DNA of 64,000 bases from Bacillota bacterium. Lineage in GTDB: Bacteria > Bacillota > Clostridia > Lachnospirales > Lachnospiraceae. Under the pieces are notes generated by a model. That model did not search any database, was not told the DNA's origin, and saw nothing but the letters and a program-made list of their open reading frames with translations. The position numbers were made by a program, and so were the translations under genes. The stretch is from positions 1 through 64,000 of the forward strand of contig JAEWJZ010000028.1 in assembly GCA_023386315.1 (NCBI GenBank). The letters run 5' to 3'. This document shows positions 1 to 64,000 of this stretch, in pieces (position 1 is the stretch's first letter; every line of letters begins with the position of its first letter).

Positions 1-203
1 TACTCTAAAAACCATCATTTTTGAAGGGCTTGTTAACTGCGGCCTTTAATACCACATTTGAATATTTATACTTTTGCTTTTTGAAAAATATTGTAACTTC
101 CTCTTTACAAATATATAGCCGGCTGCATCATTTTCGACCCCATGGTTCAGCCCTACTTTTGAAACAAAATAAGGCGAGTATTTACCAGTTCAGGAATTTA
201 TAA

Positions 204-461
204 ATGGTTGCGATTGTGCGACTTGAGGAATATGAAAAACTGGCCTATATGCGACATTTTTCCGTAAAAGCAACCGGAAGACGAACAGGATGCAATAGCA
301 ATCCAAACAGCTATCAGGTGCAATGGGAAAACCTATGTTTTTCAAATTTGCCCAACGAGGTGTTTAATTACCTGAATGGCATACATATCCCACCATCGGT
401 TTTAAAGGTCACACAGGGGCAGTATTTTGCGACACAGGGCAAAACGAAAGTGGTCTATTGA
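204..461 (+). CDS. Unrecognised short ORF, possibly a gene remnant
   Basis: An 85-codon open frame starts with ATG right after an in-frame stop. There is no clear ribosome site, only a weak CAGGA upstream. I recognise no domain. The second half (through PPSVLKVTQGQYFATQGKTK) has a protein-like composition, so it may be the tail of a larger decayed gene. It sits next to a broken transposase in a region of mixed debris. The rest of 1-660 shows nothing I can support. Confidence 0.25.
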   Translation: MVAIVRLEEYEKLAYMRHFSVKATGRRTGCNSNPNSYQVQWENLCFSNLPNEVFNYLNGIHIPPSVLKVTQGQYFATQGKTKVVY

Positions 462-660
462 TTCTGTTTCACCAGAAACTTAGCCAGATCATCTACCCTA
501 TGGTTCATGGTGAACCATGAATTTACATCAAACTGGTTCTATGGTAAAATGGTGCTGCCGGGGGGTTACAGGGGGGGAATACTCTTTCTGTAGCTCCCTT
601 TTCTGTTCTTTTTTCTGACGTTCCATCTTTCAAAAATAAATCCAGAAATGACTTGCAATC

Positions 661-1180
661 CAATACGGCTACGGCAGAAGTTTAGCTGTCTGGCTGATTG
701 AAAAAGGTTACATAGTAAAAGACATTAATCCAGCTCTGGCATATGACCAGAGAAAAAGTGCACCTATGCTCCGTAAAAATGATGAGCATGATGCGTATTG
801 TGTGGCAACGGTTTTGATTAACCAGCTGCATACTTTGCCGAACGCGAAGATTCCCCAGTGCAGACAAACTGGCAAGATTTGCAGGAGTGGCACCTGTAAA
901 GTTCAGTTCTGCAGGAAAAGGCAAGGAGCAAAGCTCCAGACAAGGAAACCGCCAGTTGCATGGACTGTTTTATTTCCTGGCAGTAACGATGGTTTCCAAA
1001 TCAAAGAACGGTGTACCCAATCATCCGGTATTTTATGACTATTACATGCGAAAAATCAGCGAAGGAAAGACAAAGTCTCAAGCATTAGTCTGTATCATGA
1101 GCCGCTTGGTAAACATTGTGTACGGAATGATGAAAAATAAGACGGAGTATCTGGAACCGATTCCAAAAGAAGAACAGTAA
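661..1180 (+). pseudogene. IS110-family transposase, internally deleted and frameshifted
   Basis: Two pieces of one transposase lie in different frames. From 661 to about 846 the frame reads through YGRSLAVWLIEKGY and LRKNDEHDAYCVATVL, which resembles the N-terminal DEDD RuvC-like domain of IS110 enzymes. From about 848 to 1180 another frame reads through ADKLARFAGVAPVKFSS, a GNRQLHGLFYFLA stretch and a GKTKSQALVCIMSRLVNIVY stretch, which resembles the C-terminal Transposase_20 domain. The middle linker and the true N-terminus are missing. IS110 elements usually lack terminal inverted repeats, so ends cannot be set. The element should be inactive. Confidence 0.8.
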
Positions 1181-1261
1181 TTTTTCTATATAAAAACAGC
1201 ACAAAAACGTGCTATAATTTTTTTAATTGAATAAAGAATTTTACCGTTCGTCAGATATCTC

Positions 1262-1639
1262 AGTACTTCACCTGAGGGGGCGGAGAAGACAAACTTTGAA
1301 CCGCCTAAAGAATATAAAGATGCAAAAGGACAAATTACAAACGGTACACATACAATTGATTCTGCTGGAATGGACAAACATTTGAATGGTACACCAGGAA
1401 AAAGCCAATTCCTTTATGATGTGGATGCTGAGAAAGCTGTTCTTGATGCAGCGGCATATGCGGATAAAAACAATTAATGGAAACCGAGTTCTGGAAACCC
1501 CGCAGATTTTGCAGATAAAGCTAAAGTACCTGTTATTAATGGAAATGTAGGAGTTACAGGTAAAGGAGAATTAACAAACTATATTAACATTTATAGAACG
1601 AAAACGGGGTTTATACATGGATGTCCAGGAAACCCGTAA
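1262..1639 (+). pseudogene. Orphan polymorphic-toxin C-terminal fragment with in-frame stop
   Basis: One frame reads as protein over about 125 codons but has a TAA at 1475-1477 and no start codon or ribosome site. Upstream of the stop it includes THTIDSAGMDKHLNGTPGKS; downstream it includes INGNVGVTGKGELTNYINIY and ends FIHGCPGNP. The final TAA (1637-1639) lies just before the ribosome site of a small acidic immunity-like gene, the arrangement of toxin tips displaced from Rhs or similar proteins. I cannot name the toxin family. Loss of the front and the internal stop make it non-functional. Confidence 0.6.
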
Positions 1640-1651
1640 AGGAGGTCAACA

Positions 1652-2071
1652 GTGAGTGATTTATTGGAAATATTAATTAAAGCAAAAGTTAAATGTCTGT
1701 TTAAAGAAGAAGAGGTTTTTATAAGAGCATTGGATGAAATCAAACAATTCGATAAAGATTTAAATTTAGATTGGGATGAAGGAGCTGGTGAAGAATGGGC
1801 AAGATTGAACCATCAGGAGCATGGTATTGTTTATATGATCAATTCTAAAATAGGTATAATATTTGCCCGAAAAAGTTATGAAAGTAAGATACCTCAAGTT
1901 CTTTTTTCAATGTATGAAGTTTTTATTACTGAAAATTATGATAAAGATGAGTGGTTTATTAATTTGGCAAAATTAAAATTAGAAGTAAAGCAGATTAGCT
2001 GGCATGCTTCTGAAGAAGCTGTTAATCCTAATAAATTTAGCTTAAACGATTTATATTTTGCAACAGATTAA
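1652..2071 (+). CDS. Putative immunity protein for the adjacent broken toxin tip
   Basis: A 139-residue acidic protein starts at GTG with a good GGAGG ribosome site at 1641-1645, 12 nt after the toxin fragment ends. It has no signal peptide or membrane segment, so it should be cytoplasmic. I recognise no named family. Its position directly after a toxin C-terminus, small size, acidity and low GC compared with the backbone are the usual marks of an immunity gene. It is intact although its toxin partner is broken, so it could serve as orphan immunity against relatives. The function is inferred from context only. Confidence 0.55.
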   Translation: MSDLLEILIKAKVKCLFKEEEVFIRALDEIKQFDKDLNLDWDEGAGEEWARLNHQEHGIVYMINSKIGIIFARKSYESKIPQVLFSMYEVFITENYDKDEWFINLAKLKLEVKQISWHASEEAVNPNKFSLNDLYFATD

Positions 2072-2170
2072 ATGGCTTGATTAGATTAATCTCTTCCGTG
2101 TACCTAGCAGATACCTTAAAACCTTGAAACTTAGCTGGTTTCATAGTGGTCACAGCTACCTAATGGGTGA

Positions 2171-2332
2171 TGTGCTCCTTATTACAGCCATCTAATAAAA
2201 GAGAAAGGTTATGACAACTCCGTAAATTCCTTTAAGTGCGACCCCGGTTACGACCCCAATATCGTAAATCCGATCCCGATGAAAAAGTCCTATCAGCAAA
2301 ATCAATTTCAGAAAGGAACTATAATTGATTGA
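2171..2332 (+). pseudogene. Possible second toxin C-terminal scrap
   Basis: A frame with no start codon stays open from 2171 to the TGA at 2330-2332. It reads through CDPGYDPNIVNPIPMKKSYQ and ends just inside the next immunity-like gene. The tight abutment copies the toxin-then-immunity layout seen at 1262-2071. It is short and no family is recognised. The remainder of 2072-2324 shows nothing else clear. Confidence 0.3.
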
Positions 2333-2864
2333 TACTAAATATGAAGGTTATTGTATGAATTTTACAAATGAAGAATTAAAACAGTACTTAATATTAAGAG
2401 TGAAAAAAAATGCAACAACTGATATAAGGGTTTTATCCGATGAAGGCGAAGAAATTGATATAAATTCTGATATAAAAGTTGAAACGATAGTTTTTGATGG
2501 CGATGATGAGAACCTGTTTATCAATTTTTATGGAGTACATACATCAATTTTTATATTTGATAAAGAAATTATGTTTATTGATGAAAACTCAAAAGGAACA
2601 TATACATCAAGCGATGTTTATAACAATATTGTTTATGAGGGAAAATTAAGAGAAATGGATCATTTAGAAATATTACAGATGTTTTCAGATTTCATTTCAT
2701 GTATCATTGACTCTAGAGGTATGGAAGTATTAATTACAGAGGATGAAGCAAAAAAATATAAGAAATATAATTATTATAATCCTAGTCTTTTTACAATTAA
2801 TGTAAAAAATAAAAATAGAGTTAACAAAGAAAAGGTTTTCGAAAATATAACAATTAGGTATTAG
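2325..2864 (+). CDS. Putative orphan immunity protein, unrecognised
   Basis: The ORF encodes 179 residues if read from TTG 2325, which has an AGAAAGGAAC ribosome site about 8 nt upstream. An in-frame ATG at 2355 with GAAGG before it is an alternative start giving 169 residues. The protein is acidic, rich in Asn, Ile and Lys, very AT-rich at DNA level and without membrane segments. Its position after a toxin-like scrap suggests immunity. No domain is recognised, so the function is inference from context. Confidence 0.45.
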   Translation: MIDTKYEGYCMNFTNEELKQYLILRVKKNATTDIRVLSDEGEEIDINSDIKVETIVFDGDDENLFINFYGVHTSIFIFDKEIMFIDENSKGTYTSSDVYNNIVYEGKLREMDHLEILQMFSDFISCIIDSRGMEVLITEDEAKKYKKYNYYNPSLFTINVKNKNRVNKEKVFENITIRY

Positions 2865-2929
2865 GAAAATAACAAGAGTACTTCAGTTATTATTCCTATT
2901 TTAAATTATAGTAAGGGAGTATCTTATTC

Positions 2930-3169
2930 ATGGGTGAGAATAAAGTAAGTTTTATATCAGAAAAGTTTGAAAATGAAAAAACAGGAGAAGAAGTCGAAGG
3001 TATTACAATTATCATTGATGGTAAATTAAAAGATATGTTTGATATTATAATCGATAAAGAGGGAATTCATAGAGACTATAAGGAAGTTATGCGTGATGTA
3101 CTTTTTTCTGGCATAAATAATTATGTAGAGAAGTATAAAAGTGAAAACAGTTCTTCGCCAATCAGGTGA
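2930..3169 (+). CDS. Small hypothetical protein
   Basis: This 79-residue ORF starts with ATG behind a GTAAGGGAG ribosome site. The product is acidic, soluble and of unknown family. Base composition matches the AT-rich immunity-like genes before it and differs from the toxin operon that follows, so it probably belongs to the same acquired module. A terminator-like hairpin follows at 3255. Confidence 0.45.
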   Translation: MGENKVSFISEKFENEKTGEEVEGITIIIDGKLKDMFDIIIDKEGIHRDYKEVMRDVLFSGINNYVEKYKSENSSSPIR

Positions 3170-3254
3170 ATTAAAGGACTGTTGTTTTACTCAGAACAAA
3201 AAAGTTTTTATACTTTAAAATTATAACAAAATGGTACTAACCAGAGAACAAAAG

Positions 3255-3282
3255 CACAGCCTTATGTTGGTTGTGTTTTTTT
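3255..3282 (+). terminator. Rho-independent terminator ending the orphan immunity region
   Basis: A 7-bp stem (CACAGCC with GGTTGTG, one G-U pair) around a 7-nt loop is followed by seven T residues at 3276-3282. It separates the AT-rich orphan genes from the VgrG/Rhs operon. The stretch 3283-3613 has no gene I can support and should contain the promoter of that operon. Confidence 0.6.
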
Positions 3283-3613
3283 GTTGTGTAATCTAATTAT
3301 TTCTACTAATAAAATTGGTCATGTGCAAATTTTGGAATCTAACGTGTATAATTTTAGCACTTATGTTGAAATGTGTCACATTATATATTATGCTGAACAA
3401 AGTGAAATGGGTACAAAAATAAAAATATAACTTAAAAAATAGAATAATTGTAACCATACTGGCAGTTAATAAGATTGTATTTTCAAGAAAAAGGGGATGA
3501 ATCCTAAAGAACAGAAAGCACTTTTGCCGAATAAATAAGAAATTTTATTACAAAAAAACTTAAAAGGGGCTGTCCGATTCTGTCAAAATAAAAGTATAAA
3601 GGAGGGGCTGTTT

Positions 3614-3700
3614 ATGGTTATGAATTTGGATTTAATTAAAAATGTAAATAAGACAATGCTGCATTTAACAGAAAGGAGAGGTACCGATGAGATTAGATGA
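3614..3700 (+). CDS. 28-residue leader ORF overlapping the first toxin-operon gene
   Basis: An ATG at 3614 follows a strong AAAGGAGGGG ribosome site. The frame runs 28 codons and stops with TGA at 3698-3700, overlapping the start of the next gene by 14 nt in another frame. The peptide is basic with no recognised motif. The overlap suggests translational coupling: ribosomes leaving the leader could restart at ATG 3687. It could also be chance, since the downstream gene has its own AAAGGAGAGG site. Confidence 0.35.
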   Translation: MVMNLDLIKNVNKTMLHLTERRGTDEIR

Positions 3701-4307
3701 AAAGATTGCATTATTGGAACGGGAAAGAAGACAGCAGGAGAAAGAGGAAAAACTTCTGGCAGAACAGAAAGAGAATGCCCGAAAGGAGCCGGTAAAAAAA
3801 TTAACATTAGAGGAAGCAATGGAAGGCATCCGAACAGGAGAGTTCAGACTGGAAAGCGGAGAGCTATTTGAGTTTGAAACCAGAACCTTTACTGACAGCC
3901 AGATCCCTGTTGTTACCTTCCGGAATTTTTTTGAAGCATCCCAGGAGGAGGCGGAAGGAGTCATATATGTCAGTCATACCAATGAGGTCAGCCAGATTCT
4001 TTCCTGGCCAAAGGAACCCATCAAACCGGTATCCATGAAGCAGTGGGCAAATCTTCTGGTAAACGGAATGGCTGCCAACCGGCTGCACGCGAAAATTGTG
4101 AAGACAGAGGAACTGGATTTTGTAGACTATATCTGTTTTGATGTGCCATCCGGCAAAGACAGGCTTTATAACATTATATTCCGGCTAAAGGGAACTGGGC
4201 AGCAGTTTACCGGAAATTACAACTGCAGAAAACAGGATGAGGATACGTATGGAGTGTTTCTGGAAGCAATGGTAATAACTTTAAATAATCTGTTTTCTGC
4301 AAAATAA
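3687..4307 (+). CDS. Possible EagR/DcrB-like chaperone of the Rhs operon
   Basis: This 206-residue soluble protein opens with a highly charged helix (residues 1-45, many Glu, Lys, Arg), then a beta-rich domain starting near FELESGELFEFETRTF-type sequence and ending in a helix, EAMVITLNNLF. The layout of beta sheet plus final helix resembles the DcrB/PsbP fold of EagR (DUF1795) chaperones, which bind the hydrophobic N-terminal segments of Rhs effectors in proteobacteria. It is the first full gene of the operon, and the distant Rhs protein does have such a hydrophobic segment. The assignment is inference from fold impression and context, not sequence identity. Confidence 0.45.
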   Translation: MRLDEKIALLERERRQQEKEEKLLAEQKENARKEPVKKLTLEEAMEGIRTGEFRLESGELFEFETRTFTDSQIPVVTFRNFFEASQEEAEGVIYVSHTNEVSQILSWPKEPIKPVSMKQWANLLVNGMAANRLHAKIVKTEELDFVDYICFDVPSGKDRLYNIIFRLKGTGQQFTGNYNCRKQDEDTYGVFLEAMVITLNNLFSAK

Positions 4308-4319
4308 GGGGGGATTGAG

Positions 4320-5768
4320 ATGGGAAACAGTAACACGGCACAGATACGGAGTGGACAGGAAGCAGTTACCTACAAAGATCTTTTTTTAGGAGTACAGGGA
4401 CTTGCATATTTCCGAACGATTGATATCAGGGAAAAACCGGGAGAGCATGCCTTTCTATATGCGGAAGCAGTTGTGGACAGTGAGATGGATGATAATGATC
4501 TTCATGGAATCAGCACTTCGGTGTCCCTGGTTTATAAAAAAGATGGAAAAGATCATGTGCTTTTCTACGGAATTCTGGACAAGGTTTCCTTATCCAGAGA
4601 TGGGGGAGAAAAGATACTTACCATTGAGGCATGGGATGGAACGCATCAGATGGATGTAACACGGCGGAAACGGATATTTCAAAATCCGCAGATGAGTGTG
4701 ACCGGGCTTGTATCAGAGATCATGAAATCCTATGTAGGCTCCGACCACATGGTACATATTCCGGATGTCCCCATCGGGCAATTAGTAGTCCAGTACGAAG
4801 AGACAGACTGGGAGTTCTTAAAACGTTTTCTTTCCAAATATAATGATGCTCTTTATCCTGACCCTGCATTTCCCAACATTCGATTTGAAGCGGGATTATC
4901 TCCCAAACCGGAAAAGCAGTATTGGGATGAGCTTCCTTATCAATTGTCACAGGACTTTATCAGGCTGAATGATTTAAAAGTAAACGGACTTGGTGATTTA
5001 ACAAGATCTCAAAATACGGTTTATGAGCTTGTATCCTATGACATCGTATCAATCGGGAGCCAGATTACCTATAAGGGAACTCCCTGGTTTGTGGAAACTG
5101 CCATGCGCAGCCTGCAGGATGGTCTGTTGATAAACAGATACCGGCTGAGGCAGAGGGAAAGTATGAAAATACTGCCCTATTTTAATAAGAGAATTACAGG
5201 AATTTCTATTGAAGGCATAATTGCTGCAATAAAACGGAACCAGGTTCAGGTAAATATGGGGATCGAAGCTGGAACCGGAGAAAAGTACTGGTTTCCATTT
5301 TCCACTGTTGCAGCCTCATCAGACGGAAGCGGCTGGTACTGTATGCCTGAAAACGGAGAAAGTGTACGTGTTTATTTTCCGGTAGATGACGAGAAAGAGG
5401 CCTATGTAGTCACCAATGTGAAGGGAAACAAACCAGAGGCCGGAGGTGCCTCCGGTTCTGCGGATAATCCTAATCAGAGAAATATTAAAACCGCGCAGGG
5501 CAACCAGGTACAGATGACTCCGGAGGGAGTCCTGATTGCGGCGGGGGATGGACAGGGCAGCATTCTTCTGAAAAAAGATGGAGAAGTTGTCTTAAATGCA
5601 ATCAAAGATCTTACTATTTCAGCAGTGGTAAATTTAAATCTTTCTGCCAAAAAGGATTTAACTATCAAATCTCAGGATTCCATAAAGATTGTGAATCAGG
5701 CTGGAGCAGATATTGAGATAAAAAAGGGAACGGTAGCATTTCACGGCAATGAGATTTTTGAGAATTAG
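4320..5768 (+). CDS. VgrG-like spike protein (contractile injection type), copy 1
   Basis: This 482-residue protein has the VgrG/gp27-gp5 layout. Residues about 20-290 form the gp27-like hub, with the VQYEETDWEFLKRFLSKYN signature near 155. An OB-fold follows at about 290-370, with YWFPFSTVAASSDGSGWYC and MPENGESVRVYF. The end is a Ser/Ile/Lys repeat region (about 395-475) like the beta-prism needle. Such proteins trimerise and carry effectors at the tip of contractile devices. It starts 13 nt after the chaperone-like gene and is paralogous to the next gene and to the front of the Rhs protein. No sheath, tube or ATPase gene is present here. Confidence 0.85.
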   Translation: MGNSNTAQIRSGQEAVTYKDLFLGVQGLAYFRTIDIREKPGEHAFLYAEAVVDSEMDDNDLHGISTSVSLVYKKDGKDHVLFYGILDKVSLSRDGGEKILTIEAWDGTHQMDVTRRKRIFQNPQMSVTGLVSEIMKSYVGSDHMVHIPDVPIGQLVVQYEETDWEFLKRFLSKYNDALYPDPAFPNIRFEAGLSPKPEKQYWDELPYQLSQDFIRLNDLKVNGLGDLTRSQNTVYELVSYDIVSIGSQITYKGTPWFVETAMRSLQDGLLINRYRLRQRESMKILPYFNKRITGISIEGIIAAIKRNQVQVNMGIEAGTGEKYWFPFSTVAASSDGSGWYCMPENGESVRVYFPVDDEKEAYVVTNVKGNKPEAGGASGSADNPNQRNIKTAQGNQVQMTPEGVLIAAGDGQGSILLKKDGEVVLNAIKDLTISAVVNLNLSAKKDLTIKSQDSIKIVNQAGADIEIKKGTVAFHGNEIFEN

Positions 5769-5779
5769 GAGGTGATTGT

Positions 5780-7189
5780 ATGGCGTATACAGCGGAACAG
5801 ATTGAAATAAAAGGTATTTCAGTGGAGCAATTAGCTGAGCTTCATATCAGCTGCGTTCCAGGGGAGCATGGGAGTCTGAGACTTTGCGGTTACCTGCCGG
5901 AAGGGAAAGGAGAGGAGACGCTGTTTGGACTCACGGAAAATGATTCTATTACTGTCTATGCAGAAAAGGGAAAGCCTGTATTTTCTGGTGTCCTGACTGA
6001 CGTGGCCACTTCTTCGGAAGGTAACATGATTAAAATTACTGCTGAAGCACGAAGCAGAAGTATACTTATGGATCAGAAAAGACGTTCCAGATCGTTTCAG
6101 GATATAAACATGACCTACGGACAGCTTTTCCAGACAGTCCTTTCCGAATATCCGGGCAGTGATATCCGGCTATCCATTGAAGACAAGCCGATTGGAGAGA
6201 TCGCAGTTCAGTATCAGGAGACAGACTGGGAGTTCCTGAAACGAATGCTTTCCATGCTGAATGCAGTTCTGGCATGCAGATGTCAGTCGGAAACAATCAC
6301 CTTGTACGGAGGTGTTCCTGATATTCCATGGGGAAAGTGGAGTTATGAAAAAACTGGGTTTTCCAAGGAAATGGGAGAATACAGTGACTGGACATTGCGG
6401 GGGAAAGCAGTGAGTGACAATGATTTTCTCATTATGCAGATTGAATCAGAACATTTACCCGAGCTGTTTGAACAGGTGGAGGATAAAGGACGGACATTTG
6501 TTATACGGCAATATTCCTGTCAGTTAGAAAGAGGAATGCTGCTTTGCCGTATGGAACTTCAGAAAAAAACGGGCATCCTTGCCAGAACAAAATATCCCAT
6601 GCATATCATTGGAACGGCCCTTGAGGGAACAGTTCTTGCTGTCTCAGGCACCAAAATAAAAGTTCATCTGGATATTGACGGCAGTGCGGGGGCTGGAGAT
6701 CAATACTGGTTTCCATTTTCAACCCTTTCCGCATCCCCGGATGGGAGCGGTTGGTATTACATGCCGGAAAAAGGTGATAAAATCCGCGTTTATTTCGCGT
6801 CAAAATATACGAAAGATGTGATTGCTGTCAGTGCGGTAAGCTCTTATGACGGGAAAAGCGGGGGAGTACCTGACCGTATGGGGGATTCTTCCAGCAAGTA
6901 CTTAAGCAATCCCCATGGACAGGAAATGAAACTGGGAGCAGATGGGATCTATTTATCCAGCAGTAAAGGAGCTTCTGCTGTAAAGATCGGAAAGGGCGGA
7001 GACATCACATTAAGCGCAAAAGGAACCATTAATATAGAAGCAGCCGAGAATCTGGATATCACAGCAGAAGAAGCAGTCAGTCTGCAGGCGCTGGAACAGG
7101 CAGTAATCACCTGTTCCAAGGGAGGAATGATCCAGATGCCTGAGGATGGAAATGTGTATATTCAGGGAACCGAGGTAAAGGTGAATTAG
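5780..7189 (+). CDS. VgrG-like spike protein, copy 2
   Basis: This 469-residue paralogue of the preceding protein shares the QYQETDWEFLKRMLSMLN hub signature, the YWFPFSTLSASPDGSGWYYM OB-fold signature and a beta-prism-like tail ending VYIQGTEVKVN. It has an AGGAGGTG ribosome site and starts 12 nt after copy 1. Divergence between copies suggests different partners or a heteromeric spike. The conserved hub and OB-fold support the VgrG family; the role without a visible secretion machine remains open. Confidence 0.85.
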   Translation: MAYTAEQIEIKGISVEQLAELHISCVPGEHGSLRLCGYLPEGKGEETLFGLTENDSITVYAEKGKPVFSGVLTDVATSSEGNMIKITAEARSRSILMDQKRRSRSFQDINMTYGQLFQTVLSEYPGSDIRLSIEDKPIGEIAVQYQETDWEFLKRMLSMLNAVLACRCQSETITLYGGVPDIPWGKWSYEKTGFSKEMGEYSDWTLRGKAVSDNDFLIMQIESEHLPELFEQVEDKGRTFVIRQYSCQLERGMLLCRMELQKKTGILARTKYPMHIIGTALEGTVLAVSGTKIKVHLDIDGSAGAGDQYWFPFSTLSASPDGSGWYYMPEKGDKIRVYFASKYTKDVIAVSAVSSYDGKSGGVPDRMGDSSSKYLSNPHGQEMKLGADGIYLSSSKGASAVKIGKGGDITLSAKGTINIEAAENLDITAEEAVSLQALEQAVITCSKGGMIQMPEDGNVYIQGTEVKVN

Positions 7190-7198
7190 GAGGTTTGT

Positions 7199-8170
7199 AT
7201 GACCAGACAGGAAGCATTGTCAGCATTTCAGGATGAGGAACTCCGTTTATTTGAGGAGAAAAAAGAACAGTTTATCGTTGGTTTGGAGGAGAAGGCGGAA
7301 GAGTTTTCTGAATCGATCAGACAGGTACTTTCCGTCATCAGGAAAGAGATAGCAAAAAAAGAGAAAGAAAAAATCATGTTTATCTATTTTTCTCTTCTTC
7401 GGGCAGATCTGCTGAATGATCATTATCAGGTATTGGTGCGTGCCATGGACGCAAACTGGCATATGGATGAGGATGCCGCTGTAACTACATGTTCCATTGA
7501 TTATTTATTTGAACCGGTAAAGGAACTTAGGGAGAAGCTGGAGCTTGACAGAAGGAAATACATGGGAAAGGTCAACTCCTATGACGTGGTAAATATGATT
7601 CAGGACTGTGTTATGGAGTGGAACCAGATACTCTCTCTCCAGCTGCATTATATGTTTCGGGATATGGAAGAGAATGAGGACTTTGCACAGATTCCAAAGC
7701 ACTCCACATGGGGAATCTATTGGGGTGAGTACCGGGATGAAAGCGAGCTTGTAGCTTTTGCTGACAGAGAAAAAAAGGAACAGAAGGATTGGGACAGATG
7801 CCTGCGCCTTTCAAAAGAGCAGGAAGAGGTCATGATAAATAAGTTCTGGTACGAGGCTGATTTAAAGGATTCGGATTGCAGCAATAAGCTTCTTTTGTTC
7901 AGCCAGTTTGAGAATTGTGATTTAACCGGCCTTTGTTTTGACGGAGCTGACTTAACAGGGGTACAGTTCAGAAACTGCAGTATCAAAAGATGCAGCTTCT
8001 GCAATGCTAATATGCGGCAGTCTGATTTTTCTAATTGTACCTGGGAAGAAAATGATTTCACAGGGGCCGATGTAGAAAATGCCGTTTTCCAGGAGAAGGA
8101 TATCCCGTTTCTGCATCTGGATCCACAGCAGCTGCAGGTTATTTTTGTAGACAGGAGGGAAATGGAATGA
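7199..8170 (+). CDS. Pentapeptide-repeat protein of the VgrG/Rhs operon
   Basis: The 323-residue protein has a helical, highly charged N-terminal part (1-215) and a C-terminal block at about 225-300 with pentapeptide repeats (A/C-D/N-L/F-X-X), for example LTGLCFDGADLTGVQFRNC and FSNCTWEENDFTGADVENA. Such repeats form a right-handed quadrilateral beta helix. The ribosome site is AGGAGG directly after the copy-2 stop, and the stop overlaps the next ATG by 4 nt, so translation is coupled. Pentapeptide proteins occur as adaptors or effectors in toxin-delivery loci; which applies here is unknown. Confidence 0.75.
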   Translation: MTRQEALSAFQDEELRLFEEKKEQFIVGLEEKAEEFSESIRQVLSVIRKEIAKKEKEKIMFIYFSLLRADLLNDHYQVLVRAMDANWHMDEDAAVTTCSIDYLFEPVKELREKLELDRRKYMGKVNSYDVVNMIQDCVMEWNQILSLQLHYMFRDMEENEDFAQIPKHSTWGIYWGEYRDESELVAFADREKKEQKDWDRCLRLSKEQEEVMINKFWYEADLKDSDCSNKLLLFSQFENCDLTGLCFDGADLTGVQFRNCSIKRCSFCNANMRQSDFSNCTWEENDFTGADVENAVFQEKDIPFLHLDPQQLQVIFVDRREME

Positions 8171-8700
8171 GATTTTTCACAATGGAACAGGATAAACGGC
8201 TGCCAGATGTAATACAGTTCCGTGATTTTGATATCTGCGGTCCAAGACACATTTTTTATAAAGAGAATGCAGGGGAAATATCGGAATCAAATATGATGTA
8301 TCTGACGAAAGACAGCGGTGAGACGGCGCCGGATTTTATCCAGAATCCGGTTTCCTTAGTTTCGGATAAAGTCAAGGCAGTACTTGACATGTATGAAGAT
8401 GATATGGTTTTTAAGACGGTTACAATTGCCAGCAAGGAGCGGGAGACCATAATGGTTTACCATCACCTTCTGCTGGAACGATTGGATATGTTTTCGGAGA
8501 AAACTGAATTCTATACGAACGGAAGTATCAAACGTCTGGTTCTGGATCCGGTAAAGATAGGAGAACATAAGGTATTTCTGCTGAATGACAAGCGTTTCCC
8601 AAATCCGCTTGTCAGCCTGGAAGTAGTGGAAAGTCTGCTTCGCAGAAATATAATCGGTATTGTATTTAAGGAAGTGGAGGTGGAAGCATGGCAGAATTAA
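8167..8700 (+). CDS. Imm43/DUF1629-like protein within the toxin operon
   Basis: This 177-residue soluble protein overlaps its upstream neighbour by 4 nt and the following PAAR-like gene by 13 nt. The C-terminal third (LVSLEVVESLLRRNIIGIVF followed by KEVEV) resembles the closing motif of Imm43/DUF1629 proteins, where a strand-helix-strand ends in G-hydrophobic-x-F. If this is right it would be an immunity-type fold, but its place among structural genes and ahead of the toxin suggests an adaptor role or protection during assembly. The family call is tentative. Confidence 0.5.
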   Translation: MRFFTMEQDKRLPDVIQFRDFDICGPRHIFYKENAGEISESNMMYLTKDSGETAPDFIQNPVSLVSDKVKAVLDMYEDDMVFKTVTIASKERETIMVYHHLLLERLDMFSEKTEFYTNGSIKRLVLDPVKIGEHKVFLLNDKRFPNPLVSLEVVESLLRRNIIGIVFKEVEVEAWQN

Positions 8701-9197
8701 CTGATACCTATGTGGTTCATGGTGCCTGTACCCAGTGCAGTATGGGAATGAGACAAAGCAGAGTGGTTCTTCATGAAACTCACGGAGTGTTTTTGAAAAA
8801 GCAGGCTCAAATGACGGTCAAGGATTGTAAGGGAGAATATCATGTGATCTGCTTTGGAGGATGCTACAGCATGGAAAATCCAAGCACGCAGGAAGAAGCA
8901 AAAAAAGTTCAGGATAAAGTAAAGGAATTAAGTCCGGACACGTTCCTTGATAAAGTCATGGGATTTTTTACCGGAGGAAAAAAGAAAAAAGAAAAGGAAG
9001 AGGCTGCACCTGCAGAAGGCGTTCCCCAGGTTTTAGGCGTCTGTACCCCCCACATCATAGCCCAGGAGTGGGATTACGGGCAGGATGGAGTGGAAACTGA
9101 CAGCGACCGGCCATTAATGGGAGGAGCAAAGCTGTACTGCATTTATGGAGGCGAGATTGAGATTATAGAGTCCGGGCAGCCGGAGGCAGGGAGTTGA
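8688..9197 (+). CDS. DUF4280 PAAR-like spike tip protein
   Basis: This 169-residue protein starts HGACTQCSMGMRQSRV and has further Cys/His spots (CKGEYHVICFGGC) and a C-terminal PLMGGAKLYCIYGGEIEI. That pattern belongs to DUF4280, a family regarded as PAAR-like, which caps VgrG trimers and sharpens the spike, often with a bound metal. A Lys/Glu linker at about 100-120 joins the halves. It lies directly before the VgrG-Rhs fusion, as expected for a tip component. The start overlaps the previous gene by 13 nt and has a GGAGGTGG site. Confidence 0.85.
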   Translation: MAELTDTYVVHGACTQCSMGMRQSRVVLHETHGVFLKKQAQMTVKDCKGEYHVICFGGCYSMENPSTQEEAKKVQDKVKELSPDTFLDKVMGFFTGGKKKKEKEEAAPAEGVPQVLGVCTPHIIAQEWDYGQDGVETDSDRPLMGGAKLYCIYGGEIEIIESGQPEAGS

Positions 9198-9272
9198 TGG
9201 AACATGATAAATTCAAAAGATACAAGATGAAGCGACATACCTCTGCTTCATAATAAAGGGGGAATTTGACAT

Positions 9273-12200
9273 ATGAAAATGAAATACAAAGAACTGGAGA
9301 TTGAACTGTCGCTTGACGGTGTCATCCAGGTTGAACTGTTTCAGCTGACACATAGATTAAATGATCATGAATTTCTTTCCCTGAAGCTATTGACAGACGG
9401 AGAGAATCCGGAAGATTATGTAAACATGGCAACTGTTCAGCCGGTTATTGTGCGTGAAATGGAACGTACCGGCGGTCAGGTAATCTTTCAGGGCAAGATT
9501 GAAACTGTCTATATAAAAACAGAGAAAGGCTTATCCTATCTGTATCTGGAAGCCTACTCCTATACAAAAGATTGGGAGCGGACTGATAAGAGCAGAAGTT
9601 TCCTTGACGGCGGCATGACATATATGGATGTGGCAAGAAAGGTACTTGCTGATTATGGACAGTTTGATATCAAAGATGAAATTACAAAAGATGCCAGGAT
9701 ACCTGAAATGCTATTGCAGTATGAAGAAAGTGACTGGGTATTTTTAAGAAGGCTGGCAAGCCATTTTGGTTCCAGTCTGCTGGCAGATGCCTCTTCTCCA
9801 ATGGGAAAAGTGTATTTTGGAGTTCCCGAAATGAACTTTGGAGCAGAACTGGCAAAAGAGGATTATGTTCTGGAAAAAGACATGAATCATTTTGCTAAAG
9901 TACTGGAACCATCAGGCATTTTGTCCCAGGAAGCTTCGCACTGGAATATTTGCACCCGTAAATATCTGCGTATGGGAGAAGCGGTCTCTTTTAACAAAAT
10001 AGCAGCAGTTGTTACGGCTATGAATATTTCGACTGGTAAGGGAGAACTGGTTTATCATTATACTCTTTCCAGGAAAGAAGGCATTCGGAGAGAAAAAGAG
10101 CAGAATCCAAGAATATATGGCATGAGCATACCCGCTACAGTAAAGGAACGGGGCGGAAACCAGATCAGGGTCCATTTTGATATAGATAAACGTTACGAAC
10201 CCTCGGCTCAGATGAAATATTTTACCTATGCAATTGAAAGCAGCAGCTTTTACTGTATGCCGGAAGTTGGAAGCAGAGTACATATTTATTTTCCTGAGCA
10301 TGATGAGCAGAGCGCTGTTGCAGTCCATGCAATAGGAAGCGGAAGCGGCGGCGGAGGTAGTAAGAAGCCGGATAATAAGAATTTTTCAGATCCCAGCGGC
10401 AGTGCAATGAATCTGACACCGGACTCCCTAAACTATGCCCCGGATTCCAGCGGTTCCATTGTTCTCAATTTAAATAAATCCGGATTTGTATCTCTCACAG
10501 GGAAAAACATCAATATAAAAACTCAGAAAGGCTTAATGGCTGGAGGAGAAACTCCGGTTCAGAAGCTGATGATTTCCGGTGAGAATAAAGTGGTGCTGCA
10601 GATTGGTGACAGTGGAGATGATATCATTACCCTGGAGGAAAAAGCGGATATCAAATCAGCTCTTGTCACCCACAAAGCAGAAACACATTCGGCGGCTTCA
10701 CCGTCAGCAGGAGAACTTGAAGCAGATCTGACAAGCGGGGACAGTGAAGCCCGCGAAGAAAATAACAATCAGCTGGCATCTGCTCTTGCTGCCAGAAAGC
10801 AGGAAAGTAAACAGAAGGTTTTAAATGGGATACTGAGCATCGCCACCGTAGTAGGTGCGGTCGCACTGACCGTTGCCACAGGAGGAGCTGCAGGTCCGCT
10901 GTTAATTGCGGTCGCTGGTGCAAAGACCGCTTTTGCAGTTGCTGATATAGCGGAAGGACTTGATGGTTATAGCAAAGTAAACGCACTTGATGCCTCGCGG
11001 CCGGCAAATTTTATAAGGGATACTGTATTTCAGGGGAATGAGGCAGCGTATAATCTTGCATCCGGAATTACAGATGTTGTATTTGATGTAGTTACTGGAA
11101 AGGCGCTGAAAAATGCAGCGTCTGCAGGGAAGCTAAGCAAAATCCTGTGTTCAAAATCCCAGGTCACCAATACATTCGTCCAGGGAGCCGGATCCCTGTT
11201 CTTTGGCATGATACAGGAATATGAAACAACAGGAAAGGTTAGTATAAAGAATTCAGCTGGCAACTTTATGTTCGGTATGTTTAAGGGAGTTGCCCAGACA
11301 AAGCTGATTGGGAAGGTGCAGGGAGCATTAAAAACCGATTCCAGGCTGGTTAATAAACTGGTGGGAGCAGGAGTGGGAACGTTATCTGGTACGGCAATGG
11401 ATGTTACCCGCGATGCAATGCTCCCGGACAGAGATGTGGATGTATTGAGGTCCCTCCAGGAGAACTTTGTTACCAGCGGTCTGGCTCAGCTGTTAGGCGA
11501 GCCGATTGACGCTGTATCTGGAGCATTTTTAATTATGGCAACCGACTTTATTCTGCCTGATATACGGGAGTCCATAAAGATAACCAGGAGATATTATTCT
11601 ACAAATAAGCAGCCGGGAATTATGGGAATGGGCTGGAGATTCCCTTATGAAGGAAGACTTTATCAGGCTGGATCGAAACGTCATGTTGTTTTAGATACCG
11701 GACATCATCTGACCTTTGAGTGGGATGGAGAAAAGGCTGAGAATATCTCTTATGGGTGCGGCTGGTTTGATCTCGTTAAAGAAAATGATGGCTGGAGTTT
11801 GTTTGACAGAAAAGAACACCGTACATATATATACAGTGCCCAGGGATTTTTGCTGTCAATCAGAGATCGGAATGGACAAACCATAAGCTTCACATACAGA
11901 GGAGATGTTCTTGAAGGAATTACCACTTCACTGGGATACCATTTAAGTCTGATCATGAAAGACGGACATTTAATTCAGATATCTGACAACCTGGGAAGAA
12001 CCATGCAGTACAGATATGAGAGAGGACTTTTAACTGATATTGTCCACATGGATCAGGGAATTACTCACTACGAGTATGATGAAAATGGATCTCTCACCAA
12101 AGCGGTTGACCAGACAAAAGTGGCATATCTGGAGAATCAGTATGACAGAAGAGGACGGGCGGTACTTCAGACACTGGCAAATGGAGATGTTTACCGGTTA

Positions 12201-15200
12201 GAATATCTGGATGAGGAACGGAGTGTCAGGGCATTCAGCAGTGTTGATAATAAAACGGTTCTTTATAAGTATGGGAAAAATATGGAGATATTGGCCGTAC
12301 ATTATGAGGATGGAACCGGGGTCTTCTATGAATATGATAAACAGGGATACCGATCCAGTGTTACGGACAGATCAGGCTGCAGAAAAGAATGGAGCTATGA
12401 TTCAAAGGGAAGGCTGGCAGAAGAAAAACTGGCAGGCGGTCTTGCAGCGGTTTATCACTATAATCAGAGTGATGATCTGGAAGAGAAAACAGACAATACA
12501 GGCAGAAGATTTAGCTATGTGTATGATGAAAATCACAATCTGATTGAAAAAAAGGAAGAGGCAGAAGAGGGAATCTGGTTTACTCACAGTTATTACTATG
12601 ACCGGAAAGGCAGGCTTTTAGAAGAGTCAGATCCGATTGGAAATACTACAGTATATCATTATCAGGAAAATTCTGGAAAACCAGATGTAATCACTTATCC
12701 TGACGGAGAAGAGGTCCGGTTCGAATATGACTGCATGGGACGTCTGATGGAGGAAGAGAGTGAATGCAGCAGAAAAGAATATGGCTATAATGCAAATAAC
12801 TTCCGGACTATGATAAAAGATGGAGAAGGAAATGAATCCCGTTATCTCTATGATGGAATGGGAAGACTGATGGCCATGTACCCTCCAAAAGCCTGGAAAG
12901 AGAGAAAAGGCGAGTATACATACAAGTATGATTTCCTTGACCGGCTGACAGACCGCATTTCTCCGGATGGTAGCCACAGCAGGCAGATTCTGGATGGGGA
13001 AGGAAAAGTATTAAAGGAAATTCATCCCAATGCTTACGATACGAGTACCGATGACGGAGCCGGTGTTTCTTTTGATTATGACAGTGACGGAAACCAGATT
13101 CGGATACATTATCCGGACGGAGGGTGTGAAAGGCTGTTCTATGATGCTGCAGGAAACAGGATTAAGCACGTCATGCCGGAGGATTATGATGCACAGACCG
13201 ATGACGGAGCAGGCTGGATGTATACTTATGGAGTGGGCGGACGGCTGGAGACAGTAACCGGTCCGGACGGCATCCTGCAGGCAGAATATAGTTATGACAT
13301 TTCCGGCAATCTGATTAAAAAGACCGATGCTATGGGCAGAACTGTCACATATAGTTATGACAGAAGAAATCAGTTACGTCAGGTAATGCAGCCAGTAGAA
13401 AAAAAGGAAGGTGAAGTTCTTTACCAGAGAACTACTTATCTCTATGATGCAAATGGTAACAAAGTAGAGGAACAGCGTCATGGAGGATACTGGAGCGTAG
13501 ACGGACAACTGATTGAGGAGGCTGGCCCGGGTCTGAAGCTGAGTTTTACTTATGATAAGAGAGACCGGCTGATCCAGGTAAAAGATGGGCATGGAGCTGA
13601 TATCATTTACCGGTATGATGTACAGGGGAAAAAGATCTATGAAGAGAAGGCAGTCTCAAAAGATTTACATCAGATCATTCGTTATAATTATGATAAAGCA
13701 GGCAGACTTTCGGAGATAAAGGAACAGTTAAGCAGCGGACTGACTCCGGTCAAAGGTGAGGCAAAGTATGCGATTACCAGCTATAATTATGATGAAAATG
13801 GAAACAGGACCAGAATACAAACACCAGAGGGATATGAGTTCATTCGGGAATATGATACCTGTGACCGTCTGATTGCGGAACGAACACTTGATAAGCAAAA
13901 CGGAATCGACCGGACAGTTACCATAACCTATGACCGGGCGGGAAATATAACAAGAATCGCGCGCCAGGGAAAGGGCGGTGAATTGTGGGAACTTTCTTAT
14001 GATTATGATTTAAAGAACCGGATTACAGATGTTAAAGATTGTCTGGGGCCAGTATTTAGATATGAATATGACAAGAATGACCGTCTGGAAAAAGAAATTC
14101 TGCCAAACAGTGAAGATGGACAGGAAAAAGAGTATAGAAATGACTTATCCTATGCCTATGACTCTTACGGCAATATTCTCACACACACAGATGGAGCAGG
14201 AACCATTCTGGAAGAAAACCAGTATCTACCGGATGGAAATCTGGAGATAAAAAGAACGGCGGATGGAAATCAGTGTACCTATACATATGGATTTCATGGC
14301 AGGGTAACTGCACTGGAAACATTAAGAAGCAGAGAAGCAGGAAAGCCATCCCAGTATTATACGTATGATGCAAATGGGCGGATTACGGGAGTTGCTGATG
14401 GAAATGGCAATCGGACAAATTACGATACGGATAACTGGGGAAGAATCAGGAAAGTCAGCAATGGAGACGGCGGAATTGAAAGTTACACCTATGACAGCAT
14501 GGGGAACATCACCAGTACAACAGATCCAAACGGAGGTGTCATCACCTATCGGTACAACAGCCAGGGGAAGGTTTGCGAGATCATTGATCAGGATGGACGC
14601 AGCGAGATATTCCGCTATGACAGAGAAGGGCGTCAGATACTGCATATAGACAGGAATCATAATCAGGTGAGAACGGTCTATAATGTAGATGGAAATCCAG
14701 TGATGGAAACAGGATGTGACCGGGAGGGAAAGAATCCGGTAACCAGAAGCTGGGAATACGATTCTTTTGGACTGAGAAAAAAAGCAATCGCAGACGGTTT
14801 CTGCTATACCTATGAGTATCGTCCCGATGGAAAGCTGGTGAAAAAGGATTCCTGCGGAAAAACCTTAATATCCTGCACTTACGGCAAAGATGGAAGCTTA
14901 AAGACCATGACCGATGTGACCGGAAAAAGACTGCATTACGGATATGACTGGAGAGGAAAGCTTACCAGTATCAAAGACGATGAAGGAAGAGAAATTGTCC
15001 GATACAGTCACCGGAAAGACGGAAGGCTTGAGACAATCACCCATTTAAGCGGAATAAAGACTCTTTATGAATATGATACGGATGGAAACGTCAGCCGGCT
15101 TGCAACATTTTTATCAGAAAGCAGTCCTTTGTTTGATTACAGATATAAGTACGATCTCAATGGAAACCGCACGGCCAAAGAGGGTGTCTGCGTTATGGCG

Positions 15201-16514
15201 GAAGAAAGCTGTGCACAAAAGACCGCTGTCTATTACCGCTACGATTCTATGAACCGTCTGACTGATGAGATTTATGATGGAGACGCAGCTCATTATGTCT
15301 ATGACCGCTGCGGAAACCGGTTGGAGAAGACTTCCGTTGCAGGGAAAGAGACGTACTGCTATAATAGAAGAAACCAGCTGATAGAGAGGAATGCGTCTGG
15401 ACGAAACTATACATACCGGTATGATGATCAGGGAAATGTCCTGGAAGAAGCCGGGGATGGTGAGGAGAGGAGGTACTTATATAATTCGTTTGGGCAGCAG
15501 ACTGCAGTAGTATCAGATAAATTAAAGCTGGAGAACTTCTACGACGGGGAGCAGTTAAGAGCTGGAAAGTCCGTAAATGGAAAGGTATCCCGTTTCATCT
15601 TCTATAATGGAGAGATGCAGGCAGAAGCAGATGAGGAATGGAATGCTATAAGCAGGCATATTCCGGGCTATGGAGTGGCAGCCAGTGAAGTGGAAGGACA
15701 GGACGAATACCATGCGTATCATCTGGATGAGAGAAATAATACTGCTTATATAACAGGCAGCCAGAGGAATGTTGAGAACTTCTATGAGTATGATGCCTTT
15801 GGAGCTATCCGCAGACAGACGGAGAAAATTCATAACCGGATATTGTATACGGGTCAGCAGTATGATCAGGAGACAGCACAATATTATCTTAGAGCCAGGT
15901 TTTATAATCCGGTGGTGGGAAGATTTCTGCAGGAAGATGTGTACCGGGGTGATGGGCTGAACCTGTATGCGTATTGCGCAAATAATCCGGTGATGTATTA
16001 TGATCCTAGTGGTTATAATGATTGTAAAGATGGAGGTCCAAAGGAACCAGATGAGACTCCAGCGAAGAAAAATGTTAATAATGAGGTTTCGGGCAATGAA
16101 ATAACTGAGAAGCCAATGAGTTGGAATGAATTTCAAGCTGCAAATAAAGGGAAATATAATAATACGGAAATGAGTGAGGTATTTTCACAATATAAGGCTG
16201 AGAGTTATCCCAATGGAGGTGAACATTATTTAAATAGACCATATATAAGAGAGTCTGTAATTAATGAGGTTAATCAGAATACTATATATAATGCTCAGGG
16301 ACAGATTTACGACACAATAGGAGACAAATGGGTAGATTCAAGCAAAGTAGAACTTGGACATGTACCATCACATGAATTCTGGTATGAACGTAATCAGGCT
16401 GAAAGCATGGGAATGTCACAATCTCAATTTAATGATTATATGAATAATTCTAGCTTCTATGCTTGGCAAGATATTCATGATAATCGAAGTCACAGTAAGG
16501 AAGATAAACATTAA
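9273..16514 (+). CDS. VgrG-RHS polymorphic toxin with C-terminal GH-E nuclease
   Basis: A 2413-residue fusion. Residues 1-330 resemble the VgrG hub (MLLQYEESDWVFLRRLASHF), about 285-365 is the OB-fold (MPEVGSRVHIYFPEHD), and a Gly-rich linker leads to beta-prism-like repeats. A hydrophobic stretch at about 519-560 could cross a membrane or bind a chaperone. About 746-800 resembles DUF6531. Dozens of YD repeats follow to about 2190, then the RHS core motif RARFYNPVVGRFLQED and DPSGY (Asp2244), the usual junction of the toxin tip. The tip (about 2250-2413) matches the GH-E HNH/Endo VII nuclease type: G2362-H2363 and E2368, then NRSH near the end. It probably cleaves DNA of rival cells. A GGGGG ribosome site precedes ATG. 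Confidence 0.9.
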   Translation: MKMKYKELEIELSLDGVIQVELFQLTHRLNDHEFLSLKLLTDGENPEDYVNMATVQPVIVREMERTGGQVIFQGKIETVYIKTEKGLSYLYLEAYSYTKDWERTDKSRSFLDGGMTYMDVARKVLADYGQFDIKDEITKDARIPEMLLQYEESDWVFLRRLASHFGSSLLADASSPMGKVYFGVPEMNFGAELAKEDYVLEKDMNHFAKVLEPSGILSQEASHWNICTRKYLRMGEAVSFNKIAAVVTAMNISTGKGELVYHYTLSRKEGIRREKEQNPRIYGMSIPATVKERGGNQIRVHFDIDKRYEPSAQMKYFTYAIESSSFYCMPEVGSRVHIYFPEHDEQSAVAVHAIGSGSGGGGSKKPDNKNFSDPSGSAMNLTPDSLNYAPDSSGSIVLNLNKSGFVSLTGKNINIKTQKGLMAGGETPVQKLMISGENKVVLQIGDSGDDIITLEEKADIKSALVTHKAETHSAASPSAGELEADLTSGDSEAREENNNQLASALAARKQESKQKVLNGILSIATVVGAVALTVATGGAAGPLLIAVAGAKTAFAVADIAEGLDGYSKVNALDASRPANFIRDTVFQGNEAAYNLASGITDVVFDVVTGKALKNAASAGKLSKILCSKSQVTNTFVQGAGSLFFGMIQEYETTGKVSIKNSAGNFMFGMFKGVAQTKLIGKVQGALKTDSRLVNKLVGAGVGTLSGTAMDVTRDAMLPDRDVDVLRSLQENFVTSGLAQLLGEPIDAVSGAFLIMATDFILPDIRESIKITRRYYSTNKQPGIMGMGWRFPYEGRLYQAGSKRHVVLDTGHHLTFEWDGEKAENISYGCGWFDLVKENDGWSLFDRKEHRTYIYSAQGFLLSIRDRNGQTISFTYRGDVLEGITTSLGYHLSLIMKDGHLIQISDNLGRTMQYRYERGLLTDIVHMDQGITHYEYDENGSLTKAVDQTKVAYLENQYDRRGRAVLQTLANGDVYRLEYLDEERSVRAFSSVDNKTVLYKYGKNMEILAVHYEDGTGVFYEYDKQGYRSSVTDRSGCRKEWSYDSKGRLAEEKLAGGLAAVYHYNQSDDLEEKTDNTGRRFSYVYDENHNLIEKKEEAEEGIWFTHSYYYDRKGRLLEESDPIGNTTVYHYQENSGKPDVITYPDGEEVRFEYDCMGRLMEEESECSRKEYGYNANNFRTMIKDGEGNESRYLYDGMGRLMAMYPPKAWKERKGEYTYKYDFLDRLTDRISPDGSHSRQILDGEGKVLKEIHPNAYDTSTDDGAGVSFDYDSDGNQIRIHYPDGGCERLFYDAAGNRIKHVMPEDYDAQTDDGAGWMYTYGVGGRLETVTGPDGILQAEYSYDISGNLIKKTDAMGRTVTYSYDRRNQLRQVMQPVEKKEGEVLYQRTTYLYDANGNKVEEQRHGGYWSVDGQLIEEAGPGLKLSFTYDKRDRLIQVKDGHGADIIYRYDVQGKKIYEEKAVSKDLHQIIRYNYDKAGRLSEIKEQLSSGLTPVKGEAKYAITSYNYDENGNRTRIQTPEGYEFIREYDTCDRLIAERTLDKQNGIDRTVTITYDRAGNITRIARQGKGGELWELSYDYDLKNRITDVKDCLGPVFRYEYDKNDRLEKEILPNSEDGQEKEYRNDLSYAYDSYGNILTHTDGAGTILEENQYLPDGNLEIKRTADGNQCTYTYGFHGRVTALETLRSREAGKPSQYYTYDANGRITGVADGNGNRTNYDTDNWGRIRKVSNGDGGIESYTYDSMGNITSTTDPNGGVITYRYNSQGKVCEIIDQDGRSEIFRYDREGRQILHIDRNHNQVRTVYNVDGNPVMETGCDREGKNPVTRSWEYDSFGLRKKAIADGFCYTYEYRPDGKLVKKDSCGKTLISCTYGKDGSLKTMTDVTGKRLHYGYDWRGKLTSIKDDEGREIVRYSHRKDGRLETITHLSGIKTLYEYDTDGNVSRLATFLSESSPLFDYRYKYDLNGNRTAKEGVCVMAEESCAQKTAVYYRYDSMNRLTDEIYDGDAAHYVYDRCGNRLEKTSVAGKETYCYNRRNQLIERNASGRNYTYRYDDQGNVLEEAGDGEERRYLYNSFGQQTAVVSDKLKLENFYDGEQLRAGKSVNGKVSRFIFYNGEMQAEADEEWNAISRHIPGYGVAASEVEGQDEYHAYHLDERNNTAYITGSQRNVENFYEYDAFGAIRRQTEKIHNRILYTGQQYDQETAQYYLRARFYNPVVGRFLQEDVYRGDGLNLYAYCANNPVMYYDPSGYNDCKDGGPKEPDETPAKKNVNNEVSGNEITEKPMSWNEFQAANKGKYNNTEMSEVFSQYKAESYPNGGEHYLNRPYIRESVINEVNQNTIYNAQGQIYDTIGDKWVDSSKVELGHVPSHEFWYERNQAESMGMSQSQFNDYMNNSSFYAWQDIHDNRSHSKEDKH

Positions 16515-16539
16515 TAATAAAACAAATAGAAAGTAGGAA

Positions 16540-16929
16540 ATGGATATGGATAATTTTGGAAGAGATGATCTTTTTTATATGATTGGTCATCAAGTAAGTT
16601 TTGAGAAAGTTAAATTATTGCTAGATGCTATAGAAAATGTGGATAAGAGTGATGCAGGTGGATTGTCATATTTACATGTTGCTGCTATTAACGATAGGGT
16701 AGATATAGTGGAGTTGTTATTGCAAAGAGGAGCAAATCCAAATTATATAGATAGTAAAGGCCGTACTCCTTTATCATATGTTATTGGAAGAAAACTTCCT
16801 AATAGAATTAAAATTGTTCAACTCTTGCTTGAATATGGAGCGGATTTAGATTTCAAAACAGGAGAGCGAACAATACGAGAAACTATTGCTATGTTTCAAG
16901 ATCCAGAATTAATGAAAATTATAGAGTAG
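16540..16929 (+). CDS. Ankyrin-repeat protein, likely immunity to the GH-E toxin
   Basis: This 129-residue protein has about three ankyrin repeats; the clearest are LSYLHVAAINDRVDIVELLL-QRGANPN and TPLSYVIG followed by IVQLLLEYGADLD. It has no signal peptide. It lies 25 nt after the toxin stop and ahead of a strong terminator, the standard place for cognate immunity; ankyrin proteins are known immunity partners of nuclease toxin tips. ATG 16546 may be the true start, since GTAGGAA is better spaced from it. It is AT-rich like the toxin tip, suggesting that tip and immunity arrived together. Confidence 0.75.
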   Translation: MDMDNFGRDDLFYMIGHQVSFEKVKLLLDAIENVDKSDAGGLSYLHVAAINDRVDIVELLLQRGANPNYIDSKGRTPLSYVIGRKLPNRIKIVQLLLEYGADLDFKTGERTIRETIAMFQDPELMKIIE

Positions 16930-16951
16930 TAGGCATATATAGGAATAGGCT

Positions 16952-16990
16952 GGTCAGACAGTTGTGGGCAAACTGTCTGACCTATTTTCC
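16952..16990 (+). terminator. Strong terminator after the toxin/immunity pair
   Basis: GGTCAGACAGTT (16952-16963) pairs perfectly with AACTGTCTGACC (16971-16982) around a 7-nt loop, followed by a T-rich run. It closes the operon that starts near 3600. Confidence 0.85.
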
Positions 16991-17012
16991 TTTATAGATA
17001 TTCATTCAATCA

Positions 17013-17155
17013 TCCTGGAGGAAGCCCGATATGATGAGGAGAGGAGGTACCATTATTATCCGTTAGTGGCAGCCAGTGAAGTGGAAGGACAGGACGATAC
17101 CATGCGTATCATCTGGATGAGAGAAATAATACTGCATATATAACAGGCAGCCAGA
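17013..17155 (+). pseudogene. Rhs core fragment, shuffled copy of the full-length gene
   Basis: 17067-17155 repeats 15677-15763 almost base for base, but with a one-base deletion (GACGATAC against GACGAATAC) that breaks the frame. 17013-17045 resembles 15436-15478, so about 200 bases between the two parts have been lost. There is no start codon. A TTTCTTTATAnATATTCATTCAATC-type block (16987-17012) recurs at 17159-17184, so the fragment is framed by a short imperfect direct repeat, which suggests recombination at module borders. Confidence 0.8.
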
Positions 17156-17238
17156 TTTTTCTTTATATATATTCATTCAATCTAAAAATAACAAAATAAT
17201 TGATAGAATGGTTACTGAATTAAAGTAAAGGAGAAAAA

Positions 17239-17598
17239 ATGAATTTATATAATTTGCTAGAAAGTAAAAATTTAGACATAAGTAATATTGTAAAAACATT
17301 TAAGGAAAAAAATTTTAATTATATTTATAATCAATATAAAGAAGCAGTAGATGAACTATTATTTATATCAAATACTAATGAGTTTGATGATTTTATAAAT
17401 GAACAAGGAGAATTAAAAGAAGAACCGTTCTTACTAGAATTTGCCTATAAAAAAGGTGTGTGCTGTAACATAGGTATGTATGATGAAAATGCTAATGACA
17501 TTTTATCTGACTACATAAATAGACATAGCAATATCAATGTTAATTTGCATTATTCATATGATGAAATTAACCATTTGAAAGGAGATATAATTATTTGA
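17239..17598 (+). CDS. Orphan immunity-like protein between Rhs fragments
   Basis: This 119-residue acidic, soluble protein starts with ATG behind an AAAGGAG ribosome site. No family is recognised. It lies between two Rhs core fragments and is very AT-rich, both typical of immunity genes left behind when an Rhs tip is replaced. Its toxin partner is no longer present. The role is inferred from context. Confidence 0.5.
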   Translation: MNLYNLLESKNLDISNIVKTFKEKNFNYIYNQYKEAVDELLFISNTNEFDDFINEQGELKEEPFLLEFAYKKGVCCNIGMYDENANDILSDYINRHSNINVNLHYSYDEINHLKGDIII

Positions 17599-17658
17599 TG
17601 ATAAACAATGGGAAAGCCATGCGATAGCAAGAATTATTTAGTTACTTGATATTAAGAT

Positions 17659-18126
17659 AACCGCTTTGTAGACTGGACAGTCTCTATAACCTATGACCAG
17701 TGGGAACTTTCTTATAATTATGATTTAAAAAACCGAATCACATATGTAAAAGACTGGCTGGGGCCAGTATTTAAATATGAATACGACAAAAATGACCGCC
17801 TGGAAAAAGAAATTTTGCCAAACAGTGAAGATGGACAAGAAAAAGAGTATAAAAATAACTTATCCTATGCCTATGACTCTTATGGGAATATTCTCACGCA
17901 CACAGATGGCGATGGAAATGGAAATCGGACCACTTATGATATGGACAAATGGGGAAGAATCCAAAGGATCAGCAACGGAGACGGCGGAATTGAAAGTTAC
18001 ACCTATGACAGAATGGGAAATGTCACCAGCACCACGGATCCAAACGGAGGTGACATCACCTATCGGTACAGCAGTCAGGGAAAAGTCTGCGAGGGTTTCT
18101 TTTATTATAAATGTTTGCTGTGGTAA
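17659..18126 (+). pseudogene. Second Rhs core fragment with internal deletions
   Basis: The frame reads Rhs sequence (QWELSYNYDLKNRIT, YEYDKNDRLEKEILPNSEDG, SYTYDRMGNVTSTTDPNGG) and parallels 13900-14575 of the full gene at high identity. Compared with it, a block between CCTATGACC and GTGGGAAC is missing, and another is missing where GATGGCGATGG replaces about 190 bases. The Rhs match ends at GTCTGCGAG (about 18092) and unrelated codons follow to the stop. There is no ribosome site. Similarity to the intact gene makes it a possible donor for tip replacement. Confidence 0.8.
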
Positions 18127-18289
18127 TGAAATAAAGCATTAGGAAATCCGACAAGGAAGTCAGATGTAATGAGGCGATATACGTATGGTAAAAGAAACCA
18201 ACTTTTTGAGACAATCCAGTCGGCAAAGAAGGAAGAGAATTGTATTTTTGAACAGGATAGTTAACCGAATGCATAATAAGTGACTCAAC

Positions 18290-18342
18290 AAACACCCCAG
18301 ATAAAACAAGTTTTTAGCAATTGTATTAAGGGTGTTTTTATA
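18290..18342 (+). terminator. Possible terminator after Rhs debris
   Basis: AAACACCC (about 18290-18297) can pair with GGGTGTTT (18330-18337), followed by T-rich sequence. The 32-nt loop is long, so this is tentative. The remaining 18343-18585 is AT-rich and shows no gene; it should hold the recombinase promoter. Confidence 0.45.
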
Positions 18343-18597
18343 AAAATTATTATATTTTTTTATGAATTTTTAAGGCAACATATTCAGAAGTCAAAGTTAA
18401 TAATTTGCCATAAGCTGTAAAAATAGCATAAAATCCCTCTCTTTCTTAAAACATATTTTTTACAAAATCCCATTATCTGCTATCTTAATCACAAAAATCA
18501 TTCGATATTGCATATAAGTGATATAATCTTCAAATACTGAAGCATATAGAACATTTTCAATTCTGAATTATATCAATAGCAGACTATGGAGGGAATT

Positions 18598-19485
18598 ATG
18601 AAAAAGAATCAGAGAGAAGTAAGAACTATAACAGAAGGCGTAATAGAAGAATACTGTAAATGGCTGTACTGCCAGGAAAAGAGCCAGGTGACCATTCAAA
18701 AATACCGGTATTATCTGGAACAATTTTCATGCTTTCTGGAAGGAAGGAGCATAAACAAAGAGTTGGTAATCTTATGGAAAGCCCAGCTGCGAAAAAGGTT
18801 TTCTCCTGTAACTGCCAACGGAGCTCTGGCCGCAGTCAATGGATTTTTTAAATACAGCGGCTGGCCGGATTGCAGGGTGAGATTTTTCAAGGTCAGCAGC
18901 AGTGTGTTCTGTACAGAGCAAAAGGAGCTAAATAAAGGTGAATATAAAAGGCTGGTAAAAGCAGCGCAGGAAAACAAAAATGAACGTTTAGCCATGATCC
19001 TGCAGACGATCTGTTCCAGTGGCATCCGTGTTTCCGAACTTCCCTTTATTACAATTGAAGCAGTGAGGAGCGGTGTAGCAGAGGTTGAATGCAAAGGAAG
19101 GATCCGAACCGTCATTCTGACCCGCCAATTATGCGAAGCATTGACAGAGTATGCAAAGAAGCGGCATATTATATCCGGTATGATATTTATTACCCGTAAT
19201 GGAAAAGCCATTGACAGAAGCAATATCTGGAGGGAAATGAAAGCATTGGGAAGCCTGGCCGGAGTTGCGGAAGAAAAGATATATCCTCATAACCTTCGTC
19301 ATTTGTTTGCCAGAACCTTTTACATGATGGAGAAGGATTTATCGAGGCTTGCAGATATATTGGGACACAGTGATGTGAATACTACCCGTATTTACACAAA
19401 AGAAAGTGGTCATGCACATTTGAAAATACTGGAGCAATTGGATCTATTAGTCGCACAATACAACGGAATACCTCTTTTGTTGTAA
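18598..19485 (+). CDS. Tyrosine recombinase, likely DNA invertase of the adjacent pilus switch
   Basis: A 295-residue XerC/D-like recombinase. An N-terminal SAM-like core-binding domain (about 15-95) precedes the catalytic domain with a full set: Arg144 (SGIRVSEL), Lys166 (ECKGRIR), His231 and Arg234 (HNLRH), His257 (GHSD) and Tyr266 (TRIYTK). ATG 18598 has GGAGGG just upstream; ATG 18586 is an alternative. Its stop codon lies inside the left inverted repeat of the 19458-19712 segment, so inversion keeps the stop and changes only one or two C-terminal residues. That placement, and the absence of phage or transposon genes, argue for a dedicated promoter invertase. The product is intact. Confidence 0.85.
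   Translation: MKKNQREVRTITEGVIEEYCKWLYCQEKSQVTIQKYRYYLEQFSCFLEGRSINKELVILWKAQLRKRFSPVTANGALAAVNGFFKYSGWPDCRVRFFKVSSSVFCTEQKELNKGEYKRLVKAAQENKNERLAMILQTICSSGIRVSELPFITIEAVRSGVAEVECKGRIRTVILTRQLCEALTEYAKKRHIISGMIFITRNGKAIDRSNIWREMKALGSLAGVAEEKIYPHNLRHLFARTFYMMEKDLSRLADILGHSDVNTTRIYTKESGHAHLKILEQLDLLVAQYNGIPLLL
19458..19485 (+). repeat. Left inverted repeat / recombinase core site of the Tad switch
   Basis: 28 bp laid out as an 11-bp arm ATACAACGGAA, a 6-bp spacer TACCTC and an 11-bp arm TTTTGTTGTAA. It is the reverse complement of 19685-19712 with two mismatches. The recombinase stop codon TAA (19483-19485) is inside it. Confidence 0.85.
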
Positions 19486-19507
19486 AAATACGTCGAATCT
19501 ATTATTT

Positions 19508-19536
19508 AATATACTACATAAATACTTAAAAGTCTA
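19508..19536 (-). promoter_or_regulatory. Sigma-A-like promoter inside the Tad switch, facing left
   Basis: On the minus strand: -35 TAGACT (19531-19536, 4 of 6), exact 17-bp spacer, -10 TATATT (19508-19513, 5 of 6). Transcription would enter the 3' end of the recombinase gene antisense in the present orientation. Confidence 0.55.
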
Positions 19537-19588
19537 CAATTTTTTTAAGAAACTATTTAAAATGTGTAAATTTGTTGAATTTGGATAG

Positions 19589-19650
19589 CGCAAACAGGCT
19601 GGAGTTGTGAAAAAATCCCCAGCCTGTTTGCGGTGTCCTTCTTTTTTTTT
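19589..19650 (+). terminator. 14-bp-stem terminator inside the Tad switch
   Basis: CGCAAACAGGCTGG (19589-19602) pairs perfectly with CCAGCCTGTTTGCG (19619-19632); a run of nine or more T residues lies at 19641-19650. It should insulate the pilus operon from recombinase read-through in this orientation. Confidence 0.85.
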
Positions 19651-19684
19651 AAAAAGGCTCACCTCTGGTTAAATTTTCTTTTAT

Positions 19685-19712
19685 TTACAACAAAAGAGGT
19701 ATTCTGTTGTAA
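19685..19712 (-). repeat. Right inverted repeat / recombinase core site of the Tad switch
   Basis: On the plus strand: 11-bp arm TTACAACAAAA, 6-bp spacer GAGGTA, 11-bp arm TTCTGTTGTAA. The arms are inverted copies with one mismatch. The asymmetric spacer is the reverse complement of the left-site spacer, so the two sites are opposed, as needed for inversion rather than deletion. Confidence 0.85.
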
Positions 19713-19777
19713 CCACTCATGAATCAGTCATTGAAACAGCATACAAACCTTATAAGATCAGGAACATGGGGGAGAAG

Positions 19778-20455
19778 ATGAATGGAATTTTAGGTACTGC
19801 CGTTTTAACCGGTGTGAGCAGTCTGGTTGGTTATTTTATACCGGAATTATCATATTCCTTTGCCTGTTATAAATGCAGGAGGAAGGGATATCAGGCGCCG
19901 TTAAGAAGCCACGGTTACCGGTGGAACGGTTTAAGCCTGGTTTTTACTACAGGCATTACAGGATTGTCCTGCTTATTATTACCGTTTGATCAGGCCATAT
20001 TTACGGTGCTTGTCAGCTATATTGCAGCTTTTGGCATTTGTGTGGACAGATTAATAAGAATCATCGCCAATGAAATGCTGTGGGTGATTCTGGCAGCAGG
20101 TCTTACATATCGTATACATTCAGACGGCTTACCAGGGCTCTTGGGTTCAGCCGGGGCATTGCTGCTGGTGATTGTTGTTTTCGGCTTCACAATGATGTTT
20201 ACCTATGCCAGGAAAGGAACTGCCGGAGTTGGAATGGGAGACGTTAAGCTGGCCATGATCATTGCAATAACGGTCGGCTTTCCCGGAGTCTTTTACTTCC
20301 TGACCGGGATGGCCTGTGTCATCGGTTTTTATTGTCTGGCAGGAATGAAATGTGGTTTTCTGGTCCGGGACAGTACTTTCCCGATGTGCGGACACATAAT
20401 GGCGGGCTTCCTGATCGCATTGCTTTGGCCGTACATTTCAATCACTATTTTGTGA
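19778..20455 (+). CDS. Prepilin peptidase (TadV/CpaA type, A24)
   Basis: A membrane aspartic protease that cuts Flp prepilins before the EY of their hydrophobic segment. The 225 residues hold about six membrane segments and the two expected aspartates: one in CVDRLIRI (about residue 90) and the GxGD motif as GVGMGDVKLAM (about 150-155). ATG 19778 is preferred because GGGGGAG lies 4-5 nt upstream; ATG 19766 would include that site in the coding frame. It is the first gene of the Tad operon and the first that would be reached by the inverted promoter. Confidence 0.85.
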   Translation: MNGILGTAVLTGVSSLVGYFIPELSYSFACYKCRRKGYQAPLRSHGYRWNGLSLVFTTGITGLSCLLLPFDQAIFTVLVSYIAAFGICVDRLIRIIANEMLWVILAAGLTYRIHSDGLPGLLGSAGALLLVIVVFGFTMMFTYARKGTAGVGMGDVKLAMIIAITVGFPGVFYFLTGMACVIGFYCLAGMKCGFLVRDSTFPMCGHIMAGFLIALLWPYISITIL

Positions 20456-20467
20456 AATGAGGAGAAT

Positions 20468-20629
20468 ATGAGAAGCTTAAAATCTGAAAATGGACAGGCT
20501 ATGGTTGAATATGCAACTCTGTTTGCAGCAGTTGTAATCGTGGCCGCGATTACCTTCGGAAATATGTCTGAGGCCGCGGTTAAGATTTATAATATGATTC
20601 AGACCAGTCTGCTGCCTATGTTTCCATAA
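20468..20629 (+). CDS. Small Flp-like pilin 1
   Basis: A 53-residue ORF begins at ATG 20468 behind GAGGAG. The product has a short basic start, the processing motif ENGQAMVEYATLF (cleavage expected near Gly-Gln, with Glu-Tyr at the mature +5/+6 region), one hydrophobic helix and a short tail ending LLPMFP. This matches the Flp/Fap pilin size and layout. It differs from the second pilin by a weaker helix and may be a minor or pseudopilin. It lies 12 nt after the peptidase gene. Confidence 0.7.
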   Translation: MRSLKSENGQAMVEYATLFAAVVIVAAITFGNMSEAAVKIYNMIQTSLLPMFP

Positions 20630-20750
20630 TGTTTGGAGTAACCAGCCGGTTTGGTTCATACATATTAAAAATTAAAGATGAAATATGGAATCTGGCATAA
20701 TGCAGTTTTATACCAGTTCTAAATATACAGAAGATGGGGAGGTGAAAAAT

Positions 20751-20915
20751 ATGAAAAAACTTTGGGATAAATTTGTTTCTGAGGAAAGCGGACAGGGAAT
20801 GGTTGAATATGGTTTAATTCTCGCACTGATCGCTGTTGCTGTTATTGTTGGATTACAGGCACTTGGCGGTAAGGTTCAGGGTACATTTGATAAGATTAAT
20901 ACTTCAATGCCGTAA
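20751..20915 (+). CDS. flp: Flp/Fap major pilin
   Basis: A 54-residue prepilin: MKKLWDKFVSEESGQ, then GMVEYGLILALIAVAVIVGL and a short polar tail ending NTSMP. The Gly before the hydrophobic segment and the conserved Glu-Tyr are the Flp signature. ATG 20751 is chosen because GGGGAGGTG sits 8 nt upstream; upstream in-frame codons lack pilin features. It is followed by a GC-rich hairpin that may protect the 3' end of an abundant pilin transcript. Confidence 0.9.
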   Translation: MKKLWDKFVSEESGQGMVEYGLILALIAVAVIVGLQALGGKVQGTFDKINTSMP

Positions 20916-20956
20916 ATAAAAAGTCATAAAAAATCAAACCGGCTGTTGCTTATAGA

Positions 20957-20999
20957 AAGACGAGGCGAATATTCAGTGAACATCTGCGAGCCTCGTCTT
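20957..20999 (+). terminator. Hairpin between pilin and CpaB genes
   Basis: AAGACGAGGC (20957-20966) pairs perfectly with GCCTCGTCTT (20990-20999). No T run follows, so it is more likely a partial terminator or mRNA-stabilising structure allowing more pilin than machine protein to be made. Confidence 0.55.
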
Positions 21000-21036
21000 G
21001 AATTGTAATGAGGTGTTATACCAGGGAGGAATTAAG

Positions 21037-21855
21037 GTGAAAAAAATTCGTTTGATTGCATTGGCAGTTGCATTCCTTGTGTTCATAGCCGGATACCGGA
21101 TGCTTGCATTGCGGGAAAACCATCAGTCCCAAACCAAGGCTGATGGACAGAAAATCGAAGTAGTCGTTGCGGCGCAGGATTTGAGTCCCTACACAACACT
21201 GACGAAGGATATGATAAAGCTTAAAAGGGTACTGGTTGATGAAGAAACGAAAGGCTATTACAGAAAGCCGGAGGAAGTAGTGGGAAAGGTATGTGTATCA
21301 AATGTCTTTCAGGATGAAGTGCTGACAGACCGGAGGCTCGCAGAAGATAATGCAGAAATTCTTGGGCTTTCCTCAAGACTGGAGGAAGGAAAACGGGCGA
21401 TATCCATAAATACGGATTTAGAACAGGGAGTTTCCAATAATCTCAGAGTGGGAAACTATGTGGACGTTATTTTTACAGGCACCCTGAAATCGTCTGTGCA
21501 GGGGAGCGAAGAGGAAATTCCGGCAGGACTGGCCATGGAGAGGATCATGGGCCCCCAGAATCCGGCCAATGCCCAGATTGTAAATGATTCTGTAGGAAAT
21601 GAATTTTCTGTTATTGCCCTGCAGAATATTAAGGTTGCGGCACTTGGAAGTTCGTTTTCCTTTGACAGCACGAAAGACTATAAAGATGAGGAATACGTAA
21701 GTGTCACATTGGAAGTGACTCCTTCCCAGGCAGCCCAGATTGCCCTCATGAAAAGCGGGGAAGGGAAAATACAGCTGGCACTCAGACCTCAGGAGGACAG
21801 CAGTATTGTAAACGAACCCCGTGGATCTGTACTTAAGAATTATGAAGGAAATTAG
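21037..21855 (+). CDS. cpaB: Tad pilus assembly protein CpaB/RcpC
   Basis: This 272-residue protein has an N-terminal membrane anchor (about 5-24), a SAF domain (about 45-110, VVVAAQDLSPYTTLTKDMI) and a C-terminal RcpC domain (LEEGKRAISINTDLEQGVSN, DVIFTG, VTLEVTPSQAAQIALMKSGEGKIQLALRP). GTG 21037 is chosen because AGGGAGGA lies 6-7 nt upstream; an in-frame TTG at 20998 falls in the preceding hairpin. In Gram-negatives CpaB works with the secretin; in Clostridia, with no secretin, it probably acts at the outer face of the membrane or in the wall. Confidence 0.85.
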   Translation: MKKIRLIALAVAFLVFIAGYRMLALRENHQSQTKADGQKIEVVVAAQDLSPYTTLTKDMIKLKRVLVDEETKGYYRKPEEVVGKVCVSNVFQDEVLTDRRLAEDNAEILGLSSRLEEGKRAISINTDLEQGVSNNLRVGNYVDVIFTGTLKSSVQGSEEEIPAGLAMERIMGPQNPANAQIVNDSVGNEFSVIALQNIKVAALGSSFSFDSTKDYKDEEYVSVTLEVTPSQAAQIALMKSGEGKIQLALRPQEDSSIVNEPRGSVLKNYEGN

Positions 21856-21882
21856 TTTTCTTTGGGAAAGGGGAATCAGCTT

Positions 21883-23079
21883 GTGAAAATTAAAATTCTG
21901 CTCCTGGGGATACCGGAGAAATGTTCACAGATCAAAACGCAGATAAAAGACGATGAGATTACCATAGTCGGATATGTCGTGGATGAGAACCAGGTACTAA
22001 ATGAGATAAACAGGACCATGCCGGATCTGATTCTGATTACGGATACTTCACCCATGGCCCTGCGGTCCTGCCAGCAGATTTATCTGCTGCGCCCGCGCTC
22101 TGTTCCGATTGTGCTTTCAGATCTGGAAGACAGCGATCTGATGTATAAGATCCTGCAGTCCGGAGTCCACTACATTCTGCCTGAAAATATAGAGCCCATT
22201 AATCTGATAGCAGAATTAAAGGGAATTTACAGCAATGAATCAAACCGGATTCTGGCACTGGAGAATACGGGAGCCAAATCTTCCAAATCAAAAGTAATTA
22301 TGGTCTTCGGTCCAAAGGCTGGAGTGGGAAAGACAACTCTGGCAGTAAATATGTCAATAAAGCTGGCTCAGAAAAATAATAAGGTGGTTATCCTGGATTA
22401 TGACTTTCAGTCCGGAGATGTTGGTATTCTGCTGGGGATGAATCCGAGAAATACGATTCTGGAACTGATCCAGGAACAGAGTAATCCAAACGTTGATACG
22501 ATCCGGCAGTTTTTGTCTCTCCATCTTTCCGGAGTGAACTTCCTTCCCAATCCCCACAGCCCGGAATATGGTGCCTCCATCACTGCCAGGCAGGTTGAGA
22601 GCATCATCGCTGCTTTGCGGGTTTACTATGACTATGTTATTGTCGACGCAGTCTCGGGGTTTGATGATACATCGGCCTGCTGCATTGACTGTGCCTCAGC
22701 TGTTTTATTTGTAACAGGAAAAGATGTGCCTGCGCTGCACAATGCAAAGAAAAGTCTGCAGGTGCTGGCAGAACTGACGGATAAACAGAAGATCAAACTG
22801 ATTGTCGGAAAGTGCTATGGATACGGAATATCAGACAACGATGTTTCCCGTGTACTTGGCATGCCGGTGTGGGGTTCCATTCCCTATGATGAAAAATCAG
22901 CTGTGGCAGCAGCAAATCAGGGTCAGCCGCTTGTACTGTCGTATCCGAAAAGTAAAATCTGTAAGGAAATTTCCAATATAGCAGAAAGGCTGGAAGGAAT
23001 GAACGAGGGTTACAGAAGTGTGAAAAGCAGGAAAAAGAAACGGATATCATTTCTTCAAAAAGGAAAGGAGACTGGATAA
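21883..23079 (+). CDS. TadZ/CpaE pilus localisation ATPase
   Basis: This 398-residue protein joins an N-terminal receiver-like domain (1-120, without a full phosphorylation motif) to a MinD/ParA ATPase domain. The deviant Walker A is GPKAGVGKTTLAVN (about 143-156), followed by ILDYDFQSGDVGILLG. TadZ proteins place the pilus machine, often at the pole. GTG 21883 has AAAGGGGA 7-8 nt upstream and is preferred over TTG 21862. The Lys/Arg-rich tail is unusual. It ends 3 nt before the CpaF gene. Confidence 0.85.
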   Translation: MKIKILLLGIPEKCSQIKTQIKDDEITIVGYVVDENQVLNEINRTMPDLILITDTSPMALRSCQQIYLLRPRSVPIVLSDLEDSDLMYKILQSGVHYILPENIEPINLIAELKGIYSNESNRILALENTGAKSSKSKVIMVFGPKAGVGKTTLAVNMSIKLAQKNNKVVILDYDFQSGDVGILLGMNPRNTILELIQEQSNPNVDTIRQFLSLHLSGVNFLPNPHSPEYGASITARQVESIIAALRVYYDYVIVDAVSGFDDTSACCIDCASAVLFVTGKDVPALHNAKKSLQVLAELTDKQKIKLIVGKCYGYGISDNDVSRVLGMPVWGSIPYDEKSAVAAANQGQPLVLSYPKSKICKEISNIAERLEGMNEGYRSVKSRKKKRISFLQKGKETG

Positions 23080-23082
23080 GCC

Positions 23083-24441
23083 ATGGAGTGGGTATCTCGT
23101 CTGGGTCAGCCAAAGGAAACAGACCATTCTGTTTCAAAGGCGTTCCATGTTTCAAACGCCGAGCCAGGAAACAGAGCGGATAAAAATTATGACAAATTAA
23201 AGCAGACGGTTCACCAGGAGGTAATACGGGAATACAATGACCGTTTCTCGGACAGCACCAATGGGAAATTCATTGATGTTATGGAAATCATCCATCAGGC
23301 CATTGCCAGACAGGAGGAGAGCCTGACCCGTCTGGAAGAATCAAAGCTTGCTCAGGAAATTTACGACGATGTCATGGGACTGGGCCCCTTAGAGCCACTG
23401 CTGCGGGATGATTCTGTTTCTGAAATCATGGTGAACAGTGCAAGACAGATTTACATAGAGCGGGGAGGCAGACTGGAACAGACAGCCGCCAGCTTCCGGG
23501 ATGATGCCCATGTATTAAAGGTAATCAACCGGATTGTTTCATCCGTAGGCAGGCGCTGTGATGAAGCCACCCCCATGGTGGATGCACGTCTGGCAGACGG
23601 TTCCCGTGTAAATGCCATTATTCCGCCCATTGCTTTAAAAGGTCCCTCCATCACAATCAGAAAATTTTCTTCCACACCGCTTAAGATCGGAGACTTAATT
23701 GGATACGGCTCCTTATCTTCCCAGATGGCAGGATTTCTGGAGGCAGCAGTAAAAGGACGCTGCAATATCATTGTTTCCGGGGGAACCGGTTCAGGTAAAA
23801 CCACGCTGTTAAATGTATTATCAGGGTATATTCCGGACAGTGAAAGAATCGTGACCATAGAGGACGCGGCCGAGCTCCAGCTGAAACAGGATCATGTAGT
23901 GACTCTGGAAGGGCGGCCAAGCAATATTGAAGGAAAAGGGATTGTTTCAATCCGTGATCTGGTGAAGAATGCACTTAGAATGCGTCCCGACCGGATTATT
24001 GTAGGAGAGGTCCGGTCCGGAGAGACTCTGGATATGCTGCAGGCCATGAATACAGGTCATGACGGTTCTCTGACTACGGTACACGCAAATTCTTCCAGAG
24101 ATGTGATATCCCGTCTGGAAACAATGGTTTTGATGTCAGGAATGGAATTGCCTGCAAAAGCCATCAGAGAGCAGATCACCTCTGCCATTGACTTAATCGT
24201 ACATCAGTCCCGTTTACGGGATGGAAGCAGAAAGATTGTCAACATATCTGAGGTGGTGGGAATGGAAGGTGATACTGTTACCATGCAGGATATTTTCAGC
24301 TTCCGCCAGAACGGTACGGATGGGAACGGAAAAATCGCAGGGAAGTTTGAACCAACGGGAATCCATCCGAAGATCCTTGATAAGATCAGGGATAATGGAG
24401 GCTATTGCAGGGATGACTGGTTCCTTGCGGAAAGGAGGTGA
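23083..24441 (+). CDS. cpaF: Tad secretion ATPase CpaF/TadA
   Basis: This 452-residue hexameric VirB11/GspE-type ATPase powers Flp pilus assembly. Visible motifs are Walker A SGGTGSGKTTLLN (about 232-244), the Asp box (TIEDAAELQL), Walker B region (MRPDRIIVGEVRSGETLDML, about 300-318) and the His box (TGHDGSLTTVHAN). The N-terminal third is the usual helical domain. It sits between tadZ and tadB as in other Tad operons. Confidence 0.95.
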   Translation: MEWVSRLGQPKETDHSVSKAFHVSNAEPGNRADKNYDKLKQTVHQEVIREYNDRFSDSTNGKFIDVMEIIHQAIARQEESLTRLEESKLAQEIYDDVMGLGPLEPLLRDDSVSEIMVNSARQIYIERGGRLEQTAASFRDDAHVLKVINRIVSSVGRRCDEATPMVDARLADGSRVNAIIPPIALKGPSITIRKFSSTPLKIGDLIGYGSLSSQMAGFLEAAVKGRCNIIVSGGTGSGKTTLLNVLSGYIPDSERIVTIEDAAELQLKQDHVVTLEGRPSNIEGKGIVSIRDLVKNALRMRPDRIIVGEVRSGETLDMLQAMNTGHDGSLTTVHANSSRDVISRLETMVLMSGMELPAKAIREQITSAIDLIVHQSRLRDGSRKIVNISEVVGMEGDTVTMQDIFSFRQNGTDGNGKIAGKFEPTGIHPKILDKIRDNGGYCRDDWFLAERR

Positions 24442-24445
24442 CAGC

Positions 24446-25381
24446 ATGAAAATGGTTTGTCTGGCTGCTGCGGCATTATTCAGCTATTGTGCCATAGAAA
24501 TGATTCTGGAATTTCTGTTAAAAAAACAGCTGCAGATTAATGAGCGGTTAAGTGATTTAAGCCAGGTGAAAAAAGAAACAGCAGGTTCGGCAGATGGAGA
24601 AGAAAAAAAGGACAGACAGCTTTTGCGTTTCATACATATTTCAAAAAAGCTGAAGGAAGAAGTCAGCTTATCCGGAATCAGGCTGCGTCCGGAGGAGTTT
24701 ATCATGATCTGGTTTCTTCTTATTTTTGCACCGGCCATGCTCTTATTTGCATTTGCCCCGGATTTGATTCAGTGTATGGGGCTTTTCCTCATAGGACTGG
24801 TTGTTCCTCCATTCTTTCTCAAAATGGCGGCTGCGAAACAGCGCTCCCTGTTTGAGGCTCAGTTAGGGGATGCGCTGATGGTGCTTTCCAATGGTCTGAG
24901 AGCCGGTTTTTCTTTTGAGCAGGCGCTGGAGAATGTTTCCGGAGATTTAGCCAATCCCATTGGCGGTGAATTGAATACAATCGTCAGGGAGCTTAAGCTG
25001 GGAGGGGAACTGGAACAGTCTTTTCTGATAGTAGCTGACCGAATGGAAAGCGATGATTTAAAGCTGCTCACTACAGCTGTTGTCATACAGCAGAGGGTGG
25101 GCGGAAATCTGGCAGAAATACTGGATATCATTTCCCAGACCATACGGGACAGACTGACAATCAAGCGTTCCATAAAGACGCTGACTGCTCAGGGAAGGAT
25201 CACCGGCCAGGTGATTGGAGTGCTTCCGGTCCTGCTGCTTCTTGCTCTTTCATTTGCCAATCCAGGGTATATTTCGCCGCTGTTTTCGTCTCTTCCGGGA
25301 CGTCTTTTGCTGCTTCTTGGCGGAAGTATGGAGATTTTTGGCTTTCTAATAATCAATAAAATCGTAAATATAAAGTTTTGA
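24446..25381 (+). CDS. tadB: Tad inner-membrane platform protein TadB
   Basis: This 311-residue membrane protein has a T2SSF domain: an N-terminal membrane helix (about 2-20), paired helices near 90-130, the cytoplasmic LGDALMVLSNGLRAGFSFEQALENV stretch, and C-terminal helices ending near 305. TadB and TadC form the platform on which CpaF assembles pilin. ATG 24446 has a full AAAGGAGGTG site and overlaps nothing, 4 nt after cpaF. A long upstream open frame inside cpaF is not coding. Confidence 0.9.
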   Translation: MKMVCLAAAALFSYCAIEMILEFLLKKQLQINERLSDLSQVKKETAGSADGEEKKDRQLLRFIHISKKLKEEVSLSGIRLRPEEFIMIWFLLIFAPAMLLFAFAPDLIQCMGLFLIGLVVPPFFLKMAAAKQRSLFEAQLGDALMVLSNGLRAGFSFEQALENVSGDLANPIGGELNTIVRELKLGGELEQSFLIVADRMESDDLKLLTTAVVIQQRVGGNLAEILDIISQTIRDRLTIKRSIKTLTAQGRITGQVIGVLPVLLLLALSFANPGYISPLFSSLPGRLLLLLGGSMEIFGFLIINKIVNIKF

Positions 25382-25416
25382 TGAAACCATAGGAGATTCA
25401 GACAGGAGAAGAAAAG

Positions 25417-26334
25417 ATGATATTTCTGACAGCCATAGCCGGCTCAGTGTTTGCTTATTTTTTTGTTGATCTGTGTTTTTCCGCAGCTTTTTCTAAAACG
25501 CTTGCTTTGAATGAACGCTTAAAATCCGTGGAAGATATGGGAAAACGGCAACGGGAAACAGGGGAACTGGATGTTTCGATCATAGACCGGATCATGAGAC
25601 CGGTTTTTAATCGCATCCTTACTATTTTTTCCGTATTTGCGCCTAAAAATCCCGCGGCTCTGGAGAGAATGGAGCAGCAGCTTAAGCAGGCCGGCATTCA
25701 TATGAAATCCCAAAACTACAGCGCGGCGGTTGCCTTTTTTACGGCAGTATGCATTGGGCTCGGCATTTTATACGGCAGGACGGGAGGTTTTTTACAGTCT
25801 GTCCTTTTTGGTGCACTGGGGCTTTATGCCGGAATAGTCTTAAGCCGTTTTCATTTAAAGAGCAAAATAAAACAACGAAAAGCAGAACTATATCACCAGC
25901 TTCCGGAAATGATGGATTTATTAAGTGTCAGTGTCTCAGCTGGATTGGGTTTTGACCAGGCCCTGGGATATGTGGTGGAGAAATCAAAGGGAGCGCTCAT
26001 CGACGAACTGGATGTGACTCAGAGGGAAATTTCCCTGGGCCGCAGGCGCAAGGAGGCTCTGATCGGATTTGCAGAACGGTGTGATAATATGGAGATCCGG
26101 ACATTTGTCACGGCTGTCATTCAGGCCGATGAAATGGGATCCTCCATGCAGAATATCCTGTCCATCCAGGCGACTACCATCCGGCAGACCCATAAACAGA
26201 ATGTAGAAGAAAAGGCGCAGAAATTATCTGTAAAGATTCTGCTGCCCATGGTGCTGTTTATATTTCCTGTCATCTTTATTGTACTTTTGGGACCCGCAGT
26301 CATGTCAATTATGGAAATGTTTGGAGGTATGTAA
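25417..26334 (+). CDS. tadC: Tad inner-membrane platform protein TadC
   Basis: This 305-residue membrane protein has the T2SSF signature LPEMMDLLSVSVSAGLGFDQAL (about 165-185) and membrane helices at the N-terminus, about 105-145 and at the C-terminus. ATG has an ACAGGAGAAG site. It partners TadB. The stop is followed after 2 nt by the DUF192 gene. Confidence 0.9.
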   Translation: MIFLTAIAGSVFAYFFVDLCFSAAFSKTLALNERLKSVEDMGKRQRETGELDVSIIDRIMRPVFNRILTIFSVFAPKNPAALERMEQQLKQAGIHMKSQNYSAAVAFFTAVCIGLGILYGRTGGFLQSVLFGALGLYAGIVLSRFHLKSKIKQRKAELYHQLPEMMDLLSVSVSAGLGFDQALGYVVEKSKGALIDELDVTQREISLGRRRKEALIGFAERCDNMEIRTFVTAVIQADEMGSSMQNILSIQATTIRQTHKQNVEEKAQKLSVKILLPMVLFIFPVIFIVLLGPAVMSIMEMFGGM

Positions 26335-26336
26335 TT

Positions 26337-26711
26337 ATGATAGTTCTTGTAGAAGGGGAAAATGGTTTTGAGGTTCAGGCACAATATGCCGATACCTTCA
26401 TAAAAAGACTGCTGGGGCTGATGTTTCGCAGGGAGCTGCATGAGGGCAGTGCCCTGCTTTTAGATCCCTGTTCCCGCATCCATACATGCTTCATGCGTTT
26501 TCCCATCGATGTGGTATATCTGGACCATGTTAATATGGTTTTAAAAAGGGAAACAGTTTATCCCTGGCGGATGGGAAGCTTTGTGAAAGGAACCAGAAAG
26601 ATATTAGAATTAAATAAAGGCGCTGCAAGAAAGTTAAAGACCGAAAAACAGCTGTTTATCAGTTTTATTGAAGAAAGGAGGGCGCAAGATGAATTACAAT
26701 CAGGTAAATGA
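26337..26711 (+). CDS. DUF192 protein
   Basis: This 124-residue protein matches DUF192: RLLGLMFRRELHEGSALLLDPCSRIHTCFMRFPIDVVYLD, then VYPWRM and ELNKGAARKL. The family forms a small beta barrel; its biochemical role is not settled, but it is often found in or near Tad loci. It has no signal peptide here. The 3' end overlaps the next start by 23 nt. Confidence 0.85.
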   Translation: MIVLVEGENGFEVQAQYADTFIKRLLGLMFRRELHEGSALLLDPCSRIHTCFMRFPIDVVYLDHVNMVLKRETVYPWRMGSFVKGTRKILELNKGAARKLKTEKQLFISFIEERRAQDELQSGK

Positions 26712-28248
26712 TTTCGGACAGGAAGCAGGAAACGGCGGACAGATGGGGGGCATGCTTCCTGACGGCATGGAAGGTCTTACAGGTAAGAATATGCAGACAG
26801 AGCTTGCTGCAAAGCTCCAGACAACGGTAGTGGGAGGATATACCAAAAAGAGTGTGGAAGAATACGCTTTGGAAATGAGGAATAATCTGATGCTGATAAA
26901 AATGCAGCTGGAGCAGCAGATCCGTGAGCTGACTGCTGAAAAAGTCAGTGTGACCCAGGAATGCCAGGTGCTGCGTGAGCAATTAAACACAGCAGAGGAA
27001 AAGCTTTCCGACGCAATCGCGCTAAAGGAAAGGGCAATGCAGGAAGCCAGGCTGTCAGCAGCAAAATTGGAAGAATGGGAGAACCAGCATTCTGATTATG
27101 AAGAAATGCAGCTGCAGAAAGAAATGTATGAGGAAGAGATTTCCCAAAAAGAACAGGATATTATCCGTTTGAATGGACAATTATCAAACTATCAGCACGA
27201 TTATGAGGCTCTTCAGGCGAAAATGAAGGATATGGAGGAAAATCTCCTGAAGGTTTCCCTGGGGCTGCCTCAGCCGGAAATGGAAGAAATGCTGCGCCAG
27301 AAGGAGGAAGCTGAGCAAAAATATGAAAAGCTTCTTATGAAACTGGAAGAAAACGCCATAGCTCTGGAGCAGGAACGCCAGGCCCGGAAGGAAGAGCAGG
27401 AGCAGCAGAATCTGATGACTGAACGGGGAAAATGGGAGCAGCAGGCTCTGATTGTTGAACGGGAAAAGCTGGAACAGCAGATTTTGTCAGCTGAAAAGGA
27501 GAGATCGGAACACCAGGCTTTCATCGCTGAACGGGAAAAACAGGAGCAGCAGGCTTTGGCGGCTGAAAAGGAAAAATGGGAAAAGAAGCTTAATGACTTA
27601 AAGAACCAGTATGAAGAACAGGAGAACTATAAAAGAGAACTGGAAGAAAAGGTTGACGTTTTATATAAGAATTATGAGGAAAACTCAACCCGGATAAAAA
27701 GGCAGGAGCAGCAGATTGAAGAAAAGGACATGCTTTTAAAACATTACCAGGTGCAGGAACAGGGGGCCATACTGACCCGCCAGGAAAATCAAAAATTAAA
27801 AGATACCATAGATTCCTTAAAAGAAACGATTCAGATGATTATGGAGCAGATGGAAACTCAGTCTGAAAGCATGAACCTTTACATGGAGCGTACGACTCAG
27901 GAGCGGGATACCCTTAAAAAAGCAATTGGGGAACAGGCAGCTCTGAAGCTTCAGAATGTGGAACTGTTAGATATCCAGAGAGGCCTGCTGGCCCAGATTG
28001 AGGAGCTGAAATCCAGGAATATGCAGCTGGAGAAAGGAATGGAGCTGCAGAAAAAGGTTTCCTTACCTGTGGAACGGGAGAAAAGGGCTGTGCTGCCGGA
28101 AAAGCAGCCATCTGTCAGCGCAGAAAGGGAGTCTTCTGACCCGGAACTGTTTACCTGTGACAAAGCCATGCAGAAAGCCAGGGGATTGTTCTCTGTGATG
28201 GAAGGAGAATATGCCGAGAATAACAGGGAGGTAAAGAACATTGGCTGA
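26689..28248 (+). CDS. Long coiled-coil protein with DivIVA-like N-terminal motif
   Basis: This 519-residue protein has a Gly/Met-rich start, then VGGYTKKSVEEYALEMRNNL (about 48-68), which resembles the DivIVA/GpsB lipid-binding motif (GYxxxxVDxY). A near-continuous coiled coil follows to about 450, with a Glu/Gln repeat block (EREKQEQQALAAEKEKWE type) at about 230-310. No membrane segment is seen. ATG 26689 follows GAAAGGAGGG. DivIVA proteins mark curved membrane at poles, so this could position the pilus machine with TadZ. This is inference; a structural scaffold role is also possible. Confidence 0.6.
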   Translation: MNYNQVNDFGQEAGNGGQMGGMLPDGMEGLTGKNMQTELAAKLQTTVVGGYTKKSVEEYALEMRNNLMLIKMQLEQQIRELTAEKVSVTQECQVLREQLNTAEEKLSDAIALKERAMQEARLSAAKLEEWENQHSDYEEMQLQKEMYEEEISQKEQDIIRLNGQLSNYQHDYEALQAKMKDMEENLLKVSLGLPQPEMEEMLRQKEEAEQKYEKLLMKLEENAIALEQERQARKEEQEQQNLMTERGKWEQQALIVEREKLEQQILSAEKERSEHQAFIAEREKQEQQALAAEKEKWEKKLNDLKNQYEEQENYKRELEEKVDVLYKNYEENSTRIKRQEQQIEEKDMLLKHYQVQEQGAILTRQENQKLKDTIDSLKETIQMIMEQMETQSESMNLYMERTTQERDTLKKAIGEQAALKLQNVELLDIQRGLLAQIEELKSRNMQLEKGMELQKKVSLPVEREKRAVLPEKQPSVSAERESSDPELFTCDKAMQKARGLFSVMEGEYAENNREVKNIG

Positions 28249-28762
28249 CTTTAAAGGTAAGGATGAAAACGGGCAGTCAATCCTGGAATTTGCCCTGATT
28301 CTGCCTATTATAGTGCTGCTTTTTACTGCTCCTGTGGATTTCTTTATCTGCATGAATACGAAGATGACATTAAGCAGTGCTGCCAGCGAATGTATCAGCC
28401 GTTTGGACTATTCTGATATATCTTCAGGAACCGTAAGCGGCAAGGTGACACAGATCATTACCCAGAATTTCACGGAACGGCTGGATCCTTCCAAGGTTAA
28501 TATTGAAGAACTGAACGCGGGGAGCAGTCAAAAGAACGATTACAGTTATTACGTTTACTCCAGTGACCGGGCCAATCCTGCTGACTTTGGCAGCCAGTTT
28601 GAAGTGCGCCCCGGCAGTTATGAGTATTCCGAGGTACAGCTGCAGCTATCTTATGAACGTTCTGCAGTAACCTTTTGGGGAACGTTCTTTCTGGGGAATA
28701 CATATAAAGTGAAAACACCTGTCTATTCCCGTGATATTTATATAAACGGCTATACTCCGTAG
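28241..28762 (+). CDS. TadE-like minor pilin 1
   Basis: This 173-residue protein starts with the motif ENGQSILEFALILPIIVLLF, the TadE-type prepilin segment with conserved Glu, then an extracellular domain. The likely start is TTG 28241 with GGGAGG 8-10 nt upstream, overlapping the previous gene by 8 nt. TadE proteins are pseudopilins matured by the prepilin peptidase and may initiate or cap the pilus. Confidence 0.8.
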   Translation: MADFKGKDENGQSILEFALILPIIVLLFTAPVDFFICMNTKMTLSSAASECISRLDYSDISSGTVSGKVTQIITQNFTERLDPSKVNIEELNAGSSQKNDYSYYVYSSDRANPADFGSQFEVRPGSYEYSEVQLQLSYERSAVTFWGTFFLGNTYKVKTPVYSRDIYINGYTP

Positions 28763-28784
28763 CAAGACGGGAGGAGGATAAGTT

Positions 28785-29333
28785 ATGAAATGTTTATTTG
28801 CTCTGAAACAGGATAAAGGACAGGGAATGGTAGAATTTGCGCTGGTGTTTCCGATTTTTATTATAATCATTCTTTTTATAATCGAAGTTGGCTGGATGAC
28901 TTACCAACAGACTGTTTTTGATCAGAGTTACCAGTATTCCAGCTGGTCCGTCCAGGCGTCGGATTTCGGGGATTCGGATCCGTTAGATACCTGCCCGTCC
29001 AGTGCTGTCTACAGCGGAAATACGGTATCAGACCCTTTGGTGGAACGAATAAAAGAAGCCAGTTTCTGGGGCTTCCTACCGGAGAATTTAACAGTCAGTG
29101 ATGCACAGGCAGCAATGAAAAATGTAGAAAAATCCTTTTCGGTGCCGGGGCGGACACCGGGCGATACCGTAACGGCAATCAGCCGGACCCGCTATATGGA
29201 TTTAAAAGCAACCCTGTCCTATGATATATACCCCCTTACCTTTCTGGGGCGGCAGGTTTTCGGATCCAGGGTAACAAAGGAAAAAAATTTAAGCTGCAGC
29301 CGGGTCGTATCCACCCAGCATAGATCTGAGTAG
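28785..29333 (+). CDS. TadE-like minor pilin 2
   Basis: This 182-residue protein carries DKGQGMVEFALVFPIFIIII at residues 10-29, the TadE signature, then a soluble extracellular domain with Tyr and Ser. It follows the first TadE-like gene by 22 nt with a GGGAGGAGG ribosome site. Two TadE-like proteins in one operon is common (TadE/TadF). Confidence 0.8.
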   Translation: MKCLFALKQDKGQGMVEFALVFPIFIIIILFIIEVGWMTYQQTVFDQSYQYSSWSVQASDFGDSDPLDTCPSSAVYSGNTVSDPLVERIKEASFWGFLPENLTVSDAQAAMKNVEKSFSVPGRTPGDTVTAISRTRYMDLKATLSYDIYPLTFLGRQVFGSRVTKEKNLSCSRVVSTQHRSE

Positions 29334-29362
29334 CTTTGGGTAACAAAAAAAGGGAGGAAAGC

Positions 29363-29932
29363 ATGAAATGTAAAACCAGGTGGAAAAAGAAGTTTGCCTG
29401 TTTTGGCCGGGAAGATGGAAATATTCTGCTGCTTTTCGCCGGCAGCCTGACTGTTCTGATTTTTTTTATCGGGATATCGATGGATCTGGGGCTCATTTAT
29501 TTAAAGCGTAATGCACTGATGAATCTATGCCAGCTTGTGAAGGAAGACAGATTTACGTTCCAGGATTCAATCCGGTATTCCGATAATCCGGGGAAGGACA
29601 GCTTTAACATGATAGAAGAAGCAATAAGAAGAAATCATTTTGATGGAACGGTGAAGGTGTATTTTAAAGAAGATACGCCGGAAACCAATTACAGATATTA
29701 CAAGATACGGACACAGCTCAGCGAAGAATACTCTTATACATTTTTGAAGATTTTCGGAGCTGATACGACTACCATTACCGTCTATTTTGATGGGGGGGAA
29801 ACATACGGAGAAGGGATTTCGGACGTCATATGGCATCCTGCTTTACCGGTTTCCAGCTACAATGGTTCTTATACCAGCCAGCCTGACGGAAGCTGCCAGT
29901 ATGACAGCGCAGATATCCCGGCTGACTGGTAA
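29363..29932 (+). CDS. TadG-like N-terminal membrane protein, lacking the vWA domain
   Basis: This 189-residue protein has GREDGNILLLFAGSLTVLIF (about 16-35), like the N-terminal helix of TadG-type proteins (TadE/G domain), then about 150 residues of exported domain. TadG proteins usually continue into a vWA domain, but that is absent; a separate secreted vWA protein lies two genes downstream, so the function may be split. ATG 29363 has AGGGAGG; TTG 29336 is a weaker alternative. Confidence 0.65.
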   Translation: MKCKTRWKKKFACFGREDGNILLLFAGSLTVLIFFIGISMDLGLIYLKRNALMNLCQLVKEDRFTFQDSIRYSDNPGKDSFNMIEEAIRRNHFDGTVKVYFKEDTPETNYRYYKIRTQLSEEYSYTFLKIFGADTTTITVYFDGGETYGEGISDVIWHPALPVSSYNGSYTSQPDGSCQYDSADIPADW

Positions 29933-29957
29933 CGGATAAAATATGAGGTAACTTAAA

Positions 29958-31199
29958 ATGCAAAAGAAGGTTTTTTCCGTGGCCGTTTTTCTGCTTGCAG
30001 CGGCCTGTATGCTCACTGCATGCAAAAAGAACGGCTTTATTTTAAAAAAGAATCCAGTCAGGGAGTGTACACTTACATTCTGGCATTGGGACACCGGGCA
30101 TCAGGAATTCTATGAGAAAATCGCATCGGATTATGCTAATGAGCATGACGGAGTAAAAATAGATATCAGGCTGGTTCCCTATGAAACCTATACTGAGGAG
30201 TGGCTGAAAGCGGCTTCAGAGGGGGAGACTGCGGACGTTTTTGCCATACCTCCTGAAAATCTGGATCAATTTGTAAACAGCAGAAAGCTTGAGGCGCTGA
30301 CCTATGCAGATCTTATCCCTGCAGGCAGTGAAGAGGAATTTCTGATAAACAGACCAGGAAAAGAGAAGGCTTATGCTCTTCCTGCAGCCGGCAGTCTTCC
30401 GGTGATTTTTTATAATAAAGATATCTATGAACAAAACCAGCTTGTGGTTCCTGAAACACTTTCGGATTTTGTGACAAACTGTGCCATATTAAAACAGTCT
30501 TCCTGCCAGCCGTTTGCCATGTCGCTGACAGAGGAGGGGAGATTTGATGCGTTTGATTTTGCAGCCGGGATTCTGGCTAACGGAAAGAGCCTTAATGGCA
30601 AAAAGTCAGAGAAGCAGGACTTTAAAAAGCTGCTGGATAAAAATACCGGCTATTATGACATGCTTGGAATCGCTATGGAATTGTCCCTGGATAAGGGACT
30701 CTGTGTGAAAGGGCATCAGGCTTTGTTAGAAAATTTTGCACAGAACAAATACGCCATGATCTGCGGCACCACAGAGGACATTGCTGCGTTAAATGAGTGC
30801 ATGGCATCTTCTTTTGGGTGGTTCATGCTGCCGGGAGAGGATTATACAGAAGCAGGAGTCTGGAAGGCAAATCATATGTTCGGAGCTTCAAAAAAGGGCA
30901 AATCAGTGAAGGAAGCAAAAAAATTCCTTTCCTATTTCCTTACCCAGGAAAATCAGCTGGCATTTTCAGCAGAGTTTGGAATGCTTCCGGCTGTAAGAGG
31001 CTTAAAGCCGGATGATAAGGAAATCAGGCAGGCCTACGAACTGGTAAGCGGGAAAAAGGAAGTTTATTTTCCATTTTTTCAGACCATGTCTCAGGAAGAG
31101 AGAACGTTATGTGCGGAGAAATTAGATCTTATATTTTCAGGCGAAGTAACGGATCCGGAAGGCTTTTTGACAGATTGGATCAAAAAGCTGAAGGATTAG
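29958..31199 (+). CDS. Orphan ABC-type extracellular solute-binding lipoprotein
   Basis: This 413-residue lipoprotein has a signal peptide with lipobox MLTAC (Cys22) and a family 1 solute-binding fold starting TLTFWHWDTGHQEFYEKIA, typical of sugar-binding proteins. No permease or ATPase gene lies near. Its position inside the Tad operon, before the adhesin, suggests use as a surface receptor or accessory to the pilus instead of uptake, but it might serve a distant permease. Confidence 0.8.
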   Translation: MQKKVFSVAVFLLAAACMLTACKKNGFILKKNPVRECTLTFWHWDTGHQEFYEKIASDYANEHDGVKIDIRLVPYETYTEEWLKAASEGETADVFAIPPENLDQFVNSRKLEALTYADLIPAGSEEEFLINRPGKEKAYALPAAGSLPVIFYNKDIYEQNQLVVPETLSDFVTNCAILKQSSCQPFAMSLTEEGRFDAFDFAAGILANGKSLNGKKSEKQDFKKLLDKNTGYYDMLGIAMELSLDKGLCVKGHQALLENFAQNKYAMICGTTEDIAALNECMASSFGWFMLPGEDYTEAGVWKANHMFGASKKGKSVKEAKKFLSYFLTQENQLAFSAEFGMLPAVRGLKPDDKEIRQAYELVSGKKEVYFPFFQTMSQEERTLCAEKLDLIFSGEVTDPEGFLTDWIKKLKD

Positions 31200-31229
31200 C
31201 CGGAAAAGTCGTGTGTGGAGGTAAAAGCA

Positions 31230-33998
31230 ATGTTTAAAATAATAAGAAAAGGGCTGCCGGTCATGCTGCTGGCACTTTTTGGGCTGTTTCTTTATCCTGC
31301 AAAGGTCCTGGCAGCTTCTGTCCAGCCTTTGACAATTTATGTAACTACCGTCATTGATAATTCGTCTGAATATCCGGATCAGGCCGGACAGATAAATTCG
31401 AAATATGATGCAAAACGGATATACCAGATGTCAAAAACCAGTAACTATCCGGCTTATTATCCATCCGGATATGAAACAGGAGTAGTAACTGTGAAAAACG
31501 GCTTTACATCAACTGTAAAGTTCCCCGGAAAATCTTCAGGCACAAACTGCAATACGGTCTGGTTCGGGGCAAACGGATATACCGATTCTCATTTGAGCCT
31601 TGTCTCCGTAGAATACGGCAAAAACGTAAGCGCCTATACCTATAACGGAACCGGGAACGCTTCCAATCCATTTGCAACCCAGGCCTATAACTGGATTTCT
31701 ATCGGCGGTAATGCAGCCGAAGTCAAAGTCACCCTGCATTTTAGATACAATCCTGACATTGATGAGGTTCCGCCAGAGGAGGTGCCGGAGCCGGATCATA
31801 AAAAAGTAATTGATTATCTGGGCGACGGTGCGGGGAATCCGGATACGGATGCCCATGGGGTGAATGATTACCGGATTTATCTGGACTTAACTACCAGCAG
31901 GGAAGAGGAAGCAAGGAAATCGGATATTATTTTTGTTTTGGATGTCAGTAATTCCATGGAAGAATCAATGGGAGGTGCATCCAGGTTCCAGGTCATGAAA
32001 CAGACTGTTTACAATGCGGTATCGGTTCTTGCAGAAAATCCGGATAACCGCTTTTCCATCATCACCTTCGGAACGAATTCCAAACTTGTGGTTTCAGGAA
32101 GCACAGACAGGAACAGTCTGCTTCAGACTATAAATTCCCTGGCTCTGCCGGGAGGCTCGGAAGGCGGAACAAATTATTACCAGTCCATGAATCAGGCGTC
32201 TGAACTGATCGGGGGTCTGTCATCACCGGGAGCAGAGCAGGTTGTGTTTTTCATTACCGACGGACAGCCTACGGCGGCAACGCCTGCTGCACAGGCACTC
32301 GGCTATTCCGTTTATACGGAGGTGGGAACTGTTTATGCCGCTGATGCAGCCAGACAGATGCAGGGAGTTGACCGGTTTTATTCTATTTTTATGGGGAGCA
32401 GTACCGGAGGTGCATCGACGCTGCAGACCATTACCCAGATGGTAAATACCAATATTGAAAAATACATGGTTCAGGCGGCCAGTGCGGAACAAATCAGCAA
32501 TGCAATTAACCGGTTCGTGTCTCAAATCAGCAATTCGTTTTACGATGTGACAATCAATGATCAGCTTTCTGAGTACGTTGATTATTTAGGGGACTTAAAG
32601 GTGATGCGTCAGACCGGCAGCGCACAGCCGGAATATCTGTCAGTCGGCAGCGATTATACGGCAGGTTTTGAAAATGCAGGGATTAATATAAAGCTGTTAA
32701 GTGCTACATTGCCGGCAAGCCGTTATGTCATGTCTTTTAATGTACGCGCCTCCGATAAAGCTCTGGATTACTATGATTCAAACCAAAGCTATCCCCATAC
32801 AGGAGATTCCGGCACGGATTATCCAGGCAACAGTACCAGTTCGGGAATGCCCGGATTTTACTCCAATTCAAAGGCTGGTCTTACCTATTCATACGGCAAA
32901 AGCGGCAGGGCTGAGTATACTTACAACAAGCCGGTGGTCCAGGTTGTTGAACCGGATGCCGTCCAGACTGAAATCCGTTTAAAAAAGGTTCTGACAGGAA
33001 AGACACTGGAAGCCGGAAGTTTCCAGTTTGAGATCAGCAGGGTACAGGACGGAAACGAAATTCCTGTCGCAACGGTTTTTAATGATGCAGAAGGCAATAT
33101 TACGTTTCCGGAAGTAAAGATAAGTAAACCGGGGATTTTTCTTTTCCATGTAAAAGAGATCATTCCAAAGGATAAAATACCGGGCATGGTATACGATACG
33201 AAGACAATTCAGGTAGAGGCAGAGGCCATCAGATCCGGGGATGAACTGAAAGTCCAGGTCCGTTATCCGGCAGATGTTTCCTTTGTCAACCATTATGAGC
33301 CGCAGCCGGTATCTGTCAGCCTGAATGCTCAAAAAAAGCTTTTGGGACGAACTCTGAAGAAAGGAATGTTCCAGTTCCGTCTTCTTAATGGAAACAATGA
33401 GGGAGTGGAGACAGTGCCAAATGATGGTTCCGGAAAAATCAGTTTTTCTCCGTTGACATTTACAAAAGAAGGAACCTACACGTATCTGATCCGGGAGTCC
33501 GTGCCCATTCCTGCAGATCCGAATATTACCTATGATTTAAAAACCGTCACGGCTAAGGTCGTGGTGACGGACAACAGCGGAAAACTGAAGGCAGAGGTTT
33601 CCTATTGGCCCGATCAGATTTTTAAGAATAGTTTTACTTACCAGACGGAATCAGCAACCATTGAAGTGAAAAAGGTTCTGACCGGAATGCAGCTCACGGC
33701 CGGCTTGTTTGAATTTGAACTGAAGGATATGGAGACCGGTGACGTACAAAAAACTGAAAACAAGGCTGATGGCACTGTCGGCTTTATGGAATCCTATGAT
33801 CAACCGGGTGAGCATACGTATCAGATCAGAGAAATAAAACCTTCTGATCCCATCCCGTATATGAACTATGACAGCAAAACGATAAATGTTACAGTACTGG
33901 TGGAAGATGATGGCACGGGAAATTTAGTCACAACAGTGGAATATCCAGATGATAAAACCTTTTATAATACCTATAAGATCCGCGGAGGGATCTGGTAA
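31230..33998 (+). CDS. Secreted vWA adhesin with three isopeptide pilin-type domains
   Basis: This 922-residue protein has a signal peptide ending near VLAAS (about 30-32), an unassigned beta-rich domain (about 35-190), a vWA domain (about 230-425) with MIDAS Asp238-x-Ser240-x-Ser242 (DVSNS), and three Spy0128/FctA-type repeats at about 575-690, 690-805 and 810-918. Each repeat has a Lys-Lys-x-L-x-G start, a YxIRE or FHVKEI strand and a closing FxN, the Lys/Glu/Asn of intramolecular isopeptide bonds. There is no LPxTG motif or C-terminal membrane helix; it ends GGIW. It is probably the pilus-associated adhesin. ATG 31230 follows TGGAGGT. Confidence 0.8.
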   Translation: MFKIIRKGLPVMLLALFGLFLYPAKVLAASVQPLTIYVTTVIDNSSEYPDQAGQINSKYDAKRIYQMSKTSNYPAYYPSGYETGVVTVKNGFTSTVKFPGKSSGTNCNTVWFGANGYTDSHLSLVSVEYGKNVSAYTYNGTGNASNPFATQAYNWISIGGNAAEVKVTLHFRYNPDIDEVPPEEVPEPDHKKVIDYLGDGAGNPDTDAHGVNDYRIYLDLTTSREEEARKSDIIFVLDVSNSMEESMGGASRFQVMKQTVYNAVSVLAENPDNRFSIITFGTNSKLVVSGSTDRNSLLQTINSLALPGGSEGGTNYYQSMNQASELIGGLSSPGAEQVVFFITDGQPTAATPAAQALGYSVYTEVGTVYAADAARQMQGVDRFYSIFMGSSTGGASTLQTITQMVNTNIEKYMVQAASAEQISNAINRFVSQISNSFYDVTINDQLSEYVDYLGDLKVMRQTGSAQPEYLSVGSDYTAGFENAGINIKLLSATLPASRYVMSFNVRASDKALDYYDSNQSYPHTGDSGTDYPGNSTSSGMPGFYSNSKAGLTYSYGKSGRAEYTYNKPVVQVVEPDAVQTEIRLKKVLTGKTLEAGSFQFEISRVQDGNEIPVATVFNDAEGNITFPEVKISKPGIFLFHVKEIIPKDKIPGMVYDTKTIQVEAEAIRSGDELKVQVRYPADVSFVNHYEPQPVSVSLNAQKKLLGRTLKKGMFQFRLLNGNNEGVETVPNDGSGKISFSPLTFTKEGTYTYLIRESVPIPADPNITYDLKTVTAKVVVTDNSGKLKAEVSYWPDQIFKNSFTYQTESATIEVKKVLTGMQLTAGLFEFELKDMETGDVQKTENKADGTVGFMESYDQPGEHTYQIREIKPSDPIPYMNYDSKTINVTVLVEDDGTGNLVTTVEYPDDKTFYNTYKIRGGIW

Positions 33999-34063
33999 TA
34001 CACCAAAAAGATATGTTATAATTATTTAAAATCTATTGAAGCATTTATAAAACAGGAAAGGGT

Positions 34064-35038
34064 GTGATAAGCCAGATGGATCCCATGGAATCAGCAAGAA
34101 GATCAAAATATAAAGAACCAATCCAGCACGGAAACGCATTTTTCCCTTTCAGCACCCATGAAACAGACATCAGACTGGAAGAAGGAAAGACTTTTCACAC
34201 CTTTTTTATGAATGGAGCAAATTTCGGAGGTCTGGTGGGGCTGGGACAGGAACCTCCCTTATATTTTCACTGTCACAGGGAACTGGAACTGTTCTGGGTA
34301 TGCAAAGGAACTGCCAGAATCAGCATAGAAAATGAAGAGATTCAGGTCAGTAAGGGAGATGTTCTGTTAATCCGGCCGGACAGAATTCACGGCTCCAATG
34401 ACTGTTTAAAAGAAGACCTTATTTACCGGACCGTATTATTTAGCTATGAGTTTGTGGGGAGTATGGAAAATGATGTTATCAGGCAGAACTACATTGATCC
34501 CCTGTTTTCCGTAACAACCGGACCTTATATCTTTCTGTCATCTGGGCAGCAGGAGTGTGAAAGACTGTTTCATTTGTTAAATGATGCATACGGCGTTTAT
34601 GAAAATGGCGGAAAGGGATTTGAACTGCTTCTGAAAGCCAGGATACTGGAGTTCTTCTATGAAGTGGTAAAAAGCGGAAAAGTATCACAGACCCCGGAGC
34701 AGACCGATGCGAGAATCGGATTGTTCATGAAAGATATTAATCATTACATAACAGAAAATTATACCAACAGAATCGAACTTTGTGATGCGGCAAAGCACGT
34801 TTCCATGAGCAGGGGATATTTTTGCCGCTACTTTAAAAATGCATTTCACATGACTTTTCATGAGTACCTGACCAATATAAGGCTGCGGGAAGCTGAAAAT
34901 CTGGTGCGTACCACTCATCTGGGTATGGAAGAGATCGCTTTCCGCACCGGTTTTTCCAATTCCAATTACTTTACAGTCAGTTTTAAAAAGCATTATCATA
35001 TGATTCCTACAAAATACCGGAGTAAAATCAATATTTAA
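34064..35038 (+). CDS. AraC-family regulator with cupin sensor domain
   Basis: This 324-residue protein has an N-terminal cupin (about 60-130, YFHCHRELELFWVCKGTARI, GDVLLIRPDRIH) and a C-terminal double HTH (about 222-322, LCDAAKHVSMSRGYFCRYFKNAFHMTFHEYL and MEEIAFRTGFSNSNYFTVSFKK). The GTG start is uncertain; ATG 34076 fits as well. It lies 65 nt after the adhesin and before a GH31 gene, which it probably controls in response to a sugar. It might also regulate the pilus genes, though this is less likely. Confidence 0.85.
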   Translation: MISQMDPMESARRSKYKEPIQHGNAFFPFSTHETDIRLEEGKTFHTFFMNGANFGGLVGLGQEPPLYFHCHRELELFWVCKGTARISIENEEIQVSKGDVLLIRPDRIHGSNDCLKEDLIYRTVLFSYEFVGSMENDVIRQNYIDPLFSVTTGPYIFLSSGQQECERLFHLLNDAYGVYENGGKGFELLLKARILEFFYEVVKSGKVSQTPEQTDARIGLFMKDINHYITENYTNRIELCDAAKHVSMSRGYFCRYFKNAFHMTFHEYLTNIRLREAENLVRTTHLGMEEIAFRTGFSNSNYFTVSFKKHYHMIPTKYRSKINI

Positions 35039-35157
35039 TAGGCCGCACCCCCATAAAGTTATTTTTTTAATAAAAGAGGTCAATAAAAACAGGGTAACTT
35101 TACGTGCATACAACTAAAATAATAGCATGAGTTCAAAGGAAAGGAGTAAAACAAAGC

Positions 35158-37158
35158 ATGAATTATATCAGAGAGGACCAGGGAGCTATTATTTTTGAAA
35201 ATGACGGGGAAACCCTCTGTATTGAACCGTGGGGTGAAAATTCCCTGCGGGTCAGGGCTGTGATGATGGGGGAAATCAAAGATACGGATTACGCCCTTCT
35301 TCCCGCACCGTTTAAGCCAGCCAGGATCATAATAAAAGATGGGTTTAACGGAGAGATCACCAACGGAACAATCACAGCAGTTTTATCTGTGGATGACTGG
35401 CACAAACGATGCAGGGTAAGCTTTTTTAACCAGAAAGGGGAGCTTCTGCTGGAGGAAGAAAGAGCCGGGGGAGCCCTTAATAAAAAGACCAGAGATTTCA
35501 AATCCAGGCTGGGAGGGGACTATGAGCTGACGGTCACATTTGCCTCAGACCAGTCGGAACGGCTGTACGGCATGGGACAGTATCAGCAGGAAGTTTTAAA
35601 TATTAAAAACTGCATTTTAGAACTTGCCCACAGAAACTCCCAGGCCTCCGTTCCGTTTGTACTGTCGGATAAAGGGTATGGTTTTTTCTGGCACAATCCT
35701 GCAGTCGGAACGGCTTCCTTTGGAAAAAATATTACCCAGTGGTATGCACAGAGCACGAAACAGATGGATTACTGGATCACTGCAGGAGATACTCCGGAAG
35801 AGATCGTGGGGGCCTATGCAAAAGCCACCGGAACACCTCCTCCAATGCCGGAGCATGGTCTGGGATTCTGGCAGTGCAAGTTAAGATACTGGAATCAGGA
35901 AGAGCTTTTAAACGTTGCCAGAGAATATCATAAAAGAGGAATTCCGGTAGACGTGATCGTAATTGATTTCTACCACTGGCCCAAATGCGGTGACTACCGC
36001 TTTGATGAAAATGATTTTCCAGATCCCAAGGCAATGGTTGAGGAACTGAATAAATATGGAATGGAACTGATGGTTTCCGTCTGGCCCCAGGTGAATTTAA
36101 CCAGTGAAAATTATGAGGAAATGAAACAGAAAGGGCTTCTGGTAAAATCAGAGCGGGGAGTTCCCATAGCAATGCGGTTTCAGGGAGAGAACGCCTTCTT
36201 TGATGCGACGAATCCAAAAGCAAGAGATTATGTCTGGAACTTATGCAGAAAGAATTATTATGACTATGGGATTAAAACCTTCTGGCTTGACGAGGCGGAA
36301 CCGGAATTTTCCACCTATGAGTATGATAATTACCGTTACTATATGGGACCGGTTAACCAGATCGGTAACATCTATCCACAGCTTTATGCAAAAACCTTTT
36401 ATGACGGTCAGATCGCTTCCGGTATGGATACAGCGGTTAACCTGCTGCGCTGTGCCTGGGCAGGCAGTCAGCGATATGGCGCACTGGTATGGTCCGGCGA
36501 TATTCACAGCGACTGGAAGACCTTAAGAGAGCAGGTCTGTGCAGGATTAAATATGGGAATTGCAGGGATCCCCTGGTGGACAACTGACATCGGAGGGTTC
36601 ATGGGAGGAGATCCCGCAGATCCTTTATTCCGGCAGCTGTTCGTCCGCTGGTTCCAGTGGGGGACGTTCTGCCCGGTTATGCGCCTTCATGGAGACCGGT
36701 CACCGTCAAAGCCGGTTAATCATGCAGATGGCACACCGTCAATGCCAACCGGTGCGGACAATGAGATATGGAGTTTTGGAGATGAAAATACGCCCATCTT
36801 AGAAAAATTCATTCAATTCAGAGAGGCGATGCGGCCCTATTTACGTACATTAATGAACGAAGCCCATGAATCCGGCAAACCTGTCATGCGTACCATGTTC
36901 TATGAGTTCCCCCGGGATGAGAGATGCTGGGATTTAACCGGCCAGTATATGCTTGGTTCCGATATACTGGTGGCCCCCATCCTATATGAGAATACATATG
37001 ATAGGGAGGTCTATCTGCCACAAGGAGCAGGCTGGACCCTGATCTATGATGGAACAGTATACGAAGGAGGGCAGATCGTTCATCAGACAGCTAAAATCGA
37101 TCAGATTCCTGTTTTCCTTCGTGACGGAAAGCAGAAAGAGTTGATTGGAAAAATATAA
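35158..37158 (+). CDS. Glycoside hydrolase family 31 (alpha-glucosidase/xylosidase)
   Basis: A 666-residue cytoplasmic retaining alpha-glycosidase. An N-terminal beta-sandwich (1-220, with YGMGQYQQEV) precedes a TIM barrel. The nucleophile is Asp378 (FWLDEAEPE) and the acid/base is Asp448 (WSGDIHSDW), followed by IPWWTTDIGGF and the MRLHGDR motif. The KxFWLDEAEPE form resembles YicI-like alpha-xylosidases and related enzymes. An AAAGGAG site precedes ATG. It probably degrades a sugar sensed by the AraC protein before it. The substrate cannot be set from sequence alone. Confidence 0.9.
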   Translation: MNYIREDQGAIIFENDGETLCIEPWGENSLRVRAVMMGEIKDTDYALLPAPFKPARIIIKDGFNGEITNGTITAVLSVDDWHKRCRVSFFNQKGELLLEEERAGGALNKKTRDFKSRLGGDYELTVTFASDQSERLYGMGQYQQEVLNIKNCILELAHRNSQASVPFVLSDKGYGFFWHNPAVGTASFGKNITQWYAQSTKQMDYWITAGDTPEEIVGAYAKATGTPPPMPEHGLGFWQCKLRYWNQEELLNVAREYHKRGIPVDVIVIDFYHWPKCGDYRFDENDFPDPKAMVEELNKYGMELMVSVWPQVNLTSENYEEMKQKGLLVKSERGVPIAMRFQGENAFFDATNPKARDYVWNLCRKNYYDYGIKTFWLDEAEPEFSTYEYDNYRYYMGPVNQIGNIYPQLYAKTFYDGQIASGMDTAVNLLRCAWAGSQRYGALVWSGDIHSDWKTLREQVCAGLNMGIAGIPWWTTDIGGFMGGDPADPLFRQLFVRWFQWGTFCPVMRLHGDRSPSKPVNHADGTPSMPTGADNEIWSFGDENTPILEKFIQFREAMRPYLRTLMNEAHESGKPVMRTMFYEFPRDERCWDLTGQYMLGSDILVAPILYENTYDREVYLPQGAGWTLIYDGTVYEGGQIVHQTAKIDQIPVFLRDGKQKELIGKI

Positions 37159-37289
37159 TACCCACCCCTAATTTCCCCTAATAAACAAAAAAAATATGAA
37201 AACTGGCTGAAAACGGCTTTTTAATTTACCAAAAATTACATGTAGAGTGCTAAATATTACATGAACGAAAAAAACGCAATCTTTTGTAG

Positions 37290-37295
37290 TATAAT
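37290..37295 (+). promoter_or_regulatory. Consensus -10 box before a small membrane gene
   Basis: TATAAT at 37290-37295 places the transcript start near 37302, inside the longest reading of the following ORF. No good -35 is visible 17 bp upstream. It argues that the gene starts downstream of 37302. Confidence 0.45.
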
Positions 37296-37329
37296 CAATT
37301 CAAATAAAAACAGGAGGGGAGGAGATAAG

Positions 37330-37500
37330 ATTTTTACTGCTATAGCATTTATAGTAATCGGATTGTTTTTGATGTTAATGCCATATGAGAAATTTCTCGA
37401 AATTTTCCCGGCAGCCAAATCAAAAAAGATGATTAAAGTTTTAGGGGGCTTTTTTCTGATTTTCGGTTTTGGTTACATAGTTCTGACATTGATCGTGTAA
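37330..37500 (+). CDS. Small membrane protein, probably using an ATT start
   Basis: The frame encodes about 56 residues with two hydrophobic helices split by a basic loop (PAAKSKKMIKV). An AGGAGGGGAGGAG ribosome site (37312-37324) lies 5 nt before ATT 37330. There is no ATG, GTG or TTG at a proper distance; the upstream in-frame ATG 37261 has no ribosome site and precedes the -10 box. ATT is a rare start codon, known in infC, and might limit expression. The function is unknown. Confidence 0.45.
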   Translation: MFTAIAFIVIGLFLMLMPYEKFLEIFPAAKSKKMIKVLGGFFLIFGFGYIVLTLIV

Positions 37501-37601
37501 GATACAGTTTTTACAGTTCCGTGTTGAACTATAAAGATCTCAAACAATGATGTATGAAAAGCTGTGATTTCAATCATTATAGAATGATCGGAAAAACAAC
37601 A

Positions 37602-37643
37602 AAAGAAAGAGGCAGAGGAGGCGATTTCCCTGCTTCTTTCTTT
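37602..37643 (+). terminator. Terminator between the small membrane gene and recQ
   Basis: AAAGAAAGAGGCAGAGG can pair with CCCTGCTTCTTTCTTT (about 37628-37643) with minor mismatches around a short loop. Confidence 0.6.
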
Positions 37644-37688
37644 ATTTCGAAATGAATCAGTTAAAATTAAAATTTACAACCTGGTATC

Positions 37689-37717
37689 TGGAAAAACTTA
37701 GCTTAAGATGTTATAAT
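37689..37717 (+). promoter_or_regulatory. Promoter of recQ
   Basis: TGGAAA (37689-37694, 4 of 6), 17-bp spacer, TATAAT (37712-37717, 6 of 6), about 38 nt before the recQ start. Confidence 0.6.
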
Positions 37718-37755
37718 GAAAAAAATAAAGATAAAGGAGCACAATCATACGTTAC

Positions 37756-39588
37756 ATGGATAAATATCAAGTACTCAGGCACTATTTCGGTTACGACAGT
37801 TTCCGGGAAGGGCAGGAAATGCTGATTGACAGCATTCTGGCAGGGAGAGATGCCCTGGGGATTATGCCGACTGGTTCAGGTAAGTCTCTTTGCTTTCAGG
37901 TTCCGGCTCTTATGACGGAAGGAATTACATTAGTTATTTCCCCTTTGATTTCCCTGATGAAAGATCAGGTCGCTTCACTCAATCAGGCAGGCATTCACGC
38001 CGCATATCTTAACAGTTCTTTGTCCGCAAGTCAGTATCTGAAAGCCCTCGCTTATGCACGGGAAGGGCGATATCCCATTATTTACGTTGCACCGGAACGG
38101 CTTTTGACGGAAGAATTTTTGGAATTTTCCCTAAGCGTCCGGATTTCCATGGTGGCAGTGGACGAAGCTCATTGCGTATCCCAGTGGGGACAGGATTTTA
38201 GACCCAGTTATTTAAAAATTGTTGATTTTATTGAAAGACTTCCCATACGTCCGGTTATCAGCGCATTTACGGCAACTGCGACCAAGGAGGTCCGTGAGGA
38301 TATTATTGACATTTTAATGCTTCAGGATCCGGCTGTTGTATCAACCGGCTATGACCGGCCAAATCTGTATTTAAGTGTGCAGTCTCCAAAGGATAAGTAT
38401 GCCACGATGAAAAATTTTGTGGAAAGACACCCGGGACAATGCGGGATCATCTATTGTCTTACCAGAAAGATGGTAGAGGAAGTCTGCGGGAGATTAAATA
38501 AAGAAGGATTTTCTGCAACCCGGTATCATGCAGGGTTAAGCGATGCAGAGCGCAGAACGAATCAGGATGATTTCATTTATGACAAAAGTCTGATTATGGT
38601 GGCTACCAATGCGTTTGGAATGGGCATTGATAAGTCCAATGTCCGCTATGTCATTCATTATAATATGCCGAAAAACTTAGAATCCTATTATCAGGAAGTG
38701 GGGCGCTGTTCCAGAGACGGGGAGCCGGGAGAATGCCTGCTTCTTTATGGCGGCCAGGATGTAATAACCAATCAGATGTTTATTGACAGCAATCAGGATA
38801 ACCAGGAGCTGGATCCAATAACCCGCAAGCTTGTGGAAGAACGGGACAGAGAACGTCTGAAAAAAATGACCTATTACTGTTTTACAAACGACTGCCTGCG
38901 GGATTATATTCTTCGCTATTTTGGAGAATATAAGGAAAATTACTGCGGGAACTGTTCCAATTGTTTGACCGGGTTTGAAACTGTAGATGTGACAGATATT
39001 GCAGCAGCCATCATCGGGTGTGCCAAAACCAGCAGTCAGAGGTATGGTGCTGCCGTGATTATGGATACTTTGCATGGCGCCAATACGGCTAAGATCAGGA
39101 ATTACCGTATGAATGAGAATCCTCATTACGCTTCTTTGTCAAAGGTTCCTGTCTATAAACTGAGGCAGGTAATGAATCATCTTCTTTTAAATGAATATTT
39201 GTCTGTTACCAATGACGAATATGCCATTGTAAAGCTGACGAAAAAGGCTGGTGCTGTTTTAAAGGAAGGAGAAACCATACTGATGAAGATGGCAAAAGAG
39301 GAAGCAGCTGTTTCGGAAGATAAGGGAAGCAGGAAGACTAAGAAGAGCAGTTCATCGGCACTGGATCTTTCCAAGGCAGATGAAACTCTGTTTGAAAAGC
39401 TGAGAACACTTCGTCTTAAAATAGCAAAAGAGGAGAAAGTGCCCCCCTACATCGTATTTTCTGATAAAACCCTGATACATATGTCTGTACAAAAACCAAA
39501 AAGCCGCGAAGAGATGCTTCTGGTGTCCGGTGTGGGCGCTTTTAAATATGAAAAATATGGAGAAAGATTTTTAGAAATTATCGAATAA
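37756..39588 (+). CDS. recQ: ATP-dependent DNA helicase RecQ
   Basis: This 610-residue 3'-5' helicase works in recombination and fork repair. It shows motif 0/I (YFGYDSFREGQ, MPTGSGKS at about 37-44), DEAH box (DEAHCVSQWGQDFRPSY from Asp136), motif VI (EVGRCSRDGEPGECLLLY), a zinc-binding region with CGNCSNC, an RQC winged helix (about 430-500) and a C-terminal HRDC domain (from about 535). All parts of a full-length RecQ are present. It is transcribed alone between two terminators. Confidence 0.95.
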   Translation: MDKYQVLRHYFGYDSFREGQEMLIDSILAGRDALGIMPTGSGKSLCFQVPALMTEGITLVISPLISLMKDQVASLNQAGIHAAYLNSSLSASQYLKALAYAREGRYPIIYVAPERLLTEEFLEFSLSVRISMVAVDEAHCVSQWGQDFRPSYLKIVDFIERLPIRPVISAFTATATKEVREDIIDILMLQDPAVVSTGYDRPNLYLSVQSPKDKYATMKNFVERHPGQCGIIYCLTRKMVEEVCGRLNKEGFSATRYHAGLSDAERRTNQDDFIYDKSLIMVATNAFGMGIDKSNVRYVIHYNMPKNLESYYQEVGRCSRDGEPGECLLLYGGQDVITNQMFIDSNQDNQELDPITRKLVEERDRERLKKMTYYCFTNDCLRDYILRYFGEYKENYCGNCSNCLTGFETVDVTDIAAAIIGCAKTSSQRYGAAVIMDTLHGANTAKIRNYRMNENPHYASLSKVPVYKLRQVMNHLLLNEYLSVTNDEYAIVKLTKKAGAVLKEGETILMKMAKEEAAVSEDKGSRKTKKSSSSALDLSKADETLFEKLRTLRLKIAKEEKVPPYIVFSDKTLIHMSVQKPKSREEMLLVSGVGAFKYEKYGERFLEIIE

Positions 39589-39591
39589 ATT

Positions 39592-39638
39592 AATTCTGCC
39601 AGGAAATGTCAGTTCTGATTTCTGGCAGAATTTTTTAT
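39592..39638 (+). terminator. Strong terminator of recQ
   Basis: AATTCTGCCAGGAAAT (39592-39607) pairs with ATTTCTGGCAGAATT (39618-39632) with one bulge, followed by TTTTTT. Confidence 0.9.
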
Positions 39639-39723
39639 TGAAACGCATATTTCTGGGTATAATGAAACAGAAAATACTGATAATGTTTGAATGCTTTTAT
39701 GATACAATCAGGAGGAGCAATTT

Positions 39724-40839
39724 ATGAAAAAACCACTGTCTTTAATGCTTATTACTGCGATGATCCTCTGTCTTAACGGCTGTGGATCCGGTATCGCTGT
39801 AAAAGAAAGCAGCGAAGCTTCCCAAAAGACCAAGGAAGCAGAAGCTGCACAGGCGACAGCGGAAGCAGCGCTTGCAACTACACAAGCACAAAGAGCGACT
39901 CCGTCAGAGCCGGAAATTGTCTTAAAGTATGGAGAAGTGAACCCTGAGGGCAATATTGATACCAGAGTTGCCGAGAAGTTTGCACAATACGTATATGAAC
40001 TGTCTAATGGAAGAATAAAAGTTAACATATATCCGGGTGCTGTTCTGGGAGATGAAAGAACGTCTCTCAATTCATTGAGAACAGGGAATGGGCTGCTTGA
40101 TCTATACCGTGCCAATACGAATGCATTAACCGGATATGGGTTTAAAAAGTTGAATTTATTTGGTCTTCCCTATATTTTCAAGGATAGGGAGGGAATGTGG
40201 AAGGTTTTAGAAAGTGAAGATCTTGGCAGGGCATTTTTAAGTGAGGGGCAGGAGATCGGCGCCAATATGGTAGGTCTTTTTTACACCGATGAAGGTGCCA
40301 GAAATATATTTACTACAGAGCCAATTAATGGTCTTGCAGATATTAAAAACAAAAGGATCAGAGTTCCCGAATCTGTACTTATGATGGATACCATATCAGC
40401 ACTGGGAGCTCAGCCCATTCCCATGCGTTATGAGGATTTGTATCATGCACTGGAAAGCGGCGATGTGGAAGGTGCGGAAAATCCCACACCGGCATATCTT
40501 TCCAACCGGTTTTATGAGGTTGCCCCTTATTATCTTCTAAGCAATCATGTTTTCAGTCCTGGGATAGTTATGATGTCAGAAAGAAAATGGAACACATTAA
40601 GCAAAGAGGACCAGGATATCTTAAGACAAGCCGGGCAAATGGCTTCAGAATGGAATAAAACAGAAATTGTGGCAGAAGAAGAGAGGCTGGAAAAAGAGCT
40701 GGTTGACCGGGGAGTGACTGTTATTCCTCTGACTCCCGAAGAGGAGGCAGAAGCCAGAAAAGATGAAGAGATTGTCCGGGTCAGCTTTACTCCCGGACTT
40801 GAACAATGGTTATATGAAATTATTGAGCTCCAAAAGTAA
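39724..40839 (+). CDS. dctP: Orphan TRAP-type dicarboxylate-binding lipoprotein (DctP)
   Basis: This 371-residue lipoprotein has lipobox LNGC (Cys20), an Ala/Glu-rich linker (about 30-60) and a DctP domain (about 68-371, with RIRVPESVLMMDTISALGAQPIPMRYEDLYHALESGDVEGAE). TRAP systems also need DctQ and DctM, which are absent here. It converges on a two-component system of the dicarboxylate-sensing kind and sits by malate genes. A co-sensor role, as described for DctB with DctS in Bacillus, is possible; that is inference. Confidence 0.85.
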   Translation: MKKPLSLMLITAMILCLNGCGSGIAVKESSEASQKTKEAEAAQATAEAALATTQAQRATPSEPEIVLKYGEVNPEGNIDTRVAEKFAQYVYELSNGRIKVNIYPGAVLGDERTSLNSLRTGNGLLDLYRANTNALTGYGFKKLNLFGLPYIFKDREGMWKVLESEDLGRAFLSEGQEIGANMVGLFYTDEGARNIFTTEPINGLADIKNKRIRVPESVLMMDTISALGAQPIPMRYEDLYHALESGDVEGAENPTPAYLSNRFYEVAPYYLLSNHVFSPGIVMMSERKWNTLSKEDQDILRQAGQMASEWNKTEIVAEEERLEKELVDRGVTVIPLTPEEEAEARKDEEIVRVSFTPGLEQWLYEIIELQK

Positions 40840-40879
40840 AAGAGTAACAGGTGAAAATTTTCACCTGTTATTCTTTTAC
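40836..40879. terminator. Bidirectional terminator between dctP and the response regulator gene
   Basis: A near-perfect palindrome centred at 40857, with the inner stem TAACAGGTGAAAA against TTTTCACCTGTTA, and A/T runs on both sides. It serves two convergent genes and overlaps the last codons of the regulator gene. Confidence 0.85.
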
Positions 40880-41548
40880 ATACCGGTATATAATTGAGGG
40901 CCGACCTCCGGTGGTATAATCGATGTCACTGACAATCTGTTTTTTATCCAGAAGATAATTCATGTACCTGCGCACGGTTACACGGGACAAATGGACCTCT
41001 TCTGCAACTGTTTCGCTGGTGAGGGCATCTGCCGGGTGCTCTTTCATGTAGGATAAAATGGTATCCAGAGTTTTTTCCTGAAGACCTTTTCGAAGAACCT
41101 CCTGTTGGGAAGCGGTTCCGGAAGAAAGCTCAAACAGAGAATCCAGCTGTTCCTGGGAGAAGGTCTCCTGCCTAAGCAGTTCCTGATGTTCCATAAACCG
41201 TGCCAGTGCGTGATTAAAACGCACGTATTCAAAAGGCTTTACCAGATAATCAATGACTCCCAGCCCTAACAGCTTTTTAACATGAGAGGCATCGGTTGCG
41301 GCAGTTACCATAATCACATCTATGTGTTTCTGGAGCCTGCGTATCTCAGTAAGAAGCTCCACTCCATCCATGACGGGCATATAAACATCCATAATCGCCA
41401 GATCCGCAGTATGATCCTTCAGATAGTTCAGTGCGTCTTTTCCATTGGAGAACTGGCCGGTTACCTTTAAATATTTATTTAACTCCACATATTGTCTGTT
41501 AATAGAAGCTACCATAGGGTCATCCTCTATAATTATTACCTGATACAT
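40868..41548 (-). CDS. CitB/DctR-type response regulator of the malate locus
   Basis: A 226-residue regulator. The receiver domain shows IIIEDDPMV at the start, phospho-acceptor Asp54 (IMDVYMPVMDG) and Lys104 (LVKPFEY). The C-terminal part has a HTH (about 165-215, LTSETVAEEVHLSRVTVRRYMNYL) of the DcuR/CitB type. The start with GAGGAGGA 6 nt upstream gives MYQVIII; a longer reading inside the kinase gene is not supported. It overlaps the kinase gene by 29 nt, so the pair is co-translated. It probably activates the malic enzyme/transporter operon. Confidence 0.9.
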   Translation of the reverse strand: MYQVIIIEDDPMVASINRQYVELNKYLKVTGQFSNGKDALNYLKDHTADLAIMDVYMPVMDGVELLTEIRRLQKHIDVIMVTAATDASHVKKLLGLGVIDYLVKPFEYVRFNHALARFMEHQELLRQETFSQEQLDSLFELSSGTASQQEVLRKGLQEKTLDTILSYMKEHPADALTSETVAEEVHLSRVTVRRYMNYLLDKKQIVSDIDYTTGGRPSIIYRYVKE

Positions 41549-43136
41549 GCTGTTCCTCCTCGGTAAAGGTGATAGTAAATGAAGTACCTGTATTTTCTTC
41601 GGATTCCATCTCAATGATTCCGTGATGCTGATCTACCAGTTTCTTAATCAGACACATGCCGGATCCGCGCCCGTCCCCCTTTGTGGAAAATCCTTTTTCA
41701 AAGATTTTATCCCGCATGGCGGCAGGGATTCCTCTTCCGGTATCATCAACAGAAAGGATGCTTCCCGATTGCCATATATTGATCCCCACCTCAATTTCTT
41801 TAATGCCGCTGCTCTGCTCATTTAATTCCTCAATGGCATTTTCAATTAGATTACCCAGAATGGTAATGTATAAATCAACGGGCAAATGGAGCTCTGATTC
41901 CAGACAGGAGCTGTCGGGTTTGACCGTGAGACGGATGCCCAGCTCGCCTGCACGGATAATCTTCCCGATCAGAAGCGCTGCGATACTGGAAACCTGTATC
42001 TGTTTTGTAACCTCACTCACAGCCAGTGTGGATGCCATGCTGGTGTTAATGATAAAATCAGTTACCTTTTCCGGCTGTCCCATCTCGATAAATCCAAGGA
42101 TTACATGGAGCTTATTTTTAAATTCATGATTTAAGGCGCGGAGTGTTTCCACCATGTACCGGGCTCCCGTCAGTTCCTCTGCCAGACGGGTGTATTCCGT
42201 TTTGTTTCGGAAGATGGATACGGCCCCTGCAGTTTTCCCATTTTCGATAATGGGAATCCGGTTTGACATAATGTGTTTTCCTTTTATCATAAGGCTGATA
42301 TTATATTCCGGCATTCCTGTCTTAAGGACATGAGGAAGTCTGGTTTCCGGGTAAAGCTTTGTCAGCCGTGTTCCGTACTCAGGCATGGTATCCAGATCCA
42401 GTATTTTTTTAGCCGATTCATTGATAAGGATCAGCTCTCCTTCGGTATTAATGGCAAAAATTCCCTCTTCCAGGGCATCAAGCACTTCTTTTCTTTCGAT
42501 GTGAATCTTACGGAATTCCTCCGGCTTATAACCTAAAAGTATTTTTTTTAACCTGTTATACAGAATTCCGGATACAAGAAAACCCATGGACAGGAGTACA
42601 AGAGCCAGGAGTAAAAAAACAAGCAGAATATTTCTGGTAAGCTGGGAAATGCTGGTGGTCAGAACAGAAACCATCACAAAGCCGATGATTTTCCCCTGAT
42701 CGTCTTTTATGGAAAAGAAAGCACGGCGCTGACTTCCAAGAGTTCCTTTTCCGTTTGTAATATATGGGGAAGCGCCATTTAAGATAGCGGTTTCGTCACC
42801 GCCTACAAAGGTTTTTCCGATCAGTGCCTTATTATTATGATAAAAACGGATACTGTCATTATTACAGATGGTAACAACATCAATATAGTCCAGTTCTTTC
42901 ACTAACAGATCCATGCGTTTGTTAAAGGCTTCTGAGGGCTGTCCCTTCTTTAACATGTCAGCTACTTCCGGCATCCCGGAGATAAAAATACCGGCATTTT
43001 TTATATTCATATCCAGAGAATTTCTTTTTGTCACCAGATTATAATGAAGCGAAACACCCAAAGACAGTAATATGGCAAGGATGATGCTGAAAATCTGGGA
43101 AACATATATCTGGTGTTCCAATGGCTTTTCTTTCAT
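41520..43136 (-). CDS. CitA/DcuS-type sensor histidine kinase of the malate locus
   Basis: This 538-residue kinase has membrane helices at about 12-32 and 170-193, an extracytoplasmic Cache/PAS sensor between them (IDVVTICNNDSIRFYHN, GSQRRAFFSIKDDQGKIIGFVMVS), a cytoplasmic PAS (about 215-315), a SpoOB-type dimerisation helix with His337 (LRALNHEFKNKLHVI) and an ATPase domain (NLIENAIEEL, DDTGRGIP, GSGMCLIKKLV). This subfamily senses C4-dicarboxylates or citrate. It is divergent from the malic enzyme operon, as in mae loci of lactic acid bacteria. Confidence 0.9.
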   Translation of the reverse strand: MKEKPLEHQIYVSQIFSIILAILLSLGVSLHYNLVTKRNSLDMNIKNAGIFISGMPEVADMLKKGQPSEAFNKRMDLLVKELDYIDVVTICNNDSIRFYHNNKALIGKTFVGGDETAILNGASPYITNGKGTLGSQRRAFFSIKDDQGKIIGFVMVSVLTTSISQLTRNILLVFLLLALVLLSMGFLVSGILYNRLKKILLGYKPEEFRKIHIERKEVLDALEEGIFAINTEGELILINESAKKILDLDTMPEYGTRLTKLYPETRLPHVLKTGMPEYNISLMIKGKHIMSNRIPIIENGKTAGAVSIFRNKTEYTRLAEELTGARYMVETLRALNHEFKNKLHVILGFIEMGQPEKVTDFIINTSMASTLAVSEVTKQIQVSSIAALLIGKIIRAGELGIRLTVKPDSSCLESELHLPVDLYITILGNLIENAIEELNEQSSGIKEIEVGINIWQSGSILSVDDTGRGIPAAMRDKIFEKGFSTKGDGRGSGMCLIKKLVDQHHGIIEMESEENTGTSFTITFTEEEQHVSGNNYRG

Positions 43137-43327
43137 TTAATACCTCCCCTGATGAAACTATTGTATTAGATGTGGGCGGGAAAATCAACGAGTATCGGGA
43201 TATTCTTAATATCCGTTTTCTTTACTTACATAAGTTTTTAATAATGTTCACAAGATTTCAAAATGCCGGCACCGGTGATACGATACGGTTATATCAAAAA
43301 GTCAACGAAAGGGAAAGGTGAAAAGTT

Positions 43328-44497
43328 ATGGATTATAACAAGCTTGCACTGGAGCTTCATGAAAAAAACAAAGGAAAAATCGAAGTAATCTCAAAGGTAG
43401 AAGTAAAATGCAGAGAGGATTTGAGCACTGCATATACACCGGGTGTGGCAGAGCCATGCAGAAAGATCAGAGATGATAAATCCGAAGTGTACCGTTATAC
43501 TGCAAAGGGAAATCTGGTGGCTGTGGTAACAGACGGAACAGCAGTACTGGGCTTGGGAGATATCGGTCCCGAAGCAGCAATGCCCGTAATGGAAGGCAAA
43601 TCCATTCTTTTTAAAGCCTTTGGCGGAGTGGATGCATTCCCGATTTGTCTGGATACAAAAGATACAGAGGAAATCATTAAAACGGTCCGTTATCTGGCGC
43701 CTGGTTTTGGTGGAATCAATCTGGAAGATATCTCAGCCCCCAGATGTTTTGAAATAGAACGCCGTTTAAAAGAGGAACTGGATATTCCTGTATTCCATGA
43801 TGATCAGCACGGAACCGCAATTGTGGTATCTGCCGGAATCATCAATGCGTTAAAGGTTGTGGGAAAGAAAATCGGAGAGGTAAAAACAGTGATCAACGGA
43901 GCCGGATCAGCCGGTATCTCAATCTGCAAGCTCTTATTATCCATCGGAATGAAAGATATTATTCTGGTAGATAAAAAGGGTGCACTGGCAGAAGGGGAGG
44001 AGTGGATGAACGATGCCCAGAAGATGATGGCTGAGGTTACGAATCCGGAAAATAAGAGGGGAGATTTAAAAGATATCATGGAAGGAAGAGATGTCTTTAT
44101 CGGCGTTTCTGCTCCTGGAATCGTTACTTCCCAGATGGTTGCCTCTATGGCAGAGGATCCAATTGTATTTGCAATGGCAAATCCAACTCCTGAGATCATG
44201 CCTGATGAAGCAAAGGAAGGCGGAGCAAGAATCATTGCAACAGGACGTTCCGATTTCCCGAACCAGATCAACAATGTACTGGTATTTCCGGGTATTTTCC
44301 GTGGAGCTCTTGATGCGAAAGCCACGGATATCACGGAAGAGATGAAGATTGCGGCTGCTTATGCCATAGCAGGAATCATAAAGGAAGAGGAACTGACAGA
44401 AGAGTATATCATACCGGGTGCATTTGACGAACGCGTGGCAAAAGTGGTTGCAGAAGCGGTGAAGCAAAAAGCTGTGGAGCAGGGGGTAGTAAAATAG
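43328..44497 (+). CDS. NAD(P)-dependent malic enzyme
   Basis: This 389-residue enzyme decarboxylates malate to pyruvate and CO2 while making NAD(P)H. Motifs are [46 protein letters not shown] and the Rossmann [15 protein letters not shown]. It is the short bacterial form without the phosphotransacetylase extension. A GGGAAAGG site precedes ATG. The next gene, a 2-hydroxycarboxylate transporter, starts at the base after its stop, so uptake and breakdown of malate are coupled. The 190-nt divergent gap to the kinase gene (43137-43327) should hold the control region. Confidence 0.95.
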
Positions 44498-45799
44498 ATG
44501 GAAAAAGAAAAAAGCACTTCGGGGTTTTCGATTATGAGCATTAAAATATCCGGAATTCCATTGCCCATTTATCTGGCTTTCACCGCAGTGACTGCGGTTT
44601 CCATTGCCATGAAATGGCTTCCGTCCGGCATGATCGGTGCGCTGCTTGTTATGATGATTTTTGGAGGACTTTTTAATATCATTGGAAATAATCTCCCCAT
44701 TGTCAAAACCTTTTTGGGCGGTGGTGCGATTGTGTGTATCTTTGCTTCAGCTGCTCTTGTTTATACCGGTCTGATTCCGGAAAACATAGTGGAAAATGTA
44801 GACCAGTTTATGAATAAAACCGGATTTTTAAATTTCTACATAGCAGCCTTAATTACCGGAAGTATCCTTGGTATGGACCGGTCACTTTTGTTAAAAGCAG
44901 CAGTAAGGTTTCTCCCGGTTGCTCTTTGCGCCATGACCGTTGCAATCTTAAGTGTGGGCGCAGTGGGAGCATTGGTTGGCTATGGCTTTGTAGATGCAGT
45001 AATGTATGTGGCAATCCCCATGATGGGAGGCGGAATGGGAGCCGGGGTGGTTCCGCTGTCCGGCATGTATGCGGAAGCGCTTCACACAGATTCTGCCGCT
45101 GTCATATCGCGGATGATACCGGCTTCTACTCTGGGAAATGTAATGGCAATTGTTGGCGCCGGACTCCTTGCAAAGCTGGGAGATGTAAAACCAGGTTTAA
45201 CTGGAAACGGCCGTCTCATGAGAAATCACAATTCTGAAATGAATGAAAAGAAGAATTCTTCTGTCAGTCTGGAAGAATTGGGAATCGGTATGATTACCGC
45301 TATGTTTTTCTTTTTACTTGGTGTTATTATCAATAAATTTGTTCCAGCAGTTCACTCTTATGCATGGATGATTATTCTGGTGGCTGTGAGCAAGGCCTGT
45401 GGCTTTATTCCTGTGAAATTTGAGGATTCAGCCCGCCAGTGGTCCCAGTTTGTTATGAAAAACTGGACCAGTGCGCTTTTAGTGGGAATCGGAATTTCCA
45501 TGATTGATTTAGGCGCAGTAGCGAAAGCTGTGAGCCCCATGTATCTTCTTCTTGTATTTGTAGTAGTTGGAAGCGTTTCCGTAGGTGCCGCTATCGGCGG
45601 TTATCTGGTCGGTTTTTATCCGGTAGAGTCTGCTATTACTGCCGGGCTTTGCACAACCAATATGGGCGGAACAGGAGATATCGCGGTACTTTCTGCAGCC
45701 AAAAGAATGGAGCTTCTGCCATTTGCCCAGATTGCTACCAGAATCTGCGGTGCACTCATTCTGATTGTAGCAAGTCTGCTGACTCAGATCTTATTTTAA
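44498..45799 (+). CDS. 2-hydroxycarboxylate transporter family (malate/citrate carrier)
   Basis: This 433-residue membrane protein of the 2-HCT (CitS/MaeP/CimH) family has about 11 membrane segments and both re-entrant-loop signatures: GGGMGAGVVPLSGMYAE (about 178-194) and TAGLCTTNMGGTGDIAVLSA (about 390-409). These carriers move malate or citrate by proton or sodium symport or exchange. Coupling to malic enzyme suggests malate. ATG directly follows the malic enzyme stop. Confidence 0.9.
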   Translation: MEKEKSTSGFSIMSIKISGIPLPIYLAFTAVTAVSIAMKWLPSGMIGALLVMMIFGGLFNIIGNNLPIVKTFLGGGAIVCIFASAALVYTGLIPENIVENVDQFMNKTGFLNFYIAALITGSILGMDRSLLLKAAVRFLPVALCAMTVAILSVGAVGALVGYGFVDAVMYVAIPMMGGGMGAGVVPLSGMYAEALHTDSAAVISRMIPASTLGNVMAIVGAGLLAKLGDVKPGLTGNGRLMRNHNSEMNEKKNSSVSLEELGIGMITAMFFFLLGVIINKFVPAVHSYAWMIILVAVSKACGFIPVKFEDSARQWSQFVMKNWTSALLVGIGISMIDLGAVAKAVSPMYLLLVFVVVGSVSVGAAIGGYLVGFYPVESAITAGLCTTNMGGTGDIAVLSAAKRMELLPFAQIATRICGALILIVASLLTQILF

Positions 45800-45823
45800 A
45801 TATAGTTAAAAGGGTATAAACAG

Positions 45824-45916
45824 ATCCTCCAATAAAAGATGTTTTTCAGGTCATAATTGCTTCTTTCCTAGAAAAGTAATTAGAATCTGTAACAGTCTTT
45901 ATTGGAGGATTTTTTG
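45824..45916 (+). terminator. Terminator of the malate operon
   Basis: ATCCTCCAATAAAAGA (45824-45839) pairs with TCTTTATTGGAGGAT (45896-45910) with one bulge, followed by TTTTTT. The loop of about 56 nt is long but the stem is strong. Confidence 0.7.
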
Positions 45917-45958
45917 TAAATTATATTCAATAATGGTTGGAAAAAAGGTGACTTTTTG

Positions 45959-45977
45959 CGCAGTATATCTCATACTG
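45959..45977 (+). repeat. Left inverted repeat of the second predicted switch
   Basis: CGCAGTATATCTCATACTG, exact reverse complement of 46309-46327. With the next two bases it forms a dyad of CGCAGTAT and ATACTGCG around a 5-bp centre, as expected for a recombinase site. Confidence 0.8.
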
Positions 45978-46011
45978 CGGTTGCAAAATTATATATATTT
46001 CGACAATTCTC

Positions 46012-46040
46012 ATTATAAATTAATTGGTTTTCTTTGTCAA
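46012..46040 (-). promoter_or_regulatory. Consensus sigma-A promoter inside the second switch, facing left
   Basis: On the minus strand: TTGACA (46035-46040), exactly 17 bp, TATAAT (46012-46017). Both boxes match consensus fully. No minus-strand gene follows. Confidence 0.85.
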
Positions 46041-46123
46041 ACAACAGTTTATAAAAGGATATTTAGTACAATTGTAAGAAAAAAAAGGAAATTTTACTTA
46101 AAATTTATATGACATAAACTCAT

Positions 46124-46270
46124 TCATTTCAGAACGCCGTCAAGGACTGCGTCATCTTGATATTCTGCCGGATTAATACTGCTGTAAGTATCTATCCCCT
46201 CTTTAATGTTATCCCTCTATACCAGTATAACAGGTTTAATCGCCGTCTCAACAACCGTCAGTACTGCCAT
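46124..46270 (-). pseudogene. Decayed coding fragment inside the second switch
   Basis: On the minus strand, one frame reads MAVLTVVETAIKPVILV, a TAG stop, then RDNIKEGIDTYSSINPAEYQ to DDAVLDGVLK and TGA. A neighbouring frame upstream gives YENIRNTVVYGSTDG, which could join by a frameshift. It reads as old protein sequence of unknown family, carried as filler in the segment. Confidence 0.35.
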
Positions 46271-46308
46271 AAACCACCGTATTTCTTATGTTTTCATAGC
46301 CGTGTACA

Positions 46309-46327
46309 CAGTATGAGATATACTGCG
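46309..46327 (-). repeat. Right inverted repeat of the second predicted switch
   Basis: CAGTATGAGATATACTGCG on the plus strand, perfect inverted copy of 45959-45977. Confidence 0.8.
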
Positions 46328-46469
46328 AAAATTGCACGCAGGCGTGAAAAAGCTTAAAAAGACAGAGAAAACGGAGGTGTCCTATGATAATAACTTAAAT
46401 AATTGCGGGTAGATACAAAAGAGGAGACCGGTGTCAGTTATCCGGAATAAATGAAAGAGGGAATGTAAA

Positions 46470-48008
46470 GTGAAAAAGTGGTTTGAGGATTTAAAAGTTG
46501 CAAAGAAACTGTTAATCAGCTATCTTCTGGTTGTTGCACTTACCGTTATTATTGCCGGTGTGGGTATCTTTTCAGTGCTGCATATTAATAGAAGCTATAG
46601 CCGTATTTTCAACGAAAATAATAAAGCGCTGAACGATATAAATAATACAGCTGCTCAGTTAGCAGCATCTGATGATGCAGTGTCTGATCAGGCTGACAAA
46701 TTATTCAATGATTTATCTGCTCTGTCTGATAAGATTTCAGGTGAAAGTGTGGCGGCCGCAAATGCCAATACCAGGGCTGCACTGGTTATTATCATTATAA
46801 TTTCATTGATTCTGCTGGTCTCTGTTATTCTTTCCATATATCTGTCCAGATATATGTCAGATATCATTGCTTATCCCCTGTATATTTTTGAGTCGTTTGC
46901 AAGTATGGTTGCTGTGGGAGATTTTGGAGTTGACAGGATTGCGGGTGAAAAAGAGAGAGCCTGGGCTGCAAGGAAAGATGAAGTCGGTGGTCTGGCAAGT
47001 GCGTTCGACCAGATGATTATCAATAATATCCAGCAGGCCGAGACAACCCGGGCTATTGCGGACGGTGATTTAACAACCGTTGTTACCATACGTTCAGAAG
47101 AGGATATTCTTGGTAAAGCGCTGGCAGAATTAGTTGAAAAATTTCATAACCTGGCATCTTCTATCACAGCCATTGCGGAACAGGTTAATTCCGGATCCGG
47201 TCAGGTATCTGACGGTGCCCAGGCTTTATCCAGCGGAACAACCGAACAGGCAGCAACACTGGAGGAGTTAAATGCGTCCATCGGCAGTGTGGCGGAACAG
47301 GCATCAAAAAATGCCCAGAGCGTTGCCAATGCAGCCGGATATGTAAATCAGGCCGGCCAGGGCGTTGTGGAGAGTAACGAACATATGCAGGAGTTAAATA
47401 CTGCAATGAAGGAGATTGGAGAGTCATCTCAGGAGATATCCAAAATCACAAAACTTGTGGAGGATATTGCATTTCAGACTAACATTCTTGCGCTCAATGC
47501 TGCTGTGGAAGCAGCCCGTGCAGGCGATGCCGGTAAAGGATTTGCTGTAGTGGCTGACGAAGTGCGCAATTTGGCAGCAAAATCTGCAGATGCCGCAAAA
47601 CAGACGGCAGATTTAATTCAAAAATCCGTCACCATGGTATCTCATGGTGAACGTCTCGCCGACGATACACTGAAACTGTTATTTACGGTGGAAGAAAAGG
47701 CTCAAATGGTGGAACAGGCTATTAAGGAGATCGAAGCTGCCTCCACCGAACAGGCAGGAGCCATCGAGCAGATTAACCAGGGACTGTCACAAGTGTCTGC
47801 AGTTGTACAGACTAACGCAGCTACGGCAGAAGAGAGCTCAGCGGCCAGTGAAGAACTTGCTGCGCAGGCTGAAATGCTGCAGCAGGAAGTGAAAAAATTC
47901 AAGCTTCATGAGGAATATACAAATCATGCCAGATCAAAGTCCGGGGGACTTTTTGACGATACGAAACATGCATCAGCAGCTGCTGCCGGTTCAATTGCAA
48001 AGTATTAA
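46470..48008 (+). CDS. Methyl-accepting chemotaxis protein with a minimal sensor domain
   Basis: This 512-residue receptor has membrane helices at about 14-37 and 104-126 with only about 67 helical residues outside, then HAMP (about 127-215) and a long signalling hairpin with the conserved tip [39 protein letters not shown]. It feeds CheA/CheW to control movement. The small external domain cannot hold a Cache sensor, so it may sense through a partner or the membrane. GTG 46470 follows AGAGGGA. Its only strong upstream promoter is in the predicted invertible segment. Confidence 0.9.
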
Positions 48009-48068
48009 TGTTTCGCAGACGGGAGGAAGATCATCCAAAGAACCATTTTCATGGTAACAGATGAGAAG

Positions 48069-48112
48069 CAGACATCAGATAGTCTTAAGAGGACAACCTG
48101 ATGTCTGTTTTT
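48069..48112 (+). terminator. Terminator of the chemoreceptor gene
   Basis: CAGACATCAG (48069-48078) pairs with CTGATGTCTG (48098-48107), followed by five T residues. Confidence 0.85.
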
Positions 48113-48176
48113 CCTCCTTCTGTTCAGAGTAAGCTCCTTATGATATGATAGATAAAAAGAGAGGGGAGGAATAACG

Positions 48177-49346
48177 ATGAAACTCTTTCATTTGTCCGAC
48201 TTACATATCGGAAAACAGTTAAACGGTTACAGCTTAACGGAAAACCAGAAAGCTGTGTTAAACCAGATTGTGGACCATGCAGCTGTGGAAAAACCCGATG
48301 CTATTTTAATCTGCGGCGATATTTATGATAAAACAGTTCCCTCAGCAGAATCCTATACCATATTCGGGGGATTTTTAGATGCGCTTTCCATGATCAGACC
48401 GCAGCCGGCAGTTCTTATCATAGCCGGAAATCATGATTCTCCCGAAAGGCTTTCCTATGCGGGTTCATTTTTGGAAAAGCACTCCATTCATTTGTCCGTG
48501 ATGCCGCCCCAAAGTCAGGATGAGTACTTAAAAAAAGTGGTGCTTTCCGATGAATCCGGACCAGTTAATTTCTATCTGCTGCCTTTTTTAAAGCCCGGAT
48601 ACGTAAGAAATCTTTTCCCGGACAACCAGCCCGAAGGATACGAAAATGCCGTCAGGGAGGTTCTGGCAAGAGAAACCATAGATACTGGGGAGCGAAATGT
48701 CCTTTTATCCCATCAGTTTTATACCGGGGGAAGCACAGATCCGGAAACCTGTGAATCAGAACAGGCGGTCATTATGGCCGGAGGACTGGACCGGGTGAAC
48801 GTTTCCGTACTTCCGGCGTTTGATTATGTAGCGCTTGGGCATCTTCACGGACCCCAGAAGGTTTCAAAGGACTGGATCCGCTACTGCGGGACGCCATTTA
48901 AATATTCGGTCAGTGAGGAGCATCACAGGAAAGGAATCACTGTCATACATATGGGAGCAAAGGGCGAAGAACCTGTCTTTGAAGCTCTTCCTCTTCGGGG
49001 AATTCAGGAGGTCAGACGGGAAAGAGGTACTTTAGAGGAGGTTTTAAGCCGCGCAGATGATGAAAACCGCCATGATTTTGTGAGCGTTACCTTAACTGAT
49101 GAAGAGGAGCCTTACCGGATCAGAGAACAGTTAAAGGAAATTTACGATTATCTGCTGGAACTGAAGGTGGACAATGTGCGCACCAGGGAAAAAATGATGG
49201 AGGAAGAGGAGCGGGTACCCGTTTTAAATCCACTGGAAGCCTTTCGGCAGTTTTATAAGACGGTAAGCGGGGAAGAGATGACAGAGGAAGCTTATCTAGC
49301 CATGGAGAAAATTGTGCAGGAAGCAAAGGAGGAGGAAGGATTATGA
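48177..49346 (+). CDS. sbcD: Exonuclease SbcCD subunit D
   Basis: This 389-residue Mre11-type nuclease shows the metallophosphatase motifs LSDLHIGK (Asp8, His10), CGDIYDK, AGNHDSPERL, LSHQF and ALGHLHGPQ. With SbcC it cuts hairpins and protein-blocked DNA ends. GAGGGGAGGA precedes ATG. Its last 4 nt overlap the sbcC start. Confidence 0.95.
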   Translation: MKLFHLSDLHIGKQLNGYSLTENQKAVLNQIVDHAAVEKPDAILICGDIYDKTVPSAESYTIFGGFLDALSMIRPQPAVLIIAGNHDSPERLSYAGSFLEKHSIHLSVMPPQSQDEYLKKVVLSDESGPVNFYLLPFLKPGYVRNLFPDNQPEGYENAVREVLARETIDTGERNVLLSHQFYTGGSTDPETCESEQAVIMAGGLDRVNVSVLPAFDYVALGHLHGPQKVSKDWIRYCGTPFKYSVSEEHHRKGITVIHMGAKGEEPVFEALPLRGIQEVRRERGTLEEVLSRADDENRHDFVSVTLTDEEEPYRIREQLKEIYDYLLELKVDNVRTREKMMEEEERVPVLNPLEAFRQFYKTVSGEEMTEEAYLAMEKIVQEAKEEEGL

Positions 49347-52300
49347 AACCGCTGAAACTGACGATGTCGGCGTTCGGTTCCTACAAAGATGTGGAAACGG
49401 TAGATTTTGAAATAGCCGGACATGGAATTTTTCTGATCACCGGAGATACCGGTTCTGGAAAAACTACGATCTTTGATGCTGTTTCCTTTGCCCTTTTTGG
49501 TGAAACCAGCGGACAAAGAAGAGAACCCTCCATGATGCGCAGCCAGTATGCAGACGGGGACAGGGAAACCTTTGTTGCCTTACGCTTTTTAGAACAGGGG
49601 GAAATATATGAGATTACCAGAAGCCCGTCTTATTTAAGAATCAGTAAACGGAAGAATAAGGACGGAGAGTATGCTAAAATCTCAGTTCCTGCAAAAGCCT
49701 CCCTGATTCTTCCAACTGGTCTGGAATTTGCGGGTAATCTCCGTGATATCAACCAGAAGATTGAAGAGATCATCGGGGTGGATTTAAGCCAGTTTTCCCA
49801 GATTGCGATGATTGCACAGGGAGATTATTTAAAACTTCTTCTCGCTGCCTCCAGGGAGAGAAAAGAGATCTTTTCCAGAATTTTCAATACAGGAATTTAC
49901 AGCCGCATCCAGTATAAATTAAAGGAAAAAAATAACTTTTATGCCGGAAAGCTGGAGGATAACCGAAAGCTTACCATCCATGAGACAGGAAACGTGGAGT
50001 TGTTACAGAACAGCATTCATGAAGATGAGTGGCTTAAACTGCTGGAATATCCGGAGACCAAAACGGAAGAGATTATAAACAGACTGTCCGCCATTTTAAA
50101 TGAAATCCGTGATAAAGAAAAGCTGCTGTCTGATGAGAGGGAAAAAAACAGTGAACTTCTTTCCGGTGTGCAAAGCAAACGAAATCTGGCACTGGAGCAG
50201 AACCGGCTTTTTGACAGGTTACAGGAAGCTTCTGACCGTGTGGAAGCGCTTAAGCTTCAAAGTGATGACTGGAACAGGAAGAAAGAACAGCTTGCCAGGG
50301 GGGAGCTTGCTGAAAAAGCATATACGGCGGAGATACAGTATAAGGATAAAAAAAGTGACTGTGAAGCAGCTTTGAAGCGGGAAAAATGGCTTGAGGAAGA
50401 GCTTAAAAAAACAGAGGAAATACTGGCTGTGGCAAAGAAAGCAGCTATGGAAAGCCGGGAGGTATCACAAAATGAAGTACCAAAACTTTCGATTCTTTTA
50501 GACCGGCTGAATTCATCCATGCCTCTGTATGAGGATTGGAGAAAAACAGAAGAACTGTGCCGGATCAGAAAAAACGAAGAAGAGGAGTCAGAAAAACGGT
50601 TTGAGGAAGCAGAAAATGAATATGGAAGAATCAGCCTGCGCTTAAAAGAATATGAAAAGCAGCAGGAACTTTTATCAGCCGCCGCCGCAAAACTCCCGGA
50701 GCTAAGACTTTTGAAAGCTGAGTATACGGGAAAGGAAGAGGCTCTAAAAAATCTGTTTCCGGCATTAAAACAGATACGTTCTGACCAGCTTTTACTGGCC
50801 CGGCTCAGGCTGTCTGAAGAAGCCGTACAGACTGCATATGAAGAAGCTCAGTTCCAATATTCCATCCGCTATCAAAGTTTTTTTAACCAGCAGGCAGGCC
50901 TGCTGGCCCGTGACCTGATTGAGGGAAATCCTTGCCCTGTCTGTGGTTCTGTCCATCACCCTCAAAAAGCGAAGCTTTCCGGGGAGAGAATCACTGCAGA
51001 AATGGTAGATGAGGCCAGAATGAAACGGGATCAGGCAAATGAGAGCCGGTCTGAAGCAGAACTGCTGGCTGTTAAAAAACAGGAAAGCTGCCGCCACCAG
51101 GAAGAACTGATAAAAAAGGAGGCCGGTCTGCTGCTCGACCCCTCCAGTGACTGGGATTCATTGGAAGAACAGTTAATTGTTAAAGAAAAAGAAACAAATC
51201 TTCTGTTAATAAAAGCAGAGGATGAAGAAAAACAAGCCAGAAAAGCAGAAGAAAAGCTAAAGAGCCTGATAGAAAATAAACAGAAGGATCGAAACCGCAT
51301 AACCATACTGGAAAGGGTAAGAGAAGAACTCCGGAGTGTATGGCAGGATAAGAAAGTGAAAAATTCCGCCCTGTCTGCACAACGGGAGCAATTGGAAAAA
51401 AGACTTCCCTATCCGGATTTGAGGCAGGCGAAAATCCAGCAGGAAAAGCTGAAAAACAGAAGAGATCTGCTGCTTTCGGCAGAAAAGGAGGCAAATGAAA
51501 AGTTTCTTCTGCTATCGGAAGAGGAACGGGAGAAGAGGGGACGTCTTGCTTCATTAAAAGAGAACAGAGAGGTGCTTTTAACTGCACAGGAGAGCGCAAA
51601 AGAAGCTTACTTCTCACAGCTTTGCAGGCTGGGCTTTTCTGATGAAGAAGAATATCTGAAAGCAAAGATGTCTTCAGAACAGAGAAAAACCTGGCAGCAG
51701 GAGGTAAGGGGCTACGAGGAAGCATGTCTCACTGCCGAAACGATTTTTAATCAGTATAAAGATGAGACAAAAGGACGGGAACGAATCGATACATCGCTCT
51801 GGGAGGAAGAAGCAGAAGCCCTGCAAAAAGAGCAAAAGATTCTACAGCTGAAATCTGCGGAAATCGCAGGGATCAAAAGCCGTGCAGAACGGGCAGAAAG
51901 CAATTTAAAGAAGCTTTGGAAGGAACGGAAAGAGCTGGAAAAGCAATACCAGCTGTACCACAGCCTAAACCAGACAGCCAATGGAAAGCTTTCCGTAAGC
52001 CTGGATTTCCAGACCTATGTGCAGCGCCAGTACTTTAATCAGATGGTCCATGCCGCAAATAAACGGTTAAAGGTCATGTCTGACGGTCAGTTCCTTCTGC
52101 AATGCCGGGATTTAAATTCCTTAGGGAAACAGGGAGAGGTCGGACTGGATCTTGATGTGTACAGTCTGGCCACCGGCCAGGTACGTGATGTGAAAACATT
52201 GTCTGGCGGAGAATCCTTTATGGCAGCCCTGGCGATGGCTCTGGGAATGGCGGATATTATTCAGAGGACGGCTGGAAATGTGCGGATGGATGCCATGTTT

Positions 52301-52507
52301 ATTGATGAAGGCTTCGGATCACTGGATGAGGAATCCAGATTAAGAGCAGTGAGAATTCTTTTAGAGCTGGCAGGGGAACACAGGCTGATTGGAATTATCT
52401 CTCATGTAAGCGAATTAAAAGAGCAGATTGATAAGAAGCTGACTGTTATAAAAAGTGAGAGCGGCAGTAAAATCCGGTGGGATCTGGATCATATAACTGC
52501 CATTTGA
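49343..52507 (+). CDS. sbcC: Exonuclease SbcCD subunit C
   Basis: This 1054-residue Rad50-type ATPase has the N-terminal Walker A (GDTGSGKTTIFDA, about 33-45) and Q-loop region, two long coiled coils, the zinc hook CPVCG at about 531-535, and a C-terminal head with signature LSGGESFMAALAMALGMAD (about 953) and Walker B DAMFIDEGFGSLD. It is full length and coupled to sbcD. The large inverted palindromes of the two switches are the kind of structure SbcCD can process, though no link is shown. Confidence 0.95.
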   Translation: MKPLKLTMSAFGSYKDVETVDFEIAGHGIFLITGDTGSGKTTIFDAVSFALFGETSGQRREPSMMRSQYADGDRETFVALRFLEQGEIYEITRSPSYLRISKRKNKDGEYAKISVPAKASLILPTGLEFAGNLRDINQKIEEIIGVDLSQFSQIAMIAQGDYLKLLLAASRERKEIFSRIFNTGIYSRIQYKLKEKNNFYAGKLEDNRKLTIHETGNVELLQNSIHEDEWLKLLEYPETKTEEIINRLSAILNEIRDKEKLLSDEREKNSELLSGVQSKRNLALEQNRLFDRLQEASDRVEALKLQSDDWNRKKEQLARGELAEKAYTAEIQYKDKKSDCEAALKREKWLEEELKKTEEILAVAKKAAMESREVSQNEVPKLSILLDRLNSSMPLYEDWRKTEELCRIRKNEEEESEKRFEEAENEYGRISLRLKEYEKQQELLSAAAAKLPELRLLKAEYTGKEEALKNLFPALKQIRSDQLLLARLRLSEEAVQTAYEEAQFQYSIRYQSFFNQQAGLLARDLIEGNPCPVCGSVHHPQKAKLSGERITAEMVDEARMKRDQANESRSEAELLAVKKQESCRHQEELIKKEAGLLLDPSSDWDSLEEQLIVKEKETNLLLIKAEDEEKQARKAEEKLKSLIENKQKDRNRITILERVREELRSVWQDKKVKNSALSAQREQLEKRLPYPDLRQAKIQQEKLKNRRDLLLSAEKEANEKFLLLSEEEREKRGRLASLKENREVLLTAQESAKEAYFSQLCRLGFSDEEEYLKAKMSSEQRKTWQQEVRGYEEACLTAETIFNQYKDETKGRERIDTSLWEEEAEALQKEQKILQLKSAEIAGIKSRAERAESNLKKLWKERKELEKQYQLYHSLNQTANGKLSVSLDFQTYVQRQYFNQMVHAANKRLKVMSDGQFLLQCRDLNSLGKQGEVGLDLDVYSLATGQVRDVKTLSGGESFMAALAMALGMADIIQRTAGNVRMDAMFIDEGFGSLDEESRLRAVRILLELAGEHRLIGIISHVSELKEQIDKKLTVIKSESGSKIRWDLDHITAI

Positions 52508-52517
52508 TAAGTGCTTA

Positions 52518-52561
52518 AAGCGGGAGACTGGGATCATAACTGTCAGTTTTCCCGCTTGTTT
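52518..52561 (+). terminator. Terminator of sbcDC
   Basis: AAGCGGGA (52518-52525) pairs with TCCCGCTT (52550-52557); the T run after it is weak. It may also serve the convergent XRE gene. Confidence 0.6.
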
Positions 52562-52568
52562 CCTGCAG

Positions 52569-52889
52569 CTATCTCCTTAATTTTTTCTGACCTTCAAACA
52601 GAAGGTTTAACAGATTGTCGAAATCCTGATCCTTTAATGGCTCCAGTTCTGTGATCAGTTCATGAAGCAGGATGGGGTTTGGATTTTCTTCATCAAAAAA
52701 TTCCCTTGGCGATATTCCGAAAAATTCACAAATCAACAGAAAGTGTTCCATTGACGGTGTCGTATTTTTTGATTCGATATCGCTGATGTAATTTTCTGTC
52801 TGTCCCAGCGATAGGCTCATTTCTCTGGCAGATATGCCTTTTTTTGTCCGAAGCTGTGCCAGTCTTATCGGTATGTAATTCTCATCCAT
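52569..52889 (-). CDS. XRE-family transcriptional regulator
   Basis: This 106-residue protein has a HTH_3 domain at about 8-62 (IRLAQLRTKKGISAREMSLS, then LGQTENYISDIESKNTTPSM) and an acidic C-terminal tail. The start at MDENYIP has AAGGAG 10 nt upstream; an ATG 9 nt earlier is too close to that site. It stands alone, and its target is unknown. Confidence 0.85.
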   Translation of the reverse strand: MDENYIPIRLAQLRTKKGISAREMSLSLGQTENYISDIESKNTTPSMEHFLLICEFFGISPREFFDEENPNPILLHELITELEPLKDQDFDNLLNLLFEGQKKLRR

Positions 52890-53052
52890 TGATATCATTC
52901 TCCTTCCAAAAACTTAATATTACAATTATAGAAGACTATTTGCGATGATTCAATAGAAAACAGACAATATTTTTTTTATTATATAAATTTTTGCAAAAAT
53001 AAGGTCTGACTCATCAGCTGCTTTATTCAAAACAAATCCGGTAATAAAGGAA

Positions 53053-53081
53053 TAGACGAAACACATGTTTTGTTTTATAAT
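53053..53081 (+). promoter_or_regulatory. Promoter of the ThyX-like/folA operon
   Basis: TAGACG (53053-53058, 4 of 6), 17-bp spacer, TATAAT (53076-53081, 6 of 6), about 48 nt before the first gene. Confidence 0.6.
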
Positions 53082-53128
53082 GGATGGGACTATGAAACAG
53101 GGAATCCGCATTCAGAAAGGAAGATACC

Positions 53129-53752
53129 ATGTTAAAATGTGAAAGAACCAGTGTTATGAACATAGAAAATGCCATTCGTGGTGCAAGAAACCCGATGAAC
53201 AGCTGGGACCGTATGGACAGCGAATACAACGAGGATGGTGAATACATTCTTGGACCCAACGATCTGGGTCTTGCCAGACGCTTAAGAAAGGCCGGCAGCG
53301 ACCACAGAAAGTTCATTCGCCAGATCTTTGTTTCTGTAGATGTGACGGCTCCCCTGTATTGGTGGAAGGAATACGATACCTATAAAGTATCTACCGTAGC
53401 GAACTCCACAAGCACCATGCACAGGATGCATTCTAAACCATTTGATATGGATGACTTCAGCCATGACCATATGACAGAGGGAACGCTTGCCTTTATGGGA
53501 ACGGTTGTGGAAGAATTGGAAAAGATCCGGCTGCGCTATATTGAAACAAAAAACAAGGCTGACTGGTATGATATGATCCAGCTTCTCCCCACCAGTTATA
53601 ACCAGATGCGCACATGCACATTGAATTATGAAACTTTAATCAATATTTATTTTGCAAGAAGAGGGCACAAATTAAAGGAATGGCATACATTCTGCAGCTG
53701 GATTGAAACGCTCCCCTATGCGAAGGAGCTGATTCTTGCAGAGGAAGAATAA
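53129..53752 (+). CDS. Conserved protein, possibly ThyX-like, coupled to DHFR
   Basis: This 207-residue soluble protein has the striking central block FVSVDVTAPLYWWKEYDTYK, then VSTVANSTSTMHRMHSK. The Trp-Trp pair followed by an SxxNSxS-type stretch recalls the ThyX motif RHRxxSxNxxSxR of flavin-dependent thymidylate synthase, but the RHR is not kept. It lies 14 nt before a DHFR gene, the usual neighbour of a thymidylate synthase. The link to ThyX is inference; it may be an inactive relative or a distinct folate/nucleotide enzyme. AGAAAGGAAG precedes ATG. Confidence 0.5.
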   Translation: MLKCERTSVMNIENAIRGARNPMNSWDRMDSEYNEDGEYILGPNDLGLARRLRKAGSDHRKFIRQIFVSVDVTAPLYWWKEYDTYKVSTVANSTSTMHRMHSKPFDMDDFSHDHMTEGTLAFMGTVVEELEKIRLRYIETKNKADWYDMIQLLPTSYNQMRTCTLNYETLINIYFARRGHKLKEWHTFCSWIETLPYAKELILAEEE

Positions 53753-53766
53753 AGGTGGACATGCTT

Positions 53767-54273
53767 ATGAATTTGATTGTAGCAGTGGATAAAAACTGGT
53801 CCATCGGGAATCAGGGCCAGCTTCTGGTATCCATACCTGAGGATAAGCGAATGTTCCGGGAGGAAACTCTTGGAAAAGTAATCATTATGGGCCGTAGGAC
53901 ATTGGAGAGTCTTCCGGGAAAACAGCCATTATATGGAAGAACCAATATTGTTCTTACCAGAAACCCCGGCTATAAAGTGAAAGGTGCCGTAATCTGCCAC
54001 AGTATAGAAGAAGTGATGGATGAGCTTGATAAGCACACGGGAAAAGAATGCTTCGTCATTGGCGGACAGAGCATTTATGAACAGTTTCTGCCGTATTGTG
54101 ATACGGCTCATGTGACATATATTGACTATGCATACAGCGCTGATACCCATTTCCCAGATCTGGATAAGGACAACGGCTGGGTGATGACTGCTGAAAGTGA
54201 AGAACAGACATACTTTGATTTATGCTATACGTTCCGTATGTACCAGAGAACTGGTCAATCGATAAAAAAATAA
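53767..54273 (+). CDS. folA: Dihydrofolate reductase
   Basis: This 168-residue enzyme reduces dihydrofolate with NADPH. Features are NLIVAVDKNWSIGNQGQLLVSIPEDKRMF at the start, GRRTLESLPG, TNIVLTRNPGY and CFVIGGQSIYEQFLPYCDTAHVTYID. Asp/Glu at the active site is Glu-Asp in IPEDKRMF. ATG 53767 is 8 nt after AAAGGTGG; GTG 53755 and ATG 53761 are too close to that site. Confidence 0.95.
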   Translation: MNLIVAVDKNWSIGNQGQLLVSIPEDKRMFREETLGKVIIMGRRTLESLPGKQPLYGRTNIVLTRNPGYKVKGAVICHSIEEVMDELDKHTGKECFVIGGQSIYEQFLPYCDTAHVTYIDYAYSADTHFPDLDKDNGWVMTAESEEQTYFDLCYTFRMYQRTGQSIKK

Positions 54274-54407
54274 TGATATTTTTTAAATCATATTGTTTTT
54301 GATACTTAAAAATGATAATATGAAACGAGTACCATTTCACCTGATTGTCAGGAATGCTTTCAGGAACGGTGCGAAGGTATATTCACGAAGACATTAGGAG
54401 GATGAAG

Positions 54408-55298
54408 ATGTACAGGATTTTAAAAGCAGAGATGTTAGCTGACAAGATCTATCTGATGGATGTGGAAGCACCCCGGATTGCCAAAGCCTGCCAGCCTGGA
54501 GAATTTGTTATCGTTAAGATGGATGACAGAGGAGAGCGGATTCCGCTTACAATCTGTGATTATAATCGTGATAAGGGATCAATTACCATTGTATTTCAGA
54601 CAGTGGGTGCCAGCACGGAAAAGATGGCTGATTTAAAAACAGGAGACAGCTTTGAGGATGTAGTAGGACCTTTGGGTAATGCATCGGAATTTGTGGAAGA
54701 AGATTTAGAAGAAGTTAAAAAAAGAAAGTATTTATTTGTAGCCGGCGGTGTGGGAACTGCTCCTGTTTATCCCCAGGTGAAATGGATGAGGGAACACGGA
54801 ATATCGGTTGATGTTATCATGGGCGCAAAGACAAAGGATTTACTCATCTTAGAAGATGCCATGAGAGAACAGGCCGGCAATTTATATGTGACAACTGATG
54901 ACGGTTCCTATGAAAGAAAAGGAATGGTCACCGAAGTAATTAAGGATCTGGTGGTGAATCAGGGAAAACATTATGATGTCTGCGTTGCCATCGGGCCAAT
55001 GATTATGATGAAGTTTACCTGCCTTATGACAAAGGAACTGGGAATTCCAACCATTGTCAGCTTAAACCCGGTTATGGTCGATGGTACGGGAATGTGCGGA
55101 GCCTGCCGTATCACTGTTGGGGACGAGGTCAAATTTGCCTGTGTGGATGGACCGGAATTTGACGGTCATAAAGTGAATTTTGACGAAGCCATGAAGCGTC
55201 AGATGATGTATAAGAGCGAAGAAGGGCGTGCGATTTTAAAAGCCCGGGAAGGCGATACTCATCATGGCGGCTGCGGACAGTGTGGAGGTGACAACTAA
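54408..55298 (+). CDS. nfnA: NADH-dependent ferredoxin:NADP oxidoreductase subunit NfnA
   Basis: This 296-residue flavoprotein has a ferredoxin-reductase fold: FAD domain (GEFVIVKMDDRGERIPLTI), NAD domain (LFVAGGVGTAPVYPQVKWM) and a C-terminal [2Fe-2S] site (GTGMCGACRITVGDEVKFACVDGPEF). Nfn bifurcates electrons between NADPH, NADH and ferredoxin in anaerobes. ATG 54408 has TAGGAGG; it overlaps the next gene by 1 nt. PyrK/HydG-like paralogues share the fold, but the NfnB partner decides the call. Confidence 0.9.
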   Translation: MYRILKAEMLADKIYLMDVEAPRIAKACQPGEFVIVKMDDRGERIPLTICDYNRDKGSITIVFQTVGASTEKMADLKTGDSFEDVVGPLGNASEFVEEDLEEVKKRKYLFVAGGVGTAPVYPQVKWMREHGISVDVIMGAKTKDLLILEDAMREQAGNLYVTTDDGSYERKGMVTEVIKDLVVNQGKHYDVCVAIGPMIMMKFTCLMTKELGIPTIVSLNPVMVDGTGMCGACRITVGDEVKFACVDGPEFDGHKVNFDEAMKRQMMYKSEEGRAILKAREGDTHHGGCGQCGGDN

Positions 55299-56686
55299 TG
55301 GATGTTTTAAAGAAAGTACCAGTCAGAGAACAGGATCCAAAAGTAAGAGCAACAAACTTTGAAGAAGTTTGTCTTGGATATAATGAAGAAGAAGCAAGAG
55401 AAGAAGCCAGCAGATGTATCCAGTGCAAGAATCCCAAGTGCGTAAAGGGATGCCCGGTATCCATCAATATTCCAGGATTTATTAAGGAAGTGGAACAGGG
55501 CAATATCGAGGAAGCTGCAAAAGTGATTGCAAAATCCTCCGCTCTCCCTGCTGTATGCGGACGTGTATGTCCCCAAGAAAGCCAGTGTGAAGGTCAGTGT
55601 ATCCGCGGAATCAAGGGAGAACCGGTTTCTATCGGCAAGCTGGAGCGGTTTGTTGCAGACTGGTCCAGAGAGCATGGAATTGTACCGGAGGCACCTGAAA
55701 AAACCAACGGCAAAAAGGTGGCAGTGATCGGTTCCGGTCCTTCCGGCCTCACCTGCGCAGGCGATCTTGCAAAGCTGGGATACGAAGTTACCATATTTGA
55801 AGCTCTTCATGAGCCGGGGGGTGTACTTACTTACGGTATTCCGGAGTTCCGTCTTCCAAAAGAGGGAGTGGTACAGCCGGAGATCGACAATGTCAGGAAG
55901 CTGGGCGTTAAGATTGAAACCAATGTGATTGTTGGAAAGTCTGTGACCATTGATGAACTTCTTGATGAAGAAGGATTCCAGGCCGTATTCATCGGTTCAG
56001 GAGCCGGACTTCCGATGTTTATGGGAATTCCGGGTGAGAATGCCAACGGTGTATTCTCCGCCAATGAGTATTTAACAAGAAGTAATTTAATGAAAGCATT
56101 CCGCGATGATTATGATACTCCCATTGTAGCGGGAAGGAAAGTAGCAGTTGTCGGCGGAGGTAACGTGGCGATGGATGCAGCGAGAACTGCTCTTCGCCTT
56201 GGAGCTGAAGTGCACATTGTCTACAGAAGAAGTGAGGCGGAACTTCCTGCCAGAGCGGAAGAAGTGCACCATGCAAAAGAAGAAGGAATTATATTTGATC
56301 TTCTGTCAAACCCAATTGAGATTCTCACCGATGAGAAGGGCTGGGTAAGCGGAATGAAATGTATCAGAATGGAACTTGGAGAACCGGATGCTTCCGGCAG
56401 AAGAAGACCCGTAGAGGTGGAAGGATCTGAATTTGTCATTGATGTAGATACTGTCATCATGTCACTGGGAACATCCCCCAATCCTTTAATATCCAATACG
56501 ACTAAGGGACTGGATATTAATAAGCGCAAATGTATTATTGCAGAGGAATCTACAGGAAAGACAAGCAAGGAAGGCGTATATGCCGGAGGAGATGCAGTGA
56601 CAGGAGCTGCAACTGTGATTCTGGCTATGGAAGCCGGACGTGCCGGCGCAAGAGGAATTGACGAATATCTTTCTGCCAGGGAATAA
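55298..56686 (+). CDS. nfnB: NfnB / glutamate synthase small-subunit-like oxidoreductase
   Basis: This 462-residue protein has N-terminal [4Fe-4S] cysteines (CIQCKNPKCVKGCPVSINI and CGRVCPQESQCEGQCI), an FAD-binding GSGPSGLTCAGDL motif, an NADPH-binding VGGGNVAMDAARTALRLGAE motif and the closing YAGGDAVTGAATVILAMEAGRAGARGID. It is the bifurcating subunit partner of NfnA; no GltB gene is present, so a GltD role is unlikely. Confidence 0.9.
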   Translation: MDVLKKVPVREQDPKVRATNFEEVCLGYNEEEAREEASRCIQCKNPKCVKGCPVSINIPGFIKEVEQGNIEEAAKVIAKSSALPAVCGRVCPQESQCEGQCIRGIKGEPVSIGKLERFVADWSREHGIVPEAPEKTNGKKVAVIGSGPSGLTCAGDLAKLGYEVTIFEALHEPGGVLTYGIPEFRLPKEGVVQPEIDNVRKLGVKIETNVIVGKSVTIDELLDEEGFQAVFIGSGAGLPMFMGIPGENANGVFSANEYLTRSNLMKAFRDDYDTPIVAGRKVAVVGGGNVAMDAARTALRLGAEVHIVYRRSEAELPARAEEVHHAKEEGIIFDLLSNPIEILTDEKGWVSGMKCIRMELGEPDASGRRRPVEVEGSEFVIDVDTVIMSLGTSPNPLISNTTKGLDINKRKCIIAEESTGKTSKEGVYAGGDAVTGAATVILAMEAGRAGARGIDEYLSARE

Positions 56687-56696
56687 TCCGGACAGT

Positions 56697-56727
56697 AAAG
56701 GGCTGCCGCTAAGCTGGCAGCCCTTTT
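56697..56727 (+). terminator. Terminator of nfnAB
   Basis: AAAGGGCTGCC (56697-56707) pairs perfectly with GGCAGCCCTTT (56716-56726) around an 8-nt loop, with a short T run. Confidence 0.9.
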
Positions 56728-56746
56728 GAAACGGAGAAAATGATTT

Positions 56747-58111
56747 ATGAATAAAAAAGTTGATTTACTAAAGGGACACATTTTTACTTCACTGACAGAA
56801 CTGGCACTGCCCATCATGGTTACCGCACTGGTTCAGATGGCTTACAGCCTGACGGATATGGCGTGGATTGGCATTGCTGGTGCCCCGTCTGTTGCTGCGG
56901 TGGGAGCAGGCGGAATGTATGTCTGGCTTTCCCAGGGAGTTGTGGCACTGGCTAAAATGGGAGGGCAGGTAAAAGTTGCCCATGCCCTTGGAGGAGGCAG
57001 GAAAGAGGAAGCAGCTAAATATGCATCAGGGGCACTTCAGCTGGGAATCCTGTTTTCTGTTCTTTATGGCGGTCTCTGCATATTTGGAGCAAGGCCGCTG
57101 ATCGGTTTTTTCGGACTGAGTGACATATGGATCGTGGAGAATGCCCGGATTTATTTAAAAATCACCTGCGGTCTGATTGTATTTTCTTATATGAATGTGA
57201 TCCTGACCGGTATTCTCACGGCCATGGGAGACAGCAGAACTCCCTTAAAGGCCAATACGGCAGGACTTGTATTAAACATGGTTTTGGATCCGCTTTTAAT
57301 TTTCGGAGCGGGACCGGTAAAAGGTTTTGGTGTCGGCGGGGCAGCAGCAGCTACGGTAATTGCCCAGGCAGTTGTAACGGTTGTATTTTTAAAAGCAATC
57401 CGTAAAGACAGAATGGTTTTCGATAAAGTACGCTTGCTCCAGAGAGTTCCCCGGAATTATATGGGGGCCATGATCCGGATCGGATTCCCGGCTTCTGTTC
57501 AGAATTTAATCTACACCAGCATTTCCATGGTACTCACCCGTTTTGTAGCCGGGTTTGGTGATACGGCAGTCGCTGTACTCCGGGTAGGAGGGCAGATTGA
57601 ATCCATCTCATGGATGACTGCAGATGGTTTTGCAGCAGCGATTAATTCCTTTGTGGGTCAGAATTATGGGGCGAAGCAGTATGGGAGAGTAAAAAAGGGA
57701 TATTTTACGGCAGCAGCAGTGATGTTTTGCTGGGGTTTATTCTGCACTTTTTTGCTGATTGTTTTTCCAAAGCAGATATTCGGGCTTTTCATACATGAGG
57801 CAGATGTCATTCCAATGGGAGTGCGTTATCTGGTTATTTTAGGTGTCAGTCAGATGTTTATGTGTGTGGAACTTACCACGGTGGGTGCATTATCGGGGCT
57901 TGGAAAAACCTTGTTAAGCTCTGTTATCAGTATCGTATTTACCTCGGCAAGGATTCCTCTTGCCATGTTCTTAGGCAGCACAGCTTTAGGACTTGACGGA
58001 ATCTGGTGGGCATTTTCCATATCCAGTATTATAAAGGGAATTCTGTTTTTCCTGTGTTTTATTATCGTTTCCAGAAAGCTTGTGGAAGGGCAGAAGAAAT
58101 CTTTTTTATAA
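56747..58111 (+). CDS. MATE-family efflux transporter
   Basis: This 454-residue membrane protein has about 12 helices in two homologous halves (LTELALPIMVTALVQMAYSL; MIRIGFPASVQNLIYTSISM). MATE pumps expel cationic drugs or metabolites using sodium or protons. The substrate cannot be told from sequence. It has no adjacent regulator and its own short leader after the terminator. Confidence 0.9.
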   Translation: MNKKVDLLKGHIFTSLTELALPIMVTALVQMAYSLTDMAWIGIAGAPSVAAVGAGGMYVWLSQGVVALAKMGGQVKVAHALGGGRKEEAAKYASGALQLGILFSVLYGGLCIFGARPLIGFFGLSDIWIVENARIYLKITCGLIVFSYMNVILTGILTAMGDSRTPLKANTAGLVLNMVLDPLLIFGAGPVKGFGVGGAAAATVIAQAVVTVVFLKAIRKDRMVFDKVRLLQRVPRNYMGAMIRIGFPASVQNLIYTSISMVLTRFVAGFGDTAVAVLRVGGQIESISWMTADGFAAAINSFVGQNYGAKQYGRVKKGYFTAAAVMFCWGLFCTFLLIVFPKQIFGLFIHEADVIPMGVRYLVILGVSQMFMCVELTTVGALSGLGKTLLSSVISIVFTSARIPLAMFLGSTALGLDGIWWAFSISSIIKGILFFLCFIIVSRKLVEGQKKSFL

Positions 58112-58198
58112 ATTTTTCATTTTAGACTTGAATTTTACCTATGGTTTACGTTAACATATAGGTGGGATAAAGATAGAAAAAAAGCAAAGGGACTGACG

Positions 58199-59446
58199 AT
58201 GAAGCGAAAAGTACAGATTATGTATCATAAAAATGCAGGAGTACTGCGAAGGCTGTTCTGCGGAATCATGATAAGTGCCATGGTCTGCACACAGACGGTT
58301 CCGGTCTTTGCAACTTCCAAGGCAGAAAAAGAAAAGCAGGAAGCTCAGAAAAAGCTGAATGAGGCGAATAAACAGGCGCAGGAAGCTGAGAATAAGAAAA
58401 AAACGGCTCAGAATCAGGTATCTAAGCTTACCACTGATTTAACGGCTCTTTTATCAGATATTAAAGTTCTGGAAAACGATATGGCGAATAAGGAAAAGGA
58501 AATCAAACAGGCAGAATCGGATTACCAGGAAGCGAAAAAAGAAGAAGAAAAGCAGTATGTGGCCATGAAAAAAAGAATCCAGTATATGTATGAGAAGGGT
58601 GATACACAATACATGGATATTTTTCTTCAGGTAAAGGATATGTCAGATCTGCTTAATAAAGCGGAATACGTAGAAGGTATCTATACATATGACCGGAAGA
58701 TGCTTGTTAAATTTCAGGAGACAAAGCAGCAGGTTGCGGATTATAAGGATGATCTGGAAGAGGACAAGAATGAGATGGAAGTGATGGAGCTGGAGTATAA
58801 GGACCAGAAGAAACAGCTGGAAACGCTCATCGCCACCAAGAAAAAAGAAGTCACAAATTTTGACAGCCAGCTGGCAAAGGCCAAGAAGGATGCGGATCTT
58901 TATGCACAGACGGTAGCAAAAAAGAATGAAGAAATCCGTAAGACCAAGGAAGAAGAAGCCAGGAAAAAAGCGGCTGAACAGGCCAGAAAAAAGGCGGAAG
59001 AGGAAGCCAGAAAAAAAGCAGCCTCCAACACCGGCGGCCGCAGCGCCAATAATAACAGCAAATATTCCGGACCTTCCGCATCAAAGAGCACGGGTGGAAC
59101 GGCTCAGGGAAGGTCGGTTGCAGATTATGGTCTGCAGTTTGTGGGCAACCCCTATGTGTTTGGCGGAACCAGCCTGACAAACGGGACAGACTGTTCCGGG
59201 TTCGTGCAGTCCGTATACAGGCATTTTGGATATTCCCTGCCACGTAGTTCCTCCGAACAGCGTTCTGTGGGAGCAGAAGTTTCTTATTCCGAAGCACAGC
59301 CTGGAGATTTAATCTGTTATGCAGGACATATTGGTATCTATATCGGGAACGGCCAGATTGTTCATGCCAGTTCTCCGGCTACCGGTATCAAGGTTGGAAC
59401 AGCCACTTATCGTACCATATTGTCGGTAAGAAGAGTAATACAATAA
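58199..59446 (+). CDS. Secreted NlpC/P60 peptidoglycan hydrolase with coiled coil
   Basis: This 415-residue protein has a signal peptide (about 1-38, ending PVFATSKA), a PcsB/CwlO-like coiled coil (40-250), a Lys/Glu/Ala-rich linker (about 245-275), a Ser/Gly/Asn-rich spacer and an NlpC/P60 domain (about 300-415). The catalytic Cys lies in GTDCSGFVQSVYRHFGYSLP (about 331) and His in AGHIGIYIGNGQIVHASS. Such proteins cut stem-peptide bonds for growth or daughter-cell separation and are usually controlled by FtsEX. A possible promoter has TTGAAT near 58127. Confidence 0.9.
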   Translation: MKRKVQIMYHKNAGVLRRLFCGIMISAMVCTQTVPVFATSKAEKEKQEAQKKLNEANKQAQEAENKKKTAQNQVSKLTTDLTALLSDIKVLENDMANKEKEIKQAESDYQEAKKEEEKQYVAMKKRIQYMYEKGDTQYMDIFLQVKDMSDLLNKAEYVEGIYTYDRKMLVKFQETKQQVADYKDDLEEDKNEMEVMELEYKDQKKQLETLIATKKKEVTNFDSQLAKAKKDADLYAQTVAKKNEEIRKTKEEEARKKAAEQARKKAEEEARKKAASNTGGRSANNNSKYSGPSASKSTGGTAQGRSVADYGLQFVGNPYVFGGTSLTNGTDCSGFVQSVYRHFGYSLPRSSSEQRSVGAEVSYSEAQPGDLICYAGHIGIYIGNGQIVHASSPATGIKVGTATYRTILSVRRVIQ

Positions 59447-59456
59447 TCAGTACATA

Positions 59457-59495
59457 AGCCGGAGAGAAGGAACGGGGCAGTGCCACTCTCCGGCT
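59457..59495 (+). terminator. Hairpin after the NlpC/P60 gene
   Basis: AGCCGGAGAG (59457-59466) pairs perfectly with CTCTCCGGCT (59486-59495). No T run follows, so it is a weak terminator or processing site. Confidence 0.6.
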
Positions 59496-59566
59496 ATTGG
59501 TATGTATGGCCTAAAAAACACTTGCGGAATTCGACAGAATATGAGAAAATGATATCAAGTATGATG

Positions 59567-59575
59567 TGATATAAT
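59567..59575 (+). promoter_or_regulatory. Extended -10 promoter of the scaffold/GGGtGRT operon
   Basis: TGATATAAT (TGn plus consensus TATAAT) at 59567-59575, about 49 nt before the first start codon. No strong -35 is visible. Confidence 0.6.
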
Positions 59576-59623
59576 TAACAAAGTACTTTTCATGATGATT
59601 ACTTATTTGAAAGGAGTTTTAAC

Positions 59624-60316
59624 ATGATTTATTCACATGAAGTAGAAGAGATGTGCACAGTAGCACAGGGCGTTCATCACGGCGCTGCTCCAATCCCAGA
59701 AGAAGCAAAATGGGTAAAATCAAAAGAAGTTAAAGATATCTCCGGTCTGACACATGGTGTTGGCTGGTGTGCTCCCCAGCAGGGCGCATGCAAGCTGACT
59801 CTTAACGTTAAAGAGGGTATTATTCAGGAAGCATTAGTGGAAACAATCGGATGCTCCGGTATGACACACTCCGCTGCTATGGCAGCTGAGATTCTGCCAG
59901 GATTAACCGTTTTAGAGGCATTGAATACAGACCTTGTTTGTGATGCCATTAATACAGCGATGAGAGAGTTATTCTTACAGATCGCATACGGAAGAACTCA
60001 GAGTGCATTCTCAGAAGACGGACTTCCGGTCGGTGCGGGACTGGAAGACTTAGGAAAAGGTCTTCGTTCCCAGGTTGGTACCATGTATGGAACATTAAAG
60101 AAAGGTCCTCGCTATTTGGAAATGGCTGAAGGCTATGTAACAGGCATCGCTCTTGATGAGGAAGATCAGATCATCGGTTATCAGTTCGTAAGTCTTGGTA
60201 AGATGACTGATTTCATCAAGAAAGGTGATGATCCCAATACTGCCTGGGAGAAGGCAAAAGGACAGTACGGCCGTGTAGCGGAAGCTGCAAAGATCATTGA
60301 CCCAAGACACGAATAA
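59624..60316 (+). CDS. NifU-like iron-sulfur cluster assembly scaffold protein
   Basis: This 230-residue protein has an IscU/NifU-like N-terminal fold with cysteines at 49 and 56 (GWCAPQQGACKL) and 77 (ETIGCSGMTHSAAMAAEIL), then a C-terminal extension of about 100 residues not found in standard IscU. It forms a conserved pair with the GGGtGRT gene. A GAAAGGAG site and a strong -10 suggest high expression. The extension may adapt the scaffold to its partner. Confidence 0.8.
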   Translation: MIYSHEVEEMCTVAQGVHHGAAPIPEEAKWVKSKEVKDISGLTHGVGWCAPQQGACKLTLNVKEGIIQEALVETIGCSGMTHSAAMAAEILPGLTVLEALNTDLVCDAINTAMRELFLQIAYGRTQSAFSEDGLPVGAGLEDLGKGLRSQVGTMYGTLKKGPRYLEMAEGYVTGIALDEEDQIIGYQFVSLGKMTDFIKKGDDPNTAWEKAKGQYGRVAEAAKIIDPRHE

Positions 60317-60390
60317 TCGGTCGGCAAAAGCCTGCCGGTATCCGGTTATGAAAGCGAAGAGATTTGGCCAATAATAAGGAGGACAAGATA

Positions 60391-61401
60391 ATGGCTTTAT
60401 TTGAATCATATGAGAGAAGAATTGACAAAATCAATTCTGTTTTAAACAGCTATGGCATCGCTTCTATTGAAGAAGCGGAAAAGATTACTAAAGATGCAGG
60501 TCTGGATGTTTACGAACAGGTGAAGAAGATCCAGCCTATCTGTTTCGAAAATGCTTGTTGGGCTTATACAGTAGGCGCAGCGATCGCAATCAAAAAAGGC
60601 TGCAGAAAAGCGGCAGATGCAGCAGCAGCAATTGGTGAAGGTCTTCAGGCTTTCTGTATTCCAGGCTCCGTAGCTGACCAGCGTAATGTAGGTATTGGTC
60701 ACGGAAATCTTGGAAAGATGCTTCTGGAAGAAGGCACAGACTGTTTCTGCTTCCTGGCTGGTCATGAGTCCTTTGCAGCAGCAGAAGGCGCAATCGGTAT
60801 TGCTGAGAAGGCAAACAAAGTACGCCAGAAACCATTAAGAGTTATCTTAAACGGTTTGGGAAAAGATGCAGCTCAGGTCATTTCCAGAATCAACGGATTT
60901 ACATATGTAGAAACTGAGATGGATTACTACACAGGCGAAGTAAAAGAGCTGTTCAGAAAGTCCTATTCAGAAGGTTTAAGATCAAAGGTTAACTGCTACG
61001 GCGCAAACGACGTAACAGAAGGCGTTGCTATCATGTGGAAGGAAGGCGTTGACGTTTCCATCACAGGTAACTCCACCAACCCAACCAGATTCCAGCATCC
61101 GGTAGCAGGTACCTACAAGAAGGAATGTACAGAAAAAGGCAAAAAGTATTTCTCTGTAGCTTCCGGCGGTGGTACAGGACGTACCCTTCACCCGGATAAC
61201 ATGGCAGCAGGTCCAGCTTCCTACGGTATGACAGATACTATGGGACGTATGCACTCTGATGCTCAGTTCGCAGGTTCCTCTTCCGTTCCGGCTCACGTAG
61301 AGATGATGGGTCTGATCGGTATGGGTAACAACCCAATGGTAGGCGCTACTGTAGCTGTAGCTGTTGGTATTGAAGAGGCTGCTAACGCAGGTAAATTCTA
61401 A
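60391..61401 (+). CDS. GGGtGRT-family protein of unknown function
   Basis: This 336-residue protein carries the family motif SGGGTGRTLHPDNMAAGPAS at about 257 and FENACWAYTVGAAIAIKKG near 49. The family is known in anaerobic Firmicutes beside an iron-sulfur scaffold but has no assigned reaction. It has no signal peptide. ATG 60391 is chosen because AAGGAGGA lies 8-10 nt upstream; a TTG 27 nt earlier lacks support. Codon choice is strongly biased (GCA, GAA, GGT), suggesting an abundant protein. A role in cluster handling or stress is inferred from pairing only. Confidence 0.85.
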   Translation: MALFESYERRIDKINSVLNSYGIASIEEAEKITKDAGLDVYEQVKKIQPICFENACWAYTVGAAIAIKKGCRKAADAAAAIGEGLQAFCIPGSVADQRNVGIGHGNLGKMLLEEGTDCFCFLAGHESFAAAEGAIGIAEKANKVRQKPLRVILNGLGKDAAQVISRINGFTYVETEMDYYTGEVKELFRKSYSEGLRSKVNCYGANDVTEGVAIMWKEGVDVSITGNSTNPTRFQHPVAGTYKKECTEKGKKYFSVASGGGTGRTLHPDNMAAGPASYGMTDTMGRMHSDAQFAGSSSVPAHVEMMGLIGMGNNPMVGATVAVAVGIEEAANAGKF

Positions 61402-61445
61402 TGATAAAACCTTGATTTTTCAAGGGAAAATACCATTTGATATAG

Positions 61446-61478
61446 AAAAGAGGAGTTCGCTTTGCGGCTCCTCTTTTT
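61446..61478 (+). terminator. Strong terminator of the scaffold/GGGtGRT operon
   Basis: AAAAGAGGAG (61446-61455) pairs with CTCCTCTTTT (61468-61477), followed by T. A second inverted repeat (GTTTGTCTACC near 61501 with GGTAGACAAAC near 61535) lies at the border of the integrase remnant and may be its terminator. Confidence 0.85.
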
Positions 61479-61545
61479 GCATGATGGGGTTAAAAAATGG
61501 GGTTTGTCTACCGTTTGTTTACCAAAATTATTGGTGGTAGACAAA

Positions 61546-62085
61546 CTATAATATCTTTTCAAGTATGTCGACGGTTTGGTCTTGCATTTTAGAAGTCACA
61601 TGATTATATATCTGAAGTGTCTCCTGTATGTTTTTATGACCGAGTCTTGCCTGTACATCTTTTGGATTGGCTCCATTCTCTAAAAGCATAGTGGCATGTG
61701 TATGCCGGAGGGAATGAAAATCAAAATTAGTAAACCCAAGTTGGTGGTGTATGATCCGGCTGCAATGCTGGAGGACTCGTGAACGCCCACGTACCATCTA
61801 AATTTTATGCTTCTCCCAGGCGTAGACCGCACCGGTAAGCAAGCTGCAATGGAATAAAACAGGTATGACCTTCGGGAAAGCGTTTATAATGACTTCCCAT
61901 TGTTCAGCGGGAATTATGTTCCGATCTTTCTTTCTGGAAGGGGATTCTGGCACTGCTCGGTGTGATGGAAGTTTAACTCCTACAGCGGGGGTGTATTTAA
62001 TAAAATGCATTGGTTCAACGGCATAATTGAGAGTACCGGTTAATAGTTCGATAACCGCCTTTAGTAATTCGTTTTCTTTTTCCAT
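61546..62085 (-). pseudogene. Tyrosine integrase (Tn916/phage type), broken
   Basis: Two adjacent minus-strand frames are pieces of one integrase. 61798-62085 gives the end of the core-binding domain (LTGTLNYAVEPMHFIKYTPA, IPAEQWEVIINAFP) up to LLTG, where the catalytic Arg region should follow but is replaced by AVYAWEKHKI and a stop. 61546-61797 gives the C-terminal catalytic part with [31 protein letters not shown] (His, Arg, His, Tyr kept). The loss of the first catalytic Arg and the central part makes it inactive. No other mobile-element genes remain. Confidence 0.85.
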
Positions 62086-62245
62086 CTATGTTAGTAATGA
62101 GCATTTTACTTCTATGCACTTGCATACATTTGTAAGCCTGATAAAATAAGGAAATACTTTATGAAAACGCTTTTGATCACACTTAGCATAACGTTTTGAG
62201 GTATAATATGGTGTTTTTTTTCATATACATAACAGAGGTGATATT

Positions 62246-62464
62246 ATGAGTTATTGTTGCGATTTATTATTCATTACTACGTTAGCTTGTCAAATAGCAG
62301 ATTGCTTAAATGATAATGAATTATCGATATTAGCAGCAGATACTGAATTGTTAAGTGATTCACTAAGTGCAATTGCTGTTAGACGTTCAATTTCTAATAC
62401 ATGTACAAACAATAACATCCCATTAAATACAACCGCATGTTCCGATGAAGCCAAAAACTACTAA
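62246..62464 (+). CDS. Small Cys-containing protein, possibly DUF6774-like
   Basis: This 72-residue protein, with ATG after an AGAGGTGA site, reads ITTLACQIADCLNDNELSIL, then AADTELLSDSLSAIAVRR. The pattern of a helix with ACQIAxCLxxxELxxLAAD matches small Lachnospiraceae proteins of the DUF6774 kind as I recall them. The function is unknown. It lies among decayed remnants but looks intact. Confidence 0.5.
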   Translation: MSYCCDLLFITTLACQIADCLNDNELSILAADTELLSDSLSAIAVRRSISNTCTNNNIPLNTTACSDEAKNY

Positions 62465-62529
62465 CTTAATATTTCATAGTCAGTAGTTCATTTATTTTCT
62501 TTGTATTAACTTGGAATTTAAAAATATAT

Positions 62530-62688
62530 TTATTTAATTATTCCATGGCATTTCTGCGTATAATCAATAAAAACATTAACATCATTCAGTAACCCAGTTC
62601 TAAGTTCATTACTTGTATTGATTGCTAGATTAAATTGTTCTTGAGTAATATCTTTTTGAAATAATGCTTCCTCAAGTTCATCGGATCG
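62530..62688 (-). pseudogene. C-terminal fragment of a DUF402-like protein
   Basis: A minus-strand frame without start reads RSDELEEALFQKDITQEQFN then LAINTSNELRTGLLNDVN to a TAA at 62530-62532. DELEEAL followed by IT-x-EQF-x-LA is like the C-terminus of DUF402 proteins. The front is absent, so it is a remnant. Confidence 0.45.
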
Positions 62689-62702
62689 CTTTTATGACAC
62701 AG

Positions 62703-62933
62703 TTATATAGTTCTTTCTAGGCCACATACACATGTCTTTTCATGACCTTCGTTTATCCTTTTGCAAATGGGGCATTTCCATGCATCATATAAATTCCATT
62801 CATCTGACTCAGCATTTACATTAACAGATTCCTGACTGGTAATAGGAGCCTGAATCTTTGGGCTTAAAGGTAATGGGGATTGGGGTGGAGTAAGTGGAAG
62901 GCTGGCGAAACAGAGAGACTTTGGGCGCATCAT
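62703..62933 (-). pseudogene. Zinc-ribbon C-terminal fragment
   Basis: The 76-codon frame has a Pro/Ser-rich part and then WKCPICKRINEGHEKTCVCG, a CxxC...CxC zinc ribbon of the kind that ends larger membrane proteins of clostridia. No ribosome site is seen, and the start is inside low-complexity sequence, so it is probably the tail of a lost gene. Confidence 0.45.
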
Positions 62934-62974
62934 TAGGGAGTAACCAAGTTAATGCCTGGTTCTCCCTTTTATTC

Positions 62975-63616
62975 TCATTGCTCTTCTTCAATTCCCATGC
63001 ATTGCTTATACCTTGCATCCGCCACCTGCCAGTTAATGACGTGAAACCAGTCTTCTATGTACGCAGCTCTGTCATTGAAACGCTGCAGAAAATAGGCGTG
63101 CTCCCAGACATCAATAGCGGAGATTACACAAAATCCAAATGAAATCGGTGTGTTCTGATTGGGTGTCGTTACAATTGTTAACGTACCATTCTGGTCAACA
63201 ACCAGCCATGCATACCCGGAGCCAAAAACAGAAAGTGCTTTTCTTTTATATTCGTTAAAGAATTCCTCCACTGTACCAAAATCTCTTAATATAATAGGAT
63301 AGAGTGTATCTGCCTGAGAGCGCTCCTGGGAATTAATCATACCATTAAAGTAGATAATATGATTGTAAACCCCGCCGCCGTAATTGATGATGGCCTGACG
63401 GATTTCTTCCGGCAGGCTTTCCGTGTTCGTCAGAAGCTCTTCCAGGGAAAGATTCTGCAGTTCCGGATAATCCCTAAGGATGGTATTTAATTCCACCACA
63501 TATCTTTGAAGCTGCCTGTCGTGGTGAATGTACATGGTCTGAGAATCAATATAAGGTTCAAGTGAGTCGTATGCATAGGGAAGCGGTGGATTCACAAATG
63601 GATAATGTTCGTTCAT
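62975..63616 (-). CDS. Fe/Mn superoxide dismutase family protein
   Basis: This 213-residue protein keeps all four metal ligands: His31 (MYIHHDRQLQRYV), His86 (GGGVYNHIIYFN), Asp169 and His173 (SAIDVWEHAYFLQ). It begins FVNPPLPYAYDSLEPYID like other Fe/Mn SODs and would turn superoxide into peroxide and oxygen. The usual second-shell His/Gln region (GSGYAWLVVD) is present. It is transcribed leftwards, divergent from the HIT gene; the 157-nt gap contains both promoters. Confidence 0.9.
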   Translation of the reverse strand: MNEHYPFVNPPLPYAYDSLEPYIDSQTMYIHHDRQLQRYVVELNTILRDYPELQNLSLEELLTNTESLPEEIRQAIINYGGGVYNHIIYFNGMINSQERSQADTLYPIILRDFGTVEEFFNEYKRKALSVFGSGYAWLVVDQNGTLTIVTTPNQNTPISFGFCVISAIDVWEHAYFLQRFNDRAAYIEDWFHVINWQVADARYKQCMGIEEEQ

Positions 63617-63773
63617 GGACAGATTTTTCCTTTTGCATTTTTGTATATATATATTCCAAAGCCAAAGAGATATGATGGATAAGCAAGGAATAAAAAAATA
63701 GTGTGCTGAAATAAAAACTGTTGTATAATAACAAAAGATGAATTGAAAAAGCGGATAAAGGAGAGGAGCAGCT

Positions 63774-64000
63774 ATGTGCGGTGTGTGCGAACGGATACAG
63801 CTTATTAAAGAAGGCAGAAACCCGTATTTTGTAAAGGAACTGGAAACAGGATATGTGGTGCTGGGGGATCATCAGAGATTTCAGGGTTATACTCTTTTTT
63901 TATGTAAGGTACATGCAACGGAGCTTCATTTTCTGGAAAAGGAATTTAAAAATCGTTTTCTGCAGGAAATGGCTTTGACAGCAGAGGCAGTTTATCGCGC
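63774..64000 (+). CDS. HIT-family protein, cut by the window end
   Basis: The visible 75 codons read CGVCERIQLIKEGRNPYFVK, then ELETGYVVLGDHQRFQGYTLFLCKVHATELHFL, the N-terminal half of a HIT-domain nucleotide hydrolase/transferase. The catalytic HxHxH motif lies beyond 64000. AAAGGAGAGGAG precedes ATG. Confidence 0.8.
   Translation, partial: MCGVCERIQLIKEGRNPYFVKELETGYVVLGDHQRFQGYTLFLCKVHATELHFLEKEFKNRFLQEMALTAEAVYR

What the first reader, a model, noticed from the sequence alone, without database searches (positions are those of the whole stretch)
18598..20455. Predicted recombinase-driven inversion switch for an entire Tad pilus operon
An intact tyrosine recombinase is followed by a 255-bp segment bounded by opposed sites, each with two 11-bp arms and a 6-bp spacer. 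The segment holds a 14-bp-stem terminator and a TAGACT-17-TATATT promoter facing away from the pilus genes. Inversion would put the promoter before the prepilin peptidase gene and take the terminator out of the path. All about 14 kb of pilus and adhesin genes could thus be turned on and off together. Invertible promoters with tyrosine recombinases are known in Clostridioides and Bacteroides; I know of none described for a clostridial Tad locus.
Basis: partly seen in the sequence, partly recalled or inferred. Interest (0 to 1): 0.95.

Follow-up and report, generated by a model that had tools for sequence, protein, structure and literature searches.

The report
Invertible promoter switch for Tad pilus
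In a bacterium close to Lacrimispora, a short DNA segment with a predicted promoter and a predicted stop signal sits between two mirror-image recombination sites, right after a recombinase gene and right before the genes of a whole Tad (adhesion-type) pilus; the recombinase would likely flip the segment and so turn the whole pilus on or off.

Summary
A tyrosine recombinase gene (18586-19485) ends inside the left of two inverted 28-bp sites (27/28 match, 197 nt apart), the only such pair within 1.5 kb in the window. Between them lie a conserved hairpin plus T-run and a conserved promoter core facing away from the Tad genes. Comparison makes active inversion very likely: of 131 distinct recombinase loci (window included) 102 gave a scorable site pair, and the 6-bp spacer is identical between the two sites in 101 of 102, with 68 different spacers. 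Two pairs of homologous loci outside the Tad group carry the segment in opposite orientations with matching flanks. In 25 genus genomes the sites lie only beside the recombinase, except one contig end, and all nine Tad genomes there have a site. The nine Tad-linked copies read in full form one clade (100/100) and are all OFF; no flipped Tad copy was seen. One more Tad genome has a contig ending exactly at the site. Flipping in this strain and its effect on the pilus are untested. The cassette belongs to a widespread clostridial recombinase-plus-inverton family, probably overlapping published 'inverton group 139'; I found no paper on a Tad operon under such control.

The parts
18586..19485 (+). 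tyrosine recombinase (predicted inverter of the segment)
   Evidence: PF00589 E=9.9e-27; best solved relative by sequence, XerA-like 4a8e, E=4.2e-28, with R, HxxR, H and Y aligned (their catalytic role recalled)
19458..19485 (+). left recombination site, 11-6-11, spacer 19469-19474 TACCTC; overlaps recombinase C-terminal codons and stop
19685..19712 (-). right recombination site, inverted, same spacer (19696-19701)
19508..19536 (-). predicted promoter -35 TAGACT, 17 nt, -10 TATATT; faces the recombinase now (OFF for Tad), would face tadV after inversion
   Evidence: core ATGTAGTA in 28 segments, 27 left-facing and 1 right-facing
19583..19651 (+). predicted intrinsic terminator: hairpin and T-run, T-run on the + side only
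   Evidence: fold -34.7 kcal/mol; on 9 Tad-linked rows, 6 distinct, 5 of 19 pairs with changes on both sides and 98.2% of cells paired
19778..20455 (+). prepilin peptidase TadV-like, first operon gene (ORF opens at 19766)
   Evidence: Peptidase_A24 E=1.2e-5, 26.1 bits against a cut-off of 26.5
20468..20629 (+). small Flp-pilin-like protein
   Evidence: judged by eye
20751..20915 (+). likely major Flp pilin (GQGMVEYGLILALIAV)
   Evidence: judged by eye
20998..21855 (+). CpaB/RcpC (start probably near 21038)
   Evidence: TIGR03177 134.9 bits, cut-off 71
21862..23079 (+). TadZ/CpaE-like ATPase
   Evidence: ParA/MinD-type matches; name given by position and fold family
23083..24441 (+). TadA/CpaF ATPase
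   Evidence: T2SSE E=7.4e-70; TIGR03819 353.4 bits, just under its cut-off of 373.15
24221..25381 (+). TadB (true start downstream of the overlap)
   Evidence: T2SSF E=9.2e-18
25417..26334 (+). TadC
   Evidence: T2SSF E=2e-18
26337..28248 (+). DUF192 protein (26337-26711) and a protein judged coiled-coil by eye (26668-28248, no Pfam match)
28241..29932 (+). two TadE-like proteins and one Tad/TadG-like protein
   Evidence: PF07811; PF13400 20.0 bits, under its cut-off of 22.3
29958..31199 (+). extracellular solute-binding protein
   Evidence: SBP_bac_8 E=5.1e-22
31215..33998 (+). VWA/FctA isopeptide-domain surface protein (likely adhesin)
   Evidence: FctA E=2.4e-51, VWA_2 E=1.6e-17

Best explanation
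A 253-bp segment bounded by two inverted 11-6-11 sites, holding a predicted promoter and a predicted one-way terminator, lies between a tyrosine recombinase gene and a Tad pilus operon, and the recombinase likely inverts it to switch the operon on and off. In the orientation seen here (OFF) the promoter faces the recombinase gene and the terminator would cut off read-through from it. After strand exchange within the 6-bp spacer the promoter would face tadV, with a predicted start about 100 nt upstream of the gene, and the hairpin would present its side without a T-run. The genes from tadV to the VWA/FctA protein (19778-33998) are on one strand and would be switched together. Shown: anatomy, conservation, spacer identity, opposite orientations in relatives, co-occurrence of site and recombinase. 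Inferred: inversion in this strain, promoter and terminator activity, control of the pilus, bet-hedging of adhesion.
For: (1) Spacers: of 131 distinct recombinase loci, 12 were cut by a contig end and 17 had no arm-defined pair; of the 102 pairs 101 have identical spacers, 68 different spacers, against a mean of 2.8 and a maximum of 10 in 2000 shuffled pairings; left/right differences lie in the arms (54, 21, 27, 46 pairs at outer positions 1-4) while each spacer position differs in 1 pair, the one misfit L109. (2) Homologous loci flipped: L142 v L139, recombinases 86% and right flanks 75-78% identical in the same orientation, segment score 90.0 flipped v 6.5 unflipped (maximum of 1000 shuffles 8.5); L133 v L087, 36.5 v -3.0 (shuffle maximum 13.0). 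(3) Sites in 14 of 25 genus genomes: the 13 with the recombinase at E<=1e-90 plus G403, none in the other 11; in a second genus in the same 7 of 17. (4) Nine Tad-linked elements keep both sites and the -10 core, and the hairpin by compensatory change; their recombinases form one clade, 100/100. (5) TadZ in 9 of 25 genus genomes, each with a site near it. (6) G403 contig C65 ends at the last base of the 28-bp repeat upstream of tadV, as expected if both orientations were among its reads. (7) Post hoc: of 14 loci whose contig ends within 300 nt of the recombinase, 8 end in or within 5 nt of a full or truncated site (binomial P 0.002 with p set by me at 0.19).
Against: All nine Tad-linked copies are in one orientation, and so are 27 of the 28 segments with the core, so switching is not seen in assemblies at Tad loci. 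The window's own promoter has a poor -35 and scores 6.6, under the threshold of 9 used; there 52 of 107 segments gave no confident call, and about 4% of shuffled segments do give one, so some of the 6 right-facing calls may be chance. The unconstrained score even put Tad-linked L006 right-facing by 1.0 and L001 left by only 0.3. G403 is a fragmented draft with breaks elsewhere too, so its break is suggestive only. L133 v L087 may be paralogues, since G365 also has L134, whose segment is closer to that of L087. In L029 the truncated second site at the contig end is in direct, not inverted, orientation. The T-run is one-sided in the 8 Tad-linked copies printed, but L127 has a short T-run on the other side too. 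No reads, transcripts or phenotype were available. A promoter-like TTGAAA-16-TAAGAT at 19731-19758 lies outside the segment, though not kept in all relatives.
Confidence: 0.84

Rival explanations
1. The segment inverts, but works as an orientation-dependent terminator on read-through from the recombinase promoter, not as an invertible promoter (like the C. difficile cwpV switch).
For: Strong hairpin conserved by compensatory changes in the Tad group, T-run on one side in the 8 copies printed; recombinase and operon are co-directional; the window's promoter score is weak. The C. difficile flagellar and cwpV switches act after initiation (PMC5386303, passages).
Against: A promoter core at a similar place near one edge is kept in 28 segments and is invariant in the -10 region of nine Tad-linked copies; mean best promoter score 9.27 over 107 segments against 5.63 in shuffled ones. 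L127 has a short T-run on the other side as well.
Confidence: 0.2
2. The Tad-linked copies are a frozen remnant: sites and recombinase were once active, but the segment is now locked OFF (or the operon is driven from elsewhere).
For: 0 of 9 Tad-linked copies flipped; promoter-like sequence outside the segment at 19731-19758; in L005 the recombinase reads in frame only to residue 279 (G421).
Against: The recombinase is open to its end in the window and the other relatives, spacers of both sites stay identical, and sites, -10 core and hairpin are conserved over recombinases 71-97% identical. The fixed base difference between left and right outer arms is what crossover in the spacer predicts. In L005 tadA and tadB are split too, which fits sequencing indels.
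Confidence: 0.1
3. The sites serve integration, excision or resolution of a mobile element rather than a switch.
For: The recombinase is Xer/integrase-like and the sites are dif-like 11-6-11 (likeness to dif recalled); one truncated direct-orientation site at the end of L029.
Against: In 101 of 102 scorable loci the pair is inverted with one spacer; in 42 genomes of two genera no site was found apart from recombinase loci and the G403 contig end; relatives differ by inversion of just this segment.
Confidence: 0.03

Closest known systems
Inverton group 139 with invertase group 35 (PMC11892184; sections 6 and 8 and passages read)
   Same: 33 invertons, 32 in Clostridia, nearly all with a nearby tyrosine-type recombinase; the Clostridium sp. 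D5 example has 26-nt repeats 205 nt apart and orientation shifts seen in reads
   Different: The motif is in a supplement I could not open, so identity with this family is inferred; the words pilus, pili, Tad, Flp, Lacrimispora, Hungatella and Enterocloster do not occur in its main text
fimS switch of E. coli type 1 fimbriae (recalled; abstracts seen)
   Same: Invertible promoter with tyrosine recombinases, controls a whole pilus operon
   Different: Chaperone-usher pilus and recombinases FimB/FimE (recalled); here one recombinase whose own 3' end lies in the site, and a Tad pilus
C. difficile flagellar and cwpV switches, RecV (PMC5386303, passages)
   Same: Clostridial, tyrosine recombinase, flagellar switch of 154 bp with 21-bp inverted repeats, surface structures
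   Different: The flagellar switch holds no promoter by reporter test; RecV serves several loci (recalled). Here the recombinase lies next to the only sites found and the segment holds predicted promoter and terminator
Bacteroidales invertible promoters / Mpi (recalled)
   Same: Invertible promoters of surface genes
   Different: Global multi-site inverter, other motif; here recombinase and sites form a local pair

Membership tests
Tyrosine recombinase | Phage_integrase domain with catalytic R, HxxR, H/W, Y | tested here: met
   PF00589 E=9.9e-27; aligned to 4a8e at these residues (residue roles recalled)
Tyrosine recombinase | XerC/XerD equivalog | tested here: not met
   TIGR02224/02225 105.4 and 107.4 bits against cut-offs 335.15 and 329.6
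Inverton with adjacent inverter | Inverted site pair with identical crossover region | tested here: met
   Window and 101 of 102 scorable pairs
Inverton with adjacent inverter | Both orientations exist | tested here: inconclusive
   Seen between relatives L142/L139 and L133/L087; at Tad loci 0 of 9 flipped, one contig broken at the site
Inverton with adjacent inverter | Recombinase catalyses the inversion | not testable with these tools
   Co-occurrence only
Invertible promoter | Active promoter in the segment | not testable with these tools
   Conservation only
Tad/Flp pilus operon | TadV, Flp, CpaB, TadZ, TadA, TadB, TadC, TadE set | tested here: met
   TadV just under its Pfam cut-off, TadZ by family and position, Flp pilins by eye
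Inverton group 139 (PMC11892184) | Same repeat motif and invertase group | not tested
   Supplement not available; geometry alone agrees

The most novel reading that the evidence does not exclude
This is a portable, self-contained switch cassette of Clostridia: one recombinase, its own two sites (one inside its own 3' end in the close clade) and a promoter-terminator segment. It has been placed before unrelated gene sets, many of the cell surface, and in Lacrimispora it commands a whole Tad pilus. In the OFF state the promoter drives antisense RNA into the recombinase gene and damps it, so OFF is self-stabilising and ON cells relax back, which explains the 27:1 bias.
Probability: 0.3. Interest if true: 0.78.

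Novelty: new variant of a known kind. Interest (0 to 1): 0.64.

Why it matters
Tad pili drive tight adhesion and biofilm in many bacteria. A DNA-inversion switch over an entire Tad operon would make pilus display all-or-none per cell, and would mean that a culture grown from one cell may show no pilus for genetic reasons. The spacer-identity test used here needs no reads and could flag active invertons in other genomes.

Tried and rejected
No whole genome is held for the window. Genome contigs was unreachable twice and answered. L007 looked like extra copies of the switch; it is a scaffold with Ns and repeated copies, all OFF. Consensus promoter and terminator scans were uninformative. Unconstrained promoter scoring gave contradictory calls, for example L011 and L006 right-facing against the core motif, so the position was constrained. 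A first spacer count kept only 74 of 131 loci and gave 72 identical, the two misfits being L021 and L063; one search uses one register and looser arms, where L021 pairs and L063 falls among the 17 without a pair. No Rfam family at the gathering score in 18000-22000. Among 60 phage records with a match the best is 40% identical. Literature: ten searches; (Tad pilus with phase variation and inversion terms) found 0 papers, and in the listings of the others I saw no title or abstract linking a Tad/Flp pilus to DNA inversion. Four papers were opened (PMC5903667, PMC11892184, PMC10939037, PMC5386303); in PMC10939037 none of six terms (clostridi, Lachnospiraceae, pili, tad, adhesin, bolteae) occurs. 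Most subscription papers are absent, and Jiang et al. 2019 was seen only as cited in PMC11892184.

Full report
What is there. The recombinase ORF 18586-19485 ends inside the left arm of a 28-bp inverted repeat, 19459-19486 / 19684-19711, 27 of 28 complementary. No other pair of at least 26/28 within 1.5 kb exists in the window. Each site reads as two 11-bp arms around the 6-bp spacer TACCTC. The recombinase keeps its stop codon after inversion. Downstream, TadV, two small Flp-type pilins, CpaB, TadZ, TadA, TadB, TadC, a DUF192 protein, a coiled-coil-looking protein, two TadE-like and one TadG-like protein, a solute-binding protein and a VWA/FctA protein run on one strand to 33998. The simple scan found 15 terminator-like sites over 19440-34100 on both strands, 13.4 expected; none stood out to me, but the scan allows loops of 3-8 nt only and so misses hairpins such as the one at 19583, whose loop is longer.

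Relatives. The sample is therefore a capped one. After removing copies with identical recombinase sequence 131 loci remain, the window included; 107 have an inverted pair by a strict repeat search and 24 do not, 11 of these 24 ending within 300 nt of the recombinase. Eight relatives are, like the window, followed by the Tad operon (L001-L007 and L127/L145), recombinases 71-97% identical to the window's. The nine form one clade with 100/100 support. Elsewhere the same cassette precedes other genes: choline-binding, Cna_B and SpaA-type surface proteins and polysaccharide synthesis in the seven proteins (one had no match, one was a BTAD regulator). Of 77 first downstream ORFs listed mechanically I scanned 39 from non-Tad loci: zinc-ribbon proteins 5, signal peptidase 3, Band 7 3, GGDEF 2, capsule, sugar transferase and chemotaxis receptor 1 each, but also single DNA-repair and helicase-associated matches. 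So the targets are mixed, not all of the surface.

Evidence for strand exchange. I located sites by their arms alone, leaving the spacer free. Of 131 loci, 12 ended within 250 nt of the recombinase, 17 gave no pair, and 102 gave a pair. In 101 the two spacers are identical in inverted register, with 68 distinct spacers; pairing spacers at random gives 2.8 on average and at most 10. Four of the six spacer positions are the most variable of all 26 site positions between loci, yet within a locus they differ only in the single misfit L109, while outer arms drift. Identical crossover sequence is what tyrosine recombinases need (established knowledge).

Evidence for inversion. Between L142 and L139, sister sequences in the tree, recombinase and downstream flank align in the same sense (86% and 75-78%), the segment only when reversed (score 90.0 v 6.5, shuffle maximum 8.5). 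L133 v L087 repeats this (36.5 v -3.0, shuffle maximum 13.0), as does L133 v L134 (34.0 v -4.0), though L133 may be a paralogue of the other two. Three further pairs (L044/L051, L015/L103, L044/L038) are flipped but their right flanks are not alike, so they are weaker. By a position-constrained promoter score 49 segments face left, 6 right and 52 are undecided; by the conserved core ATGTAGTA 27 face left and 1 right. Contig ends: of 14 loci ending within 300 nt of the recombinase, 8 end in or next to a site; this was noticed after the fact, and in one of them (L029) the truncated second site is in direct orientation, which inversion does not explain.

Tad loci. In 25 genomes of the genus, TadZ occurs in 9 and the recombinase at 71% or more in 8 of these. 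The ninth, G403, is a draft whose contig C65 carries tadV to part of tadZ and ends at the last base of the repeat, with the recombinase stretch missing from what is held. Sites were found in 14 of 25 genomes, always beside the recombinase or at that contig end. The nine Tad-linked segments whose DNA I read in full, the window's included, are all OFF. The hairpin is kept by covariation: 19 pairs, 98.2% of cells paired, 5 pairs with changes on both sides, sliding controls 32-47% paired (9 rows, 6 distinct). The uniform orientation is against free 50:50 switching in the sequenced cultures and fits a strong OFF bias, a rare ON state, or a lock.

Mechanism. I favour an invertible promoter combined with a one-way terminator. 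A purely terminator-based switch cannot be excluded, because the window's promoter is weak by score. The OFF bias could come from antisense transcription into the recombinase; that is speculation.

Known kinds. Read-based work on a defined gut community reported inverton group 139, 32 of 33 in Clostridia, tied to a tyrosine recombinase group, with orientation shifts in culture (PMC11892184, sections 6 and 8 read in full and passages). It is probably this family; the motif was not seen. An earlier genome-wide survey found clostridial inversions mainly near signalling and chemotaxis genes (PMC5903667, section 13 in full and passages). The word Tad occurs in neither main text.

L133/L087 is now called homologous, not orthologous; the L029 and L127 exceptions and the mixed Pfam tally are added; confidence moved from 0.85 to 0.84 for these.

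Noticed in passing
20960-20998: A 9-bp inverted repeat AGACGAGGC/GCCTCGTCT just after the likely major pilin and before cpaB, without a T-run; possibly tunes pilin versus machinery expression.
   Followed up: no
29958-31199: An ABC-type extracellular solute-binding protein sits inside the Tad operon, and a match to it is kept in the distant Tad locus L145.
   Followed up: partly
31215-33998: VWA plus FctA isopeptide domains with no LPXTG-like end visible by eye; may be a Tad-associated adhesin.
   Followed up: no
19508-19536: TGTAG occurs twice, 20 bp apart, at the -35 and upstream of the -10 on the promoter strand; could be a regulator site.
   Followed up: no
9273-18142: Large Rhs protein with a GH-E nuclease-like C-terminus, an ankyrin-repeat gene after it and an orphan Rhs-like fragment at about 17777-18142.
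   Followed up: no
L098 last 60 bases; L029 last 30 bases: Two tandem copies of a site at the end of L098, and a truncated direct-orientation second site at the end of L029; assembly artefacts at an inverton, or real direct repeats.
   Followed up: partly
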